A stretch of 64,000 bases of DNA. It comes from Niabella yanshanensis (GTDB taxonomy: Bacteria > Bacteroidota > Bacteroidia > Chitinophagales > Chitinophagaceae). Below, piece by piece: positions 1-64,000 of the stretch. Where the stretch lies: assembly GCF_034424215.1 (NCBI RefSeq), contig NZ_CP139960.1:1488001-1552000 (forward strand). Direction: 5' to 3'. The translations under genes were made by a program, and so were the position numbers. The notes beneath the pieces were generated by a model. It was not told the DNA's origin. It did not search any database and was given only the letters and a program-made list of their open reading frames with translations. Position 1 is the stretch's first letter, and each line of letters begins with the position of its first letter.

Positions 1-1442
1 AACGTCTTTACGGCCTGCGTGTCCTTTTGCTCATTTCTGGCAACCATATAAGCTACCAATTTTTTCTGAGCAGCATTATCGCCCTGCGCTATTACTACGC
101 AATTAGCAATTTCAGCATATTGCATCAGCGCTGTCTCAATTTCACCCAATTCGACCCTAAACCCCCTGATTTTGATCTGGTCGTCAATCCTTCCTAAAAA
201 TTCTATATTCCCATCATCCAGCAGCCGGGCAAGATCGCCGGTCTTATAAATACGACCAATACCTGTATCTCCTTTATGTTCAATGAATTTTTCGCGTGTC
301 AGGTCTGGCCGGTTAACATATCCTTCTGCCAATGCAATGCCCCCAATATACAGCTCTCCTTGTACGCCGGGCTTTACCTCATTCAACTCCTTATCAAGAA
401 TATAAATATTAACAAGTTTTATCGGCCTGCCAATGCCGGGCAAATCAGGCCATTCATTAGCGTCGCCCTCCAGCGCCAGGCTTGTTACAACATGAGCTTC
501 TGTGGGTCCATATTGGTTAAAAAGTTTGACACCGTTGATTTCGGAGAAAAATGCCCGCACCTGCGGCGTTATTTTTAATTGTTCGCCTGCGGTCATCACT
601 TCCTTCAAAGAGCGCGGGTAAGTTTTAGACTGAAAAGCCGATTCACATAACATCTGCAGGGCAACAAAGGGCAGGAACAACCGGTTAATCTGGTGTGTTT
701 CCAAAAAAGAAAGTAAAGCTGCAGGATCGAGCCTCAGATCGTCGTCGATCAGAAACAAAGTGCCGCCGACAGCAAAAGTTGAAAAAATTTCCTGAAACGA
801 TACATCGAAGGTAAGCGGGGAGAAATTCACCGTCCGTGATAGCGCGCCCATCTCAGAGTTTTCAACCTGCCATTGGATAAGGTTAACAAGTGCCTGCTGC
901 CTCATTAAAACCCCCTTGGGCCTGCCTGTAGAACCCGAAGTAAAGAGTACGTAGGTATACAATGCGTTTTTCTGAACCTGTAATTGCGCCGCTGCAACAT
1001 TGCCAGCATCATCATATAGCTCCGGATCGGGATCTATCAGAAGTTTACCTGGAAATAACTGTTTGTATTTGGAAGCCGATACAACTGCTTTAGGACTGGC
1101 ATCTTCAAGCATAAAAGAAATACGCTCCTGAGGATAAGAAGGGTCCACCGGCATATAAGCTGCCCCTACCTTTAGTATTGCAATAATAGAAATGATTACA
1201 TCAAAACCTTTATCCAGGCAAATGGCTATAATATCATTAGCTACGATATTTTCAGACGCCAGGTGTTGGGCCAGAATTGTTGCCCTTTCATTTAACTGGG
1301 CGTATGTAAGCTGTTGATCTCTGTAAAACAGGGCTACAGCGTCAGGTGCTATAACTACCTGATTGTGAAAAATTTCGATTAGCGAAGTCTCCAAGCTCCA
1401 TCCGGCTCCAGCTTTACCAGAGGAATTAATTCGTTCATTCAT
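1..1442 (-). CDS. NRPS, N-terminal adenylation domain (3' end cut by window start)
   Basis: About 480 residues are visible and the frame stays open to the window edge. The protein begins directly with an adenylation domain and has no condensation domain in front. Core motifs are clear: A3 LFTSGSTGRPKGV, A5 NQYGPTEAHV, A7 YKTGDLARLLDDG and A8 IKIRGFRVELGEIE. Reading the binding-pocket positions by alignment to GrsA gives D-V-Q-F-M-A-Q-V-V. This resembles known proline codes (DVQ-L/F-I-A-H-V-V) with His replaced by Gln, so proline or a related imino acid is a reasonable but unproven substrate. The ATG at 1442 follows an A-rich leader containing twelve consecutive A on the coding strand. The gene lies 448 bp after the thioesterase-containing NRPS gene in the same direction, so it may be a separate transcript. 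Its remaining domains lie outside the window. Confidence 0.93.
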   Translation of the reverse strand, partial: MNERINSSGKAGAGWSLETSLIEIFHNQVVIAPDAVALFYRDQQLTYAQLNERATILAQHLASENIVANDIIAICLDKGFDVIISIIAILKVGAAYMPVDPSYPQERISFMLEDASPKAVVSASKYKQLFPGKLLIDPDPELYDDAGNVAAAQLQVQKNALYTYVLFTSGSTGRPKGVLMRQQALVNLIQWQVENSEMGALSRTVNFSPLTFDVSFQEIFSTFAVGGTLFLIDDDLRLDPAALLSFLETHQINRLFLPFVALQMLCESAFQSKTYPRSLKEVMTAGEQLKITPQVRAFFSEINGVKLFNQYGPTEAHVVTSLALEGDANEWPDLPGIGRPIKLVNIYILDKELNEVKPGVQGELYIGGIALAEGYVNRPDLTREKFIEHKGDTGIGRIYKTGDLARLLDDGNIEFLGRIDDQIKIRGFRVELGEIETALMQYAEIANCVVIAQGDNAAQKKLVAYMVARNEQKDTQAVKT

Positions 1443-1890
1443 AGCCAAGTTTACTGCTTTTTTTTTTTTACAGCCAAAATCGGTTTTAACGCAAGCCTCA
1501 ATATGAAAAGTCACCCTCAAGTATAGTTGTATAAACTATTGAAAACCAAGTAATAAAAAATTACTTAAAAACACTTAAACAGTGTGTATACTTAATACAG
1601 TTACCATTGGTTTACGAGAAGACTATTATTCTTAGCATTTTGGATGTTTCCTATCTTCAAAGGTATTAATTTATGGTTACATTACGAACAACAAATGACG
1701 GAGCCCTAAATTTCCACCCTCACTATTTGAGGTGATGAAGCAACTGCAAGGGCCGGCAACCCGGAGAAATAAACACATCTATATTTGTACAAAATCCCAG
1801 CGCGCTCATTCCGGCAGGATAATGGCAGCCCATATTATACTATTGCCCTATACCATAAACATGTCGATACAACCAAGCGAAAAATACTGA
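1443..1890. other. Intergenic region between two NRPS genes
   Basis: This 448-bp gap holds no convincing gene. It probably carries the promoter and a roughly 200-nt leader of the NRPS gene that starts at 1442. The only other features noted are a T12 run on the plus strand at 1458-1469 and a GGTGATGAAGC...GGCAACC stretch around 1731-1760 that faintly recalls a SAM-I riboswitch core but points away from any gene. Confidence 0.6.
1658..1688 (-). promoter_or_regulatory. Putative Bacteroidota promoter for the NRPS gene at 1442
   Basis: On the minus strand, TTCG (1688-1685) is followed after 19 bp by TACCTTTG (1665-1658). The second matches the -7 consensus TAnnTTTG exactly; the -33 box has one mismatch to TTTG. 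Transcription would start near 1651, giving a leader of about 200 nt. Confidence 0.35.
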
Positions 1891-4800
1891 CTACAAAGGG
1901 TTCATATTTGAAAGTGTTTTTTCTATTTCTTCTATAAGTTTCTTATTGTGGGGAGGCAGCAGGAACGTTTTATGATCTCCGTCTATTTCGTGCACTGTTA
2001 CCCCGCCAATCGCATATCTTTTCCAGCCCAGGTATTTAAAATCATCAATAAAATAAATTCTTTCTTTTACACGGAACAGGTGCACCTTTATAGCTGATGA
2101 CGGAACCATCTTATAGGTTTTGTAAGCCCTGTCATAAGCCTCCACAACTTCGCCACCATAGTCATAAATGAGCTCTTCTTCATTTTTATTGAACTGCTTT
2201 GTCAAAAGTGCCCATTGATAGCGGATGACTTTTGCCGGATCCCTGAATAAATTGCTTCCAATGAATATGCCCTTTTTTATCTGGCGTTTTATTTTGAACA
2301 GCATACGGTCAACAACGCCGTCCGGCAAGTCGCGATTGCTGACATTGGTATCCAATATACCGATCATTTTTATCTTTTTACCGGCGGCCAGCAATTGCCG
2401 GGCCATCTCATAAACTACCACGCCACTATATGAATATCCTATCAATATATAGGGACCATCCGGGTTTTGGCGCAGTATTTCATCAAGATACCGCGATGCG
2501 ATGCTTTCTATATGATCCAGATGACGGAGATCGCCGTCAAGACCCAGCGCCTGTATACCATATAAGGGTTGATTATTGCTCAAAAACGGCTTCAGATTCT
2601 TGTATAAAAGGATATTAAGGGCACCTCCATGTATAAGGTAAATAGGTGGCTTTGTGCCCGACTTTTTGATCTCTACGAGTATCTTATATTCAAACAGGGA
2701 TTTATCTTTCAACAGGTTTGCAAAACTGGCAATGGTAGGATACTGGAACAATGAAGCGATAGGCAGTTTAATATTCATTTCTGAATTGATACGGTTCATC
2801 ACTTTTATAGCTACCATTGAGTGCCCACCCAGCTCAAAAAAATCGTCATTAATACCCACCTTTTCTACACCCAACAGCTCGCTCCACACCTGTACCAATT
2901 TCTTTTCTACCTGACTTTCAGGAGCCTGGTATTCGTGCTGTCTCGAAGAAGGTTCATGGGGTTCAGGAAAAGCATTCCGATCTATTTTACCATTCGCTGT
3001 CAGAGGGAACCGTTCCATCGTTACATAAAATCCGGGCACCATATACCCCGGTAAGGACTTTCCCAAAATAGATTGCCATCCTTCCCGGTCAGGTAAAATC
3101 TGTTCGTTTTCCGGAATGACATAAGCTACCAGGTATTGACCGATCTTTTCGCTATCTTTTGCCAGAACTACTGCCGCTCTTACTTCTTTGATCTCTAAAA
3201 TCCGGCTTTCAATTTCGCCCAGCTCAATTCTGAATCCCCTTATCTTCACCTGAAGGTCCCGCCGGCCCAGGTATTCTATGTTCCCGTCTGGCAACCACCG
3301 GGCCAGATCGCCCGATCGATACATCCGTTCATTTTTTCTGAATGGGTTTATCATGAATCGCTCCTCTGTCAGCTCGGGACGGTTCAGATAACCCCTTGCT
3401 ACTCCTTCCCCTGTAACAAATAACTCACCGGTTACACCTACGGGTACTGGTTGAAAGTGATCGTCGAGGATCAAGCACTGCAAGGTAGGAATAGGCTTTC
3501 CTATATTACTAATGTTGGAATGAATTTCCTTTGCTGTAATTTCCTTGTAAGTGACATGTACGGTAGTTTCGGTTATGCCATACATGTTAATCAATTTACA
3601 CCAGGTATAAACATCCGACCATTTTTTTAGCATAGAGGGATATAAAGCCTCTCCTCCGAATATAACGTAGCGGATTGTTTTTAAAGCTTCCTTTTCTAAT
3701 GCGGTTTCCTGCAAAACGTTGAAAAACGAAGGTGTCTGGTTTAAAACTGTAAGCCGCTCTTTCTTAATCAGATTATAGAATAATGCGGCGTCTCTTGTAT
3801 AATCTGCCGGAACCATTACCAGTTTGCCCCCGAATAATAAAGCCCCGAACATTTCCCAAACCGAAAAGTCAAAATTGAACGAGTGAAACATGCACCATAC
3901 ATCTGTTTCTTTAAAATCGAACAGGGGCGTATCGTTAAAAAACAAACGAACCACATTCCGATGTTCGATTAGCACCCCTTTGGGATTTCCTGTACTTCCC
4001 GAAGTATAAATCACATAGAGGATATTATCGGGCTTAATACTTACCCCGGGGCGTACTGAAGGCAGACCAGTCAATATACCAGTTGGTTCGTCTGCATAAA
4101 TGGTTTGAACACTATCAAAACCCTCTACCAAATGTTGCAGGTTGACGGTACTGACCAGAATTTTCGCGCCGCAATCTTTCAAAATATATGCAATCCGGTC
4201 TCTGGGATAATCGGGTGCTATTGGCACATAAGCGGCGCCACATTTAATGATTCCGATAATAGCAACAATCATATCGATATGCCGCTCTATACATAAACCC
4301 ACCAAATCTTCTTTTTTAGCGCCCCTGCTTATAAGATAATGTGCCAGACGATTGCTTCTTTCATCCAGTTCCTGATAAGTCACGGTTTTGTTCCCCGAAA
4401 CTACAGCAATATTGGCCGGTCTTTCCCTTACCCGATCAGTTAAGATATCTACTATTGTTCTTGCTGAAAATTCTCCGTAAGCATACTTCTCCTGTTCACG
4501 TTCTGTAGCCAAAACCTGCTTAGGCTCCAGCTTCAGCTCTTCAATTTTCTGTTCCGGATCTGCAACCACCTGTTCAAGAAGGTAAGTAAATTTCTGCATT
4601 AGTCCCTTAATTGTGTCGAGGGAATAGAGCTGTTTATTATAGGACCACTGAAAATCATATCCCCGCTTATTTTCCGTAATATTTAAGAATATTTCAAAGG
4701 TTTCAAAATTACGCGGGTTGTAAACTATTTCATGCGCTGCTTCCTGGAACCGTACATTTCTATCCATTCCGATGTCGATGTTAAAACAAAGCGGCATTAA

Positions 4801-5892
4801 CGGAATGCGTGAAGGATCTCGTCTGACATTCAGTTTTTCCAGCAATGAGCCAAAAGTAAACTGCTGATTTTCGAGATCTTCCAGAATTTTTGATTTCCTT
4901 GTCTTAAGATACTCAGCAAATGTATACCCGTCTTGGGGCTGGCTTCGTAAAGGAAGCGTATGCACGCAATGTCCTATAAGTTTATACATTTCCGCAAAAG
5001 GTTGTCCAGCCGCAGCCAGCCCGATAACAATATCATTATTACCCGTGTATTTGTACAGTAATATTTCAAATATCGTCATCATAGTGTTGACCCAACTGCC
5101 TCCGTACTTCGCACCTGTTTTTTTAGCAAGGCTTGCCACATCATCAGGCAGTGTATAATCGTATCTGTCGGCGTTGTAAGTTCTTTGCTTCGGTCGCGGG
5201 AAGTCGGGCTGTATTTCAAAAGCGGGAATATTGTTTCGATACGCCGTCAACCAGTAGTTTTGAATGAGCTCATACGCTTTTGTATATGTAAATGCTGAAG
5301 TCTTTTGCACATAATCACTATATAGCAGCGGCCGAAGGGGCAACTCGCTTTTATTCAGCAAGGCATTGTAGATTCCTGAAATTTCTTCCAGCAGGGTGCC
5401 GAATGACCACCCGTCACACACTACATGATGCGCGGTAATAATTAAAATATAACGGTTCTCACTCTTTTTGAATAAAGCGAAGCGGATCAAAGGTCCATTA
5501 AACAAATCGAAAATGGCTGAAGCATCCGCAGCAACAAAATCACTTATGAGCTCATCAGCCCTTTCCGGATCTTCAGTACTTAAATCGTTATAGGAAAACA
5601 GCAGCTGCTGACTGAAGTAAATAAGCATCTGGGTTCCCTCAGCATTAAATGAGGACCTCAGGGCTTCGTTCCTGGCCACCAGTTCCTGAGCAGCCTTTTC
5701 AAGCACATCTGCTTTCACTGCTCCGGTCAGTACGATTGATACAGATTCATTGTAAGCCAGGTTCGCGCTGCTTCCACCTATGATACAGGAGGCTAATATT
5801 TCCCTTTGCGCTTCAGTAGTGGAAATGGCTTTTTCAATAGGGTTTCCCCCAAACGGGTTAAATCCTGTATTTTCTGTAATTTCTGAATTCAT
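1891..5892 (-). CDS. NRPS: condensation - adenylation (Thr) - thiolation - thioesterase
   Basis: This is a terminal elongation and release module of 1333 residues. The order is C (about 25-450; HHVVCDGWS, His155/His156...Asp160), A (about 475-980; A3 YTSGSTGNPKGV near 630, A5 NMYGITETTV near 770), T (LGGHS, Ser1025 for the phosphopantetheine arm) and TE (about 1085-1330). The pocket code reads D-F-W-N-I-G-M-V-H, the established threonine signature. The TE has GYSYSG with Ser1154 as nucleophile where GYSxGG is usual, plus likely Asp1181 and His1307. I chose the ATG at 5892; a TTG lies two codons upstream. It follows the PKS/NRPS gene by 18 bp and is almost certainly co-transcribed. The C domain should accept the beta-amino acyl chain made by that protein, join it to threonine, and the TE then hydrolyses or lactonises the product. 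Confidence 0.96.
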   Translation of the reverse strand: MNSEITENTGFNPFGGNPIEKAISTTEAQREILASCIIGGSSANLAYNESVSIVLTGAVKADVLEKAAQELVARNEALRSSFNAEGTQMLIYFSQQLLFSYNDLSTEDPERADELISDFVAADASAIFDLFNGPLIRFALFKKSENRYILIITAHHVVCDGWSFGTLLEEISGIYNALLNKSELPLRPLLYSDYVQKTSAFTYTKAYELIQNYWLTAYRNNIPAFEIQPDFPRPKQRTYNADRYDYTLPDDVASLAKKTGAKYGGSWVNTMMTIFEILLYKYTGNNDIVIGLAAAGQPFAEMYKLIGHCVHTLPLRSQPQDGYTFAEYLKTRKSKILEDLENQQFTFGSLLEKLNVRRDPSRIPLMPLCFNIDIGMDRNVRFQEAAHEIVYNPRNFETFEIFLNITENKRGYDFQWSYNKQLYSLDTIKGLMQKFTYLLEQVVADPEQKIEELKLEPKQVLATEREQEKYAYGEFSARTIVDILTDRVRERPANIAVVSGNKTVTYQELDERSNRLAHYLISRGAKKEDLVGLCIERHIDMIVAIIGIIKCGAAYVPIAPDYPRDRIAYILKDCGAKILVSTVNLQHLVEGFDSVQTIYADEPTGILTGLPSVRPGVSIKPDNILYVIYTSGSTGNPKGVLIEHRNVVRLFFNDTPLFDFKETDVWCMFHSFNFDFSVWEMFGALLFGGKLVMVPADYTRDAALFYNLIKKERLTVLNQTPSFFNVLQETALEKEALKTIRYVIFGGEALYPSMLKKWSDVYTWCKLINMYGITETTVHVTYKEITAKEIHSNISNIGKPIPTLQCLILDDHFQPVPVGVTGELFVTGEGVARGYLNRPELTEERFMINPFRKNERMYRSGDLARWLPDGNIEYLGRRDLQVKIRGFRIELGEIESRILEIKEVRAAVVLAKDSEKIGQYLVAYVIPENEQILPDREGWQSILGKSLPGYMVPGFYVTMERFPLTANGKIDRNAFPEPHEPSSRQHEYQAPESQVEKKLVQVWSELLGVEKVGINDDFFELGGHSMVAIKVMNRINSEMNIKLPIASLFQYPTIASFANLLKDKSLFEYKILVEIKKSGTKPPIYLIHGGALNILLYKNLKPFLSNNQPLYGIQALGLDGDLRHLDHIESIASRYLDEILRQNPDGPYILIGYSYSGVVVYEMARQLLAAGKKIKMIGILDTNVSNRDLPDGVVDRMLFKIKRQIKKGIFIGSNLFRDPAKVIRYQWALLTKQFNKNEEELIYDYGGEVVEAYDRAYKTYKMVPSSAIKVHLFRVKERIYFIDDFKYLGWKRYAIGGVTVHEIDGDHKTFLLPPHNKKLIEEIEKTLSNMNPL

Positions 5893-5910
5893 CTTCAATC
5901 AATCACTCTT

Positions 5911-8900
5911 TTATAGTTGAATGTAACGTCCCGGATAATCCACATCTTCAATAAACCACACAGCATTACCCTGTTGATCTCTGCCCAAACGCGCCCCCGG
6001 TTCAGGCGGTTCGGCACTACTCAGTATTTTTGCCATGGCCTTATACTGGGGTATTAAGTCTGCTTTACAGAGTTCTGCTATACTCTCTTCAAAGGCCAAA
6101 CATATGGCATCTATATCGGCATCTGTGTGCGCCGTGGTCAAAAAACAGGGAAAGAGGTCCCAAATATGAATATTACGCAATCGCATCAATGCGAATAACA
6201 ATTCATAGTAAGGATACTCTTCCTTGAACTTAATTTTCCAAAGAGAAGAGAAATGTACTACCTCTATAGGTACCGCATATTTTTCAGCAATCTGGTTTAA
6301 CCGAAGCGCCAACCGGGTGGTTTTTTCGTTCAGTCCGTTTTGCAGGCCAGGCCCCTGTTCCTTTAAGTAATTCAATGAGGCTTTAGTAGTAGCGAGCGCC
6401 AACGGATGCCTTACAAATGTTCCCGCAAAATAAGTCACTCCTCTTTGCGGTAAGGAGTCGTCACCATATTCCCAGTACCCGCCGTCCAGTGCATCCATGT
6501 ATTCCCGGCTTCCGGCAATGATCCCTATTGATATACCTGCACCCGCTACTTTACCATAGGTGGCGAGATCGGCTCTTATTCCGTATAACGCCTGAATCCC
6601 TCCCGGGTGACTTCTGAACCCGGTAATAACTTCGTCGAAAACAAGCGCGATATCCCGCTCGGCTGTGATCTTTCTAAGCTCCCGCAAAAACTCGACCGGC
6701 TGAAATTCAGGTCGCCGGCTTTGAACCGGCTCGACCAGGACTGCTGCAATATCCGAGGCGCGCTCCGCTATGATCTTTAAGGATGCTTCTGTGCCATAAT
6801 CCAGAATCAGCATGTTCTGCACATTACTGTTTAAAATACCTGAGGCAGCCGGATAGGTTCTCAGCTTTTTGCTTCCCCTTACCAGCACTTCATCCATAAT
6901 ACCATGGTACGATCCGGCAAAAGCGACTACAAGGTCTCTTCCTGTAACAGTGCGAACGATCCGCATGGCACCCAGTACTGCCTCAGACCCGGTATTACAA
7001 AAAGCAGCCCTTTCCATACCGGTCATTTCGCAAACCAGATCAGCCACTTCGCCTGCCAGAAAATGTTGAGGGCCTATCTCGTACCCGTCTTCAACCTGTT
7101 TTATGATGGCTTCTTTAATTATATCTGCCTGATAACCCAGAAAATTAGAACCAAAACCATTCAATGCATCTATATATTTATTTCCGTCAATATCCCACAA
7201 ATAGCAGCCCTTCGATTTCTGGGTAACAATAGAATACACCATCTCTTTTGTATAAGGCTTAAATCCTGATACCACCCTGGGATCTGCCATTCTTCCACGA
7301 TATTGTTGTGTATATTTTTTGCTTTCGGCTGTTTTCTTATTATATACTGTTATAAAATCAGCTATATATTTCCTCTGAGCATCGGAAACTTCAGTATTTT
7401 TTTTTTCTATACGGGCGGTAGCACCAAAAGGTTTCTTTAGTTCTATCCTTTCCTCAGCCGTTAAATCGTCCGGAACCAGGTTGCTTTCCGGTGCAGCAGT
7501 ACCTTTTTGTATAGAAAGATCGCGATTCAGTATAACTGTATCATTAGACAGAACGGGAGCAGTTCCCTGCATAATGGCTACCTGCCGGGATAATATCTGC
7601 AACTGCTGGGTAATAAGACTTAGCATATCCCCTCCGGCTACAACCCCTCCATTGAGGGGCAACATTGCGCCTGTGAGTGCAGCAGATGCAGGCAAGGAAG
7701 GGGCATACTTTCCCGGAGGCAATTGTTCATCAAAGAACTGCGCAAGCTTTTCCAAACTGTCACAATTTTCACTTAACTGGCGGAAAGTAACAGGAATCGA
7801 AAATTCCTTTTTTATAACCGTTGCAAGCTGGGTCAATAACAAAGAATCGAGTCCCAACTCCGCAAAATTGCTTCGGATACCGGCATCCGGTACTGAGATA
7901 CCGGAAGCAGATTCGATTATATCTCTTAATTTATTCAGTAAAATATCTTTTCGCTTCATTTGATTGATTGGAATACTGATTTCGGGTGCGGTTGCGTTAA
8001 ATAAAGGCTGATTAAACACCGTTGCCTGCTTGTCGGATAGAACCGGGTCTACCCAAAGTTTTTTTCTATTGTATGCATAAGTGGGAAGACTGTGCAATAA
8101 AACAGCATTACCGGACCGGTACAACTTTTGATAATCAATATCTGCACCTAATTGCCATAATCTACCGAGCGCTGTTTTCGCCGCTGCTCTTTCATCTTTT
8201 GTAGTACTGGACAGTATGGCAACCGCGCTGTCCCCGGCTCCATTTTGTTTAGCAAAAATAGTTGATGATGACCCTGGACCGGTTTCTAAAAACAGCGGAT
8301 CCAGGTCTTTCTGTATATTCTTTAAGGCTGCACCAAATTGCACGGTTTCTCTTGCATGACGGGCCCAATAAGCCGCATCGGTTGCCTCTCCGTCTTTAAG
8401 CCATTGAGCCGTAACTGTAGACAGAATGGGAATCCGCGGCACTTTCAAAACAGCCTGGTCTATTACCTGTTTCAATCGTCCTACCGCAGCATCTATCATG
8501 GCTGAATGAAAGGCATGACTGGTTCGTAAAAGTTTATTGGCTATTCCCAACTGAGTGAGTTGCGCAGCGAACGACTCAATAGCCATCGTTTCCCCGGAAA
8601 CAACACATAGCTCTGCCGCATTTTGTGCGGCTATAGACAGTGCCGGGGGCAGCAAGTTTTTAACCGTATTTTCTGCTGCCCTTACCGACAACATGCTTCC
8701 TTCAGGCAGTTCGCTAATCAGGCGGCCCCGCTCGGCAACTATTTTTAATACATCTTCCAGGGAAAAAACGCCCGCGAGATGTGCTCCCACAAATTCACCT
8801 ACGCTATGCCCCGCGAATGCAGCCGGAACAATGCCCCAACTCATGTACAACCGGGATAGTGCATAGGATGTTACGAATAGTGCCGGTTGGGCGTAGCGTG

Positions 8901-11900
8901 TGTTGGAAAGTTTTTCCAAAGCGCTGCTATCGGCAGCTTCTGTAAATATTATGGATCTGATGTCTTCGCCCATATGCTGCTGCAATATCCCGGCACACTC
9001 ATCTATAGCGTTGCGGTACACCGGTTCTGCATCATATAGTTCCTTGCCCATGTTGGGATATTGATTACCCTGGCCCGGGAAAAGGAAGACTACGTTATTC
9101 TTTTTCTCTTTCACAGTGTAAGCTGCGCTCATTAAAGATTCGGTAGAACTTAATTGAGCAGCCAATTCCTCCATGTCTTTTGCCACAACAAAATTGCGGA
9201 TAGCAAAATCCTGACGCGTAGCGTGTAAAGTATAGGCCACGTCACGTATTCTGCAGGTTGCGTTCGTTTGCGAATAATCCAGCAACCGGGTAGTATAGGT
9301 TTTTAAGCTATCTATATGATGAGCTGACCAGCAAACCAGTTCAGGCCCGGTATCATTTTCAGTTGCTCTTTGTAATGCATCCAGATCGTTTGCATATTCC
9401 TCCAGAACTACATGAGCATTCGTTCCTCCTACGCCAAATGAGCTCACTCCCGCAAGCCGCTTTCCGGTGGTCAATTCCCATGGTCTTAGTTTTGTATTAA
9501 CTATAAAAGGGCTTGAATCAAAATCTATATGAGGATTAGGCTTCTTAAAATTGATAGACGGTGGCAATTGCCGGTTGTACAACGATAATACTGTTTTAAT
9601 AAAGCCTGCTACACCAGCGGCATGAGTCAAATGCCCCAGGTTGCTTTTTAGGGAACCGATGGCACAGAACTGCTTTTGACTTTGCCTGCCAAATGCCAGC
9701 TTTAACCCGTCAATCTCAATAGGGTCTCCCAACGGAGTCGCAGTTCCATGTGTCTCAATGTAAGAAATATCAGCTGGTGCTACATGAGCATCTGAAAAAG
9801 CCATTGCTATAGCAGAAGCCTGCCCTCCTGCACTCGGAGCGGTGAAACTCCCCTTCATTCCCCCATCATTATTGACGCCCACTCCCCGTATTACTGCATA
9901 AATAGTGTCGCGATCTCTTTTCGCATCATCCAGGCGTTTTAGCAGTACTGCACCAACACCATCACTGAACACAGTCCCTTTCGCATCAGCATCAAAAGGT
10001 CTGCAATGCCCATCGTTGCTTAACATGGCACCCTCCTGGTATAAATGACCGCTATTAACAGGCACCGTAATTGCTGCACCCCCGGCAATAGCGGTGTCAC
10101 ACTGCCCCGCTCTCAGGCTTTCAACTGCCTGTATAATCGCTACCAAAGATGTTGAGCAAGCTGTATTTACATTTACTGAGGGTCCGGAAAGATTAAGCTG
10201 ATAACTCACACGGCTACTGATGTAATCTTTATCCGACACCGATATTACCGGCACGCTGCCCTGCCGCTCAATTTTATCGCGATGCCCAACAACATTGTTG
10301 TTAAAATATGTGTTGGTACTACACCCGGCAAATACGCCGGTGACTGCGTCCTTCTTTCCTGGTAAATAACCAGTCTTCTCTAAAAGATTTCGGGATGTCT
10401 CCAGGAACACCCGTTGTTGTGGATCCATCAATTCTGCCAACCGGGGACTGATCCCAAAAAAATCTGCGTCGAAAAAATCCACGTCATCTATTACGCCCCT
10501 AGCCTTTACATAAGCAGGATCACTTTTTACGGTATCAGGTATACTTTTGTCCAATTCATCATATGAAAAAAAACGGATGGTCTCTTTTCCATTTTTGAGT
10601 ACATCCCAAAATTGTTCTATATTTCCAGCACCGGGGAAATTGCACTCCATGCCTATTACTGCAATTTCGGGGTTCGCCACCGTCTTTTTAAAGTACTCCA
10701 CATGTGGAATTGATTGCGCTCCCCTCAGAAACTGTTGCAGTCCGGCAATAGTAGGACTATGATAGATACGGGTAATGGGCAGGTCAAATCCGTGTTCCTT
10801 TTTTAGAACCGACACCAATTTTTGCGCCAGCAGGGAATTACCCCCCAGTTCAAAAAAACTATCTTCTACACCGATTTTTTCGATCCCTAACAATGCCCGC
10901 CAGGAAGCTGCGAGCTGGTGCTCCATATCTGTAGCCGGCGCCACGTATATTCCCCTTTGCAGATATCTGTCATCAGGCTCGGGAAGCGCCTTTTTATTTA
11001 CTTTACCATTACTCGTAAGAGGAATCGATTCCAATTCAACAAAAAAATCAGGAATCATGTAAGCGGGTAAGATATCTGTCAGCCTTTCGCGAATAATGGC
11101 TTTACTGAGTTCTTTCTGGTTACTGGAATAATAAGCAACCAGGTATTTGCCTGAGCTTCTCTCTTTTGCAATAACGACGGCCTGCGTTACGCCGGCTATC
11201 TCCTGCATCCGGCTTTCTATTTCACCCATCTCTATGCGATATCCTCTTATTTTTACCTGGTTATCGCTCCGCCCTATATATTCCAGGTTGCCATCGGGCA
11301 ACATCCTGGCCAGGTCACCGGAACGATAAAGACGCTGACCGCTTCTGTAAGGATGGGTGATAAATTTTTCAGCCGTCAGTTCAGGTCGGTTCAGATAGCC
11401 TCTTGCCACCCCTTCGCCTCCCACACATAATTCTCCAACCAGGTTCTCAGGAACCAATTGCAACTGTTCATCTAAAATAATAACGGATAAAGTTGGTATC
11501 GGAGCGCCGATATTACTGACGTTAGAAGCAATATCTTTTTCTGTTATTTTTTTGTACGTAACGTGTACCGTTGTTTCGGTAATTCCGTACATATTAATCA
11601 ACTGGCACCAGGTGTAAACCTCGCTCCATCTTTTTAAAAGATACGGATATAAAGCTTCTCCCCCAAAAATCACATACCGTAGCGCTTTGATTGGTTCTCT
11701 TTCCAAAACAACCTCTTGTAAGGCATTAAAGGCCGAAGGAGTTTGATTTAAAACAGTTACGCCCTCATCCTGCATTAATTCATAAAAACGGCCGGCGTCT
11801 TTGGCAATATCTTTACTAACAATTACCAGTTTACCTCCGAATAACAATGCACCATACATTTCCCATACTGAGAAATCGAAATTGAATGAATGAAACATAG

Positions 11901-12525
11901 TCCAAACATCCCTGTCTGTAAATTGAAAAAGAGGTTGATCGTTGAAAAACAAACGGACTACATTTCTATGTTCTATCAATACGCCCTTGGGATTTCCGCT
12001 GCTACCCGATGTATAGATCACATAAAGCAAATTACCGGGGATGACGGGTAAAGAGGGATTGCTACTTACCGATTGATTCAGCTCATCTTCGATCAGGTCC
12101 AAATAAACAGTAGTGGTACTATCAAAACCTTCTACCAGATAGCTCAGCCCGGAACTACTGATTATTAACGAAGATTGGGTATCTTTTAACATGTATCCGA
12201 TTCGCTCTCGTGGTGTAGCTGGATCTATCGGTACATAGGCTGCACCAGCTTTCATGATGGCCAGCATCCCTACAATCATCTCTATACTACGCTCCACACA
12301 AATACCAACCAGATCTTCTGTTTTTACATTCTTCGACAGTAAATAACCAGCCAGTTGATTCACCCTGACATTAAGGGCCTCATAAGTCATCTCCACACCG
12401 TTACAAGTAATGGCCGTATGGAATGGTGTTTTCAGAACCTGTTCTTCGAACAGGTCTATTATAGTTTTATCGGGAAAACCTGCTTCACTATGGTCATCGG
12501 CTTTTAATTCATAGTTTTGACTCAT
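5911..12525 (-). CDS. Hybrid NRPS/PKS: A(Thr)-T-KS-AT-ACP-aminotransferase
   Basis: A 2204-residue megasynthase. Domains in order: adenylation (about 20-515; A3 YTSGSSGNPKGV, pocket code D-F-W-N-I-G-M-V-H = threonine), thiolation (LGGNS, Ser564), ketosynthase (about 618-1045; Cys790 in NTACSTS, His926 in ETHGTAT, His965 in NLGHLTHAA), acyltransferase (about 1145-1440; Ser1241 in GHSVGE, HAFH at 1337-1340, the malonyl-type motif), ACP (LGLDS, Ser1561) and a class III PLP aminotransferase (about 1720-2150; DEV at 1964, probable Schiff-base Lys1992). There is no ketoreductase or dehydratase. By analogy with the aminotransferase modules of mycosubtilin and microcystin synthases, the beta-keto product is aminated on the carrier. 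It starts with an A domain, so it is a loading module. Predicted product: 3,4-diamino-5-hydroxyhexanoyl-ACP. It precedes the C-A-T-TE gene by 18 bp. Confidence 0.96.
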   Translation of the reverse strand: MSQNYELKADDHSEAGFPDKTIIDLFEEQVLKTPFHTAITCNGVEMTYEALNVRVNQLAGYLLSKNVKTEDLVGICVERSIEMIVGMLAIMKAGAAYVPIDPATPRERIGYMLKDTQSSLIISSSGLSYLVEGFDSTTTVYLDLIEDELNQSVSSNPSLPVIPGNLLYVIYTSGSSGNPKGVLIEHRNVVRLFFNDQPLFQFTDRDVWTMFHSFNFDFSVWEMYGALLFGGKLVIVSKDIAKDAGRFYELMQDEGVTVLNQTPSAFNALQEVVLEREPIKALRYVIFGGEALYPYLLKRWSEVYTWCQLINMYGITETTVHVTYKKITEKDIASNVSNIGAPIPTLSVIILDEQLQLVPENLVGELCVGGEGVARGYLNRPELTAEKFITHPYRSGQRLYRSGDLARMLPDGNLEYIGRSDNQVKIRGYRIEMGEIESRMQEIAGVTQAVVIAKERSSGKYLVAYYSSNQKELSKAIIRERLTDILPAYMIPDFFVELESIPLTSNGKVNKKALPEPDDRYLQRGIYVAPATDMEHQLAASWRALLGIEKIGVEDSFFELGGNSLLAQKLVSVLKKEHGFDLPITRIYHSPTIAGLQQFLRGAQSIPHVEYFKKTVANPEIAVIGMECNFPGAGNIEQFWDVLKNGKETIRFFSYDELDKSIPDTVKSDPAYVKARGVIDDVDFFDADFFGISPRLAELMDPQQRVFLETSRNLLEKTGYLPGKKDAVTGVFAGCSTNTYFNNNVVGHRDKIERQGSVPVISVSDKDYISSRVSYQLNLSGPSVNVNTACSTSLVAIIQAVESLRAGQCDTAIAGGAAITVPVNSGHLYQEGAMLSNDGHCRPFDADAKGTVFSDGVGAVLLKRLDDAKRDRDTIYAVIRGVGVNNDGGMKGSFTAPSAGGQASAIAMAFSDAHVAPADISYIETHGTATPLGDPIEIDGLKLAFGRQSQKQFCAIGSLKSNLGHLTHAAGVAGFIKTVLSLYNRQLPPSINFKKPNPHIDFDSSPFIVNTKLRPWELTTGKRLAGVSSFGVGGTNAHVVLEEYANDLDALQRATENDTGPELVCWSAHHIDSLKTYTTRLLDYSQTNATCRIRDVAYTLHATRQDFAIRNFVVAKDMEELAAQLSSTESLMSAAYTVKEKKNNVVFLFPGQGNQYPNMGKELYDAEPVYRNAIDECAGILQQHMGEDIRSIIFTEAADSSALEKLSNTRYAQPALFVTSYALSRLYMSWGIVPAAFAGHSVGEFVGAHLAGVFSLEDVLKIVAERGRLISELPEGSMLSVRAAENTVKNLLPPALSIAAQNAAELCVVSGETMAIESFAAQLTQLGIANKLLRTSHAFHSAMIDAAVGRLKQVIDQAVLKVPRIPILSTVTAQWLKDGEATDAAYWARHARETVQFGAALKNIQKDLDPLFLETGPGSSSTIFAKQNGAGDSAVAILSSTTKDERAAAKTALGRLWQLGADIDYQKLYRSGNAVLLHSLPTYAYNRKKLWVDPVLSDKQATVFNQPLFNATAPEISIPINQMKRKDILLNKLRDIIESASGISVPDAGIRSNFAELGLDSLLLTQLATVIKKEFSIPVTFRQLSENCDSLEKLAQFFDEQLPPGKYAPSLPASAALTGAMLPLNGGVVAGGDMLSLITQQLQILSRQVAIMQGTAPVLSNDTVILNRDLSIQKGTAAPESNLVPDDLTAEERIELKKPFGATARIEKKNTEVSDAQRKYIADFITVYNKKTAESKKYTQQYRGRMADPRVVSGFKPYTKEMVYSIVTQKSKGCYLWDIDGNKYIDALNGFGSNFLGYQADIIKEAIIKQVEDGYEIGPQHFLAGEVADLVCEMTGMERAAFCNTGSEAVLGAMRIVRTVTGRDLVVAFAGSYHGIMDEVLVRGSKKLRTYPAASGILNSNVQNMLILDYGTEASLKIIAERASDIAAVLVEPVQSRRPEFQPVEFLRELRKITAERDIALVFDEVITGFRSHPGGIQALYGIRADLATYGKVAGAGISIGIIAGSREYMDALDGGYWEYGDDSLPQRGVTYFAGTFVRHPLALATTKASLNYLKEQGPGLQNGLNEKTTRLALRLNQIAEKYAVPIEVVHFSSLWKIKFKEEYPYYELLFALMRLRNIHIWDLFPCFLTTAHTDADIDAICLAFEESIAELCKADLIPQYKAMAKILSSAEPPEPGARLGRDQQGNAVWFIEDVDYPGRYIQL

Positions 12526-12725
12526 TGCTACCCCTCGAATTTAATAATTTAGATCCGGCGCTACTTATCCGAACAATATATGTATTAGAATCTCCTGTAT
12601 AGTCTAGCCTCCTTGTATATCCGGGCCTTTAAAGACTTATGCGCTATCACCCACAATACTTTACACGCCCAGGTAAAACGATAATTCACTACAAACAACT
12701 TGAAGGCTTTATTATAGGATAGATG

Positions 12726-12875
12726 TTATTTCAAAGATATAAATTTTACCGGAATATCTAAATCAGAAGTCCTGGGAATCTGAAAACCCAAACCTTTATA
12801 TAGCTTCTTGATTATCGGGGGTCCGCTGTTCTTTTCACCGTCATACCATTTGATCTTATCAACATCCCCCCGGTG
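12726..12875 (-). pseudogene. Short gene remnant of unknown family (49 codons)
   Basis: A stop-to-stop open frame of 49 codons without any start codon reads like real protein, with segments such as KIKWYDGEKNSGPP and IIKKLYKGLGFQIP before a TAA at 12726-12728. Composition and phrasing look coding-like, but the upstream part is missing, so it could be the C-terminal scar of a deleted gene. I do not recognise the family. Its 3' end overlaps the proposed -7 box of the NRPS operon. A chance open frame is possible. Confidence 0.25.
12732..12762 (-). promoter_or_regulatory. Putative promoter of the NRPS/PKS operon
   Basis: Minus-strand TTTA (12762-12759), 19 bp, then TATCTTTG (12739-12732), a perfect match to the Bacteroidota -7 consensus TAnnTTTG with one mismatch in the -33 box. 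Transcription would begin near 12725, leaving a leader of about 200 nt before the ATG at 12525. Confidence 0.5.
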
Positions 12876-13023
12876 CTACTGTTCGTATGTAATGTTATTA
12901 ATACAGATGCGCCATGTTTTTAGTGAAAGCGCAGCGTACAGGTGTAGAAAAGTAAGCCTGCGGGCAAATCATCCACGCGGCATCACGAAAAATGCGCCGG
13001 CGCGTCAGGAAATCAACCTGAGA

Positions 13024-14187
13024 TTAAGCAGATGCCGATTTACCCAAAATTTTTTCAAGGCTGGCCCGCAATATAGGTATGGATACCTGAATATCCTGAC
13101 AAAGCGCCCTGAACAAATCGCCGTTGATCTCCTCGCTCGTCTCATCCTGATAGGCCGCATAGTGCATATGATTAATACTGGAGAGATAAAGAAAGTAATC
13201 TGGGTACCAGCTTTTTGAAAAGAGCTCGTATAAAAAAGTTTCGGGCCTGCACCATATAATATTTGCAAAAGAAGCCCCATGCGGGCCTATTATAAAGGAG
13301 GCATTCCTGTAAATTTCAATTTGTTCAGCAACACTTCTTTCCTTATCCTCAATAATAATAAAATTAAATTCCCTAAGTAATTCAATCAGCTCGATTTCAT
13401 TTTCAATTCTCCTTCTGCCTTTTCTGCTTATATAAATACGGTTGTCAGCTGAAGGAGTTAGCGGTGAAATATTCAACCGTTGCTCTATATTTTTTTTCAG
13501 AGACTTAATTTCGTTGACGCTGGGCTTCCAGGAACCGGCGTTTCCAAAGATCACCTTATTGGCTGAAATTTTATAAGCACGGGTATCAATGTAATTCTCT
13601 GCTCTGAAACCAAGCAATTCGAGATATTCTTTTTCGTAATGTCCTCCAAAGGAGTGGTAAGCTATAGTAATATCCCGGATGTCCTGGTTGCCCAGGGCGT
13701 CCTTAATCCTGCTGAGTTTTGCTGCTACCATCAGCACAAAATCATAGTAGCCGGTTAAAACAGATGGACTTGTCAGATCCTGGTGATGGCTTAACAGCGG
13801 AATGAGCTTCTTCACATATTTTAACGGGCGTTTATCTTTCTTCCAAAACCGGTGCTCAAACCCCCGATGATCCCAGTCGGTGCAAAGTACCTTATTATCG
13901 ATGACAACCGATCCATGTTTTGAAATAAAGCCATTTTGAAAGTCACATTCCCAAACGTATACTGCTTCCGACCTAAACGTATAGGCCTCAAAGAAAACTT
14001 TCTGCAGATTATTTTGATATGAGATTTCGGGTAGTGCTACCGCAGACCCGGGAACCGTCCTTATACAAGAAGGTTTAAGGCAACGTATCGTCTCTTCTAA
14101 GGTAAGCAGCTGGTATTTCTTAAATTTAAAATAGAAATAAATAACCTTTTTCCTTATTGCAACTATAATATTTCTAAAAGTGCCCAT
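13024..14187 (-). CDS. Glycosyltransferase family 61-like protein
   Basis: A 387-residue protein with the GT61 (formerly DUF563) signature in its C-terminal half: RIYISRKGRRRIENE near 250-265 and IIGPHGASFANIIW near 310-325, which form the nucleotide-sugar binding part of this family. The N-terminus has basic and aromatic residues but no clear signal peptide. The ATG at 14187 is preferred; a TTG two codons upstream is possible. It has its own promoter candidate (14279-14309) and reads toward the NRPS/PKS operon, 498 bp before it. Its link to that pathway, for instance glycosylating the product, is only inferred from position; a role in surface polysaccharide assembly is equally possible. Confidence 0.8.
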   Translation of the reverse strand: MGTFRNIIVAIRKKVIYFYFKFKKYQLLTLEETIRCLKPSCIRTVPGSAVALPEISYQNNLQKVFFEAYTFRSEAVYVWECDFQNGFISKHGSVVIDNKVLCTDWDHRGFEHRFWKKDKRPLKYVKKLIPLLSHHQDLTSPSVLTGYYDFVLMVAAKLSRIKDALGNQDIRDITIAYHSFGGHYEKEYLELLGFRAENYIDTRAYKISANKVIFGNAGSWKPSVNEIKSLKKNIEQRLNISPLTPSADNRIYISRKGRRRIENEIELIELLREFNFIIIEDKERSVAEQIEIYRNASFIIGPHGASFANIIWCRPETFLYELFSKSWYPDYFLYLSSINHMHYAAYQDETSEEINGDLFRALCQDIQVSIPILRASLEKILGKSASA

Positions 14188-14278
14188 ACACAACTCATTA
14201 AAAACATAGATTCGTGATTACTCATCTGATTGTTGATGCAGATAACTGTACCGGTACCCGGCTTCACTCACCCCCTAA

Positions 14279-14309
14279 CAAAGATAAAAATCAACCATCC
14301 AGGAACAAT
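14279..14309 (-). promoter_or_regulatory. Putative promoter of the GT61-like gene
   Basis: Minus-strand ATTG (14309-14306), 19 bp, TATCTTTG (14286-14279). The -7 box is a perfect TAnnTTTG match and the -33 box has one mismatch. The predicted leader is about 85 nt. Confidence 0.55.
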
Positions 14310-14338
14310 TTCGTTAATTGAAATAACAAATTAAATAT

Positions 14339-14380
14339 GAAGGGAATAAAAAAAGTTTTTCTCCTTTTTTTATTCCCTTC
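14339..14380 (-). terminator. Perfect 17-bp inverted repeat, probable terminator of the phosphorylase gene
   Basis: Arms 14339-14355 and 14364-14380 are exact reverse complements (GAAGGGAATAAAAAAAG and its complement) with an 8-nt loop. The hairpin begins 26 nt after the phosphorylase stop codon. The A7/T7 tracts inside the arms fit a rho-independent terminator that could work in either direction. Confidence 0.6.
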
Positions 14381-14406
14381 TACAAACAACTATAGCTATA
14401 ATTAAA

Positions 14407-16065
14407 TTAAGCGTTGTACAATTTTTCGTAATATTCATGCGCCATGCGGTTACTGTCAAATTGAAAGCGTACGTCCTGCATTCCGTTTTTCACAACCTGG
14501 CGCCATGTTTTATAATCTTCGTAATAAAGCGGCAATATTTCGCTGGTTAAAATTTCATACAATTTGTTCAGATCATACTGGTCCTGGTCGTATGTGGACA
14601 TATTTGCATAATCAGCTTTAGGTATCACAAAACCATTGTGTCCATGGTTAATGAACTCAGGTATCCATCCGTCGTCGGTAGAAAAATTAACCGCCCCGTT
14701 CATTGCAGCGGTCATGCCACTCGTGCCTGAAGCTTCTCTTGGTACGCGTGGATTATTTAGCCAAACATCTGCTGCCTGCTTCAATCTTTTAGAAAGACCC
14801 AGTTCATAGCCCACTAAAACTGATACGTTTTTATAGTTCCTGCTCAAATGCACCAGTTCATTGAATTCACTGATAGCCGGATGATCCATCGGATAAGGCT
14901 TACCTGCCCAGATAATTTGTACCGGATATTTTTGGTTATTCATCAGCTCAAAGAACCGATGAGGATCCGAGGCGATCATTCCCGCTCTTTTGTAGCCGGC
15001 AAATCTCCTGGCCCATACAATAGTAAATATATCGGGGCTGAATAGCTTTCCCGTCTGATCGGCTACAATTTCAAAAGCACGCTTTTTCAACCATTTTTTA
15101 CGATCGTCAAAGCCGTAATCGTCACCCACATCTTTAAACTTATACATTTGCTTATCGGCCCAATAAGTCCAGTTCTGCGCGTTGGTGATTGAGATTATGG
15201 GACAGATGCCAGAATATTTGCCCCACATTTCCCTAGATACCTCTCCATGCAGTTGAGATACACCGTTTGCGAGACGTGCAAAACGAAGCGCCACCAAAGA
15301 GTGGTTAAATGAATCGCTGTAATCCTGCGTTAACTGTTTTACTTCATCGATACTCAATCCGCAGAAATAAGTCATTTTATGACAGAGATAGATATCGTGC
15401 TTCTCATTTCCTGCTTCCTCAGGAGTATGCGTAGTAAACACTAACCTTTTTCTTACTTCCTCAATATTGCGGTTATATTTCTGATAGAGGTAAAATGCGG
15501 CTGATAATCCATGTGCCTCATTTAAATGATACACATCCGGATTAAAGTTCAATATATCTACCAGTTTGGCGCCGCCTACACCCAGCAATATAAACTGGGC
15601 AACTTTAGCAGCTACATTGCTGTCGTATAGTTTATGTGTGATCGTTTGAGATACATAATCGTTCTCCGGTAAATCGGTACTTAATAAAAATAAAGGCGCC
15701 GTTTTAAAAGTATCGGGATTCAGATACCAGGCTTTTACCCATACCGGGTGGTCATGCACATCTATCTGAAACTTGATACCTGTATCTTCCAGGAAGCTGT
15801 AGATTTTTTCGTTCCAGGATACGTCCAGCGTCTGATCCTGGTTGCGCTCCTGGTCGTAATAACCATACTTCCATAAGATGCCAATACCAATCATATTCTG
15901 GCCTAATTCATAGGCACTTCTTAAATGAGATCCCGATAAAAATCCTAAACCGCCACTGTATATTTTCAAGGGCTGATGGGTTGCAAATTCCATCGAAAAA
16001 TAAGCCACTTTTTTTGTGTAATTATTGTCAACCTCGTAAGGAACATTATAGTTTTGAAAACTCAT
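14407..16065 (-). CDS. Alpha-glucan phosphorylase family protein (GT35) lacking the PLP lysine
   Basis: A 552-residue member of the short glycogen/maltodextrin phosphorylase branch. Family landmarks include VAYFSMEFATHQPLKIYSGGLGFLSG near the start, DVYHLNEAHG, IVWARRFAGYKR and REASGTSGMTAAMNG. In classical phosphorylases this last motif carries the lysine that binds pyridoxal phosphate (EASGTGNMK or EASGTSGMK); here the codon at 14710-14712 is ACC, so residue 452 is threonine. The protein may therefore not use PLP in the usual way, or may act as a different glucosyltransferase or regulator. This may be typical of a Bacteroidota subclade rather than a mutation in this strain. It is monocistronic, with a strong hairpin just downstream. 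The family acts in cytoplasmic storage-glucan breakdown. Confidence 0.88.
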   Translation of the reverse strand: MSFQNYNVPYEVDNNYTKKVAYFSMEFATHQPLKIYSGGLGFLSGSHLRSAYELGQNMIGIGILWKYGYYDQERNQDQTLDVSWNEKIYSFLEDTGIKFQIDVHDHPVWVKAWYLNPDTFKTAPLFLLSTDLPENDYVSQTITHKLYDSNVAAKVAQFILLGVGGAKLVDILNFNPDVYHLNEAHGLSAAFYLYQKYNRNIEEVRKRLVFTTHTPEEAGNEKHDIYLCHKMTYFCGLSIDEVKQLTQDYSDSFNHSLVALRFARLANGVSQLHGEVSREMWGKYSGICPIISITNAQNWTYWADKQMYKFKDVGDDYGFDDRKKWLKKRAFEIVADQTGKLFSPDIFTIVWARRFAGYKRAGMIASDPHRFFELMNNQKYPVQIIWAGKPYPMDHPAISEFNELVHLSRNYKNVSVLVGYELGLSKRLKQAADVWLNNPRVPREASGTSGMTAAMNGAVNFSTDDGWIPEFINHGHNGFVIPKADYANMSTYDQDQYDLNKLYEILTSEILPLYYEDYKTWRQVVKNGMQDVRFQFDSNRMAHEYYEKLYNA

Positions 16066-16169
16066 AATTTAACTCGTTTTTAAGCTGGGCAAGATAAACT
16101 AATTTACCCTGAAGTTCATATTAAGATTATCGTTTGGGTAAAATGTGTGGAAAATACATATTAACCTGG

Positions 16170-17324
16170 TTAAACGATATAGTTCCACCACTTTTGATCG
16201 CTTTGAGAAGAAGCGACCACGTTATCTATAAAAGCCATACCGCGCACTCCGTCTTCCACAGTCGGGTAATCAATAAGCGGATCGGGAGTTTCGTTATTGA
16301 GCCGGGCAGATAAGGCCAGAACGAAGTTTTTATAGAGATTCCCGAATGCTTCAAGATAACCTTCGGGGTGACCGCCGGGTGTTCGGGTATTGAACTGCGC
16401 AATAGGAGAAAGGTAGCCATTGCCAGTACGGTATACCTGTGCGGGGGCGTCCAGCCATTTAACCAGTAATGTATTAGGCTCCTGCTGGCTCCATTCAAGA
16501 CCGCCCTTTTCGCCGTAGATGCGTATTTTAAGATTATTTTCCTCCCCTGCTGCCACTTGGGTTGCTATCAATACACCACTGGCTCCTTTATCGAACTTCA
16601 GCAGAATGGCCCCGTCATCATCCAGCAACCTGCCGGGGACTACGATGTTAAGATCGGCACAAAGCTTGGTTATTTTCTGTCCCGAAATATACTCGGCTAA
16701 ATGAGCCGCATGTGTGCCTATATCGCCCATGCAGCCGGCTTTCCCGCTCTTTGAAGGATCCGTTCTCCAGGCAGCTTGTTTATTACCATCGGCTTCACTG
16801 AATTGGCTCAACCAACCTTGCGGATACTCTACATAAATTTTCCTGATAGCTCCAAACTTTCCATCCGCGACCATCTTTTTTGCTTCCTTTACCAATGGGT
16901 ACCCCGAATAGGTATGTGTTAATCCCAGTAAAAGTCCGGTCTCATCAACTTTTGCTTTTAATGCTTTGGCCTGGTCTAAGGTAAGCGTCATGGGTTTGTC
17001 GATCATCACATGAAAGCCATGCTCCAGCGCCATCATGGCCGGTTCGAAATGTGCAAAATTGGGGGTAACTATGATCACGAAATGCATACGTTGATCTTCG
17101 GGCAATTCACTTTCCTTTTTGATCATTTCTTCATAGCTCCCGTACACCCTGTCTTCAGGTAAAAACAGTTCCTTACCGGATTCTTTAGCTTTCTCAGGAT
17201 TTTGACTGAGTGCGCCACAGCACAGTTCAATTAATCCATCCATATTTAAAGCAATACGATGTACTGCGCCGATAAATGCGCCTTTACCGCCGCCGATCAT
17301 ACCGGCTCTTAACTTAAATTTCAT
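16170..17324 (-). CDS. Gfo/Idh/MocA family NAD(P)-dependent oxidoreductase
   Basis: A 384-residue cytoplasmic protein with an N-terminal Rossmann fold (RAGMIGGGKGAFIGAVHR, residues 6-23), the VIIVTPNFAHF segment and the family motif IDKPMTLTLDQA near residue 130, where Lys in DKP takes part in catalysis. The C-terminal half has the usual mixed sheet with LTHTYSGYPLV and GDIGTHAAHLAEY, whose histidine probably contributes to the active site. Members oxidise or epimerise sugars and inositols; the substrate cannot be told from sequence. It lies alone and diverges from the L,D-transpeptidase gene at 17509. Confidence 0.9.
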   Translation of the reverse strand: MKFKLRAGMIGGGKGAFIGAVHRIALNMDGLIELCCGALSQNPEKAKESGKELFLPEDRVYGSYEEMIKKESELPEDQRMHFVIIVTPNFAHFEPAMMALEHGFHVMIDKPMTLTLDQAKALKAKVDETGLLLGLTHTYSGYPLVKEAKKMVADGKFGAIRKIYVEYPQGWLSQFSEADGNKQAAWRTDPSKSGKAGCMGDIGTHAAHLAEYISGQKITKLCADLNIVVPGRLLDDDGAILLKFDKGASGVLIATQVAAGEENNLKIRIYGEKGGLEWSQQEPNTLLVKWLDAPAQVYRTGNGYLSPIAQFNTRTPGGHPEGYLEAFGNLYKNFVLALSARLNNETPDPLIDYPTVEDGVRGMAFIDNVVASSQSDQKWWNYIV

Positions 17325-17508
17325 CTGTTTCTATTTTTATTTTAGCGAGATATTCTTATTAACTGACTTTCGTTCCGCCGGTTGTCACCTTATGCATAAC
17401 TCCTGTAACAAGTGTTTGTATGCTACGAATATACGTTTTTCAAAATGATGACTGCAGCCCTTCGCAAAATTTCATTTCCTCAAATTATTTCAGCATCTTG
17501 CAAGTACC

Positions 17509-18426
17509 ATGAACTTAAAAGCATTTTCTGTATCCAGCCTGGCTTTACTAATAGCTGCTGTTTTATCGTGCAAAAACAAAGAACAAAAGAGTTTACCCGA
17601 TATTGTGGACAGCACCATGAAAAACGTAGTGGAAACAATAGCGCCTCCCCAAAAAGAAAACCTTAAACCGGTGATCACTTATCATTGGATGAAGAAAAAA
17701 GAATGGCAGTCGTTAAAAGATTCTTTTGAGGGCGCCCAACATCTTAATATCCTGAATGCTATTAACCGGGTAGATACCACACATCTTAAAAGGCTGGACA
17801 GCATACTGGTGCCGAGCGACTTCTCCAAACCTTTAAGCTTTTACCTTCCGTTTCCCGAAAATATCGACCAGTTAAAAGACGTAAACAAAATCATCCTCTT
17901 CTCCTACCCCACGCAGGTTTTTGCAGCTTACGAAAATGGCAAGCTGGTATTAACAGGGCCAACCAACATGGGTAAGAAAAAAACTAAAACACCTGGTGGA
18001 TTATTCTTCACGAACTGGAAAGCAAAAAAAACAATCAGTACAGTTGACGATGAATGGATATTGAAATGGAATTTCAACGTACACAATAAATGGGGGATTG
18101 GATTTCATGAGTATGCTTTACCTGGCTATCCTGCCTCTCATAGCTGTATGCGTTTACTGGGCGCTGACGCGCAGTTTTTATATGGATGGGCGGATCAATG
18201 GATCTTAAAAAATGATTACGAACAACTGGCTTATGGTACACCGGTCATTGTATTCGGGCAATATCCTTTTGGCGAACCCCGCCCGTGGTTTAAGGTAACA
18301 GAAGATCCCAAAGCTTTAGATATTCCACAAGACACGCTTAGTCATTATATCCAGCCGCATCTGCAGACTATTTTAGAAAGACAACAGCAAAGACAAGCCC
18401 TCGGAACGGCTGCGGTTAAAAAATAG
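17509..18426 (+). CDS. L,D-transpeptidase (YkuD) lipoprotein
   Basis: A 305-residue exported protein. The N-terminus ends in a lipobox (LLIAAVLSC), so it is probably anchored in a membrane. The YkuD active site is visible as FHEYALPGYPASHSCMRL, with His200 and catalytic Cys213; the usual SHGC is SHSC here. Such enzymes cross-link peptidoglycan or attach proteins to it through the cysteine. The catalytic domain spans roughly 125-265. The start was chosen because it gives a complete signal peptide. The next gene begins 20 bp downstream on the same strand and is probably co-transcribed. Confidence 0.88.
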   Translation: MNLKAFSVSSLALLIAAVLSCKNKEQKSLPDIVDSTMKNVVETIAPPQKENLKPVITYHWMKKKEWQSLKDSFEGAQHLNILNAINRVDTTHLKRLDSILVPSDFSKPLSFYLPFPENIDQLKDVNKIILFSYPTQVFAAYENGKLVLTGPTNMGKKKTKTPGGLFFTNWKAKKTISTVDDEWILKWNFNVHNKWGIGFHEYALPGYPASHSCMRLLGADAQFLYGWADQWILKNDYEQLAYGTPVIVFGQYPFGEPRPWFKVTEDPKALDIPQDTLSHYIQPHLQTILERQQQRQALGTAAVKK

Positions 18427-18446
18427 TTCTTAACTAAGTCACCGAT

Positions 18447-19259
18447 ATGAAAAGAATTTTGTCCCTGTTATCTTTTAGCTTATCGACATTATGTATTAAC
18501 GCCCAGGAAATAAAAGATATCAACTGGGACCAGGTAAGAAGAAAGTATAATAATGATAGTTCCCGTATGGAACTCAGCCTGAACAATATACTCTTAAACG
18601 GCGTCTACAAACAACGTTTTGATGACGGCGGTTACGGACTTTATAATGTAAAAAATGGTATGATCACCGGCGATGTGCTTTGGTACAACGTTGCCGGAAA
18701 AGTGTCGGCAAGAATGGGATATAAAAACGGAGTACGTCATGGCAAAAAAGAAAACTACGACGGGCAGGGCAAAATATGGCTGAAAGAAAACTACCTCGAT
18801 GGCAGGCAGGACGGAATAACAGAGATGATCACTTCCGGCACCACCGCCACTACTTCCTACAAACGGGGCAAAAAAGAAGGGTTGTCGACCCGCTATGTTA
18901 ACGGTAAAATATCCTCCGAGGAAAATTATAAAAACGGGCTGAAGGATGGCATTTCCAGGACCTATGTGAACGGTGAACTGAATTCAGAAACCAGTTATAA
19001 GCAGGATGTAAAAGACGGCATGTCGAGAAATTTTGCCATGGGGCAACCTGTCATGGAAATCATGTACAAGAATGGCAAAAAAAATGGCGTTTTCATTATG
19101 TATGCCAATGGGATGAAAACGCAGGACGCTTACTATGTAGACAATAAACAACAGGGACCTTCGCGCATGTATAAACCAGATGGAAGCGTACTGTTTACCA
19201 ACTATTTTTGGGGCGGTCAAAAAGTAACGAAGGAAGTGTTTGAAAAAAGGAGCCAATAG
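18447..19259 (+). CDS. Secreted MORN-like / YwqK-type repeat protein
   Basis: A 270-residue protein with a signal peptide (MKRILSLLSFSLSTLCINAQ) followed by tandem repeats of about 20-24 residues, each with a core like YKNGxKxGxxxxYxNG (for example YKNGVRHGKK, YKRGKKEGLS, YKNGLKDGIS, YKNGKKNGVF). These match the toxin-antitoxin YwqK or MORN-variant repeats common in Bacteroidota. Despite that family label, no toxin gene is nearby, so an antitoxin role should not be assumed. Function unknown; the repeats probably form an elongated beta-structure in the envelope. The stop codon lies inside a bidirectional terminator. Confidence 0.8.
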   Translation: MKRILSLLSFSLSTLCINAQEIKDINWDQVRRKYNNDSSRMELSLNNILLNGVYKQRFDDGGYGLYNVKNGMITGDVLWYNVAGKVSARMGYKNGVRHGKKENYDGQGKIWLKENYLDGRQDGITEMITSGTTATTSYKRGKKEGLSTRYVNGKISSEENYKNGLKDGISRTYVNGELNSETSYKQDVKDGMSRNFAMGQPVMEIMYKNGKKNGVFIMYANGMKTQDAYYVDNKQQGPSRMYKPDGSVLFTNYFWGGQKVTKEVFEKRSQ

Positions 19260-19269
19260 CTCCTTTTTT
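19243..19269. terminator. Bidirectional rho-independent terminator
   Basis: A perfect 11-bp stem, AAAAAAGGAGC (19243-19253) and its complement (19259-19269), with a 5-nt loop, sits between convergent genes and includes the stop codon of the upstream plus-strand gene. The A6 and T6 runs make it functional in both directions. Confidence 0.85.
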
Positions 19270-19271
19270 GA

Positions 19272-22200
19272 TTAGTGCTGGCCACATCCGCAGCCATGCC
19301 CGGTAGTTGCATCATGCCAGGGGAATGCCGTAGCATTTTTATAAAGTTCCCAGGGAAATTTAGTTCGCTTCTTAGGACTGTTACCGATCTCATTCATTTC
19401 TTCCGCATCATATAGCCGCCCGTTAGCCATGGTCCATTTTATCGTTTCAGTATTGTAAATATTTTCCAACGGGTTTTTATCCAGAACGATCAGGTCTGCC
19501 AGCTTTCCTGGTTCGATAGATCCAAGATTGACATCCAGACCTAAACTTTTGGCCGGATTAATCGTGGCTGTCTTTAAGGCTTCATGCGGCGTCATTCCGC
19601 CTTGTGTCATCATCCAGATCTCCCAATGTGCACCTATGCCCTGTATCTGTCCATGAGCGCCCATATTTACCAAGACACCTGCGTCGCTTAAGCGCTTCAG
19701 GTTTTTAGATGAAAGCATATGACCGTTCACGTATTCCTCCTCGGGCAGCATCGTACGGTGGCGGCTGCGCGCGTCAATTACTTCACGCGGAGTGAACCGC
19801 ATGAGCCGCTCTTTCTCCCATACATTGGTATGCTGGTACCAGTAATATTCGCCGCTTACCGAACCATAGTTTACGATCAGTGTAGGTGTATAGGCTGTTT
19901 GAGATCTTTTCCACAATTGTATCACGTCATCCTGCAGCACTGCTACAGGCATATTATGTTCGATGGTTGTATGTCCGTCCAGTATCATACTCGTATTATG
20001 AAAAAAGAAGGAGCCGCCTTCCGGTACTACTTCCATATGCAACTCCCGGGCTGCCTGTATAATTTGCTGGCGTTGTTCCCGGCGCGGCTGGTTGTAACTT
20101 TTTACCGAAAAAGCGCCAAATGCCTTTGTCCGTCTTAGTGCGCTTCGGGCATCATCCAGTGAATTGATCACGGCTTTAAAATCACCATCTGCTCCATACA
20201 AAATAGTACCGGTGGAATAAACACGGGGACCTATAAGGGCTCCGGATTTAACCAGCTCCCCGTTGGCAAATACAAATTCACTATTGGCTGAAGGATCATG
20301 AATAGTAGTAACACCATAAGCCAAAGCGGCATAATAAGGCCAGTGCTTTTGCGGGGTGATACCGGTTCGGAAATGTCCAGCATGCGCATGTGCATCAATA
20401 AAACCCGGAACAATGGTTTTACCTGCCGCATCAATTGTTTTTGCGGAAGAAGGAATATTCACCTCTCCGGTTTTACCTACGGCTTTAATTTTGTTGTCCT
20501 CAACTAAAATAGTTCCGTTCTCAATTATTTCATCACCTTTCATGGTAATGATACGCGCGTTAGTGAAAGCAATAGATCCATCAGGCTTGTCCGTTGCTAT
20601 TTCCAGACCCACTTCTCTGCCCTGCTCCGGCATTTTAAATAAGGAGTCGGGTTTGTGGGCTATAAATTCAAAACGTTCATCCAGGTTGATCGTATAATAC
20701 TGACTGCCTAAAGTGTAATGCAGTTTCTTGGCATCACTGCTCCAGTGCAGGTTATAGCCTGCATCTTTCGATACCAGTTTCACCGGGAAATCGGAGGAGC
20801 TGCCGCTAATTTCAAGGGTCTTTCCTGTTTTGGGAAAAGCGGCCACATAAGCTTTATGCAAATCTGTAAAAGCAATCCATTGCTCATCGGGAGATACCCT
20901 GAAATTATTACCATACGTACTTTTCAGCAATACCTTTTCATCCTCACCATTTAATTTACAAGTCGACAAATTGTTACTGCCTGTTTCAAAATAGATCCGG
21001 TCGCCGGCAGCATTAAAATAAGGTGTACCTCCCCGCTGAATTACAAACTGCTCACCCGTTCCATCGGCTGACATCAGGTAAATACCCGGCTGGCTGGTAT
21101 GCGCGGGTCCCAGGGCATCGCTACCGCCCTCTTTGATAAAGATGATCTTTTTACTGTCACTGGAAAAGGATGGCGTACGGAAAATACCTTTTGTTTTAGT
21201 AAGTTTTACCGGTCTGGCAACGCCCTCCATATTCATCTTATAGATGGCTCCTGAATTTTCATCATTCCAGGTAGTATACAGCAATTGTTTTCCATCGGCT
21301 GAAAAAGAAGGTTCAAATTCAAAATCGGTACCACTGGTCAAACGTTCAGGTTTTCCATCGGGCAATCTTTTCTTCCATAAATAACCAACGGCATTAAATA
21401 CCAGCCATTTTTCGTCCGGAGCCGTAACAGCCTGCCTGATCACATTTGCCTTGAAATTGATAACGTCAAGATCCTGTTTAAAGCGTACCGCGTCATAGAT
21501 TCGCTGACTTACATGGCAGGTAAAAGGAACGGGCGTTGCCTTGTTCACTGCATCCGCCTCGACCTTGATGATATTTCCGTTGGCCCAGATGTATATATAA
21601 CGATCATCAGGAGACCAGGCATAGCCCGTATAAATACCGAATACGGTCCAGGCTTCCTGCTGATCTTTACTTAGCTGATCATACACCGGCCACTCTTCTC
21701 CTGTTTCCAGGTTACGGAGGTACAAAACAGATTTAGTACGTACACGTTTTACAAATGAAAGATACTTTCCGTTGTGTGATAGTTGTGGTCGTACGGCTCC
21801 TCCTCCGCCACCGGTTACATTCTCTACTCTTCCCTTATCCCGGTCAAACCGGCGGATCATGAATATTTGATTATTGGGATCTTTATTATATTGAAAGTAT
21901 CCACCGGGATACATATCCTCGCTAAAATATACATAACGCCCGTCTGGCGATACGCAGGGCTCATTGACGTCTTGCTGATCATTTTTACGGGTAGTTAACT
22001 GTAACCCGTTACCGCCGGACAAATGATACATCCACATTTCGCCCGCTCCCAACGACCGGCCGGAAGTAAAGTGTTTACGGGCTACCAGGTACTGTCCATC
22101 GGGTGTCCATACTGCGTTATTCAGCAGCCTGAAGCTTTCTTTGGTAACAGCCCGTGCGTTTTTACCATCCCTGTCCATTACCCAGATATTATCGCCACCG

Positions 22201-22520
22201 GCTGCATCAGAAGTAAAAGATATCTTCTTTCCATCAGGACTAAAACGGGGCTGCACCTCAAAAGCATGGCCTCCCCGCAATAATTTTGCGTCACCTCCGG
22301 TTGCGGGTATGCTATAGATATCACCCAGCAGATCAAAAATAATTTCTTTACCATCAGGGGAAACGTCGAGGTTCATCCAGGTACCTTCCTTAACAGTAAA
22401 AGATACTTCTTTGTAAGGTCCTTCGGGATTAGAAACCTCCCATTTTTTATTATCGGTTTTTGTTTGCGCCCAAACACTAAGGGGCAATGCCGAAAGCAAC
22501 AGCATTGAGATCAACTTCAT
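19272..22520 (-). CDS. Exported beta-propeller / amidohydrolase fusion protein
   Basis: A 1082-residue secreted protein with a signal peptide ending near VWAQ. Residues about 45-640 contain TolB/PD40-type propeller repeats (VSPDGKEIIF, FSPDGKKISF, VSPDGRYVYF, FSADGKQLLY). Residues about 650-1050 form a metal-dependent amidohydrolase with the metal-binding motif GFIDAHAHAGHF near 710 and the closing GSIEPGKLADLIVLDKNP typical of the imidazolonepropionase/dipeptidase-like branch. Such fusions are common in Bacteroidota and are thought to be peptidases or cyclic amide hydrolases; the substrate is unknown. The C-terminus ends GHGCGCGQH, a possible extra metal-binding tail. A good promoter lies just upstream. 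Confidence 0.9.
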   Translation of the reverse strand: MKLISMLLLSALPLSVWAQTKTDNKKWEVSNPEGPYKEVSFTVKEGTWMNLDVSPDGKEIIFDLLGDIYSIPATGGDAKLLRGGHAFEVQPRFSPDGKKISFTSDAAGGDNIWVMDRDGKNARAVTKESFRLLNNAVWTPDGQYLVARKHFTSGRSLGAGEMWMYHLSGGNGLQLTTRKNDQQDVNEPCVSPDGRYVYFSEDMYPGGYFQYNKDPNNQIFMIRRFDRDKGRVENVTGGGGGAVRPQLSHNGKYLSFVKRVRTKSVLYLRNLETGEEWPVYDQLSKDQQEAWTVFGIYTGYAWSPDDRYIYIWANGNIIKVEADAVNKATPVPFTCHVSQRIYDAVRFKQDLDVINFKANVIRQAVTAPDEKWLVFNAVGYLWKKRLPDGKPERLTSGTDFEFEPSFSADGKQLLYTTWNDENSGAIYKMNMEGVARPVKLTKTKGIFRTPSFSSDSKKIIFIKEGGSDALGPAHTSQPGIYLMSADGTGEQFVIQRGGTPYFNAAGDRIYFETGSNNLSTCKLNGEDEKVLLKSTYGNNFRVSPDEQWIAFTDLHKAYVAAFPKTGKTLEISGSSSDFPVKLVSKDAGYNLHWSSDAKKLHYTLGSQYYTINLDERFEFIAHKPDSLFKMPEQGREVGLEIATDKPDGSIAFTNARIITMKGDEIIENGTILVEDNKIKAVGKTGEVNIPSSAKTIDAAGKTIVPGFIDAHAHAGHFRTGITPQKHWPYYAALAYGVTTIHDPSANSEFVFANGELVKSGALIGPRVYSTGTILYGADGDFKAVINSLDDARSALRRTKAFGAFSVKSYNQPRREQRQQIIQAARELHMEVVPEGGSFFFHNTSMILDGHTTIEHNMPVAVLQDDVIQLWKRSQTAYTPTLIVNYGSVSGEYYWYQHTNVWEKERLMRFTPREVIDARSRHRTMLPEEEYVNGHMLSSKNLKRLSDAGVLVNMGAHGQIQGIGAHWEIWMMTQGGMTPHEALKTATINPAKSLGLDVNLGSIEPGKLADLIVLDKNPLENIYNTETIKWTMANGRLYDAEEMNEIGNSPKKRTKFPWELYKNATAFPWHDATTGHGCGCGQH

Positions 22521-22542
22521 ATTTGCAACTGATTTTGAACAG

Positions 22543-22573
22543 GAAAGATAGCAATGCGGGACGGCACTGCAAA
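22543..22573 (-). promoter_or_regulatory. Putative promoter of the propeller-amidohydrolase gene
   Basis: Minus-strand TTTG (22573-22570), exactly 19 bp, TATCTTTC (22550-22543). The -33 box and spacing match the Bacteroidota consensus; the -7 box differs only in its last base. The leader would be about 18 nt. Confidence 0.55.
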
Positions 22574-22598
22574 ATTTTGGCCCTTGCTTAGATTCCTG

Positions 22599-22895
22599 TC
22601 AGGAATGATGTTGCCTCCTATAATATATATTTAAGATTAGCACACTGATATTAATAAGCAGTGATACGGAATTGGAAACAATAATGATATAATCTTCGTC
22701 CATAAAGCCGTACCAAACCCATAATGCCAAACCCGTTATCAATATGGCCAGCATCCAGTAAGAGATATCGGACTCCTTTTTTTCGCGTATAATTTTTACG
22801 AGCTGGGGAAATAATGACACAGCGGTACATACACTTGCGGCAACGCCTATTATGGTTTGAGTATTCACGGGTTGATAATCTATTATGGTTAGCAT
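22599..22895 (-). CDS. SemiSWEET sugar transporter (PQ-loop, MtN3 family)
   Basis: A 98-residue protein with three predicted membrane helices, the size of a bacterial SemiSWEET. It has the PQ motif in SLFPQLVKIIREKKESDISYWM and the conserved WVWYG and NSVSLLINISVL segments, where Trp and Asn line the substrate pocket. SemiSWEETs work as homodimers that let sugars diffuse across the inner membrane. It is a single gene between two minus-strand genes and its specific sugar is unknown. Confidence 0.85.
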   Translation of the reverse strand: MLTIIDYQPVNTQTIIGVAASVCTAVSLFPQLVKIIREKKESDISYWMLAILITGLALWVWYGFMDEDYIIIVSNSVSLLINISVLILNIYYRRQHHS

Positions 22896-22941
22896 TAAAA
22901 AGACAATATCTATGCCACCGCTACAGCATATAACAAAAAAA

Positions 22942-22982
22942 CCCGCTTGCGCGAACCTTTAAGCTTTGGCGTCCCAGGCGGG
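22942..22982 (-). terminator. Hairpin followed by T7; left part resembles a tRNA 3' end
   Basis: On the minus strand, CCCGCCTG (22982-22975) can pair with CAAGCGGG (22949-22942) with one mismatch, followed directly by seven T. It lies about 180 nt after the kinase gene that stops at 23160 and probably terminates that transcript. The bases 22985-22966 read ATTCCCGCCTGGGACGCCA on this strand, which fits the 3' end of a tRNA (T-loop end, C61-65, acceptor strand, discriminator G, CCA), although no tRNA body is present. Confidence 0.5.
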
Positions 22983-23159
22983 AATTAAATACCGTTGGCA
23001 ATAATCATTTATTACCAGAAAAAATGTCAAAATCGTGTTGTAATAATAAAATGGCCACTTCTCTGAGGCAGCTCATGTGCCTTTTGAATGCTTTTACACG
23101 GTATCAGATTAAAGGCATGAAATTATTTAAGGCTGGCCATTTTGTAAATGCTGTACGCA

Positions 23160-24005
23160 TCACCGGGAACTTTGCAACATATCTAAAGCGATTCGTGCAA
23201 CGCCCAAATCAATGTCAGCCGTCTCATTATCTTGCGGCTCGTTTAATATCCAGGTAGCCGAGAGACCGCACCAGGCGATAGTCCATTTCAAAAGATGCAG
23301 CAGGGGAATATCCGCTTCTTCCGACACAACCTGAAGTTGTTGCTCAAAGCGGCCGGGCGCAAGGGCTATTTCTTTATCAGGGTTGCAGAAAATATTTGCA
23401 TAGTCGAAAGCCCGTTCCCCCCATAATCGTTTAGGATCAATGGCTAACCAACCTCTATCGCCGGCATAAAGTACATTTTGATGATGTAAATCGCCATGCA
23501 TCACTACATAATCAGTCTGAGCACCAAGCAAAACCTTGGCTACCTGAGCACACTCGTTGATGATGCCGCCATGCTTAACAGCTCCCGGCCAGAGGTCTTT
23601 AAACCATTCGTCCAAAGTGACCAAGTCAAAATCAGGATGACTGCGCCTAGGAGCGTGAAGTTTTTTGGCAACATTACAAAGAATCCTCGTCGCCCCCGAA
23701 TCCCGTCCCTTGGCAATCATCTCCATTAAAGACAATTCCCCTGAAATCCGCTCCAAAAGCAATGCTTGATGGTCATATTCGTACACTTTTGCAGCTCCTA
23801 TCCCATTCCACCAATTCATGAGTAAAGCTCCTTTTCTCTCTTCAGCTTCCATCGCAATTTTTAACATCGCGGGCAGGCCTCTATACAGCACCGGCTGCAA
23901 AAGACTGCAAGCTGTGTAAAACGCGTCGCCCTCCGGTTTAAGTTTCCACAGCCCGAGATATTCTGTTAAACGTTTTGCCGCTATATCCCTGTCATTTAAG
24001 TTCAT
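23160..24005 (-). CDS. APH(6)-like aminoglycoside / hydroxyurea-type kinase
   Basis: A 281-residue cytoplasmic kinase of the APH(6)/StrB-like family. The catalytic loop is VVMHGDLHHQNVLY (Asp in HGD, Asn four residues on) and the metal-binding segment is GWLAIDPKRLWGERAFDYA. The N-lobe is short and divergent. Related proteins phosphorylate streptomycin or other small alcohols, but chromosomal members with this level of similarity often have unknown natural substrates, so resistance should not be assumed. It is followed by a hairpin terminator at 22942-22982. Confidence 0.8.
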   Translation of the reverse strand: MNLNDRDIAAKRLTEYLGLWKLKPEGDAFYTACSLLQPVLYRGLPAMLKIAMEAEERKGALLMNWWNGIGAAKVYEYDHQALLLERISGELSLMEMIAKGRDSGATRILCNVAKKLHAPRRSHPDFDLVTLDEWFKDLWPGAVKHGGIINECAQVAKVLLGAQTDYVVMHGDLHHQNVLYAGDRGWLAIDPKRLWGERAFDYANIFCNPDKEIALAPGRFEQQLQVVSEEADIPLLHLLKWTIAWCGLSATWILNEPQDNETADIDLGVARIALDMLQSSR

Positions 24006-24069
24006 TGATAAAATTTATTTCTTCCGGCTTACAGCCAGCTAATATTTATGCGTTGTGATCAGGTTCCTG

Positions 24070-24576
24070 TTAGCGGGGCCTTTTTTTGAGATAATAAACG
24101 GTTTCTAAGCCAAATTCGTCATTTTTCCTGAACACCCGGTTAAAGCCGACCTTTAACAGGATACGTTCAGAAGCTTTATTCTCCGGATCAATAGAGGCAT
24201 AAATATGTTCCAGGTTCAGACTGGAAAATCCAAAGTCTACCAGGTGCCTCGCAATTTCGGTAGCCAGGCCTTTTCCCCAATATGCCGGAACCAGCGCATA
24301 GATGAGTTCATTATCCTTAACATCAGCAGAGAATACCAACCCACAATAGCCTATAAAGGCGCCGGTTTCCCTGTCAACTACGCCATACATTCCAAAGCCC
24401 TTAGAAGCATAGTTATTTATGGTCACATCAATCCACTTCTGCGTTTGTTTCATTGAAAGCGGCTTTCCATCTCCAACAAATCTCATTAACCGGGGGTCCC
24501 CACAAATGGTATACAGCGCCTCAAGATCATTGTGGGTGACCTTCCTTATCAACACCCTGTTAGTTTCGATAATCAT
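24070..24576 (-). CDS. GNAT family N-acetyltransferase (RimJ/RimL type)
   Basis: A 168-residue single-domain acetyltransferase. It starts IIETNRVLIRKVTHNDLEALY, as in RimJ/RimL-like proteins, and the acetyl-CoA binding loop is in YWGKGLATEIARHLVDFGF, followed by NKASERILLKVGF. The target could be a protein N-terminus, an amine or an antibiotic and cannot be fixed. I chose the ATG at 24576; a GTG precedes it by one codon. It lies 64 bp upstream of the APH-like gene on the same strand and may share its transcript. Confidence 0.85.
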   Translation of the reverse strand: MIIETNRVLIRKVTHNDLEALYTICGDPRLMRFVGDGKPLSMKQTQKWIDVTINNYASKGFGMYGVVDRETGAFIGYCGLVFSADVKDNELIYALVPAYWGKGLATEIARHLVDFGFSSLNLEHIYASIDPENKASERILLKVGFNRVFRKNDEFGLETVYYLKKRPR

Positions 24577-24843
24577 CACACATGAGTTTAATTGAATCGA
24601 TGTTAGACAATATATAAAAATAATTCTCAGAGACCCAAAACAAATCGTAAACAGACAGTCTAAAAATTATAAAAAAATAGTGTTCCAAACTTAGCAATCC
24701 TGTTGAGGTAATTACCGGAGAAAGCAAAATATTCTTATTCCCTATTACAATTCCCGGAAGATACCGGCAAAATTAATCACGGAAATTAATTACCGAATTT
24801 GCTAAAGGGCGACTGGGCAGGTTTTCTTTAAGATTTGGATTGT

Positions 24844-25877
24844 TTAAAGAAGACCATCACTTTTTTCCAAAATCGCCGAAGTCGACAAATATACCCTGAT
24901 AGCTAAATTTCTCAAAACGAAAGGCAATCCTTCGGCACCCAATACCGAGTCGCTGTCTCCCACATGTAAATGAAGGTGTGGTTCTGAAGCGTCGCCGGTA
25001 AATCCCACCCTGGCCACTACCTGTCCCTTTTTTACGCGGTCTCCAACTTTGAATCGTATACCTCCGGGTTGCAAATGCTCATAGAATACATATACAACAT
25101 TTCGCACTTGCAGCGCCAGATAGTTTCCCGAAGCGTCACTCTCTCCGTTTGTAAAATACCCGGAAATTGTTTCACTTTCGCTAAACCCATCCTTCAATGA
25201 AACAACGATGGCATCATCTCCTGCTAATACATCCTCTCCATAGCTGTAATAGTTTTTTACAAAATCCTTATTCTGGTGGTACAGCTTTCCTTTATCATCC
25301 AGTCGCACGAAGTCGATCGCAAAACGCCCCGGAATTCCTGATTTGCCGTTAACCGTATAGTAGCCCCTTCTATGACCTCTTTTCCATTCGCAATTATAGA
25401 TGGCGGTCCAGTATTTTCCTTTAAGTGGTGTTGAAAGAACAACAGGCCTTTGTTCTTTAAAACCTGCCTCAATTGTCATTCGACAATCTTTGCTCTGCCC
25501 CGTATTGTAGGAAAACATATACCAAAAGCGCTGCCCATCTTTAGGCTTGCCCCAGGGAATGTCAAAGTAATAAATAGTACTGCCTCCAACTGCTAAAGCA
25601 CTTTTACTATCGTTTGTTAATTTACGCAAGACTTCTCCCCGCGCCTGATACAGCAGTAAACCGTTGTCACTTTCTCCTTATAAAGACACCGCCTCTATGG
25701 TAACTTTCCGTTGTTAACGATCCTGACTTCACTAAGAACATAGTTGTTTCCATTTATATTAATGGTACCCGATGTGTGAAATGCAGTTCCTACAATAGCT
25801 TTAATATCCTGAGCATGGCAAAACAAGCTCCGATACATTATTGTATATGAGAGAAAAACAACAGTTTGTAACTTCAT
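24844..25877 (-). pseudogene. Disrupted secreted M23-type peptidase (frameshift and in-frame stop)
   Basis: Two pieces look like one broken gene. Codons 25877-25695 encode a signal peptide (ending CHAQ) and the start of a mature domain. Near 25705-25709, within an A-tract on the coding strand, a one-base shift leads into a second frame that reads KVTIEAVSL, hits TAA at 25680-25678, then continues GESDNGLLLYQARGEVL into the downstream part (to 24844). That part contains the M23/LytM features: FAIDF for the zinc-binding Asp, a long beta-sheet region, GDRVKKGQVVARVG and the HxH motif in EPHLHLHV. It has no ATG at its start. M23 enzymes cut peptidoglycan cross-links. A sequencing error could explain the shift but would not remove the separate TAA. 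Confidence 0.65.
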
Positions 25878-25914
25878 ATCTTACTATTCTGTAAAACAAA
25901 ATTGCACATTTTTT

Positions 25915-26412
25915 TTACCCGATCTGATGTTGGGTGGGCCAGGGTCTTCCTTTACCGGTTTCACAATACAGTTTCAAACTATTAAGAAAGATCGCCCAAG
26001 TGTAACTACATTCCGCATAGGAAGGACTGTAATCCTTCCAATTTTTATGTTCGAATAGCAGCAAGGTTTTTACTGATAAGCTTCCTTGTTCAAGCTGACC
26101 TTTTACTTCAGGATAAGCAGTGATCATAGCAGATTGGTTATGTTGTACCAGTTTGAATGTCAGCGAGGTTCCTATCCATTCTTTATCGCCCTCCAAACAA
26201 TGCCACTTAACAAAGTCATTAGATATCAACTCAATAATCCTCATTTCTTTTACATAATTGTCCGCAAAAGGAAAACGGGCAATGGTGCCGGTTTCAGGAG
26301 TAGCCTCTGTATGAGGAGTCCACCAGGAAGACAACCCTTCTGATGTAGTAAGAGCCTGATAAATCAATTGGGGCAGGGCCTCTATGATCAATGTGTGTCT
26401 GATATCTACCAT
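25915..26412 (-). CDS. SRPBCC / AHSA1-like domain protein
   Basis: A 165-residue protein of the START-like AHSA1 superfamily. It opens with the typical strand-helix-strand pattern (HTLIIEALPQLIYQALTTSEGLSSWWTPHTEATPETG) and has the central IVKWHCLEG-like strand and C-terminal helix (YTWAIFLNSLKLYCETG). Such proteins form a hydrophobic pocket for small ligands; the function of this one is unknown. A -7-like TATTTTTG lies at 26460-26467, but no -33 box at the right distance was found. Confidence 0.8.
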   Translation of the reverse strand: MVDIRHTLIIEALPQLIYQALTTSEGLSSWWTPHTEATPETGTIARFPFADNYVKEMRIIELISNDFVKWHCLEGDKEWIGTSLTFKLVQHNQSAMITAYPEVKGQLEQGSLSVKTLLLFEHKNWKDYSPSYAECSYTWAIFLNSLKLYCETGKGRPWPTQHQIG

Positions 26413-26534
26413 AATTTTGTAGTATTTACATTATTCATGCTTTTTAAAATTTTGCGATACAAAAATAAAACCGATCAGATTGTCACGCTATCAAATTAGG
26501 GAGTACTATATTCGTAAAAGGTATTATTTACCTG

Positions 26535-27698
26535 CTATTGGCGCTTATTGAGTAAAAAAGAGATTAATCCAATTACTGCAAAACCTATCGCCATCGCAAT
26601 CAAGCCAAATGATAAAAAATAGCTGATAAGTGAGCCAAGCAATGCACCGCCAAGGAAAAAGCAGGTACCATAAAGTGCGGATGCCGTACCAGCATAGTCA
26701 CCAACGTTATGCATGGCTAAAGAACTGCTATTAGGTTCCACGGCGAGATTAATTCCCAACAATAACGCAATACAGGTGAAGAAAAAATAGAGATCAGGCA
26801 CAGGCATATAAAAACAAGCCCCCGCCAGCATTATCAGCGCTATTGCCAAATACAGCGATAGTAATCGGGTCAGCGTCTTTTCAGCTCCATAAATGGAAAC
26901 AAGTTTGGAATTGAGTAATGCGCCTGCGGCCATTATCACGCCAATACATGCAAAGACCCAGGGAAACAGACGCGGACTTCTGTAAATATGGACTATAATA
27001 AATTCAGCATTTGAAACATAAGAGGCGATGCCTCCGAATAAAAATGTAGTGATTAAAGTGTAGCGAAGAAACGACCTGTCCCTCATAACAATTTTGAACA
27101 AGACGAATTGCCGGGACGCCTTAACACCAGAGCGCTTTCCCACAGGAAGCGTCTCCTTCATTCGAAGCGACCAAAATAGTATCACAATAGCAAATAAAGG
27201 CGGTAACATAAAAACAATACGCCAGTTACAAAGCTTCAAAATTGCCAAACCCAGGAATGGAGCAGCAACAGGGGTAAACAAGAAAATGGTAAAAATAAAA
27301 GACATTACCTGGGCCATCTTATCACCGTTAAACCGGTCCCGCACCATAGCAATAACGGTCATAAATACCGCAGAAGCGCCGGCACCGGCAATAAAGCGGG
27401 CGATTAGCATATACACCAGGTCAGCCGACAGTGCAGCTCCCAGACTTCCAAGTATATAAAGGACGAAGCCAAGGCGAAGTACATATAATCGTCCCAGCCG
27501 ATCAGACATCGGGCCAAATAAAATTTGAAACAATTGCCCCAAAAAAAATACAGTAACAATGAAAGAGGTGCCTGAAGAACCCGCATCTATTCGAAAATCA
27601 CGGCGGATGTCGGAAAATGCAGGCAGCATTACATCAATACCTATCGCCGTCAGCATCATACAACAGGCGGATAGTCCTATGAATTCTGAAGACCTCAT
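26535..27698 (-). CDS. MFS efflux transporter, Bcr/CflA type
   Basis: A 387-residue inner-membrane protein with 12 predicted helices. It carries MFS motif A (GPMSDRLGR) after helix 2 and the antiporter motif C region (TPVAAPFLG) in helix 5, placing it in the drug:proton antiporter Bcr/CflA group. Bicyclomycin, chloramphenicol or sulfonamide export is known for relatives; the substrate here is not known. A promoter candidate lies immediately upstream. It is divergent from an AraC-type regulator gene 490 bp away, which could control it. Confidence 0.88.
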   Translation of the reverse strand: MRSSEFIGLSACCMMLTAIGIDVMLPAFSDIRRDFRIDAGSSGTSFIVTVFFLGQLFQILFGPMSDRLGRLYVLRLGFVLYILGSLGAALSADLVYMLIARFIAGAGASAVFMTVIAMVRDRFNGDKMAQVMSFIFTIFLFTPVAAPFLGLAILKLCNWRIVFMLPPLFAIVILFWSLRMKETLPVGKRSGVKASRQFVLFKIVMRDRSFLRYTLITTFLFGGIASYVSNAEFIIVHIYRSPRLFPWVFACIGVIMAAGALLNSKLVSIYGAEKTLTRLLSLYLAIALIMLAGACFYMPVPDLYFFFTCIALLLGINLAVEPNSSSLAMHNVGDYAGTASALYGTCFFLGGALLGSLISYFLSFGLIAMAIGFAVIGLISFLLNKRQ

Positions 27699-28188
27699 TT
27701 CCTTTTCCTTTTTATGCGACCAAAATTACATTTGGCCACTTGATCCTAAAAGGGCTAAATGGACAATATCAGGGGTAATATAGACATAAACGGTTTTTAT
27801 GCTGGATGTATCAAACTGTATTTTTAGTGCCGGAGTGTTTAATGAATTGCAGCAGTTTGACAGATGATTTATAAAGGCCGCGGAAAACCCCACTGGGATA
27901 TTTGCAGAAGCTAAGATTTGAACTGGCAAAAAAATGACCCGGAAGAAACCAATAAGTCCCTACTGGATGTAATCCCGATTGCGGCTATACCGACTAAAAA
28001 TCGTTCAAGGAGTTGTTTAAAAGGCTGGCTGGTATATCACCGATGGATTATCAGGACCAATATCATGTAAACAGGCTGGAAGAATAAGTAAGATGCGGGA
28101 ATAAATATTTTTGTCAGGTTAGTAGGGGTAGACATCAACTTAGCTGTAATAATATGAGAGTATAGATATTATTACAAAAAGGTAAAAT
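27699..28188. other. Divergent intergenic region between MFS and AraC genes
   Basis: A 490-bp region with no convincing gene. It holds the MFS promoter candidate, a TATTTTTG box at 28106-28113 (76 nt before the AraC start, without a matching -33 box), and a 67-codon minus-strand open frame (27726-27929) that I cannot assign. The space is longer than a simple divergent promoter needs and may include decayed sequence. Confidence 0.5.
27721..27750 (-). promoter_or_regulatory. Putative promoter of the MFS transporter gene
   Basis: Minus-strand TTTA (27750-27747), 18 bp, TAATTTTG (27728-27721), the latter a full TAnnTTTG match. The transcript would start about 16 nt before the ATG at 27698. Confidence 0.5.
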
Positions 28189-29172
28189 GTGAAAATAATT
28201 ATTTCAAAGGCGGACAAGACTGTTATTTCTGAAATTGACGGCATTTCAGGTAACGATTTATCTTCTCAATCGTATACCAGGCTTAAGTACTCCAGTAGTG
28301 AAAGTTTTTGGAACAGCCAGGCACATGAAATCAAATATGGAGGAACACATATCGCCAGGCACAACGTAAATGTGCTCGAAGATATATCGCTCAGGACAGT
28401 TGATGCACCGAGTGTGGTAAGTCTATTTTTTGTTGAAAAAGGCCTCATTCAGTGCAATCCCGAAAATGCGGGTTCCTGGCAGATCGGCGCTTTACAGCAT
28501 AACCTGGTCTACAATTCTTACCAGACTCATGAAACTTTTTTTAAACAGCAAAAAGATTTAAAGCTTACCATAGTGAGCTTCGCACCTGAATACTTCATCG
28601 AGTTAAGTGAAGGCAGTGATAAAATGAGAGACAAGATTGCTTCGAATGTGTTCAAGGGCAAACATTTTTCCTTAGGGAGTGCACCTAATCTGAGGTTGAA
28701 CCTACAGATGCTTCAGCTTTTGAACGGATTGGATCAGGCGGGATACAATACTACTGTTGAACGATTGCTGACAGAAGCAAAGGTTTTAGAATTGCTGGCG
28801 TTGCAGATAGGACAGCTGGCTAAAGAAGACCCCGTCGTTAGGAATAAAAAGCTTAGCGCTTTGGATATAAAAAAACTGCACGATGTAAAGGATGTTATTT
28901 TATCCGATCTATCAGCTGATTTCTCCTTGAATTCGCTGAGCCGGGAGGTCGGGCTAAATGTATACAAATTGAAATTCGGCTTTAAGTATCTTTTTGGTCA
29001 ACCGGTTTTTCAATTCTTAAAACAAGCCAGGCTGCAGTATGCCGCGCAACAAATCGCAAAAGACATAAAACCTATTGCACAAATAGCTTATGATGCCGGA
29101 TTTGCTACACCCAGCCACTTTAGTGATGCCTTCAAAAAGCTATATGGCGTTTCGCCTATTAAGTTTCGATAG
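28189..29172 (+). CDS. AraC family transcriptional regulator
   Basis: A 327-residue regulator. The N-terminal two thirds form an uncharacterised sensing domain (HIARHNVNVLEDISLRTVDAPSV suggests a beta-barrel). The C-terminal AraC/XylS DNA-binding domain spans about 230-327 with two helix-turn-helix units: LNSLSREVGLNVYKLKFGFK and IAQIAYDAGFATPSHFSDAFKKLYGVSP. The only in-frame start that keeps the whole N-terminal domain is GTG at 28189. It is divergent from the Bcr/CflA-type transporter and could regulate it; the inducer is unknown. Confidence 0.88.
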   Translation: MKIIISKADKTVISEIDGISGNDLSSQSYTRLKYSSSESFWNSQAHEIKYGGTHIARHNVNVLEDISLRTVDAPSVVSLFFVEKGLIQCNPENAGSWQIGALQHNLVYNSYQTHETFFKQQKDLKLTIVSFAPEYFIELSEGSDKMRDKIASNVFKGKHFSLGSAPNLRLNLQMLQLLNGLDQAGYNTTVERLLTEAKVLELLALQIGQLAKEDPVVRNKKLSALDIKKLHDVKDVILSDLSADFSLNSLSREVGLNVYKLKFGFKYLFGQPVFQFLKQARLQYAAQQIAKDIKPIAQIAYDAGFATPSHFSDAFKKLYGVSPIKFR

Positions 29173-29331
29173 GACAGATTAATACCTTTTAAGAAACTAA
29201 ATCTCCTTTTTACGACATATCAGGTACACGGCTAGTATCACTTTTGCCGAAGATTTGAGAAGAACAGGAATGATACTACCTGGTGAATTATTTACCGCAC
29301 AGTTCACATCGACATAGCAGGCTTTTTATTT

Positions 29332-30207
29332 ATGAAGATAGAAATGGTTTTTAGGTCCGTTAGATACAGATGCGTTTATGCTGGTTTATATGCGGTAAGC
29401 CTACTTCCGGTGACCCTACTTTACCAGGTCGCAAATCTTGCTTTTTTTCTTATCTATTACATTATCAGGTATAGAAGAGAAGTTGTGCATTTAAACATGG
29501 CCCGTTCCTTTCCAAAACAACGGTACGAGGAAATCAGCATCATCAAAAAGAAATTTTACCGCGGCTTCATGCGCCATTTTGCCGACATTGTAAAAGCTAT
29601 ATCAATTTCTCCTAAAATAATGGATGAGAAAATCGAATTTATCGGATTAGAAATATTAGACGAAGCCATTAACTCGGGAAAAAGTGTAATTGCATCCCTG
29701 GGACATTGCAGTAATTGGGAGATGCTACACTTCCTCTCCCATAAGATCAGTCACGAAGTTTATGCAGTGTACAAACCACTCAGTTCGGATGTCATGAACA
29801 GGTTAATGATTAAGCTTCGAACTCGTTTTGGCATGAAGGTGATTACTGACAGATCCGTCATACGCCACATCCGATCCAATAATTCACCCCCGGCAGTTTA
29901 TCTCTTCCTTGCCGACCAATGTCCTCAGGTCAATGACGAAAATTTCAGATACTGTTTTTTAAATCAGGATACCTACTTCTTCTCAGGAATGGAAAAATTG
30001 GCTCGTAAAAGTAATTCGGTTGTTGTTTACCTGAACATTAAACAATTGCCGGACCGTAGGTACAAAGTAACCTGCAAGCCCGTCAGCAATCGTACAGATA
30101 TTGAGTCAGAGGGCGAAATCACCAGGAAGTATGCTGAATTGCTGGAAGAAAATATAAAAGAACAACCCGGCAGTTGGCTTTGGACGCATAAACGATGGAA
30201 AAGATAA
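29332..30207 (+). CDS. LpxL/HtrB-like lipid A acyltransferase
   Basis: A 291-residue inner-membrane protein with an N-terminal hydrophobic anchor (about 15-45) and the lysophospholipid acyltransferase fold. The catalytic motif is HCSNWE near 120, an HX4E version of the HX4D/E pair. Later segments (VYLFLADQCPQ, FFSGMEKLARKSNSVVVYL, PGSWLWTHKRWK) match the late acyltransferase family that adds secondary acyl chains to lipid A or related lipids. It overlaps a small downstream gene by 13 bp. Confidence 0.88.
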   Translation: MKIEMVFRSVRYRCVYAGLYAVSLLPVTLLYQVANLAFFLIYYIIRYRREVVHLNMARSFPKQRYEEISIIKKKFYRGFMRHFADIVKAISISPKIMDEKIEFIGLEILDEAINSGKSVIASLGHCSNWEMLHFLSHKISHEVYAVYKPLSSDVMNRLMIKLRTRFGMKVITDRSVIRHIRSNNSPPAVYLFLADQCPQVNDENFRYCFLNQDTYFFSGMEKLARKSNSVVVYLNIKQLPDRRYKVTCKPVSNRTDIESEGEITRKYAELLEENIKEQPGSWLWTHKRWKR

Positions 30208-30416
30208 AACTCATGGATGGTCTGTTGTTAATTATTAGAATTATCTCGGGCATATTAGCCCTCACTTCAATTACATTCATGATGATTTTCTGGGCTTTTT
30301 TTAAAACACTTATTGATCAAGATATGGATGGGGCAGAAACAGACGAAGACAGAGGTTTTCACGACGAGGCGCCAGTTCAAACCCTACAATTCGGGGATCC
30401 CGGAATTTTTCAATAA
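30195..30416 (+). CDS. Small predicted membrane protein
   Basis: A 73-residue open frame overlapping the end of the acyltransferase gene by 13 bp. It has one long hydrophobic segment (LLLIIRIISGILALTSIT and onward, about 9-38) followed by an acidic tail (DQDMDGAETDED). The topology fits a single-pass or hairpin membrane protein. No family recognised; the overlap argues for translational coupling but the frame could also be fortuitous. Confidence 0.4.
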   Translation: MEKIKLMDGLLLIIRIISGILALTSITFMMIFWAFFKTLIDQDMDGAETDEDRGFHDEAPVQTLQFGDPGIFQ

Positions 30417-30761
30417 CAGGAGCACTAACCGCTTCAACGGAACATTTAATCCAAGATCAAAGCCTTCAGGGACTTTGCAAGAGGCGTGAGAGATATGAAC
30501 TTCTTTCTGTTCCCATTAGCAAAAATCTGTGCCTGGTCCTGCAATCCCTCCCAACTTTTCAACAGGATCCAATATGCCTTCGGAGGGGCTTGAACACCAC
30601 GCGGTAATCATTGGCTAAAGTGTCACACATGTGCCTCTATTTTTTAAAAATTCAGGTGCTATTCTCCTTTGCGAATCTTCAGGCAAGTCTTTGGGTTAGC
30701 GTGTCCGGAACCAAGCACTTATTAACCGGGTCGACACTATTACTTAATAAAATTTCTTATT
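30417..30761. other. Intergenic region with a gene scar
   Basis: A 345-bp region between the small membrane protein gene and the end of the SusC gene. Apart from the coding-like minus-strand fragment at 30446-30607 I see nothing identifiable in it. Confidence 0.5.
30446..30607 (-). pseudogene. C-terminal remnant of an unidentified gene
   Basis: A 53-codon frame opening after a stop at 30608-30610 and ending in TAA at 30446-30448 reads convincingly as protein (APPKAYWILLKSWEGLQD, then QIFANGNRKKFISLTPLAKS). There is no start codon and no continuation upstream, so it looks like the end of a deleted gene. I do not recognise the family with certainty. Confidence 0.3.
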
Positions 30762-33700
30762 CTAAAATCCTATTTGTAACCCGACATTAATGACACGCTG
30801 GTTCATATATGCATCGCCCGCGGTATTGCTGGTTACCTCAGGGTCTTGTTGGTAAAGATTGTAGTTGGTAAATGTAAACAGATTGTACGCACTGGTATAC
30901 AGCCTTGCATTATTAATTCCAAAAGGCAAAAGCCTGTTGGGTAACTGGTAGCCCAGATCAACCGTTTTTAAACGCACATACATGGCATTGAGTAGCCAGA
31001 AATCGGATAAATAGGATGAAGGGCTGTTGACTGAGCTTGAGTTGGTAGTTAATCGGGGAAACCGCGCATTGGCAGAGTTGGCAGGAGTCCACCTTAACTC
31101 GTGTATAGGTTGAAACTGGCTTTGGAAAGGCTCAATACCGGTACCCTGCACGGAAAAGCTATAATTAAAAGACCCCTGAAATAATATATTTAAGCTAATT
31201 CCTTTATAGCTGGCACCTAATGTGAGACCGGCGGTCGTATTAGGTAAATTAGGTTTGCCTATAGCAGCCATATCATTTTCGTCGATCACACCATCGTTAT
31301 TCAGATCTTTGTATTTTAAATCACCAGGTTGTACGGGAACAAACGGCCTGGCGCTGCTCTCAATGTCTGCAGCATCTTTGTAGAATCCGAGATAGGTATA
31401 GCCGAATTGCTGGCCAATGGGATATCCTGTACGCAACAACCACGGGAACGCAGGCGTAGCTTCATCCTGGTACAAAATCCTGTTCTTTGCGTAAGAGAAC
31501 ACAGCAGTTACATTATACTGGAAATCCCCGATATGATTGCGATAAGATATCTGGCCGTCAAAACCTGTGTTCAATACTTCACCCATATTGAACCTGGCTG
31601 TACCTATACCCAATATCTGCGAGATTGACCCCCTTGAAATAAGCTGATGGTACCTGATATCCCTGAAATAATCAACAGTCATCGATATTTTGTCGTCGAA
31701 CAGATTCAGGTCTAATCCTATATCCAGCTTTCTGGCTTTTTCCCAGGTTACGTTGTTATTACCCAAATCCCCTTCCAGAACTGATGGGTAGCCAATAACG
31801 CTGCTTTCACCAAAAGGGTAACCCGGCCCTTCATTATATTGCTGATTATACAGGTAGCGGTTTCCAAATACATGGTCAGACCCAACCACCCCATAGGAAC
31901 CACGTAGCTTTAAGAGATTAACGCCTTTTATATTAAAAAAACGTTCCTTATTAATGTTCCATCCCAATCCAATAGCCGGGAAAACTCCGTAACGCCGGTC
32001 AGACCGAAACCTGTCTGATCCGTTATAACCCAGATTAAAATCGAGTAGATATCGTTGCAGGTAATCGTAGCCTAATTTAAAACTATAACCCTGAAACTTA
32101 TTGGGAACTGAAGCAGCGTGTTGATCTGTAAAACTTTGGCGGTTGAACAATAATAATGAAGTAAAATGATGCTCTTTAAATGTTCTGTCATAATTCAAAA
32201 AGCCCTGGAGGTTGATATTTTTATTGTAGTCATCGGTATCCCCTACCAGCGTATATCCCGAAAGCTGGTACTGACCACGCGGGTCCAGCGTGTATGTTTC
32301 ATCAACCGGATTATAGTAATAAGACGGTGGAGAATAACCTTCTAAAACACCTCCTCTGAATAACTGGCGGGATGCCAGTTCCGTACTGGCATAAGCAAGG
32401 CGACCGCTAAAAGACAGCCCGGGAGTAATCATGTCCAGCTTTTCTACAAAACCAAACAATACATTCAGGTCGCTTCTTTTATCTCGCTGATAGCCACTGT
32501 TGGCGAGGCGGGCATTGAGGGTAGACAGATTGCCGGGGTTATATCTGTCATAGGCGTAACTTCCATTGGGGTTTAGGAAAGGCGCAGAATAGGGCCGTAT
32601 TTTTTTGAAGTTGTAGATTTCAGAAACGATATTCTGCGCATGAGGCTGATTTACATCTCCAAACCGGGCGGTTACGTCCAGGCGAACCGAGAGACTTTTT
32701 GAGGCTTTTATATCCAGATTACTTCTAAAATTATAGCGGCGAAAGTAATAGTTATTGTTCAGCTCGTTTCGCGGATCAGAAAAATCCTTTAGTGCTCCGT
32801 TTTGTAAAAAACCGCCCCCGGATACGAAGTATTTTACTACGTCGTTTCCTCCCGACACATCAACATTGGCGTTAGTTTGCAGCGAATATGGCTTAAAAAT
32901 TGCCTTATACCAGTTTACATTGGGATGCCCGTAAGGATCATCGCCGGTTCTAAAGTGTTCCACATCTTCCTTCGAAAAAGGAGGGTTCAACCCATCATTT
33001 GTATAGGCTTCATTTTCGAGCAGCACGCTACGATAGGAATCAAGAAATTTCAGTTTACGAACAGGACTCTGTAACCCGCCCTCCAACCTTGCATTAATTT
33101 TGGGCCTGCCCGATACACCCCGCCGGGTAGTTACAATCAATACGCCATTGGCCCCTTTAATTCCATAAATGGCCGTAGTGGAAGCGTCTTTCAAAATGGA
33201 AATATTTTCTATTTCATTTACATTTATTTGCGCCAGCTGTTCATACGTAAATTCGATATCGTCTACAATAATCAATGGTTTATTACCATCGGGGTTAAGA
33301 GAACTTATACCCCTGATAAAGAAATCGGAGGCATCTCTTCCGGGCTGCCCCGACCGTTGCTGGGAAAAAAAGCCCGGTAGCCGACCTGTAAGAGCATTCT
33401 GTACATTGGCTGTGGGCACGGTTCGGATCGCATCGGCCGATATAGAGCTGGTAGCTCCCGTATTAGTTACACGTTTCCTGGTACCATATCCCACTACGAC
33501 CACTTCGTCCATACCAAGCTGGCTGGGCTGCAGTATGATATCCAGTTCTTCGCCCTCTTTTGCCGGTGCCTCAAATGTCAGGTAACCAACGAGCGTAAAA
33601 ACAAGAACACTGTTATCGGCCACCGAAATGGAAAATCTCCCTTCCCGGTCTGTAGTGGTGCCTCCTTTCAATCCTTTTATTGTTACAGAAACACCTTCCA

Positions 33701-33803
33701 ATGGCCCTGTATCGTTCTTAACAGTGCCTGATACCATTTTTGTCTGGGCAAACACTGTTATTGAAAAAAACATATAAAGCAGTAAAAAATATATTCGATG
33801 CAT
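30762..33803 (-). CDS. SusC-like TonB-dependent outer-membrane transporter
   Basis: About 1013 residues. The order is signal peptide (ending FAQ), carboxypeptidase-D-like domain (about 20-95, VSGTVKNDTGPLEGVSVTIKG), the conserved EVVVVGYGTRKR segment, plug domain (PTANVQNALTGRLPG, YGIKGANGVLIVTTRRG) and a C-terminal beta-barrel ending in ...RVINVGLQIGF, with the usual terminal Phe. It imports oligosaccharides energised by TonB together with a SusD lipoprotein. The ATG at 33803 is preferred to an upstream TTG. It follows the SusD gene by 44 bp, the reverse of the usual SusC-SusD order. Confidence 0.93.
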   Translation of the reverse strand: MHRIYFLLLYMFFSITVFAQTKMVSGTVKNDTGPLEGVSVTIKGLKGGTTTDREGRFSISVADNSVLVFTLVGYLTFEAPAKEGEELDIILQPSQLGMDEVVVVGYGTRKRVTNTGATSSISADAIRTVPTANVQNALTGRLPGFFSQQRSGQPGRDASDFFIRGISSLNPDGNKPLIIVDDIEFTYEQLAQINVNEIENISILKDASTTAIYGIKGANGVLIVTTRRGVSGRPKINARLEGGLQSPVRKLKFLDSYRSVLLENEAYTNDGLNPPFSKEDVEHFRTGDDPYGHPNVNWYKAIFKPYSLQTNANVDVSGGNDVVKYFVSGGGFLQNGALKDFSDPRNELNNNYYFRRYNFRSNLDIKASKSLSVRLDVTARFGDVNQPHAQNIVSEIYNFKKIRPYSAPFLNPNGSYAYDRYNPGNLSTLNARLANSGYQRDKRSDLNVLFGFVEKLDMITPGLSFSGRLAYASTELASRQLFRGGVLEGYSPPSYYYNPVDETYTLDPRGQYQLSGYTLVGDTDDYNKNINLQGFLNYDRTFKEHHFTSLLLFNRQSFTDQHAASVPNKFQGYSFKLGYDYLQRYLLDFNLGYNGSDRFRSDRRYGVFPAIGLGWNINKERFFNIKGVNLLKLRGSYGVVGSDHVFGNRYLYNQQYNEGPGYPFGESSVIGYPSVLEGDLGNNNVTWEKARKLDIGLDLNLFDDKISMTVDYFRDIRYHQLISRGSISQILGIGTARFNMGEVLNTGFDGQISYRNHIGDFQYNVTAVFSYAKNRILYQDEATPAFPWLLRTGYPIGQQFGYTYLGFYKDAADIESSARPFVPVQPGDLKYKDLNNDGVIDENDMAAIGKPNLPNTTAGLTLGASYKGISLNILFQGSFNYSFSVQGTGIEPFQSQFQPIHELRWTPANSANARFPRLTTNSSSVNSPSSYLSDFWLLNAMYVRLKTVDLGYQLPNRLLPFGINNARLYTSAYNLFTFTNYNLYQQDPEVTSNTAGDAYMNQRVINVGLQIGF

Positions 33804-33847
33804 ATAAAGCAATTAAAGCAGTTTACTAATTAAATTTCCACTTAGAA

Positions 33848-35581
33848 CTATCGCCAACCAGGATTTTGAACCATCTCAGGATTTTTAACTACTTCGTCAT
33901 ACGGAATAGGATACAAGTATTGCCTTGTCTTAAACACTGGTGTAAACACCTCTACCCTGCTATAAGTTAGTCTGCCCGAAGAGCCCCTGGTAATACTCAT
34001 CCCGTGCAATGGTGTATTTGCAACCGTTTCGGCAGTTTTCCATCGTCGGATATCCCAAAACCGGTGCTCCTCAAAAGCCAACTCTATACGCCGCTCATTC
34101 CGGATGGCTTCACGCATTTCTTCCTGGGTCATGCCCGGCTTCAGCCCGTACATTTCATCAGCTCCCGCCTCAATACCAGCGCGCTTTCTCAGCTGCTTCA
34201 GTACCTGGTACACTTCTTCATCAGGACCGGTAAATTCATTTTGCGCTTCAGCAAAATTCAGGAGCACTTCAGCATAGCGAAAAAGAATAAAATCGTGGTA
34301 TACACTTGCGAAATTGTTAGTAGCTTCAAAAGCTCCCAGAAATTTCCTCATATAGTACCCGGTTCTTGTTTCAACATTCAATGTCCCGGGATGGCTTCTG
34401 CCTCCTTCAAAAGTTTCAAGCGAGGTATTCAGCCATTGATGTCCGTTGTAAAAAATGCTCATATCAAGGCGGGGATCCCTGTTGTTATAGGGGTTGCCAA
34501 AATCGTAGCCTGAGTTAGGATCATTAATCTTAAGACCATTTTTCATAGGAAAGGCATCTACGAGTTCCTGCGTGGGACTTGTAATACCGTTTGCTGTACC
34601 CGGAGAATATCCAACCGGTGCATTACTTACTTCCAGATTTGTGCTTTGGCTTTCTGCTCTTACAAAAATCACTTCTTTATTGGTTTTTCCGCCCATACCA
34701 TCGACCGTAATAAAGATGTCGGAGAAGGTTGCCGGAACCAGGTCATATTCATTTCGGGTCATCAATTCTTTGGCAGCATCTGCAGCAAGCTTCCATCGGT
34801 TAGCAGCAAAATCAGTGTATCCTGTCTTATCGTTACCGGCGTCTATGTTACCGCCATTGAACAGGGGACTTGCGGCATATAATAACACCTTCGCTTTTAA
34901 AGCCAGGCAGGCCCCTTTGGTAACCGAGTGGTATTCGCCGGTTGCTTTGGTTTGCGCGATGGTTCTCAGGCTGTCTTTTATATGGTCGCATTCACTTACA
35001 ATATAATCAACACATTCTTTAAACGAATTACGTGGCAATTGAACATTATCATCTAGGGTTCGAATATCATTACCTAAAAGAGGTACACCACCATAACGCT
35101 TTAAAAGTTCAAAATACAATAACGCCCTGATAAATCTGGCTTCTGCTTTGTAAGCATGCTTTTTTAGAAAGCCCGGCACAACCGTTTTTTTTATGGGAAC
35201 AATATCAATATTGGAAATAAAAATAGTTGCCTTCCTGATGCCCGAGTAGCCGGTAGCCCAAAAGTTTTCGCCACCCGGAAAAGCTGCAGATGTATACCCC
35301 CCGGTTGCCAGGCGAAATACATCGTTGCTTCCCGTGGCAGATGAAATCGCATCATCAGAAGCCGCGTCCAGCAAGTCGGATGCTACCCGATTAAAACCTT
35401 TCGGAACGGTATTATAAATACCGCTCAGAAAGCGCTCTGCATTTACACCCAGCGAATCATCTTTATCGAAAATATACTCTATGGTATTTAATTCCAAAGG
35501 GATCTTCTCTATATTTTTTGCGCAAGAAACTGCTATCAGCGAAATAGCCAGCAAGGTTTTATAGGGAATGTTTTTTATCAT
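33848..35581 (-). CDS. SusD/RagB-like outer-membrane lipoprotein
   Basis: A 577-residue lipoprotein with lipobox LIAVSC (Cys at about 20). It shows the RagB/SusD fold: TPR-like helices in the N-terminal half (KAEARFIRALLYFELLKRYGG, a strong SusD signature) and the C-terminal ERRIELAFEEHRFWDIRRWK and YLYPIPYDEV segments. It binds glycans at the surface and forms the lid of the SusC transporter encoded just upstream (gene ending 35603, 21 bp gap). Confidence 0.93.
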   Translation of the reverse strand: MIKNIPYKTLLAISLIAVSCAKNIEKIPLELNTIEYIFDKDDSLGVNAERFLSGIYNTVPKGFNRVASDLLDAASDDAISSATGSNDVFRLATGGYTSAAFPGGENFWATGYSGIRKATIFISNIDIVPIKKTVVPGFLKKHAYKAEARFIRALLYFELLKRYGGVPLLGNDIRTLDDNVQLPRNSFKECVDYIVSECDHIKDSLRTIAQTKATGEYHSVTKGACLALKAKVLLYAASPLFNGGNIDAGNDKTGYTDFAANRWKLAADAAKELMTRNEYDLVPATFSDIFITVDGMGGKTNKEVIFVRAESQSTNLEVSNAPVGYSPGTANGITSPTQELVDAFPMKNGLKINDPNSGYDFGNPYNNRDPRLDMSIFYNGHQWLNTSLETFEGGRSHPGTLNVETRTGYYMRKFLGAFEATNNFASVYHDFILFRYAEVLLNFAEAQNEFTGPDEEVYQVLKQLRKRAGIEAGADEMYGLKPGMTQEEMREAIRNERRIELAFEEHRFWDIRRWKTAETVANTPLHGMSITRGSSGRLTYSRVEVFTPVFKTRQYLYPIPYDEVVKNPEMVQNPGWR

Positions 35582-35602
35582 ATCTTTTATTTATCAGGTC
35601 TC

Positions 35603-38600
35603 CTAAAATTTGATGTTGATACCCATATTATAAACCTTCTGAATGGGATAAGCCCCATAACCCACTTCAGGGTCTACCCGGTCGTATGCCGCCCAGGTGA
35701 AGAGGTTTTGCGCATTAGCAAATGCAGTAATAGCCGACACTTTGAAGCGTGAAGTCCAGCTGAAAGGAAAAGTGTATTGCAGATTGACATTTTTAATGCG
35801 CCAATAATCGCCGGAATGCATCCAGAAAGTACTGCTGCTTAAAGAATAGCCATCACCGAAACCACCATTTGCCTTTAGTCGCGGGTAGCTGGCTATAGCG
35901 GCTGTTTCCGGTGTCCACCTGTTTAATAGATGTTCATACATCTGGCCGTAAACCTGTCCGTTGGCCCTTAGAATTTCTGTGTTCCAGTTATCGATATATA
36001 AATCCCTGTTCTTAACACCCTGCAGCAGGATGCTAAAGCCCAGCCCTTTATAATTAAACCCTGTTGTAAGCCCATAATACAATAAAGGCTTATCGGTTCC
36101 GATGGCCGTCTGATCAAACTGATCGATCATGCCGTCACCATTCAAATCTTTAAATTTGATATCCCCCGCCTTTATTTCATACCCGGCAATCACCGCGCCT
36201 GATTGCGCTTCTTCATCAGTTTGAAAAAAACCATCGGCTATATAGCCAAATCTTGTATTAACAGGCTTTCCTGTGGCCACATTCCAGGGATAGTCCCGCT
36301 GCTGTTCATCCATAAAAAGCACCCTGTTCTTTTCAAGAGAGCCGTTAGCGGTAAAGAAATAATTAAATGCAGCTATATTGTTTTGATAGGTAATCTGCAA
36401 CTCCCCGCCGGTGTACAAATTCTTTCCCATATTCTCCCAGGGATAGCCGGTGCCTATCAGCGCTATGCTTTTGCCCCTGATCTGCAACAGATCGGAGTAT
36501 ACATCGCGATAAAAATCTGCATTCAGCGACAAATGATTTTTAAATAGTGCAACATCAAGCCCGGCGTTGAATTTATTGCCCTTTTCCCAGGTGATACCCG
36601 TATTAGCCAACCCGTTTTCTGCAACTGCTATCTGGGCTCTTACGTGGTCGATACCTGCAATACCTGTTTGATCATTACTCGACGCATAGGTTTGTCTCCA
36701 GGTAAAGTAGCCCGAGTTGTCGACACCACTGCCGGTTCGGGCATAAGTAGCTCTCAATTTCAGGAGATCAATCCAGGTCGCATTGTTTTTAATGAAATTT
36801 TCTTTAGCGATATTCCAGCCTGCACCCGCAGCATAGAACAACCCGAACTGCTGACCCGGAGGATATCTGTCGTACCCACTGTAATTAAGCGCACCCTCCA
36901 GCATGTACTTCTCCATGTAATTATACTGCAGCTTTGCCATGTAATTGGTAGCCGTACCGGGCAAATCAAAATTGAGCGTAACCCGCCTGGAGTCAGCCAT
37001 AACAGATCCGGTAAAAGAATGCTGGTTAATTATTTTAGAATATCCTAATTCGCCCTGGGCATACCAGTATCTTGCATTTGAAACCGCATAAAAATTATTT
37101 ACCTGTGCGTTAGCGCTCCCATACCTTGCATAAGTGGTATCTCCGTTGTCACCTCCTACCTGCATCAGGTAGACAGGCACCCGCATACTTCTGTCGGTTA
37201 TAGTAGCCGACTGTACGGAGAGATTACCCTTTAATTTTACCCACAGACCTTTCGTCCACTTATCAAAACTATATTTCATGTCAACATTAGCCATGATATC
37301 CCGGTCGGTGTTCATCATGTAACCCGAATTATCAAGCATGGATCTTAAATTTTGCTGGAAGGAATTATTCCCTCCAAACGAGCCGTCGGGATTGTAAACT
37401 GGGTAGGCATTATTTGGGGTTGTTAGCAGGTTGCCTAATATAGAACCAACAGTGGCTCCCGGTTGATTGCCATCCTGTATGCGTCCAAACAACTGTACTC
37501 CAATGTTAAAGTATTTGGTAACATCGATATCGACCTTTGAGTTAATCAAATAACGCTCCAGCTGAAGCTTAGCATCGGGGTTCTGAACATTCAGCAGCCC
37601 CTCCTGGTTCATGTAGCTTAGAGATACCATATACCGGGCTACTTTGCTACCGCCACCAAGATTCAGATTGTAGCGGTACAGCGGAGCGCTTTTTTTGATC
37701 ACCTGGTCGTACCAGTTAACATTAGGATACCGGTAAGCATTCGCGCCACTTTTAAACCCTTCCAGATCCCCTACGGTATACAAAGTTTTACGTCCCTCAT
37801 TTTGCAGGGCTTCATTTACCAGGTAAGCATAGTTAAATGCATCCAGCGGTTGGGGTTGGCTAAGCGGTTGCTGGGTACCTACTTCAGCGGTAAAAGAAAA
37901 CTGTGGCGGCCCCATCCGGGGTTTTTTGGTGGTTACCAGCAACAGCCCTCTCGAACTTCTTTGCCCCAAAGCAATTGCCGAAAGACCGTCTTTTAAAACG
38001 GATACACTTTCGATGCTCTGAGGATCGAGTGAAAAAATATTACGCTGGATACCATCTACCACCACTACCGAATTCTGTCCTCTCAGCTTTAAAGAAATTT
38101 CATTATTATCGCTAAACGGCTCTAAACCGGTTCTGGCCAGGGTTCCCGCAAGATCTGATACCGAGTTAGCATCTGACGTACCTGAAAAAGTGCGGTAGCC
38201 CTGAATCTGCTCTGTATATAAACCCGCAAGACGACCCGTAAGCGCGTAGGGATACAATGTAGCCGGCGTTGTAGAGAGTTGTGGCGTATGTACCGTAGCC
38301 GCCGCACCTAAAAAGAGTTCCTTCTTTTGCCGGCCGTACAGCACATCTAGACTATCGCTTTTAACCAGGTAACGGTTTTGCAGCCGCAATACTATGTCAT
38401 CTGCAGACCCTGATACATTGTAAATGGCGGCGTCAATTGAAGTACCGGAAAAATAAAGTGTAGCAGGAACACTTACATTTATTTCAAAAATGCCATCTTC
38501 ATTGCTCTCTACGGTTTTGTGGCTGCCTTTGTCTTCGACGCGTATCTTTTCCAAAGGGTGCCCAAATTCATCCAATACCTTCCCTCTGAGCATTTTACCG

Positions 38601-38683
38601 GCTTGGGCACAGCATATATTGTACATTAAAAGAACGATCAAAAAACTGCTGGTTCTTTTAAACAACGTACTTATTAAAAGCAT
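35603..38683 (-). CDS. SusC-like TonB-dependent transporter, divergent N-terminus
   Basis: About 1026 residues from the ATG at 38683, which restores a clean signal peptide ending CCAQ; an in-frame start 18 codons upstream would bury it. A carboxypeptidase-D-like domain (GKVLDEFGHPLEKIRV), a plug with LKDGLSAIALGQRSSRGLLLVTTKK and a barrel ending in YNMGINIKF are present. The usual VVVGYG motif after the first domain is replaced by SLDVLYGRQKKEL, and an insert precedes the plug. It pairs with the SusD gene 21 bp downstream in standard SusC-SusD order. Confidence 0.92.
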   Translation of the reverse strand: MLLISTLFKRTSSFLIVLLMYNICCAQAGKMLRGKVLDEFGHPLEKIRVEDKGSHKTVESNEDGIFEINVSVPATLYFSGTSIDAAIYNVSGSADDIVLRLQNRYLVKSDSLDVLYGRQKKELFLGAAATVHTPQLSTTPATLYPYALTGRLAGLYTEQIQGYRTFSGTSDANSVSDLAGTLARTGLEPFSDNNEISLKLRGQNSVVVVDGIQRNIFSLDPQSIESVSVLKDGLSAIALGQRSSRGLLLVTTKKPRMGPPQFSFTAEVGTQQPLSQPQPLDAFNYAYLVNEALQNEGRKTLYTVGDLEGFKSGANAYRYPNVNWYDQVIKKSAPLYRYNLNLGGGSKVARYMVSLSYMNQEGLLNVQNPDAKLQLERYLINSKVDIDVTKYFNIGVQLFGRIQDGNQPGATVGSILGNLLTTPNNAYPVYNPDGSFGGNNSFQQNLRSMLDNSGYMMNTDRDIMANVDMKYSFDKWTKGLWVKLKGNLSVQSATITDRSMRVPVYLMQVGGDNGDTTYARYGSANAQVNNFYAVSNARYWYAQGELGYSKIINQHSFTGSVMADSRRVTLNFDLPGTATNYMAKLQYNYMEKYMLEGALNYSGYDRYPPGQQFGLFYAAGAGWNIAKENFIKNNATWIDLLKLRATYARTGSGVDNSGYFTWRQTYASSNDQTGIAGIDHVRAQIAVAENGLANTGITWEKGNKFNAGLDVALFKNHLSLNADFYRDVYSDLLQIRGKSIALIGTGYPWENMGKNLYTGGELQITYQNNIAAFNYFFTANGSLEKNRVLFMDEQQRDYPWNVATGKPVNTRFGYIADGFFQTDEEAQSGAVIAGYEIKAGDIKFKDLNGDGMIDQFDQTAIGTDKPLLYYGLTTGFNYKGLGFSILLQGVKNRDLYIDNWNTEILRANGQVYGQMYEHLLNRWTPETAAIASYPRLKANGGFGDGYSLSSSTFWMHSGDYWRIKNVNLQYTFPFSWTSRFKVSAITAFANAQNLFTWAAYDRVDPEVGYGAYPIQKVYNMGINIKF

Positions 38684-38727
38684 AAATATTTCGTTTATGG
38701 TTACCTGCTGGCAGGCATTAATCTGTT

Positions 38728-39729
38728 TTATTCGCAATTGAAGGTGAACCTGAAAGGCTCGTTGTCGGAAGTGCTTCCGCCGTATCCTATTTTTTTAGCA
38801 TTGGCAGCGTCTGTTAAAAAATATTCCATTCGCTGTATTGATTGATTTTGATGTAATCCAAAAAATGATCTGGGCCAGAAATCAAACCTGAATTTGTTAA
38901 TACCTGGCGTAGGTTTAAAGGCAAAGTCCTGGGTTTTACCGCATCGCTCTATTACTTCCCCGGTAGCCGTATAGGCTTTAGCGCAGAGATATATTTTTGA
39001 TTCGCTACTCAAAGGCGTTTCTACCAAATCACCATCATAAAAAATCGTTTGTATGTCATTATCTGTTGCTTTGGCCAGTTCCATCATAGCAATCTGAGGA
39101 TTTACAAAATCGATCAAATCTCCCGTACCGTTAGTTACTGTTAACCGGGCATAACGGCCATCATGAAATTTGTCATTGCCCGGCGCCTCTAAACCATTAC
39201 TCGTGTTACCAACAAAATAGCCCAGATTAACCAGCATATTTTGTGCACCCGTTTTTGTAACCAGCTTTACTTCGAAGGTGATGCTGCTATTGATGTCATA
39301 TGTTTTTGTGGACCTGAAAACCACCCATTCCATATCATTAACAATATTTCCCATCAACGCATAGCGTTTATCCTGCATAAGTGCGTCTGCCCATGGAATC
39401 TGCGAAGTAGTTTCTTTTTCAGAAACCGGCATCAAACTCATTTTTTCATTATTGGCTCCCATTGGGATGCAGGTGTAAAAAACAGACGTATGCTGCGCAG
39501 CATTCCAGGACTTCGGAACCAGAAAACCTACTACAAGGGTTTTTCCAAGATTTGTTCCCGCAGCATCTATTTTACAATTAACGGTTACAGTAAGGTTACT
39601 ACCCGCGTCAGCTTCCGAAGGCTGATCTACACTTACAATATCTGTGCTACAGGCGATTATCAGCGCCAGCAGCCCCGTCACTGCAAGGAAGCTCCAGAAA
39701 TTCTTTTTCCTAAAAAATTTTATTCTCAT
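38728..39729 (-). CDS. DUF4961-like surface lipoprotein
   Basis: A 333-residue protein with lipobox LIIACS and beta-rich sequence resembling DUF4961 proteins found in SusC/SusD loci (the DUF number is my best recollection from sequence style). Features include an early Ig-like strand pattern (NLTVTVNCKIDAAG) and a C-terminal segment ending RFTFNC. Probably a surface glycan-binding protein. It begins 26 bp after the lipocalin-like lipoprotein gene, and its end lies close to the start of the SusC gene. Confidence 0.65.
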   Translation of the reverse strand: MRIKFFRKKNFWSFLAVTGLLALIIACSTDIVSVDQPSEADAGSNLTVTVNCKIDAAGTNLGKTLVVGFLVPKSWNAAQHTSVFYTCIPMGANNEKMSLMPVSEKETTSQIPWADALMQDKRYALMGNIVNDMEWVVFRSTKTYDINSSITFEVKLVTKTGAQNMLVNLGYFVGNTSNGLEAPGNDKFHDGRYARLTVTNGTGDLIDFVNPQIAMMELAKATDNDIQTIFYDGDLVETPLSSESKIYLCAKAYTATGEVIERCGKTQDFAFKPTPGINKFRFDFWPRSFFGLHQNQSIQRMEYFLTDAANAKKIGYGGSTSDNEPFRFTFNCE

Positions 39730-39754
39730 ATATCTGAGTTATCAGGTTTTTGTA

Positions 39755-40198
39755 TTACTTAATCTCTTCCAATGCATATTGATACACATTAGATCTGCAT
39801 CCGGGCGAGCCCTTTAAAATAATTCTTCGAACACCCTCTACAACCGGGTATTCGAACTCATTTAAAATAGCTTTTGACTCCCCTTGCTGTGTAAAAGATA
39901 TCCGTAAGGGGTGCGTATCATCATCAAGAGACCAGGTTCCATTTTTTGCAATGATGAAGGGCGCCTGATTGCCTACTATATAACTTCCATCTTCCTTGAA
40001 TTGAATTTCAAAGGCCGTAAAATCGAAGTAGTTGGTGATGTCTACCCCATTCCTGGAAACTGAGGCAATTTTCCAGGAGCCCGTTATATTTTTTTTTGCT
40101 TCAGGATTAGTCCTGGTGCTTTCCTTCTGGCATGAGTTAATCGTCAGCACCAATAAAACGGTCAACGATACTAAAAAAAATCTCCTGCTATAGTTCAT
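39755..40198 (-). CDS. Lipocalin-like lipoprotein (DUF5004-like)
   Basis: A 147-residue protein from the ATG at 40198, which gives a proper lipoprotein signal (VLLVLTINSC). A longer frame beginning at 40270 would overlap the SusD gene and lacks a signal at its N-terminus. The mature part has the small beta-barrel pattern ITGSWKIASV, FKEDGSYIV and GTWSLDDD of lipocalin-like and DUF5004 proteins. Such proteins occur beside SusD genes, and this one probably sits on the outer membrane with a ligand-binding role. Confidence 0.7.
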   Translation of the reverse strand: MNYSRRFFLVSLTVLLVLTINSCQKESTRTNPEAKKNITGSWKIASVSRNGVDITNYFDFTAFEIQFKEDGSYIVGNQAPFIIAKNGTWSLDDDTHPLRISFTQQGESKAILNEFEYPVVEGVRRIILKGSPGCRSNVYQYALEEIK

Positions 40199-40248
40199 AA
40201 TTTTGTACATTAATTTTATGGTGCTGGTTACAGATACTATGGTTAGCT

Positions 40249-42033
40249 TTACTGGGCAGTAGTACTCCAATAAGGATTTTGCAATAGCTGATCAGATTTA
40301 GCTACCTCGCTTTGAGGGATGGGGAATAAATACATTGCAGTTCTGAAATTTCTCTTACGCACATTAAAAATTTCAAAAGCCGGTGTGGCTGTTTCATTTT
40401 CACGCATCACTTTCATTCCATGCAGTGTTGCATTCTCGGTTGTTTCGGCGATCAGCCAACGCCTTGTATCCCAAAACCAGTGTTCTTCAAAGGCCAATTC
40501 TATACGCCTTTCGTTTCTGATAACAGCGCGCATTTCCTCCTTCGACAATCCTGCGGGAAGCCCATAACTGTTATCCGTTCCGGCTGTGATACCAGCTCTT
40601 TTTCTAATTGCTGTGATAGCGCTGTACACTTCTGCTGTAGGACCGGCAAATTCATTTTCAGCCTCAGCAAAATTCAGGTACATTTCTGCCAGGCGTATCA
40701 GTGGCCAGCAGCGCTCTGCTCCATGAATACAGTTCCCGGCTATGTCAGGTTTCAGCATTTTATTAACGTAATAACCGGTTGTAGTACGGTTAAAAACCGC
40801 GTCTGCACCTGCATTGAAGTACAATTTCAAGGGTTGTCCCATAATCGGCTGAATAAAATCTGTATATAAAACGATCAGTGAAGAATCGTGCATAATGGTA
40901 TGGTCGAGCCGCGGATCGCGGTTATCGTAAGGGCGATTGGGATTATATCCCGATGTTGCAGCCGTAATGGGTTGTCCATCCTTCATCAAAAAAGCGTCTA
41001 CGAGTTCCTGGTAAGGATAAGCACCATTTCCGTCGCCGCCCCGGCTGGGTGGCATCCAACAGCTTTCAAAGTCTCTGTTACCCGTTCTCATACGGGCCAG
41101 AATATACTCACTGTTCACCCGCCGGTAGAATAAATCCCTGAAAGGAGGTATGTTCTGTCCGGCTACGTCACTGGCAGTATTATACAGTTCAAAGGCTCCC
41201 AGCGAAATAACCATTCTTGCGGCATCTGCGGCCTGTTTCCACCTGTTATCGTCTGCATTGGCATAACCTACAATAGTGCGTAAAGGGTTGCTTAAACCGG
41301 AGTTGAATTGATTAGGGCCATTAAAAAAAGGACTGGCCGCATACAACAAAGCACGGGCTTTTAGCGCCAGGCAGGCACCCGAACCGGCCCGTCCATATTC
41401 AAGACCCTGTTGCCGAACGGGCAGGTCTTTTGCAGCGGCATCACATTCTGAAACAATATAATTAATGCATTCTTCAAAACCATTGCGACTGGCGGCTATT
41501 TTATCCTGGTCATTGAAAATAGTATCGCCTACCAGTGGTACTCCGCCGTAATGCTTCACAAGGATAAAATAATACCATGCACGTAAAAACCGGGCCTCTG
41601 CAGCGGTTCTTTTTTGCAGATAAGTTTCGAAAGGCAGCGTAGCGGCATGCTTCAGATACTGATTCACGGCCCTTATTTGTTTATAACAGGTGCTCCAGGC
41701 GTCGCCGCTTACTGTTGCAGGCGTAATAGAACCGGTAGCAAAACCTGCCGATGTTGCGGAAACGCCCACTTTGGGCACATCTGCTTCGGAAGATGCCGCA
41801 TCCAAACCTCCGTTATCAAAACGGGTAGGGCTAAAGCTAAAGCCAATATCTGAGTAAATATTGCTAAGAAATGCCATAGCATAAGCGCTGTCGCTAAATA
41901 CAGTTTGCTCATTAAGGTTGGTTGTTGTGGTCTCTTCCAGGAATTTATTTTTAGAGCACCCCGACGTTGCGAGTAACACTACCATTATGATAAGTAACCC
42001 TATAAACAGCTTGGCATGATTATATATTTTCAT
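40249..42033 (-). CDS. SusD/RagB-like lipoprotein, first gene of the operon
   Basis: A 594-residue SusD homologue with lipobox LLATSGC. The hallmark segments RTAAEARFLRAWYYFILVKHYGG, DNRDPRLD and NERRIELAFEEHWFWDTRRW are present. It resembles the second SusD at 33848-35581 but is clearly a distinct paralog. Unusually it leads the operon without a SusC before it; its SusC partner may be the unpaired SusC at the far end. The 160 bp upstream separate it from the divergent Lgt-like gene, and I found no consensus promoter there. Confidence 0.93.
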   Translation of the reverse strand: MKIYNHAKLFIGLLIIMVVLLATSGCSKNKFLEETTTTNLNEQTVFSDSAYAMAFLSNIYSDIGFSFSPTRFDNGGLDAASSEADVPKVGVSATSAGFATGSITPATVSGDAWSTCYKQIRAVNQYLKHAATLPFETYLQKRTAAEARFLRAWYYFILVKHYGGVPLVGDTIFNDQDKIAASRNGFEECINYIVSECDAAAKDLPVRQQGLEYGRAGSGACLALKARALLYAASPFFNGPNQFNSGLSNPLRTIVGYANADDNRWKQAADAARMVISLGAFELYNTASDVAGQNIPPFRDLFYRRVNSEYILARMRTGNRDFESCWMPPSRGGDGNGAYPYQELVDAFLMKDGQPITAATSGYNPNRPYDNRDPRLDHTIMHDSSLIVLYTDFIQPIMGQPLKLYFNAGADAVFNRTTTGYYVNKMLKPDIAGNCIHGAERCWPLIRLAEMYLNFAEAENEFAGPTAEVYSAITAIRKRAGITAGTDNSYGLPAGLSKEEMRAVIRNERRIELAFEEHWFWDTRRWLIAETTENATLHGMKVMRENETATPAFEIFNVRKRNFRTAMYLFPIPQSEVAKSDQLLQNPYWSTTAQ

Positions 42034-42193
42034 ACTTTCAGAATCGTTTTTCTCTTACATGAGGTAACTTTAACAAAGCCTTACCTCCACTCCAAATGAT
42101 ATCATTTTTTGCAACCTCATTTCAATTTTACAGGAAACCAAAATAGCGGTAAGTAATCGCCGGTGTTACTAAACTCATTTATACTATTTTCAC

Positions 42194-43150
42194 GTGACCC
42201 TCAGGGGCTTAAAAATCCAGTTATTGTATCCAGATCTATATTATCTTTTCAGAGAGCTGTTGGGAATTGAGTGGCCATTGCTGCATCATATCACCACTTT
42301 CGGCCTTTCCATAGCGCTGTCGTTTGTTTTTGGCATGTACTATCTTAGAAAAAATCTGCTGCTCAAGGAAAGCCTGGGATATTTTTCTTCCAGGAAAGAC
42401 ACGCTGGTTGATCGGCAAAAACAAGCTAAAGTGTTACCATCAAAAGCACTGGGTATGATCGCCCTCATCAATACAATTTGCGGAATTATTATCGGTAAGA
42501 TTTTTTACCTGTTGGAAAATGGTCAGGATCTGCAGCCAGGCTTAACCATGTTTTCCTTTTCGGGGATTAATTATTATGGCGCGCTAACCGGTATGTTACT
42601 ATCATCGGCATTTTTTTGTTACCTGAATAACATCAGGCCATTGGCTGTTTTTGACGCTGCTGCTCCCGGCTTTCTTCTTTCGTATTGCATCGGTCGGCTG
42701 GGTTGTCATATTTCAGGAGACGGCGACTGGGGCCTTGTAAATAATTTACCCAACCCTATAAGCTGGTTGCCCGACTGGTTATGGTCGTACAATTACCCGC
42801 ATAACCTTATCAGACAGGGTTCCATTATTAAATATTGCGACTGGGGTAATTATTGTTATGTGTTATCCAACCCTGTTTGGCCCACGTCTTTGTATGAAGC
42901 TATTATCTGCTTTCTGCTATTTCTGCTACTCTGGCGATTGAGAGGAAAAACATATCAGCCCGGATTCATTACAGGAATCTATTTAATAGTCAGCAGCCTC
43001 GAAAGATTTTTAATTGAAGAAATCCGTATAAACCCAATGATAGGAGAATTAGATATAACACAGGCGCAATTGGTAAGCATTATTTTGGCAATAACCGGTG
43101 TTGTTATTATTGGCCTCCTTCGTTTTTCAAAAAACCGGCGTTTAACCTAG
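42194..43150 (+). CDS. Lgt-like prolipoprotein diacylglyceryl transferase
   Basis: A 318-residue multi-pass membrane protein (about 7 helices). Lgt landmarks are recognisable although divergent: CIGRLGCHISGDGDWG for the signature RxGxxxNGxxWG region, NPVWPTSLYEAI for the HPTQLYE motif and ERFLIEEIRINP near the end. Lgt adds diacylglycerol to the lipobox cysteine of lipoproteins, in keeping with the many lipoproteins encoded nearby. The start is GTG at 42194. It may be the genome's Lgt or a paralog. The gene converges with the ROK gene. Confidence 0.75.
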   Translation: MTLRGLKIQLLYPDLYYLFRELLGIEWPLLHHITTFGLSIALSFVFGMYYLRKNLLLKESLGYFSSRKDTLVDRQKQAKVLPSKALGMIALINTICGIIIGKIFYLLENGQDLQPGLTMFSFSGINYYGALTGMLLSSAFFCYLNNIRPLAVFDAAAPGFLLSYCIGRLGCHISGDGDWGLVNNLPNPISWLPDWLWSYNYPHNLIRQGSIIKYCDWGNYCYVLSNPVWPTSLYEAIICFLLFLLLWRLRGKTYQPGFITGIYLIVSSLERFLIEEIRINPMIGELDITQAQLVSIILAITGVVIIGLLRFSKNRRLT

Positions 43151-43155
43151 CCGGT
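43134..43155. terminator. Short inverted repeat between convergent genes
   Basis: ACCGGC (43134-43139) and GCCGGT (43150-43155) with a 10-nt loop span the stop of the Lgt-like gene, preceded by six A. The stem is short, so this is a weak terminator at best. Confidence 0.3.
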
Positions 43156-43157
43156 CT

Positions 43158-44015
43158 TTACAACGCCGCGCCAAATATCAATGCATCCTCACCCAATGTT
43201 GCCGTATGTACCGGCGTGTTTATACCCATCTCTGACAGTTTTGCCTTAGTAGCCGGGAGAAAAAAAGATGCGGCCTTCGCTATATTACCTCCTATCACAA
43301 TAATATCCGGGTTGTTCTTTTGTGCAAACAATGCTAAAAACGCCGATAAGTTACCTGCAAACTCTTCAAATACCTGCCGGGCATATGTACAGCTATGATG
43401 CAATAGACTTAGCGCTTTTACATCAGGCAGACGCTTATGGGCAAGCTCATGATACCTGCTGAGAAACCACCTCGTTGAAATATAATCTTCAGCAATGCCG
43501 CTCCTGAAAGGCATGCACCAAAGATCAGCGTCGGCAGCCTCACCATTTTTATAATAAGAGGTCCCCAAGCCGGTTCCTAAGGTAATACCTATGGCAGTAT
43601 TATAATTAGAAGGTATTCCGGCCATTATTTCGCCCCTGAGAAAACAAGCCGCATCATTAGAAATATGAATACATTGAACGGGCATATCCAGGTCCCGGGA
43701 TAATATCTTCTTTATATTTAGACCATAGAGCGCTTCATATTTATCATTCTCCTTCATCAAACATATTCCTGCATCGTAATCAAAAGGCCCGGGCATGGCG
43801 ATCCCTACGGAGTCAATAGGTTGGTCAGCCAATTGCATCGTAGTTTTTAAGGCGCCGCTCCAACAGTGGATAATCTCCTCTGCTGAAGCTTTGGAGTCGA
43901 CGCTTACTCTTGAAGCCGAAAGCGGCACAATCCCCCGATTGACCACATCTATCAATGCTGTGGCAATATGGGAGCCCCCTATATCGGCACCCAGCCTTAT
44001 TCCGGCGTTTGTCAT
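43158..44015 (-). CDS. ROK family sugar kinase
   Basis: A 285-residue cytoplasmic kinase. The N-terminal phosphate loop is LGADIGGSHIATALID (Asp11), and GIAMPGPF, ISNDAACFLRGE (catalytic Asp), GITLGTGLGTSYY and DIIVIGGNIAKA follow. The cysteine-rich zinc motif typical of many ROK proteins (CGxxGCxE) is absent. It probably phosphorylates a hexose (glucose, mannose or an amino sugar) released by the neighbouring glycosidases. It starts 29 bp after the GH92 gene and probably is the last gene of that operon. Confidence 0.85.
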   Translation of the reverse strand: MTNAGIRLGADIGGSHIATALIDVVNRGIVPLSASRVSVDSKASAEEIIHCWSGALKTTMQLADQPIDSVGIAMPGPFDYDAGICLMKENDKYEALYGLNIKKILSRDLDMPVQCIHISNDAACFLRGEIMAGIPSNYNTAIGITLGTGLGTSYYKNGEAADADLWCMPFRSGIAEDYISTRWFLSRYHELAHKRLPDVKALSLLHHSCTYARQVFEEFAGNLSAFLALFAQKNNPDIIVIGGNIAKAASFFLPATKAKLSEMGINTPVHTATLGEDALIFGAAL

Positions 44016-44044
44016 ACAAGTATTTTTTGAGCTGTGAATTTTAT

Positions 44045-46345
44045 TTACTGATACCGCAGCGTATGAGGTTTATCACCCATGACCAGATCGAGTTTCCCGC
44101 CCTTCATAATATCGCTGTAATCGATATAGCACCGGTTATATGGCTTTCCATTCAAAAAAACTTTTTGGATGTAAATATTGGATGAGGAATTATTCGGGGC
44201 GACTATACTGAAAGCTTTGCCTCCGGGAAGCCGGATTACGGAACTTTTAAACAGCGGGCTGGTTAGCTCAAACCTTGTGCTGCCGGGGGCTACCGGATGT
44301 ATTCCTACAGAAGCCAGCACAAACCAGGCGCTCATTTGCCCTACATCTTCATTGCCAACCAACCCTTCCACCGAATTACGGTAAGCGCTGTCACAAATAA
44401 TTCTCGTCCATTTTTGTGTAAGGGCGGGCATTCCCAGGCGGTTAAATAAAAACGGAACATGGTGTACTGGTTCGTTCGCGTGATTGTAATAGCTGTTCCA
44501 CATAAAATTTTTGGGTGTTTTTTCAAAGAAGTCCACCAGATCCGTCAGCACCTTCTCCTTTCCACCCATCAGCTGCGCCATCCCTTCAATATCATGAGGA
44601 ACAAACCAGCCCTGTTGATACGGGTTCGTTTCAAAAGTGCCATACCAATCGGTTAACCGCCCTGTTGACGGCCAGGGCTCCCAGCTCCCATCTGCCCGGC
44701 GGGGCCGAAACCAATGATGATCTGCATCCCATATATTTTTATACGCCTGCGATCGGTCGAGGTATTTATGGCTGGCATCATCCTTACCCAGTCCCTTTGC
44801 TATTTGCGACAGGCACCAGTCTGCAAAAGCATACTCCAGTGTTTTGGCGATACTTCCCGGGTCGTATCCCAATTTTCCATTGCCAAATTTTTCTACGGTA
44901 TTGATGGCATAATCATAAGCTTTTTGTACATCATAATTTCTTATGCCTTTAACATATGCATCCGCCAAAACCACGACCGCCGGGTTGCCGAGCATGCAGC
45001 CGCTATATGCATTCAGCAACTCCCATCGCTCCAGGTAATTGCTGTCCGACTCCGCGGCCAATGTTACCAGTGAATTTACCAGATCGTTGACCAGTGGTGG
45101 GTTAATGATCGTTTGCAAAGGAACCTGGCTGCGAAAAACATCCCAACCACTAAATATGCTACGTTTCCGAAACCTGCCTGACCGGTGTATTTTTCCATCA
45201 CCTCCGGTGTATCTGCCATCAACATCGGCAACAATACGGGGATCAATCATTGTATGATATAAAGAAGTATAAAAAACAACTTTCTGGTCTTCGGTAGCCC
45301 CGTTTACAGAGATCACATTTAATGCGTTATTCCAAAGCTGCACCGCATTTCGATGCACCTGCCCAAAATTCCAGCCAGGCATTTCGGTTTCAAGATTCTT
45401 CTTTGCTCCTTCTATACCAACAAAAGATATCCCTGTTTTTAGTACCACCTGTTCCTGCTCTCTGGCATCAAACTCAGTAAAAAATCCCAGGTGGCGGCCT
45501 TTCTTTTCACCGATATTTTTCTCAACCCTGGCATCAGCGATCCATTTCTGGTAATAATCACTTTCTACAGCTTCTCTTTTACGGCTGGCGGTGTCTGGAA
45601 TATCAGCAGACCATACACCAAAGTTTGTTATGGGCTTACTGAACTGTGCATAGAAATATACCGTATAACTGGCCTTCCCATCCCCGTTACCCCAACCACC
45701 GCCGTCGGGAGTACATTGCATCCAACCTTCAACGGTATTATTGTTCACCACCTTCAGGTACTGAAGTGTTGAAGTTCCGCCTACCCGTCTCGCCAGGTCA
45801 ACCTGTATTCTCGACTGACCTGCAGGAAAAGTAAATCTCAACATGCCACTGTGAGGTGCCGCGGTCATCTCGGCTTTGATATTATGATCTGTTAAATGGA
45901 CAGCATAATATCCTGCCGAAGCTACTTCACTGGTTTTATCGTAAGCCGACCGGTATCCTTTTCCGGGTTTATCTGACAATTTACCAGATGACGTTTTTAA
46001 AGGCCCGGATGACGGCATCACCAAAAAATTCCCCAGATCTCCAAACCAGCCCACCCCGCTCATTTGAGTCATGGCGAAACCTTCTATACTTTCATGCTCG
46101 TAACTGTAGCCGGATCCGTTATCACCCCCGGTTATCGTATTAGGGCTTACCTGTACCATCCCGAACGGTGTTGTTGCTCCGGGGAAGGTTTTGCCTAATC
46201 CGTGGTAAACACCGGCCTTACCGGTGCTGGTGCTGGCTCCTATAAAGGGATTAACATAAGACGCCGGCAACCGGTTTTGCGCAGTGGAACCGAGTGTTGT
46301 CAACATAGCTAACACGCCCGCTTTCACTTTTAATGCTATTTTCAT
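44045..46345 (-). CDS. GH92 family alpha-mannosidase
   Basis: A 766-residue secreted enzyme with a signal peptide ending STAQ and the canonical opening YVNPFIGAS and FPGATTPFGMVQVSPNT. The GH92 N-domain and (alpha/alpha)6 barrel are complete. The catalytic residues should be Glu625 in HANEPVHH (general acid; the usual motif is HGNEPSHH, so a Gly is Ala here) and Asp667 in GNEDVGQMSAW (base region). GH92 enzymes are calcium-dependent, inverting exo-alpha-mannosidases acting on mannans and N-glycans; the linkage preference cannot be read. Its ATG overlaps the stop of the SGNH gene by 4 bp, so the two are translationally coupled. Confidence 0.93.
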   Translation of the reverse strand: MKIALKVKAGVLAMLTTLGSTAQNRLPASYVNPFIGASTSTGKAGVYHGLGKTFPGATTPFGMVQVSPNTITGGDNGSGYSYEHESIEGFAMTQMSGVGWFGDLGNFLVMPSSGPLKTSSGKLSDKPGKGYRSAYDKTSEVASAGYYAVHLTDHNIKAEMTAAPHSGMLRFTFPAGQSRIQVDLARRVGGTSTLQYLKVVNNNTVEGWMQCTPDGGGWGNGDGKASYTVYFYAQFSKPITNFGVWSADIPDTASRKREAVESDYYQKWIADARVEKNIGEKKGRHLGFFTEFDAREQEQVVLKTGISFVGIEGAKKNLETEMPGWNFGQVHRNAVQLWNNALNVISVNGATEDQKVVFYTSLYHTMIDPRIVADVDGRYTGGDGKIHRSGRFRKRSIFSGWDVFRSQVPLQTIINPPLVNDLVNSLVTLAAESDSNYLERWELLNAYSGCMLGNPAVVVLADAYVKGIRNYDVQKAYDYAINTVEKFGNGKLGYDPGSIAKTLEYAFADWCLSQIAKGLGKDDASHKYLDRSQAYKNIWDADHHWFRPRRADGSWEPWPSTGRLTDWYGTFETNPYQQGWFVPHDIEGMAQLMGGKEKVLTDLVDFFEKTPKNFMWNSYYNHANEPVHHVPFLFNRLGMPALTQKWTRIICDSAYRNSVEGLVGNEDVGQMSAWFVLASVGIHPVAPGSTRFELTSPLFKSSVIRLPGGKAFSIVAPNNSSSNIYIQKVFLNGKPYNRCYIDYSDIMKGGKLDLVMGDKPHTLRYQ

Positions 46346-47736
46346 TTCACTTCGCTTATGTAAAAACTATGTTTTCGGGGTTTGTTGATACGGTATATTT
46401 GTTCCACCAGCACGTCCATTTGCCGCTGCCATCCCTGCCGTACTTCGGGATAGCGTGCTTTAAGGTAATTGTCTAAATTACCTCTTACAAAACCCTCGTT
46501 GATATGCCTGTAAATGGTATCTACCGTTGCCAGATCACCTTTCATTAACAGGCCTTTGTCCATCAAAAAATCATATTCCATCCAGGCATAATCTCTGAAT
46601 CTTCTTTCTATCTGCCATCGCTCTTCATTCAGCCTTTTTATGGCCATCGCCTGCTCATACTGGGGCGTACGGCGTATTTCGGCCATATTAATGCCGGCAT
46701 TAAGCTGCGCCCCGCTCCATTCCCCTATTTTATAATTATCAATTTTAACCATATAGCGGCTGCCATTAAGTCCCTTAACACGTAGTATTTCCTCGTTCAT
46801 CTCTTTATTGAAGGGGATAACGTTTAACGCATCTGCTTCGCGCCGCTGCATGGCACCCCATTCGCCTGTTGACATGGTATCTACGGGAAATGGCAGCGAT
46901 CGGGCCAGATAGTCGAACTGTACGACGCCAGGCTTCGAACGAATATTGGATATCACACAGTTCACCTGCTTTTCTACGCGGGACGCTGCCGCATTTACGG
47001 TAAAGTCAGCCACTTTTGTATGAGCCAATCCCTGTGCCTTTAAAAACAGATAGGCCATAACCAGGTGGCCATCCACCCCTGGATGTATCCTGTCGTTGCC
47101 AATCAGGGTGTAGGTTGAGTCTTTAGCCTGTTCGCGTAAGTTTATCGCTGTCATCGGACGCGTAAAATCAACAAACCCCCAACCACTTTTTTTAGCTGCC
47201 GCTTCCTGGAACAACGCTACTTTAAGCATGGCATTAGCTTTACCAGGAAACATATTGTTTTTGCCAAATTTGCTGGTTTCATCATAAGGTGAGCCGGCAA
47301 CAATGATCTTTTTTACTTCAGGATGTTTATTAAAAGATGCTTCCATTTGTTGCAAAGCTTTATACGATCGTTCCAGCTTTTCTTTGGTTTTTTGAGCACT
47401 GTCTGATTGCAGAAACTCGAAATACCCGGTATCATTCATGCCAAATGTAACGGCAATTACCGAAGGCTTTTTAGCATACACGTCTGTCTCAAGGCGTTTG
47501 TACATCTGCTCTGCTATTTCGCCTCCAATACCGGCATTCACAATAGTAATGGGCATATCGGGAAAACGTGTCATATAGTATAGCCAGATATTGGCATGAT
47601 AACGGCCTCCATGTGTAATACTGTTGCCTACAAAAACAACTCTTTCACCTTTTTTAAACAGCGATACTTCCTGGCTCTTAACATTAAAAGACACCAGTAT
47701 GGCCCAACACAGCAATAAATAGCTAATAATCTTCAT
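46342..47736 (-). CDS. SGNH/GDSL-type hydrolase (probable carbohydrate esterase)
   Basis: A 464-residue secreted protein with a signal peptide ending VKSQ. The SGNH blocks are visible: VFVGNSIT with nucleophile Ser39, NAGIGGE (Gly), TFGMND (Asn101) and DRIHP (Asp215, His218). The C-terminal 200 residues form an extra all-alpha region not found in minimal SGNH enzymes. A role in removing acetyl or other ester groups from a glycan is likely but unproven. It overlaps the downstream GH92 gene by 4 bp. Confidence 0.85.
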   Translation of the reverse strand: MKIISYLLLCWAILVSFNVKSQEVSLFKKGERVVFVGNSITHGGRYHANIWLYYMTRFPDMPITIVNAGIGGEIAEQMYKRLETDVYAKKPSVIAVTFGMNDTGYFEFLQSDSAQKTKEKLERSYKALQQMEASFNKHPEVKKIIVAGSPYDETSKFGKNNMFPGKANAMLKVALFQEAAAKKSGWGFVDFTRPMTAINLREQAKDSTYTLIGNDRIHPGVDGHLVMAYLFLKAQGLAHTKVADFTVNAAASRVEKQVNCVISNIRSKPGVVQFDYLARSLPFPVDTMSTGEWGAMQRREADALNVIPFNKEMNEEILRVKGLNGSRYMVKIDNYKIGEWSGAQLNAGINMAEIRRTPQYEQAMAIKRLNEERWQIERRFRDYAWMEYDFLMDKGLLMKGDLATVDTIYRHINEGFVRGNLDNYLKARYPEVRQGWQRQMDVLVEQIYRINKPRKHSFYISEVK

Positions 47737-47820
47737 GAAAATACTTTGAATAAATAATTTTTTGTTCGAAACAATGCTGCTCCCGCCGCTTATCCCGGCA
47801 GTTGATATATCGTAATTCCT

Positions 47821-49770
47821 TTAATTTAAAGCGTCGGAAGTAAATGATGAAGCTGGTAGTCCTTTATCATTAAACAAGGTAGCCACAGATGTTGCATAAA
47901 ATGCATACCTGACGCCAACCGGCTTCATTGTCTCATCAGCCCTTATTATCACTTTGTCGCCGTCAATCAAAGCTTTGGCGGGTTTCCAAACACCATCCGC
48001 GCCCCGTACTTCAAACCCCTGCAATCCTTTATCACCTGCCTTTAAACCACCATATGTATGAGTGAAGGAGATCACTATTTTATTGCCTCTTTTTTCAAAA
48101 TTCCTGTACAATGGTCCCGAATAGGAAAGACTTGCCTTGTTATAGGTATTATTTAATGCCCAAAGTGCCAGTCGCTTTCCCACATCCTGTTTATTGGCAG
48201 GGTGAATATTATTGTTATTACCGATATCCAGCGTAACTGCCATACCGGTATTAGCAGCCAGCGACAGGCTTCGGCGTTGGGCGTCGCGCAATTGCGCCGC
48301 ATCTACCTGATCACCCCCATATTTAAATGGCGCAATCTGAACAAAATAAAATGGGAATGTTCCCTGTCCCCATTGCTTCCGCCAATCGTTTATCATCAGC
48401 GGAAAGAGGCGGGTATACTGCCTGGCCCTTCCCACATTGGATTCACCCTGGTACCATATAGCTCCCTTTATAGCAAACGGAACCAGAGGTGCGATCATTG
48501 AATTATATAAAACCGAAGGCTGGTTGGGCCAGGTATTAAAAAGAGGTTGGGGTTTAGTAGCCACCAGCTTAAAATACCATTCGCCGCTCAAGGGGATTCC
48601 AACGTCCCTTTTCCCAGCAGCAGGATATAATATCATTTGAGATGCAGTACCGTATATACCGCCTGTACCGCCATCGTCTATTACCTTAACTGCGATAATA
48701 TTTTCGCCAGCCCGCACCCATTTGCCGGGAATGGTATAATGTCTTTCAACCGCCCAGGTAAAACCCTGCATGGTACTATCCAGCTCCTGCCCGTTAAAAT
48801 AGGTTATGTCGCGGTCATCAATCGGACCCAGGTTTAATTTCAGATCCTTGCCCACCCAACTCTCTGGAATATTCACCACTTTTTTAAACCACACAATACC
48901 ATCTACGTCCGGCAGACCTGCGTTTTCCCAAACGCCAGGCAACTGCATTGTCTTCCAATCGTTCATAAGGTTGTTCGAATATGCTTTTCCCCTATCGGTC
49001 AGTACCCTCGTCCAGGTAAGGTTTTGAATACTGTCGGCCACGCGGATGGCAGCCCTATTTCTGTTTACTGAGTCAATCTTGTCAAGTTCTTTGTCGAAAT
49101 CCTTCATCATTCTGAGCGAAGTTTCACTAGTCCATGCTTCTGCAATCGTGCCTCCCCAGCTGGTATGTATCAGCCCTACAGGAATTTTTAATGTATTGTA
49201 TAATTCACGGCCAAAAAAATAAGCCGTCGCACTAAAAGCTCCTACAGTAGCGGGCGAACAGGTGGCCCAGTTGCCGCTCAGATCGCTTTTGGGTGCAAAT
49301 GCTATTTCTTTTTCTACAGTAAACATTCTTATAGACGGATGCTTTGCGGCAGCTATTTCTGCTGCCGAATTGAGGATAGGATCGGTAGACCATCCCGAAA
49401 CAGGCATCTCCATATTCGATTGCCCTGAACATATCCATACTTCACCAACCAATACATCACGTAAAACCATCCTTTCTTTGCTCTCTATACTTATTGTATA
49501 AGGTCCGCCTGCGACAGGAGTTGCCAGCTTTATCATCCACCTACCCCTATTATCGGCTACGGTATGCATTTTTTTACCGGACCAGCTTGCGGTTAGGGTT
49601 ACATTTTGCCCCGGGGTAGTCCATCCCCAAATGGGTGCGTCAGCTTTTTGCTGCAATACCATACTGTCAGCAAAAACAGCTGGTAATTTCAGCTGTGCCC
49701 ATGAGTTCGATATAAGGCAGTTCGCCACAGTTACAAATGCGAATATTTTTTTTATCTGTCTACCTGTCAT
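47821..49770 (-). CDS. Sialate O-acetylesterase-like SGNH esterase with inserted beta-sandwich
   Basis: A 649-residue secreted protein. Nucleophile Ser118 lies in VWICSGQSNMEMPV and the oxyanion segment in GAIWYQGESNVGRA. IHPANKQDVGKR gives the catalytic His. Between these halves sits a sandwich domain of about 120 residues (from about 265; VWFKKVVNIPESWVGKDLKL), resembling a galactose-binding jelly roll. Such enzymes deacetylate sugars, including hemicellulose or mannan, and the sialic-acid label is only historical. It is the first gene of the run leading to the SGNH, GH92 and ROK genes. Confidence 0.88.
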   Translation of the reverse strand: MTGRQIKKIFAFVTVANCLISNSWAQLKLPAVFADSMVLQQKADAPIWGWTTPGQNVTLTASWSGKKMHTVADNRGRWMIKLATPVAGGPYTISIESKERMVLRDVLVGEVWICSGQSNMEMPVSGWSTDPILNSAAEIAAAKHPSIRMFTVEKEIAFAPKSDLSGNWATCSPATVGAFSATAYFFGRELYNTLKIPVGLIHTSWGGTIAEAWTSETSLRMMKDFDKELDKIDSVNRNRAAIRVADSIQNLTWTRVLTDRGKAYSNNLMNDWKTMQLPGVWENAGLPDVDGIVWFKKVVNIPESWVGKDLKLNLGPIDDRDITYFNGQELDSTMQGFTWAVERHYTIPGKWVRAGENIIAVKVIDDGGTGGIYGTASQMILYPAAGKRDVGIPLSGEWYFKLVATKPQPLFNTWPNQPSVLYNSMIAPLVPFAIKGAIWYQGESNVGRARQYTRLFPLMINDWRKQWGQGTFPFYFVQIAPFKYGGDQVDAAQLRDAQRRSLSLAANTGMAVTLDIGNNNNIHPANKQDVGKRLALWALNNTYNKASLSYSGPLYRNFEKRGNKIVISFTHTYGGLKAGDKGLQGFEVRGADGVWKPAKALIDGDKVIIRADETMKPVGVRYAFYATSVATLFNDKGLPASSFTSDALN

Positions 49771-50230
49771 AACATGTACGATTTAGAAGGGAAGTATAAT
49801 GTAGCGTTTACCTTCATCTTTTTAGTTTAATGAGCCTGCGTTAAGCGCCTTTCGCAACTATCCGGTCGACACTAAAGGATATACAAAGTATAGACACGCA
49901 ACCGGGCTGCTACCGCTACTGCTATTGTTAAAATCTTATCCTCTTATAGAGGTATATGGCAATTTAATGTACTTATCAGTTCCGTTACGAAAATAATACT
50001 ATGCAGTTTGATTCCCATGTGTTCCGTTCATTAAAGAAAAAATATTGTTGCCTGAAAGGCATTAGTCGCGTTGCCGGTATTTTGGCGTTTCTATGTAATA
50101 TCCGCATATCCGGAACCAGTGCTGGAAAGGAGCTTTTGGAAGACAGAACACATTCTACATGGGCGGCCTGTAAAATAATGAAACCAATAGTAGAAAAAGC
50201 TATTAAAAGGACATTGAATCATAAGCAATA
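49771..50230. other. Divergent intergenic region between two esterase genes
   Basis: A 460-bp region between oppositely oriented, paralogous esterase genes, expected to hold both promoters. I found no good TTTG-19-TAnnTTTG match. A 76-codon plus-strand frame (50001-50231) that touches the start of the next gene has no recognisable features. Confidence 0.5.
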
Positions 50231-52186
50231 ATGTTGACCATGAAACTAAAATTTGTATTCGTTCTACTTTTTCTTGCAGGCACCATTACAACAAGAGCCA
50301 ATGTAAAACTTCCAGCCTTATTTCAGAACCATATGGTTTTACAACGGGACAAGCCCTGCACGATATGGGGTACTGCTGCAAACGAAGAAAAAATAACTGT
50401 CACCTTTAATAATGCTGTCTTTAGCACTACCGCCAGAAACGGTCAATGGAAAATCATCCTTCCCCGGCAACCTGCGGGCGGCCCGTACACGATCATCATA
50501 AAAGGCAATAATCTCATTAAGTTATCCGACGTCCTCTTCGGCGATGTCTGGATTTGCGGGGGACAGAGCAATATGCAGTTTAGTGTAAAAGAATCAAAAC
50601 CTCAACCTGATACTGCAAGTTTCAACAACAATCTGATCCGGCTATTTACGGTAGGCATTGGGGCTGACTTTGTTCCGCAACAAGATGTTAAAAACGGAGC
50701 CTGGAAAATTGCAACTGTTAAAGAAGTGAATAGCTTTACGGCAGCCGGGTTTTTCTTTGGTAGTTATCTGCAGCAACATTTGAAAGTACCTATTGGACTG
50801 ATCAGTTCCAATCTTGGCGCAACAGCCATTGAAGAGTGGATGAGCAATGATGCCATCAAGGCGTTTCCCCAATTTCGACCTTTTTACAATAGCTATATAC
50901 TACCAGGTAAAAGCATGAAGGAAATGACTGATGATTTTGAAAAGATAAAACACTCCTGGAAGAAAAATTTCTATTTAAAAGATGATCCGGGTTTGAAAGA
51001 AAAATGGTATTTGCCGGAAACCGATACTGAGAATTGGAAAACCATGAATCAGCCATCGCATTGGGAAGATAATGACCTGAAAGACTACGATGGCTCAGTA
51101 TGGTTCAGGAAAACATACGACTCTTTACCCAGAGATTTTATGGGGAACACCAGCATTAGCCTGGGGCAGGTAGACGACTATAACACCTGTTGGGTCAACG
51201 GCGTACAGATTGGGGAAGGTTTTGGCAACATGAATATGTATACCTACAAAATACCCGATAGTATTCTGAGGCCCCAAAAAAATGTAGTTGTGGTTCGTGT
51301 GTTCGACGCCGGGGGAAAAGGCGGCATGTATAATATGTTTTGGAATCCCTTTCTTGCGGGCTCCTGGAAATACAAAAGAGGCGTGAAAATTGACGCATCT
51401 ATTTTCCAAAAGCCGCTGGTGGCTAATTCCTATATTTTTGGAACACCCACCATTTTATACAACGCCAACATCGCGCCATTAACGTCGTTCAGTGTTACAG
51501 GCTTTATCTGGTACCAGGGAGAAGCCAATACGGGCAGGGCTGCAGAATATAAGCAATTATTGCCCGCGATGATCACTGACTGGCGTAAACAATTTAACCA
51601 GGGAGCGTTACCCTTTCTACTGGTACAGTTACCTAATTTTGGGAAAGAGCCGCCAATACCCGAAGACAATGACTGGGCAGAACTTCGCGAGGCGCAGGCT
51701 TCGGCATTGCGTCTACCCAAAACAGCAATGGCTGTTACGATTGATATTGGTGAGGCAGACAATTTACATCCACACAATAAATTAGAGGTAGGAAACCGGC
51801 TGGCAATGGCCGCAATGGATATAGCCTACCGTATAGACAGCAATGGAACTAGTGCCTGCTATAAAAGTATGCAGGTAAAAGGAGACAGCATTATTATCGA
51901 GTTGGATAAAAATATTGAGTGTAGAGATAAATACGGATATATAAGAGGCTTTGCAATGGCAGGCGCTGATAACGTCTTTTACTGGGCAAAGGCTTCTGTT
52001 GTTGGTCCCCGATCGATTATTGTTTATAATCCTTTGATAAAGTCGCCGCTAAACGTAAGATACCTGTGGAGCGGCGAGCCAGGCATCATTGATTTATATA
52101 GTAAGGGAGGACTACCTGTGGCGCCGTTCAGAACGGACAGCCTCCCTCTAAAAACGGAATACAACTTCTACGAGTTTCTGCCATAG
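50231..52186 (+). CDS. Sialate O-acetylesterase-like SGNH esterase with inserted beta-sandwich (paralog)
   Basis: A 651-residue paralog of the gene at 47821-49770, encoded on the other strand. It has a signal peptide (ending TTRA), VWICGGQSNMQFSV (Ser113), GFIWYQGEANTGRA and LHPHNKLEVGNRLA for the catalytic His, plus the same inserted sandwich domain (VWFRKTYDSLPRDFM and the following strands). An ATG nine bases downstream (50240) is an equally good start. It stops 9 bp before the end of the convergent GH43 gene, so the two transcripts probably run into each other. Confidence 0.88.
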   Translation: MLTMKLKFVFVLLFLAGTITTRANVKLPALFQNHMVLQRDKPCTIWGTAANEEKITVTFNNAVFSTTARNGQWKIILPRQPAGGPYTIIIKGNNLIKLSDVLFGDVWICGGQSNMQFSVKESKPQPDTASFNNNLIRLFTVGIGADFVPQQDVKNGAWKIATVKEVNSFTAAGFFFGSYLQQHLKVPIGLISSNLGATAIEEWMSNDAIKAFPQFRPFYNSYILPGKSMKEMTDDFEKIKHSWKKNFYLKDDPGLKEKWYLPETDTENWKTMNQPSHWEDNDLKDYDGSVWFRKTYDSLPRDFMGNTSISLGQVDDYNTCWVNGVQIGEGFGNMNMYTYKIPDSILRPQKNVVVVRVFDAGGKGGMYNMFWNPFLAGSWKYKRGVKIDASIFQKPLVANSYIFGTPTILYNANIAPLTSFSVTGFIWYQGEANTGRAAEYKQLLPAMITDWRKQFNQGALPFLLVQLPNFGKEPPIPEDNDWAELREAQASALRLPKTAMAVTIDIGEADNLHPHNKLEVGNRLAMAAMDIAYRIDSNGTSACYKSMQVKGDSIIIELDKNIECRDKYGYIRGFAMAGADNVFYWAKASVVGPRSIIVYNPLIKSPLNVRYLWSGEPGIIDLYSKGGLPVAPFRTDSLPLKTEYNFYEFLP

Positions 52187-52195
52187 TATTTTTTG

Positions 52196-53749
52196 TTACT
52201 CCTGAAAATAGCGGATATTAAAATCTTCAAAGATAGCCGGTTCTTGCCCCCGCTGCAAAAGCCCCGGTCGCGCGCTCCGGTCCCAGGGTGGTGTCAAATT
52301 ATTATCAAAATCACCTACCTCTATTTCCTGCCATTTCTGCTTATCAATGCTATAAAAGAACTGAATCGTCTTCTTTCCTGCTACGATCATTTTTAAATGC
52401 ACAGGCAGTTGCTGACGCAAAACGGCTGTTTGGTGCACCACCATAGTTTTATCATTGGTACTCCAGACTACAACCTGGTTCCCCTGAGCCGCTATTCCTA
52501 TCGCCTGATCCGCATCGCCGTATAAAACCAGGCCTTTTGAAGACCTGTTGTAATTCAACACGGTAGTGGACAATTCATAATTATATTGTGCCGGCCTTAG
52601 GGTTAAAGCAGTGCCTGATGTATTCCCCGCTACTGCAATTCCGGATAAATGCAATTGCCCCTTTTTTACCTTGATATCCAGCCTGGCATGTCTGAAGTCC
52701 CATTGCCAGGCGGCACTCAGTCGCTCAGTATTAAAGTCGTCGGTAAATCCCTTAACTTCCTGTCCTGATATCCATTCAAAGTCTGGCCAGCCGGTGTCTT
52801 TGTTCCAGTGTACCCGGCTCAGCATGCCTTCTCTTCCAGTGAACACATCCGATTTTTTATTATACGCATGGAACATATAGTAATCGTCTCCTTTTTGATC
52901 GGAAACAATCGTACCATGACCAGTACATTTCCAGTTATCAAAGCCATCCATTACGGGATTGTTTTGATAGCTGGTGTACGGTCCTTTCAGCGACGCAGAC
53001 CTTGCAACATTTACGTGATAGCTACATTGCACACCACAGCAACCACCGGCAGAATACAATAAATAGTAATAGTCATTTCTTTTAATGATGCATTGACCTT
53101 CCAGCCCTTTCCTTTTATCGTCCCGAAGTAACATGAAAGGTTGCCCGATTGTGCTCAATCCATCGGGAGATAATTCATACCCCAATAATTCGATAGGGCG
53201 ATCGTCCAGGCCATAGGCTTTAAAGCTAAGATACCACCGGTCCTTCTCTTCTGTAATAAACGCATCAATTGCCTCCTTCCCATGTTCCACTACAATACCT
53301 CTATCCGTAAATCCCTTTTCAGGATCCTCAGAAGTTGCTACACCGATACAGGATATACCATCCGCTTTCTTCCTCGCAGTATAATAAACATAATAAGTTC
53401 CATTTCGGTAGAATAATTCGGGCGCCCAAAATGACGACGATGCCCATTCGGGTGTTTTGTCAAAAATATAGCCTGCCTCTTTCCAATGAATCAGGTCCTC
53501 AGATTTGAAAAGCGGATAATGCGGCGCCCACTCCGACGAAGTTCCTGTAGCATAGTAAGTGTTTCCCACGCGGATAACAGAGGGATCGGCAAAGTCTCCC
53601 GGAATAACAGGCTTGATCCGGCCGGTATCCTGGTAATATCTTTTACTCAGGTTTTGTTGAAAAATCGTAATGGGCTTTACAGCGAAACATTTACCGGGTG
53701 CGCTGATAGCTATCAGGCCTAGCAAAGCAACAACTATTATTTTTTTCAT
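52196..53749 (-). CDS. GH43 family glycoside hydrolase with C-terminal beta-sandwich
   Basis: A 517-residue secreted protein. Residues about 45-345 form a five-bladed propeller with the three GH43 acidic residues: Asp55 (GDFADPSVIR, base), Asp162 (EAIDAFITEE, pKa modulator) and Glu217 (GLEGQCI, acid). The rest is a concanavalin-like sandwich (about 350-515, DUF1349/GH43 C-domain style). GH43 enzymes are inverting arabinofuranosidases, xylosidases or galactosidases; specificity is not clear. It is the last gene of the operon sigma factor, GH92, GH31, GH43. Confidence 0.88.
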   Translation of the reverse strand: MKKIIVVALLGLIAISAPGKCFAVKPITIFQQNLSKRYYQDTGRIKPVIPGDFADPSVIRVGNTYYATGTSSEWAPHYPLFKSEDLIHWKEAGYIFDKTPEWASSSFWAPELFYRNGTYYVYYTARKKADGISCIGVATSEDPEKGFTDRGIVVEHGKEAIDAFITEEKDRWYLSFKAYGLDDRPIELLGYELSPDGLSTIGQPFMLLRDDKRKGLEGQCIIKRNDYYYLLYSAGGCCGVQCSYHVNVARSASLKGPYTSYQNNPVMDGFDNWKCTGHGTIVSDQKGDDYYMFHAYNKKSDVFTGREGMLSRVHWNKDTGWPDFEWISGQEVKGFTDDFNTERLSAAWQWDFRHARLDIKVKKGQLHLSGIAVAGNTSGTALTLRPAQYNYELSTTVLNYNRSSKGLVLYGDADQAIGIAAQGNQVVVWSTNDKTMVVHQTAVLRQQLPVHLKMIVAGKKTIQFFYSIDKQKWQEIEVGDFDNNLTPPWDRSARPGLLQRGQEPAIFEDFNIRYFQE

Positions 53750-53790
53750 ATACTTAAAGTAGTCGCTAAAATAAACATAAACGTGATAAC

Positions 53791-55956
53791 CTATTTAATC
53801 CATTGAAACTTGTCCAAAAAGTATCGTGCCGGCACTGCCGCACCTTGCCGCATGAGTCTCGGCTTACCTCTTTCCATAAATATTTTCACTTTGTTGAATA
53901 CCCCTTTTTCATAGTCAAAACTGTGACCGTCATCTTCAAAAAGCCAGGAAGGCCGGGGCGAAGCCCGATACAAACGGCATACAAGTTCAGACCTGGTTGC
54001 TTTATCGATATAGGGCAATGGTTTACAAAGAGGAAGTATGGTTCCCTCCTTTACGAAAAGAGGGATATCACTTAAACCGAAAGACAGTTTGTAGGTGTTA
54101 CCTCCTTCGTATTTTTGATTGTTATTAAAATTATACCAGATTCCCGCCGGCAAATACACTTCCCGTTCGTCAGCCTCGCGCAACAACGGCGCAGCCAGCA
54201 GGTCCTGTCCAATCATGTATTCATCAGCAAGGTTAAAGACTTTATCGTCATTGGGATAATCCATCACCAGGGCTCGGAATACCGGGATGCCTGTCTTATA
54301 ATAATCATAAAAGGCATTGTATAAATAAGGAATCAGACTCATTCTGAAATTCAACAGTTGCCTGACAATGGCTTCATTTGCACCTGCGTCGGGCAGCAAC
54401 TGGTTATTATTGTTCTTCGCCTTGTCAAACTGAAGCCAGGGTGGGCTTTGCAGGTACCAGCTATTGTACAAAGTTTGCGCAGATAATATAGCCGTTTGGC
54501 TCCTTCTGATCAGCTCTTTAAATGAGCCTGACTCTCTCACTTCGGGCGACCAAAGCAAACCACTAAAACCAGAATTACTGATCATTTCCACATACTCCCG
54601 GTGATTGTAAGTGTCGCTATAGAGCACCGATGGATAAGATGACGCCATTGCATTGGAAGATCGTACGTCCAAATAAGTCCTCTGATTTTTTTTCCTGAAA
54701 ATATCGAAGATTGTCTTCTGATATAATAACCCAAACAACTGGTGCATTTGTTCTCCATCAATGCCGGAAGGAAACTGGGAATGCTCCGGAAAACTCCAAC
54801 GGGCGTTGCCAAACCGGAGATCGGAGTTATCGCATTCATCCATTTTAAACCCAGACACGCCGATATCTACGAAGTTTTGTTTGTGGTGGGAAGCGAATAC
54901 ATGCCTTGCTTGGGGATCGGCAAAATCCGGAACCAGCCCTCCAAATCCCAAATAGTCACCTGAATAGGGAAAAAGCGACGTATACAGCGGGCTCTCCTTT
55001 TTCACAAATGCATGTTCCCAAAGATTGATTTTATACCCCTTCCGGCCTAAAACTTCTATCATTTCCTGTGGACGGGGGAACGCTTCTGTATTCCATACGA
55101 ATGAACAGGGATAAGCGGCAGTCTGCCAACCCGGTTCCAGCCCTATTACGTCCACTGGTATATTATTATTCCTGAAATAACTGGCTGCTTTTAAAACATC
55201 TTTTTCATTAAAATCGGCCTTTACCCTGTATTTTATTCCCAATCCCCACAAAGGAGGTAGGGCTCCTCCCCCCGAAAAAATATTGTAGCGCTGCACTGCG
55301 GTCCGCATATCGCGCCCGCTAAATATATAAACTTCTATGCCTTTTACATTGGGTATATCCACCAATACATCGCCCGAGGGCTGCCGGTCGGATCTATAAA
55401 GATCATCAACCGATAGTTTAACAGCTGTACTCCGCTTTTCCTGATCGCTATTATTATCTTTCGGACGGTTGCCGCCACAATAAAACGTACAATACCGCGC
55501 CGTGTTTACCAGTACGGCATAGCCCCTGTTAGATACATAATAAGGAAGTGGCGCATGCGTGTAACCTAGATTATTTAGCGGATAGTCATTTACTATGGGT
55601 ACTTTCCGTAAGCCATTTTGGTTGAACGATCCGATTTGCAGGCCAAACCCGTAAAGCTGCTCATTATCTCCAAGTGGAATGGATACTTTAACCCCACGCT
55701 CATTTACCGTGATATGAACATCTGACAGGCTAAAAGGTAACCGGCCCTGTGGAAGCATCTGCAACGCACCCGCAGACGGTTTTGATGCTGCAATACTCAC
55801 CGGAGTAAAAGCGGCCGGGCTACCTGCTGTAATCTTAAAAATTCCCGGGTGCACTTCCTCAATCTGCTGTCCATGAAGGACAATGGACCAGTGAAATAAA
55901 ACAATATAAAAAAACAAAGTTTTTATACTTCCTACAGTTGGTTTGCTATTTGACAT
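53791..55956 (-). CDS. GH31 family glycoside hydrolase
   Basis: A 721-residue secreted enzyme. The (beta/alpha)8 domain begins near PPLWGLGIKYR, and the nucleophile is Asp373 in FKMDECDNSD (the KxDxxE signature). A second acidic candidate is Asp448 in LYSDTYNHREY. The N-terminal beta-sandwich and C-terminal beta domains are present. GH31 enzymes retain configuration and act on alpha-glucosides, alpha-xylosides, alpha-galactosides or alpha-mannosides; this member is not a textbook maltase and could be an alpha-galactosidase-like form. It lies between the GH92 and GH43 genes in one operon (gaps of 32 and 41 bp). Confidence 0.88.
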   Translation of the reverse strand: MSNSKPTVGSIKTLFFYIVLFHWSIVLHGQQIEEVHPGIFKITAGSPAAFTPVSIAASKPSAGALQMLPQGRLPFSLSDVHITVNERGVKVSIPLGDNEQLYGFGLQIGSFNQNGLRKVPIVNDYPLNNLGYTHAPLPYYVSNRGYAVLVNTARYCTFYCGGNRPKDNNSDQEKRSTAVKLSVDDLYRSDRQPSGDVLVDIPNVKGIEVYIFSGRDMRTAVQRYNIFSGGGALPPLWGLGIKYRVKADFNEKDVLKAASYFRNNNIPVDVIGLEPGWQTAAYPCSFVWNTEAFPRPQEMIEVLGRKGYKINLWEHAFVKKESPLYTSLFPYSGDYLGFGGLVPDFADPQARHVFASHHKQNFVDIGVSGFKMDECDNSDLRFGNARWSFPEHSQFPSGIDGEQMHQLFGLLYQKTIFDIFRKKNQRTYLDVRSSNAMASSYPSVLYSDTYNHREYVEMISNSGFSGLLWSPEVRESGSFKELIRRSQTAILSAQTLYNSWYLQSPPWLQFDKAKNNNNQLLPDAGANEAIVRQLLNFRMSLIPYLYNAFYDYYKTGIPVFRALVMDYPNDDKVFNLADEYMIGQDLLAAPLLREADEREVYLPAGIWYNFNNNQKYEGGNTYKLSFGLSDIPLFVKEGTILPLCKPLPYIDKATRSELVCRLYRASPRPSWLFEDDGHSFDYEKGVFNKVKIFMERGKPRLMRQGAAVPARYFLDKFQWIK

Positions 55957-55988
55957 GAGTATTGAATTAAAAGAAACGCTGCATTTCG

Positions 55989-58265
55989 TTAAGGCTGTAG
56001 AGAAACCGAGTAAGGCACTGCATCCATACCGGTGCCGCGTTCTTTATTGGGAACAGCACTCATGTCAAACTCCAAAACGCCCCCATCGGCTATGTCCGCA
56101 TAAGTAATCCAGTTGCGGTTGTGTACCTTATTATTGAGCTTAGCTGATTGAATATAGACGTTCTGCTCACTGTTATTATTGGCTTTTATGACAAATTGTT
56201 TTCCGTTTTCAAGCGTTATTGTAATCTTTTTAAACATAGGACTTCCAATAACGTATTGATCTGTTCCGGGGCAAACAGCGTACAGCCCCATAGCGCTTAG
56301 TACATACCAGGAGGAAGTTTCCCCCTGATCTTCGTCCCCCGGGAAGCCGTTGGGTGTTGCATTGTATATTTTACGCATGATGGTACGGAGCTGTCGTTGT
56401 GATTTCCAGGGCTGGCCAGAGTAATTATACAAATAGGCTGCGTGCTGCACCGGTTCATTGCCATGTGCATACTGACCCAGCCCCTGTATGACCATTTCTT
56501 TCATTTCATGAATTTCCCTGCCGTACGAGCCATACTTCACCGTATTGGGCGCCGTAAAAAGACTGTCCAGTTTTGCATTAAATTTTTGCCGCCCCCCCAT
56601 TAATTTGATAAGGCCATCTATATCGTGAAAGACCGACCAGGACCATTGCCAGGGGTTGCCTTCGGTAAAGGGATCACCCCATTCTACAGGGTCGAAATCC
56701 TTTGGAACCCATTTGCCGTTTTTATCCCGGCCTCTTACAAAACCAACGGAGGAGTCATACACATTTTTATAGTTGAACATCTGGCGCGCGAACACATCTT
56801 CATAAAATTTATTGCCCGTAGCCTTCGCCAGATAGTAGGCGCACCAATCGTTATAAGCATACTCTAACGATTTGGCACCACTTTCAGATACTTCCTTATA
56901 AGGAATATACCCCAGACTGAACCAAAACTGGTGTCCTTCCCGCCCACTCGAACCTCCCCAGGGGCCTTTATTGGTTGCTTCGTGATAATAGGCCTCCAGC
57001 GTTTTATGCGGATCAAAATTTCTGACGCCCTTTGCCCAGGCATCTGCCAGTAGCGAAATGGCATGGTTACCAATCATTACACCGGACATACCCGGATTGG
57101 ACCAGGTAGGAAAGAACCCATACTGTTGCTGCGCATCCAGTAACGACTGCATATAACGTCCCTGCATAGTGGGATGCAAAATATTAGTTAAGGGAAACTG
57201 CGCACGGAATGTGTCCCAGAAACCATTATCCGTGTACATGTAGCCGTCATGAATTTTATCATCATAGGGACTAAAATAATAAGGTGTCCCATCTTCTTTC
57301 AGATCATAAAATTTGTGACTGAACAGGTTGGCCCTGAACAGGCAGGAGTAAAACGTAGCCTTATCTTCCTCAGATCCGCCTTCCACTTCTACCCTGCCCA
57401 ATAAGCTATTCCAGGCCTGGTCAGCCGCCAGTTTCGTCTGTTCGAAATTTTTATGACCACCCAGTTCCTGCCTCATATTCAGCCGGGCCTGTTCAATACT
57501 GATATAAGATGAAGATACCTTAGCCTGCACCTTCACGCCGGGCTTAAACTGAAGATATGCGCCGGATTTTTGCCCTGAACCTTCCATTGCCCTTTCATGG
57601 ATCCTTTTCCCTTCCTCTCCCCAGGTTCCATATCCTCTAAAAGGTTGGTCAAACTGAATGACAAAATGATTTTTAAAATTCTTCGGAATAAATGTACCAT
57701 TTGTAACATATCCCTCTATCTTCCCCTCCTCCGGTAAAATTTTCACATAAGAAAACTTTGTATATCCGTCCAGTATTAAATAAGCATCTGCTCCTTTAGG
57801 GAAGGAAAATTTCAGATGCGCGGACCGTTCAGTGGGCGCTATTTCCGTAATGATATTGTTGTCAAATTTTACTTTATAATAAGAGGGCCGGGCAATCTCA
57901 TTATCGTGGCTGAATTGAACCGCGCGTTCTTCTTCGTTCACCTTCAATTTACCAGAAACAGGCATTAAAGAAAATACACCATAGTCTCCCATCCAGGGGC
58001 TGCATTGATGCACTTGCTGAAAGCCGCGGATTGTCGTTGCTTTATATGTGTATTTCCAGCCATCTCCATTTTTTCCGGTTTGTGGCGACCACGAATGAAC
58101 AGGGAACGGAAGCGCTATGGTAGGATAAACATTTCCATAGGAAAGATCCCAACTGGAATTGGTGCCCTGCAAAGTACTAACGTATTCTACCAGTTGCCTC
58201 TGTGAATAGCCATTCACGATAGTGCCCGCGGCGAGCATACACGTTAAAATTATTTTCTTCCTCAT
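55989..58265 (-). CDS. GH92 family alpha-mannosidase (second paralog)
   Basis: A 758-residue secreted enzyme with a signal peptide ending GYSQ. It is a different GH92 subgroup from the gene at 44045-46345: the start is QLVEYVSTLQGTNSSWDLSYGNVYPTIALPFPVH, and the catalytic segments are HGNEPVQH (Glu604) and GDEDQGETSSW (Asp646 region). Calcium-dependent exo-alpha-mannosidase activity is expected; the linkage is unknown. It starts 4 bp after the stop of the sigma-factor gene, so the two are co-transcribed and probably coupled. Confidence 0.92.
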   Translation of the reverse strand: MRKKIILTCMLAAGTIVNGYSQRQLVEYVSTLQGTNSSWDLSYGNVYPTIALPFPVHSWSPQTGKNGDGWKYTYKATTIRGFQQVHQCSPWMGDYGVFSLMPVSGKLKVNEEERAVQFSHDNEIARPSYYKVKFDNNIITEIAPTERSAHLKFSFPKGADAYLILDGYTKFSYVKILPEEGKIEGYVTNGTFIPKNFKNHFVIQFDQPFRGYGTWGEEGKRIHERAMEGSGQKSGAYLQFKPGVKVQAKVSSSYISIEQARLNMRQELGGHKNFEQTKLAADQAWNSLLGRVEVEGGSEEDKATFYSCLFRANLFSHKFYDLKEDGTPYYFSPYDDKIHDGYMYTDNGFWDTFRAQFPLTNILHPTMQGRYMQSLLDAQQQYGFFPTWSNPGMSGVMIGNHAISLLADAWAKGVRNFDPHKTLEAYYHEATNKGPWGGSSGREGHQFWFSLGYIPYKEVSESGAKSLEYAYNDWCAYYLAKATGNKFYEDVFARQMFNYKNVYDSSVGFVRGRDKNGKWVPKDFDPVEWGDPFTEGNPWQWSWSVFHDIDGLIKLMGGRQKFNAKLDSLFTAPNTVKYGSYGREIHEMKEMVIQGLGQYAHGNEPVQHAAYLYNYSGQPWKSQRQLRTIMRKIYNATPNGFPGDEDQGETSSWYVLSAMGLYAVCPGTDQYVIGSPMFKKITITLENGKQFVIKANNNSEQNVYIQSAKLNNKVHNRNWITYADIADGGVLEFDMSAVPNKERGTGMDAVPYSVSLQP

Positions 58266-58269
58266 CGTT

Positions 58270-58851
58270 TTAATTAATTGAAAATTCAGAAACCGCCAGA
58301 TTATTTTTTAAAAGACGTAAAGCTTTGCTGATATGCTTTTCAACGGTGCTGATAGAAATGCCCATACAACCCGAGATATCCTTATACGAAAGATCCTCAC
58401 TGCGACTCAACAAAAAAGCTGTACGGCATTTTTCGGGAAGCATATTGATGGTCAGTTCAATATTCGAGGTAAGGTCTTTTAGTTCACAGTCGTGACCTGT
58501 GTTGTAAGAAAGTAAAAAACCCCGGTGCATATCTACGTGCTTATTATAGGCCTTTCGTACTCCGGAGGATCGAAATTCATTTAAAATTTTAAATTTCATA
58601 GATTTCATGAGATAAGCCTTTAGAGATACCTGGATCTCAATTTTTAACCTGCGGTTGAACAGGCTGAGAAATATTTCCTGTACAATATCTTCCGCCATTT
58701 GCCTGGACATAAGTATTCGCTCCGCTGCTGAGGTCAGCAGGTCTTTGTAACGCTTGTAAATTTCATCAAAGGCCCGGTTCTCGCCATTTTGAAACAAATG
58801 GAAAAGTTCTTCATCCTGCAGGCTGCTATGGTAGTTTGCTACTTTAATCAT
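58270..58851 (-). CDS. ECF-type RNA polymerase sigma factor
   Basis: A 193-residue sigma-70 family protein from the ATG at 58851 (an alternative TTG lies nine codons upstream). Region 2 contains NGENRAFDEIYKRYKDLL and AEDIVQEIFLSLF. Region 4 contains MLPEKCRTAFLLSRSEDLSYKDISGCMGISISTVEKHISKA, the helix-turn-helix that reads the -35 element. It belongs to the Bacteroidota ECF group usually paired with a FecR anti-sigma and SusC/SusD genes, but here no anti-sigma gene is adjacent and the sigma gene heads an operon of glycosidases. Confidence 0.9.
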   Translation of the reverse strand: MIKVANYHSSLQDEELFHLFQNGENRAFDEIYKRYKDLLTSAAERILMSRQMAEDIVQEIFLSLFNRRLKIEIQVSLKAYLMKSMKFKILNEFRSSGVRKAYNKHVDMHRGFLLSYNTGHDCELKDLTSNIELTINMLPEKCRTAFLLSRSEDLSYKDISGCMGISISTVEKHISKALRLLKNNLAVSEFSIN

Positions 58852-58916
58852 GGCAATCGTTTTTAAGTTATTCAACAATCATTTTATAAAAGGCTTTGCA
58901 ATATTGCCGAACTTAA

Positions 58917-58946
58917 AAATGAAACCGGGGCATTTTTGTTTCATTT
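58917..58946. promoter_or_regulatory. 9-12-9 inverted repeat in the divergent regulatory region
   Basis: AAATGAAAC (58917-58925) and GTTTCATTT (58938-58946) are perfect complements separated by 12 bp, between the divergent sigma-factor operon and the sensor kinase gene. A 10-bp palindrome, GCAATATTGC, lies just beside it at 58898-58907. Both are candidate operator sites, for example for the AraC-type response regulator encoded downstream; binding is inferred only. Confidence 0.4.
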
Positions 58947-59049
58947 ATCTCCTTATTTGTACCAGCCCGGAACAAATCATCCTGCAGATTCAAAATTTTC
59001 GTTGAAATCAATTATTTTGTTGTTTTATACGCTTGTGCAATTGCCGAGA

Positions 59050-62000
59050 ATGAAAGGAAGAGTACTGATCATATTAATTGTTCTTCTAAGCCAGGTCTAC
59101 ACCGGGATTTCCCAGCCCTTTTACTTCACCCACCACCAGGTAGATGACGGGCTGTCGAATAATGCTGTTTTATGCATGATGCAGGATAAGCTGGGATTTA
59201 TGTGGTTTGGCACGCGCGACGGATTGAATCGATTCGATGGATTATCGTATAAAGTATTTAGAAACGACCCGGCTAATCCTCATACAATCGGTAGTAATGC
59301 AATTATTTGCCTTTCAGAGGCTGACAACAAAAAGATATGGGTCGGCACGGAAAAAGGGCTTTATATATTTGATGAGCTTACAGAAAAATTCACCCAATTT
59401 CCCAGCGCCGGCAATGGCGCTATTCAAGCTATCAAGGTAAAGGGCCATATGGTTTACTACATCACATTGTATGTTCTTTACAGCTACAATACAAAAACCA
59501 ATCAGGTCAAAGATCACCCTTATCCGAAAGAGGCTACCGCGTTTTCCATTTTTGAAGACAACAGTGTTTGGATTGCAACGTCAGCGGGTATGGTGGCCAG
59601 GTATAATCCGTCAAGTGACAAATTCGACAATACATACAATGTCTTCTCAAAATCTAACAATCCCGTATCGAAAAGGATACAGTCCATTTGTGATGCAGGA
59701 GGGGGAAAAATTCTGGTAGGGACTTCGAACGAAGGCTTAAAAATGCTTGATATTGGCAGAAAAGATTATAGCAACCTGATCACCTATAACGCTGACAAAA
59801 CAGATATTACCGTAATGGATATCTTACCAACAGGTGATCAACAATACTGGATTGCAACGCAGTCTGGTATCTATATCGTCGATCTTAAAACCAATGGATA
59901 TAATTATATCAGCAAAAAATTTGAAGACCCCTACTCGTTATCCAATAATATCGTCCAGTCTCTTTATAAAGACAAACAGGGTGGCATCTGGGCAAGCACT
60001 TATTTTGGAGGAGTAAACTACTACTCTTCTAAACAGATGAACTTTAAAAAATATTTCCCTAAAAAAAGTGAAACGTCCATCAGCGGGTATGCGGTGGGTG
60101 AAATACGCGGCGACAAAAACGGGATGCTTTGGATTGCGACGGAGGATGCGGGCCTTAACCGCTTCGACCCGGCCACAGGCCGGTTTACAAATTTTAATCC
60201 TGCCTTAAAAAGCGGAAGCGTTAGCTACTCAAATATTCAATGTCTGCTTGTTAACGGAGATTCTATCTGGGCGGGCACATTCCTGCATGGCCTTGATCTT
60301 TTAAGTCTTGATGGCCATCGTATTAAAAATTATAATACCGTCAACTCCAATATTGGCAGCAATTTTTCAGATGCGCTTTTAAAAACATCCACCGGCCAAA
60401 TTATCGCCGGCACTGATAAAGGGCTCTATATTTTTTCCAAATCCCGTAATAACTTTGTACCGGTTAATGCACTGCCTCAGACATTTTTTAGAGCTTTAGC
60501 CGAGGATAAAGACGGTAATATATGGGCCGGAACCTATGGAAATGGCGTGTATAAATATAATCCTGCGACTCAAAAATCGTATCATTATTCATTTTCTGTT
60601 GGCCATAATAAGAGTGTTGCCAGTAATATTATCAATTATATTCATTGCGAGGAAAATAAAACGATATGGCTCGCTACAGAAGGCGGACTGTGCCAGCTGG
60701 ATCCCGGGACGAATACTTTAAAAATATATACAACCCGGCATCAGCTACCTGCTAATGTAATATATACTATTATTGAAGATGAAAAGAAAAATTTCTGGAT
60801 CAGCACTTCCAGAGGGCTGGTGAAGTTCAACCCATCCAGCGGCCGTGTACAAACATTTTCAAAATCAGACGGGCTACTCACCGACCAGTTCAACTACCGG
60901 TCGGCCTACAAAAATAAAAATGGAAACATTTACTTCGGAAGTGTAAAAGGGATGATCAGCTTTCACCCCGATTCGATAAGCGATCCCCGGCTTCAATCGC
61001 CCGTTTACATCACCGGTTTCCAGGTATACAATAAGGAACTCAACATTGGAGACGCGGCTTCACCTTTGAAACAATCTATTTTATTTACATCCGATATCAA
61101 ACTACCTTACAACCAATCTTCCTTCAGCATAGATTTTGCCGCTCCCGACTATAGCGCTCCTATTACATTGAAGTATGCTTACAAGATGGAGGGTTTAGAC
61201 AAGACCTGGAATCACCTGCCCAGCAACAGAAAAGTCTATTTTACAGAACTGCCACCCGGCAAATACAGCTTTATTGTTAAAAACGACAATAACGCCGACG
61301 AATCAGGTGCAGCCCGATTAAATATCGAGATTGTACCACCGCTATGGTTAACCTGGCAAGCCTACGTTATTTATATCACGCTAACGTTATTGCTAACTTA
61401 TTTACTTATTATGTTTTTTGTAAACAGGTCACGGGAGCGTCATCAACGCAGGCTTGAAAAAATGGCGTTCGAAAAAGAAAAAGAGCATTATGAGGATAAA
61501 ATAGACTTCTTTACCAACGTTGCACATGAAATAAAAACACCATTAACCCTCATAAAAGGCCCCATGGAAAATATTATGGATGAAGTAGAGAATTCGCCTC
61601 TTATAATAAAAAACCTGGATCTGATGAGCCGCAATACGGACAGGTTGATGCATCTCGCTAACCAGATCCTGGACTTCAGAAAAATAGAGCAAAACGGCTT
61701 TCATCTTACCTTTGAATGTATCAATATTTCCGAAGTCATTCAAAACCTATTCAACCGCTTTAAGCCTATTGCAGAAAGCAACGATCTACAATTCACGATG
61801 GATATAAACGATGAAATTTTTGCGTACGCCGACGAAGAGGCGCTTATCAAAATATTCAGCAATCTTTTTGACAATGCCATAAAATATGCTTCAGGAAAAG
61901 TTCATATCACTTTACAACTCGTCGTAGACAGCAACAGCTATATTACAACCATCCAGAATGATGGTTTCATTATACCGCCGGAAGAAAAAGAAAAAATATT

Positions 62001-62184
62001 TGAAAGCTTCTACCGTATTAAAGAAACCGCTAACCAATCAGGAACGGGTATCGGACTTGCCCTAAGCCGCACCCTGGCAGAGATGCACAACGGTCACCTT
62101 ACACTCAATACTGATATAAAGGATGCTAATGTATTTGTGCTCAAACTACCTGTTGATCCTAAAAACGAAACCGCTTTTAAATGA
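59050..62184 (+). CDS. Periplasmic propeller sensor histidine kinase (split hybrid two-component system)
   Basis: About 1044 residues from the ATG at 59050, preceded by a signal-like segment (MKGRVLIILIVLLSQ); an in-frame start 38 codons upstream is less likely. Two 7-bladed-type propellers (repeats like DGLSNNAVLCMMQDKLGFMWFGTRDGLNRFDG and WIATEDAGLNRFDPATGRF) and a Y_Y_Y domain (YKMEGLDKTWNHLPSNRKVYF) sense a ligand in the periplasm. A transmembrane helix near 770-795 leads to HisKA with His826 (NVAHEIKTPLTLI) and HATPase (LFDNAIKYA, GTGIGLALSRTLAEMHNG). The kinase ends right after the ATPase domain; its response regulator is a separate gene with an ATGA overlap. It likely responds to the glycan degraded by the neighbouring enzymes. 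Confidence 0.92.
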   Translation: MKGRVLIILIVLLSQVYTGISQPFYFTHHQVDDGLSNNAVLCMMQDKLGFMWFGTRDGLNRFDGLSYKVFRNDPANPHTIGSNAIICLSEADNKKIWVGTEKGLYIFDELTEKFTQFPSAGNGAIQAIKVKGHMVYYITLYVLYSYNTKTNQVKDHPYPKEATAFSIFEDNSVWIATSAGMVARYNPSSDKFDNTYNVFSKSNNPVSKRIQSICDAGGGKILVGTSNEGLKMLDIGRKDYSNLITYNADKTDITVMDILPTGDQQYWIATQSGIYIVDLKTNGYNYISKKFEDPYSLSNNIVQSLYKDKQGGIWASTYFGGVNYYSSKQMNFKKYFPKKSETSISGYAVGEIRGDKNGMLWIATEDAGLNRFDPATGRFTNFNPALKSGSVSYSNIQCLLVNGDSIWAGTFLHGLDLLSLDGHRIKNYNTVNSNIGSNFSDALLKTSTGQIIAGTDKGLYIFSKSRNNFVPVNALPQTFFRALAEDKDGNIWAGTYGNGVYKYNPATQKSYHYSFSVGHNKSVASNIINYIHCEENKTIWLATEGGLCQLDPGTNTLKIYTTRHQLPANVIYTIIEDEKKNFWISTSRGLVKFNPSSGRVQTFSKSDGLLTDQFNYRSAYKNKNGNIYFGSVKGMISFHPDSISDPRLQSPVYITGFQVYNKELNIGDAASPLKQSILFTSDIKLPYNQSSFSIDFAAPDYSAPITLKYAYKMEGLDKTWNHLPSNRKVYFTELPPGKYSFIVKNDNNADESGAARLNIEIVPPLWLTWQAYVIYITLTLLLTYLLIMFFVNRSRERHQRRLEKMAFEKEKEHYEDKIDFFTNVAHEIKTPLTLIKGPMENIMDEVENSPLIIKNLDLMSRNTDRLMHLANQILDFRKIEQNGFHLTFECINISEVIQNLFNRFKPIAESNDLQFTMDINDEIFAYADEEALIKIFSNLFDNAIKYASGKVHITLQLVVDSNSYITTIQNDGFIIPPEEKEKIFESFYRIKETANQSGTGIGLALSRTLAEMHNGHLTLNTDIKDANVFVLKLPVDPKNETAFK

Positions 62185-62951
62185 TGAAACCTGTTATACT
62201 TTTAGTTGAAGACAATAAGGAAATATTGGAATTTATAGAAGCTAATCTTATTGACCAATACGAGATAAAGAAAACAACCAACGGTAAAGAAGCCCTTGAT
62301 ATACTTAGAACCGAACTCATTGATCTAATCGTAAGTGATGTAATGATGCCGGTTATGGATGGATTCGAATTTTGCCGCATCATAAAATCTGACCTGGAAC
62401 TGAGTCACCTGCCCTGTATATTGCTTACGGCTAAAAATACACTGCAGGCGAGGCTTCAGGGATTGGAACTGGGAGCAGATGTATATATAGAAAAGCCTTT
62501 TTCTCCCAAGCATCTTAAAATGCAGATAGCCAGCCTGCTGGCCAACCGGAACAAAATTAAAAACTACTTTGCCAACTCTCCCGCGGCACACCTGAAGACC
62601 ATTGCATACACGAAAGCCGATGAACGTTTTCTTGAAACTGTAAATCAAATTATTGAAGAACATTTGCAGGAACAGGAACTGGACGTAGACCGGCTGGCCC
62701 GCTATATGAATATGAGCCGTACTACATTCTACCGGAAAATAAATGCCATTTCAAATCTTACACCGAACGACCTGATTAATGTAACAAGGTTGAAAAAAGC
62801 CGCTGCTTTAATGGGTGAAGGATTTAACATCAACGAAGCGTCGGACCTGGTAGGCTATAACTCGCCCAAAATCTTCAGTAAAAACTTTGAAAAACAGTTC
62901 GGCATGATACCTTCAGAATATATACACGAACATTTAAAAGGTAAAAGGTAA
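62181..62951 (+). CDS. Response regulator, REC-AraC type
   Basis: A 256-residue protein. The receiver domain starts VILLVEDNKEILEF with phospho-acceptor Asp53 (IVSDVMMP), Thr in LLTAK and Lys in YIEKPF. The C-terminal AraC DNA-binding domain follows (LARYMNMSRTTFYRKINAISN, NINEASDLVGYNSPKIFSKNFEKQFG). In most Bacteroidota hybrid two-component systems this is fused to the kinase in one chain; here the genes overlap by 4 bp (ATGA). It probably activates the divergent glycosidase operon and is phosphorylated by the adjacent kinase. Confidence 0.92.
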   Translation: MMKPVILLVEDNKEILEFIEANLIDQYEIKKTTNGKEALDILRTELIDLIVSDVMMPVMDGFEFCRIIKSDLELSHLPCILLTAKNTLQARLQGLELGADVYIEKPFSPKHLKMQIASLLANRNKIKNYFANSPAAHLKTIAYTKADERFLETVNQIIEEHLQEQELDVDRLARYMNMSRTTFYRKINAISNLTPNDLINVTRLKKAAALMGEGFNINEASDLVGYNSPKIFSKNFEKQFGMIPSEYIHEHLKGKR

Positions 62952-63020
62952 TTAAACCGGACGGTGTTGCCTGCGCGCTGTTACTATTGTCTTTTCTCTC
63001 GTCTATTCTCGAATACTTTT

Positions 63021-64000
63021 TTATTTAAAAGAAACAGAAAGCTTTTTTTGTTCCTTATAGCCATATTGTTTGAGCAAAACGTCGGCTCCATTTGCCAGCT
63101 GGCCCGCAGTTGCTTCAATAGTCACCTGTTTTCTCTCCCCCGGCATTAACGTAAAATAATTATCAGACATTATAACAGGTAGAATCCGGGCTTTTGTTTT
63201 CCTGTCCACCAGCCTGATCCGGTTTCCGAAAGCAATTGTTTTTGAATGATTAGTGATCATCACAGTCAGCCGTCCGCTATCAGCAGCCGCCCGTCTCTCC
63301 TTTATTTCCAATGACATATTTGCTGACGGTAAATCATTTAGCGCTGTATAATCAAGTTCTTTTAATCCATTACGCCAATAAAAGTTATCAGCCAGTACAT
63401 TGCCCTTTCGATCCTTCAATTCCAATTTAATAAAATGCAGTGGGGAAAGGCGATCCAGGCTATTACTGCCAATGCGTGCATTATCCAAATTCAATGTAAA
63501 TGCCTCTTTGATATTACCCGCGGCTATATTCACATTTGCCACACTGGCATAGCCGGGTAAAGCTTTGCCATGTATATTATAAATAGTAGCAGTAGCGGTA
63601 AGATCCTTTATTTCTGATAACGTACTATTGATCACTTTTACCGCGTTATTGGCAGCATTCCATTGAATATGCACGGGTTCACAGGCTTTTTTGGCGCCCC
63701 AGTAAGCTCCTGTTGCATCGTAATAATAGTCGTAAGTCTGCCATACAAAAGAAGGGTATGCAGACTGGCTCATCCATATAATCAGCCCGGCAGCATCATT
63801 CCACATTTTATCGTTCCAGGCTTCATACATACCTTTCATCACTTCAATATTAAGGTACTGGGCCTTTTCACAAAACGCTTCCAGGCTTTGGGAGACACCA
63901 AACTGCGTATCAACCGATGCCTTATATTTTACGGGGTTAGCATTGGATGCCTCTTTTCCAAAAAAATGCCGGTTCCAAACCGTTGAGTCGGCATTTTTCA
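63021..64000 (-). CDS. GH2 family glycosidase, C-terminal part (5' end beyond window)
   Basis: About 326 residues of the C-terminal region are visible and the frame remains open to the right edge. The segment ATGAYWGAKKACEPVHIQW with GLIIWMSQSAYPSFVWQTYDYYYD matches the exo-beta-glucosaminidase/mannosidase branch of GH2, where the catalytic domain ends before Ig-like C-terminal sandwiches (NNAVKVINSTLSEIKDLTATATIYN). The catalytic acid lies outside the window. It is convergent with the response regulator gene, leaving only 69 bp between them, and probably belongs to the same glycan-degradation locus. Confidence 0.85.
   Translation of the reverse strand, partial: KNADSTVWNRHFFGKEASNANPVKYKASVDTQFGVSQSLEAFCEKAQYLNIEVMKGMYEAWNDKMWNDAAGLIIWMSQSAYPSFVWQTYDYYYDATGAYWGAKKACEPVHIQWNAANNAVKVINSTLSEIKDLTATATIYNIHGKALPGYASVANVNIAAGNIKEAFTLNLDNARIGSNSLDRLSPLHFIKLELKDRKGNVLADNFYWRNGLKELDYTALNDLPSANMSLEIKERRAAADSGRLTVMITNHSKTIAFGNRIRLVDRKTKARILPVIMSDNYFTLMPGERKQVTIEATAGQLANGADVLLKQYGYKEQKKLSVSFK

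Follow-up and report, generated by a model that had tools for sequence, protein, structure and literature searches.

What would a bacterial assembly line make if it loads threonine ahead of a ketosynthase and ends its first protein in an aminotransferase? This question is raised by two genes of Niabella yanshanensis, P1 and P2, in a window of 64,000 nucleotides (the whole stretch of DNA that we analysed). We think it fairly probable that the pair would make 3,4-diamino-5-hydroxyhexanoyl-threonine by way of a vicinal diamine. This reading builds its chemistry on the observed domain order, residues, pocket codes and pairing of the following features.

5911..12525, minus strand: P1, a megasynthase of 2204 aa, A(Thr)-T-KS-AT-ACP-aminotransferase (translation, Pfam, domain map)
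10966..12471, minus strand: P1 adenylation domain, code DFWNIGMVHK, without a preceding C domain (domain map, pocket code, PLSDB match)
10726..10950, minus strand: P1 carrier (T) domain, Ser564 (domain map, residue check)
9391..10683, minus strand: P1 ketosynthase, C790/H926/H965 (Pfam, domain map, residue check)
8206..9120, minus strand: P1 acyltransferase, S1241 and HAFH motif (Pfam, domain map, residue check)
7711..7965, minus strand: P1 acyl carrier protein, Ser1561 (domain map, residue check)
6016..7305, minus strand: P1 aminotransferase domain, class III, GSA-aminomutase-like (Pfam, domain map, solved relatives, signature)
6889-6891, minus strand: signature residue Glu1879 of the P1 aminotransferase (signature comparison)
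6550-6552, minus strand: K1992 of the P1 aminotransferase (residue check)
5914..6030, minus strand: P1 C-terminal tail, putatively docking to the following C domain (tail common to P3 and the P1-type genes of relatives)
1891..5898, minus strand: P2, C-A(Thr)-T-TE, 1335 aa, first ATG at 5892 (translation, Pfam, domain map)
4519..5826, minus strand: P2 condensation domain, HHxxxDG (domain map, residue check)
2950..4464, minus strand: P2 adenylation domain, code DFWNIGMVHK (pocket code, comparison with the P1 A domain)
2689..2928, minus strand: P2 carrier domain, Ser1027 (domain map, residue check)
1894..2673, minus strand: P2 thioesterase, S1156/D1183/H1309, motif GYSYS (Pfam, domain map, residue check)

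Both reading frames are open across the whole of these coordinates (2204 and 1335 aa). Domain order, catalytic residues and pocket codes can be read directly from the sequence. Pfam gives AMP-binding, PP-binding, ketoacyl-synt, Acyl_transf_1, PP-binding and Aminotran_3 for P1, and Condensation, AMP-binding, PP-binding and Thioesterase for P2. Together with the domain map this bears out the domain order given by the first-pass annotation. Its claim that P1 lacks a ketoreductase also stands: the KR, DH, ER and methyltransferase models have no Pfam match in P1 or P2 at E ≤ 0.001. The acyltransferase had been called malonyl-specific, and it carries the HAFH motif, which we take to be malonyl-type.

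Which amino acids are loaded? Threonine had been proposed for both A domains. Each carries the code DFWNIGMVHK, which we take to specify threonine, and the two domains are 58% identical. The best of the 313 PLSDB records matching the P1 A domain is BamC, the bacillomycin D synthetase (NZ_CP083716.1). The A domain of its second module carries the identical code and is 55% identical to the one in P1, whereas the code of the first module is DVWHFSLIDK. The last two residues of bacillomycin D are Ser-Thr. However, the module of BamC that shares the code lies inside a lipopeptide line, whereas the P1 A domain forms a loading module ahead of a ketosynthase. Solved A domains are no help as a substrate guide. 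The top chains are entries of linear gramicidin synthase A, whose totals are high because two A domains contribute.

In the proposed pathway, P1 would activate L-threonine and keep it on the T domain. The ketosynthase would join it with malonate supplied by the acyltransferase, giving 4-amino-5-hydroxy-3-oxohexanoyl-ACP. The PLP aminotransferase would convert the 3-ketone to an amine, and the resulting 3,4-diamino-5-hydroxyhexanoyl-ACP would carry the vicinal diamine. The P1 tail would dock onto P2, whose C domain would couple the diamino unit to a second threonine. Finally, the TE would release 3,4-diamino-5-hydroxyhexanoyl-threonine, which could be the free acid or cyclic, in the latter case either a seven-membered 1,4-diazepane-2,5-dione closed through the 3-amine or a lactone. 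The individual reactions and the stereochemistry are inferred, as are the docking of P1 to P2, the form in which the product leaves the TE and the independence from a second line, P3-P4. The same chain logic (threonine loading, malonate, transamination, second threonine) had been put forward before, and domains and residues support it as a prediction.

The pair is not alone among bacteria. P1-type genes occur in 48 distinct Bacteroidota copies, and in 44 of these, P1-P2 included, a C-A-T-TE gene lies at most 400 bp downstream. P2 is the C-A-T-TE gene directly downstream of P1, and both the domain order and the C-terminal tail of P1 match this A-T-KS-AT-ACP-AMT / C-A-T-TE pair. The catalytic lysine is kept in all 49 P1-type ORFs with an aminotransferase domain (one a duplicate). 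By their sequences, the enzyme core is conserved across the family and the A-domain cores are exchanged. The commonest pair of substrate codes, Pro-like (DVQ) then Gly-like, accounts for 23 of the 48 copies, and therefore the codes are a variable feature of the family; Thr/Thr occurs once (1/48). Judged by sequence, P1-P2 belongs to a two-gene cassette that is conserved in Bacteroidota and whose first protein has a known architecture, with Thr/Thr as a variant. One scan of viral_contigs found no viral copy of the pair.

The architecture had been thought undescribed, a view that we abandon. Table 2 of PMC3870968 (2013) lists A-CP-KS-AT-CP-PLP1 in Pedobacter heparinus (C6XWU5), a member of the same phylum with a domain order identical to that of P1 and a class III aminotransferase. 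With the 48 copies, this entry rules out P1 as a unique architecture. The table predicts Nrp-Mal-Gly-Pk as the product of that cluster, with Gly where P1-P2 has Thr; it gives a prediction only and no A-domain substrate.

The conserved pairing also bears on whether the line works at all. It might be inactive or off-load early: the alpha-amine could attack the ACP thioester and form a gamma-lactam before P2 is reached, or the altered TE motif could fail in release. Chemically, a 4-amino thioester should be able to cyclise to a five-membered lactam, and the TE motif GYSYS is unlike 47 of the 49 aligned TE rows: its last position is Gly in those 47, a gap in one and Ser only in P2. However, the other checked catalytic residues are intact, and C-A-T-TE pairing is kept in 44 of the 48 relatives, which is what selection for the dipeptide would predict. 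We regard failure of either kind as very improbable.

The vicinal diamine depends on the aminotransferase. This domain matches PF00202, sits after the ACP and has K1992, D1964, Y1873 and H1874 all present, so that the lysine on which the first-pass annotation relied is intact. Its best solved relative is the aminotransferase domain of MycA (mycosubtilin synthase; PDB 6kfm, 6kfr, 6kfu) at 365 bits, followed by GSA aminomutases at 168 bits and below. K1992 aligns with the GSA-aminomutase lysine. In the same alignment, N1789 presumably lies two positions before GSA-aminomutase Trp67 and E1879 six positions after Tyr150.

The same relatives suggest a different outcome, in which the 3-ketone is aminated and the 4-amine then removed. 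The amine would move from C4 to C3, and no diamine would remain. GSA aminomutases are the next best solved relatives after MycA, and a GSA aminomutase passes through a diamine intermediate. Against this, F2125 seems to replace GSA-aminomutase Glu406, as read from the extension of a weak 17-residue alignment (-1.5 bits). Furthermore, MycA is the closest relative that has been characterised; according to PMC3870968, its substrate is a beta-ketothioester on an ACP, and it is a net aminotransferase with glutamine as amine donor. We consider the net shift of the amine improbable.

Does the P1 aminotransferase accept an alpha-amino-beta-keto substrate, as the diamine reading needs? Unlike P1, MycA is lipid-primed, and at eight signature sites it has M/G/D/T/N/R/N/S against N/E/N/R/R/F/P/T in P1. 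These eight residues were chosen by eye from 46 positions and tested on loci outside the choosing set. In that test, 15 of 16 domains from amino-acid-primed lines score 6-8 of 8, and all 17 from lipid- or polyketide-primed lines score 0-1. P1, whose starter is A-T and not lipid or polyketide, has all eight residues of the amino-acid-primed class. Exceptions are the amino-acid-primed L243, with 2 of 8, and L244, which follows a C-A-T module and scores 7. Twelve domains with an unreadable starter, scored apart, give 0 eight times and 3, 3, 7 and 8.

The test set comprises 52 stretches from five match lists (7 of 21, 19 of 32, 9 of 17, 13 of 20 and 4 of 5 rows). The 14 rows left out of the 21-row list are the pair family itself. 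Free-standing or stop-bearing frames, contig ends and loci already included were also left out, as were ordinary rows: six at 489-495 bits in the 17-row list and six in the 20-row list. L281 and L283 have no aminotransferase in the domain map. Starter classes were set by eye from domain order before scoring, with no blind rule; L019 starts at a contig end within its A domain, L278 shows no T domain separating A from KS, and L276 is classed as lipid/polyketide with an A match that is full-length but weak (43 bits).

A tree gives the same division. In it, the domains from lines primed with amino acids, which come from several phyla, lie on the opposite side from the lipid-primed ones, MycA among them (ultrafast bootstrap 91-93). 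In the tree set Glu1879 is found in 28 of 28 amino-acid-primed, none of 22 lipid/polyketide-primed and 3 of 6 C-A-T-primed domains. Because the signature follows phylogeny in the tree, it may reflect ancestry and not alpha-amine recognition. We therefore dropped it as proof of such recognition and keep it as support only: it favours, without proving, an alpha-amino-beta-keto substrate for P1. From such a substrate a vicinal diamine would follow.

Parts of this route have parallels. Modules of the microcystin McyE and nodularin NdaF type have the order KS-AT-ACP-aminotransferase followed by C-A-T, the same as in P1-P2. They carry a C-methyltransferase, in McyE between AT and ACP, and a polyketide-type starter, whereas P1 has no such methyltransferase match in Pfam. 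BioA of biotin synthesis and GSA aminomutase form a vicinal diamine by aminating a ketone or aldehyde that already bears an alpha-amine. They share the fold of the P1 domain, but are free-standing and act on small molecules, not on carrier-bound thioesters. Guadinomines are bacterial (Streptomyces) products whose vicinal diamine matters for activity, according to PMC6963908. Literature searches among open-licence papers found no product of the 3,4-diamino-5-hydroxyhexanoyl-threonine type.

Is the pair the whole cluster? It had been taken to stand alone, which the surrounding locus contradicts.

1..1520, minus strand: P3, A(DVQFMAQVVK)-T-KS-AT-ACP-tail, 1758 aa, without an aminotransferase, cut by the window edge (reading frame, genome sequence, domain map, codes)
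outside the window, after P3: P4, C-A(DLTKIGEVGK)-T-C-A(DAFLLAVVIK)-T-TE, 2404 aa (domain map, codes)
13024..14193, minus strand: glycosyltransferase family 61 gene just upstream of P1 (PF04577)

On the minus strand, the start codon of P3 is either the TTG at 1520 or the ATG at 1442, and the gene continues past the left edge of the window. P1-P4 form a same-strand run of four genes, half of which is a second TE-ended line, P3-P4. With P3 and P4 in the same locus, P1-P2 as the whole cluster is ruled out. Because related tails and related thioesterases share the locus, cross-talk between the two lines is possible. In the extreme, the four genes would be one system: P1 or P3 docks to P2 or P4, the product is a mixture or longer, and the dipeptide is one of several outputs. 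The tails of P3 and P1 are similar, P2 and P4 start alike, and the thioesterase of P4 resembles that of P2 (352 bits; self-score 578). However, both halves have a terminal TE of their own, P2 and P3 are about 370-450 bp apart, 44 of 48 relatives have the two genes of the P1-P2 type directly side by side, and no second PKS gene stands beside the relatives' pairs (ORFs > 600 aa, in the stretches examined). A single four-gene system is, in our view, unlikely. Promoter and terminator scans of 1300-2000 and 12400-13200 gave nothing clearly above shuffles.

With two genes, P1-P2 is small enough for reconstitution in vitro to be practical. If the reading is true, the aminotransferase group would allow vicinal-diamine products to be predicted from sequence across several phyla. 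The cassette would also be a natural fixed scaffold with exchanged amino acids, informative on how far A-core swaps are tolerated.

The glycosyltransferase gene possibly marks the edge of a polysaccharide locus, and exopolysaccharide genes come after P3-P4 in the genome. Linkage of the pair to polysaccharide genes recurs among relatives and is not universal, in a neighbourhood count whose Bac_transf model also picked up response regulators. This count leaves out six loci taken to form the Niabella group (the P1-P2 locus, L013, L018, L024, L032 and L042), L013 by guess. The 48 remaining loci include one duplicate (L034 = G575) and some short contigs, and the count for G099 is too low, since its range was stretched by a third NRPS gene. 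The recurring neighbours raise a testable question, namely whether a small diamine peptide takes part in making biofilm or capsule. Speculatively, the aminotransferase subgroup (Glu1879 and the seven other residues) would mark a cross-phylum class of lines making beta,gamma-diamino acids, in which the Bacteroidota cassette changes side chains by swapping A cores, and its diamine dipeptide is either used by the exopolysaccharide machinery that adjoins it in several lineages or exported with it. We give this wider proposal little credence. A phosphopantetheinyl transferase gene is adjacent in many relatives (frequent, not universal) and absent beside P1-P2, a point against the proposed pathway; PF01648 has three matches elsewhere in the genome.

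The host genome is a single contig of 5.54 Mb, of which the window is positions 1488001-1552000. Two genes encode the assembly line:

5911-12525, minus strand: P1, 2204 aa, A-T-KS-AT-ACP-aminotransferase
1891-5898, minus strand: P2, 1335 aa, C-A-T-TE

Pfam and a domain map bear out these domain orders, which the first-pass annotation had read from the sequence. Its claim that a ketoreductase is absent also stands: P1 and P2 have no reductive-domain Pfam match, nor was a methyltransferase domain matched in either. The pocket codes are, as claimed, identical (DFWNIGMVHK in both A domains), a code that we take to specify threonine. We checked this reading through BamC, the top match of the P1 A domain among 313 PLSDB records (E <= 1e-80; 54% over the entire domain). 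The region matched is the second module of BamC, whose code is identical to that of P1 and which has a weak TE match after it; the first-module code is DVWHFSLIDK. Bacillomycin D ends in Ser-Thr. The AT of P1 carries an HAFH motif and is presumably malonyl-specific.

An inactive aminotransferase lysine had been named as a possible objection to the proposed chemistry. We aligned 49 P1-type proteins (one a duplicate) and P3, a third megasynthase; the lysine is intact in every row with an aminotransferase domain (49/49). None of the 50 rows lacks the KS triad or either carrier serine, and the AT serine is found in 49/50. Among 48 P2-type proteins and P4, the fourth megasynthase, HHxxxDG is found in 49/49 rows; 47 of these rows have Ser as TE nucleophile, and the other two have Cys.

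Which substrate does the aminotransferase suit? Among solved structures, the MycA domain comes closest to it (365 bits), followed by GSA aminomutases (168 bits). A comparison of the family with nine outside domains gave 46 positions that are fixed in the family and differ in five or more of the outsiders. Eight of the 46 (N1789, E1879, N1904, R2039, R2115, F/Y2125, P2126 and T2130) were chosen by eye as signature sites, on the basis that three amino-acid-primed lines from other phyla share the family residues, as opposed to lipid-primed lines. Test domains were drawn from the phyla of four loci, where matches occurred in 23/292 (cyanobacterial), 16/297 (acidobacterial), 20/398 (rhizobial) and 3/348 (clostridial) genomes. 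Starter classes were assigned from the domains preceding the KS.

Signature scores in the new loci, by starter class
Amino-acid-primed without C domain (n=16): 2, 6, 7 (nine domains), 8 (five)
Lipid/polyketide-primed (n=17): 0 (thirteen), 1 (four)
C-A-T before KS (n=5): 0, 0, 1, 1, 7
Unreadable starter (n=12): 0 (eight), 3, 3, 7, 8

A tree of 68 aminotransferase domains, with the signature columns left out, splits 28 amino-acid-primed domains (nine of them the pair-family sample, i.e. Bacteroidota P1-P2 type pairs) from 22 lipid/polyketide-primed ones (ultrafast bootstrap 91-93). Among the tree domains, Glu1879 occurs in 28/28 amino-acid-primed, 0/22 lipid/polyketide-primed and 3/6 C-A-T-primed domains. 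These sequence comparisons support placing the P1 aminotransferase in the amino-acid-primed class, so that it would suit an alpha-amino substrate; as they come down to a single split of a single tree, the support falls short of proof. In an alignment with GSA aminomutase, K1992 pairs with the lysine of that enzyme, N1789 stands two residues ahead of its Trp67 and E1879 six residues past its Tyr150; F2125 would fall at its Glu406 if a very weak end alignment is extended.

An A-T loading module before KS-AT-ACP-aminotransferase also occurs in other phyla (L245-L249, L263-L265, L272-L274 and L277-L279; no T domain was seen in L278). If the signature is right, these loci are predicted to be diamine makers.

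How common is the pair? The P1 aminotransferase is matched in 18 of 395 genomes drawn evenly across the phylum (E <= 1e-80) and in 11 of 195 genomes of the family. Thirteen of the 18, host included, exceed 620 bits, with frames of 2176-2269 aa (3451 aa in G150, where P1-type and P2-type are fused as one protein). A genome-contig scan gave 79 loci from the best 80 of 145 places, mostly aminotransferase-only matches from L043 onward. All loci pooled, there are 49 P1-type ORFs, 48 of them distinct; in 44/48 a C-A-T-TE start lies at most 400 bp from the P1-type end. The first code is Pro-like (DVQ...) in 31/48 and the second Gly-like in 34/48, labels that are our reading of the codes against specificity tables; both combine in 23/48, and Thr/Thr occurs in 1/48.

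Four P2-type proteins (G080, G249b, G472 and G547; 1733-1771 aa) have an A domain split into two matches, and the protein is longer by about 400 residues, possibly an N-methyltransferase domain that would yield sarcosine; G540, also listed with a split A domain, is cut at the end of its stretch. The closest named relatives at the locus are Niabella defluvii (80%) and N. hibiscisoli (76%, best segment in each case). Their pair copies (L042 and L032, about 9.9-20.7 kb) are in several reading-frame pieces, reflecting either decay or sequencing error.

The architecture is already known. Table 2 of PMC3870968 lists A-CP-KS-AT-CP-PLP1 in Pedobacter heparinus and gives Nrp-Mal-Gly-Pk as its product according to antiSMASH, in keeping with the prevalent Pro-like/Gly-like pair of codes. 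A Bacteroidetes survey reports 306 gene cluster families, 12 clustering with MIBiG entries (PMC9248904), and the word 'aminotransferase' does not occur in it. Our searches of open-licence papers for vicinal diamines in an NRPS/PKS context led to one on guadinomines but did not turn up the aminotransferase grouping. The predicted Thr/Thr specificity is new.

P1 and its P1-type relatives share 58-69% identity in the KS and 62-73% in the aminotransferase, and just 33-46% in the A domain. Over A-domain residues 139-378, P1 and P2 share 62-87% identity in 60-residue windows, versus medians of 21-33% to the A domains of 48 P1-type relatives (one duplicate included, G150 counted twice); toward either end of the domain the gap between these levels is smaller. 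High identity within the pair and low identity to relatives fits a history in which a threonine A-core shifted between the two genes or was introduced into both. Codes in Niabella relatives are DAFLLAVVIK then Asn-like (L018) and Gly-like then DAFLLAVVI (L032); the second code of L042 is readable only as far as DAFL.

A second line follows P2 and runs past the window edge:

Start 1520 or 1442, exits the window, minus strand: P3, A(DVQFMAQVVK)-T-KS-AT-ACP plus tail
Start meets P3 end, same run: P4, C-A(DLTKIGEVGK)-T-C-A(DAFLLAVVIK)-T-TE
7030-19520 of host stretch L084 (contig 1477030-1489520), minus strand: whole P3-P4 line, A(Pro-like) without aminotransferase, then A(Asn-like), A(DAFLLAVVIK) and TE

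The P3 tail resembles that of P1, and P3 as a whole has no PF00202 match. The line may well be related to P1-P2 and have lost its aminotransferase. The Aurantibacter locus L037 likewise has a form without aminotransferase.

Past P3-P4, on the same strand, lie a response regulator, a Bac_transf sugar transferase, an outer-membrane efflux-type protein, a Wzz/tyrosine-kinase-like protein (our reading of the sequence; Pfam gives only a sub-threshold CbiA match), a Wzy_C protein and then glycosyltransferase genes; a flippase lies farther along on the opposite strand. With models built from the host's own polysaccharide genes, 84/621 ORFs match near the pair in 48 phylogenetically non-independent loci outside the Niabella group, versus 3/324 in 20 control stretches (round-number coordinates in 16 sampled genomes and the host genome). 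Any match occurs in 29/48 loci versus 3/20 controls, and at least two export classes in 8/48 versus 0/20. In this count the Bac_transf model picked up response regulators as well, G099 came out too low on account of a third NRPS gene, one of the 48 loci is a duplicate (L034 = G575), and several contigs are short. The genes lie downstream of the pair in Mucilaginibacter and Niabella and upstream in a Spirosoma locus (L012); Pedobacter pair loci have glycosyltransferases only. Because the arrangement varies by lineage and 19/48 loci have no match to these models, we offer a role of the pair in polysaccharide making as a hypothesis.

A free-standing A(Gly-like)-T-TE protein sits near the pair, among or adjoining polysaccharide genes, in two relatives (L027, 21499-24123; G099 joined locus, 31901-34588). 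The loci surveyed hold 34 PPTase-labelled ORFs, usually directly downstream of the pair; none lies beside the host pair, and the host genome has three PF01648 matches away from it.

Other features of the window are:

19272-22520, minus strand: TolB-like propeller plus amidohydrolase-like part, 1082 aa
23160-24005, minus strand: APH(6)-like aminoglycoside phosphotransferase relative (272.6 bits, under the curated cut-off of 460)
30762-62184: putative polysaccharide utilisation locus, ten ORFs scanned

The last of these looks like such a locus by its contents: a TonB-dependent receptor plug, SusD, DUF4961, GH92, GH31 and esterases of the GDSL and SASA types, together with a two-component regulator of the hybrid type (58936-62184).
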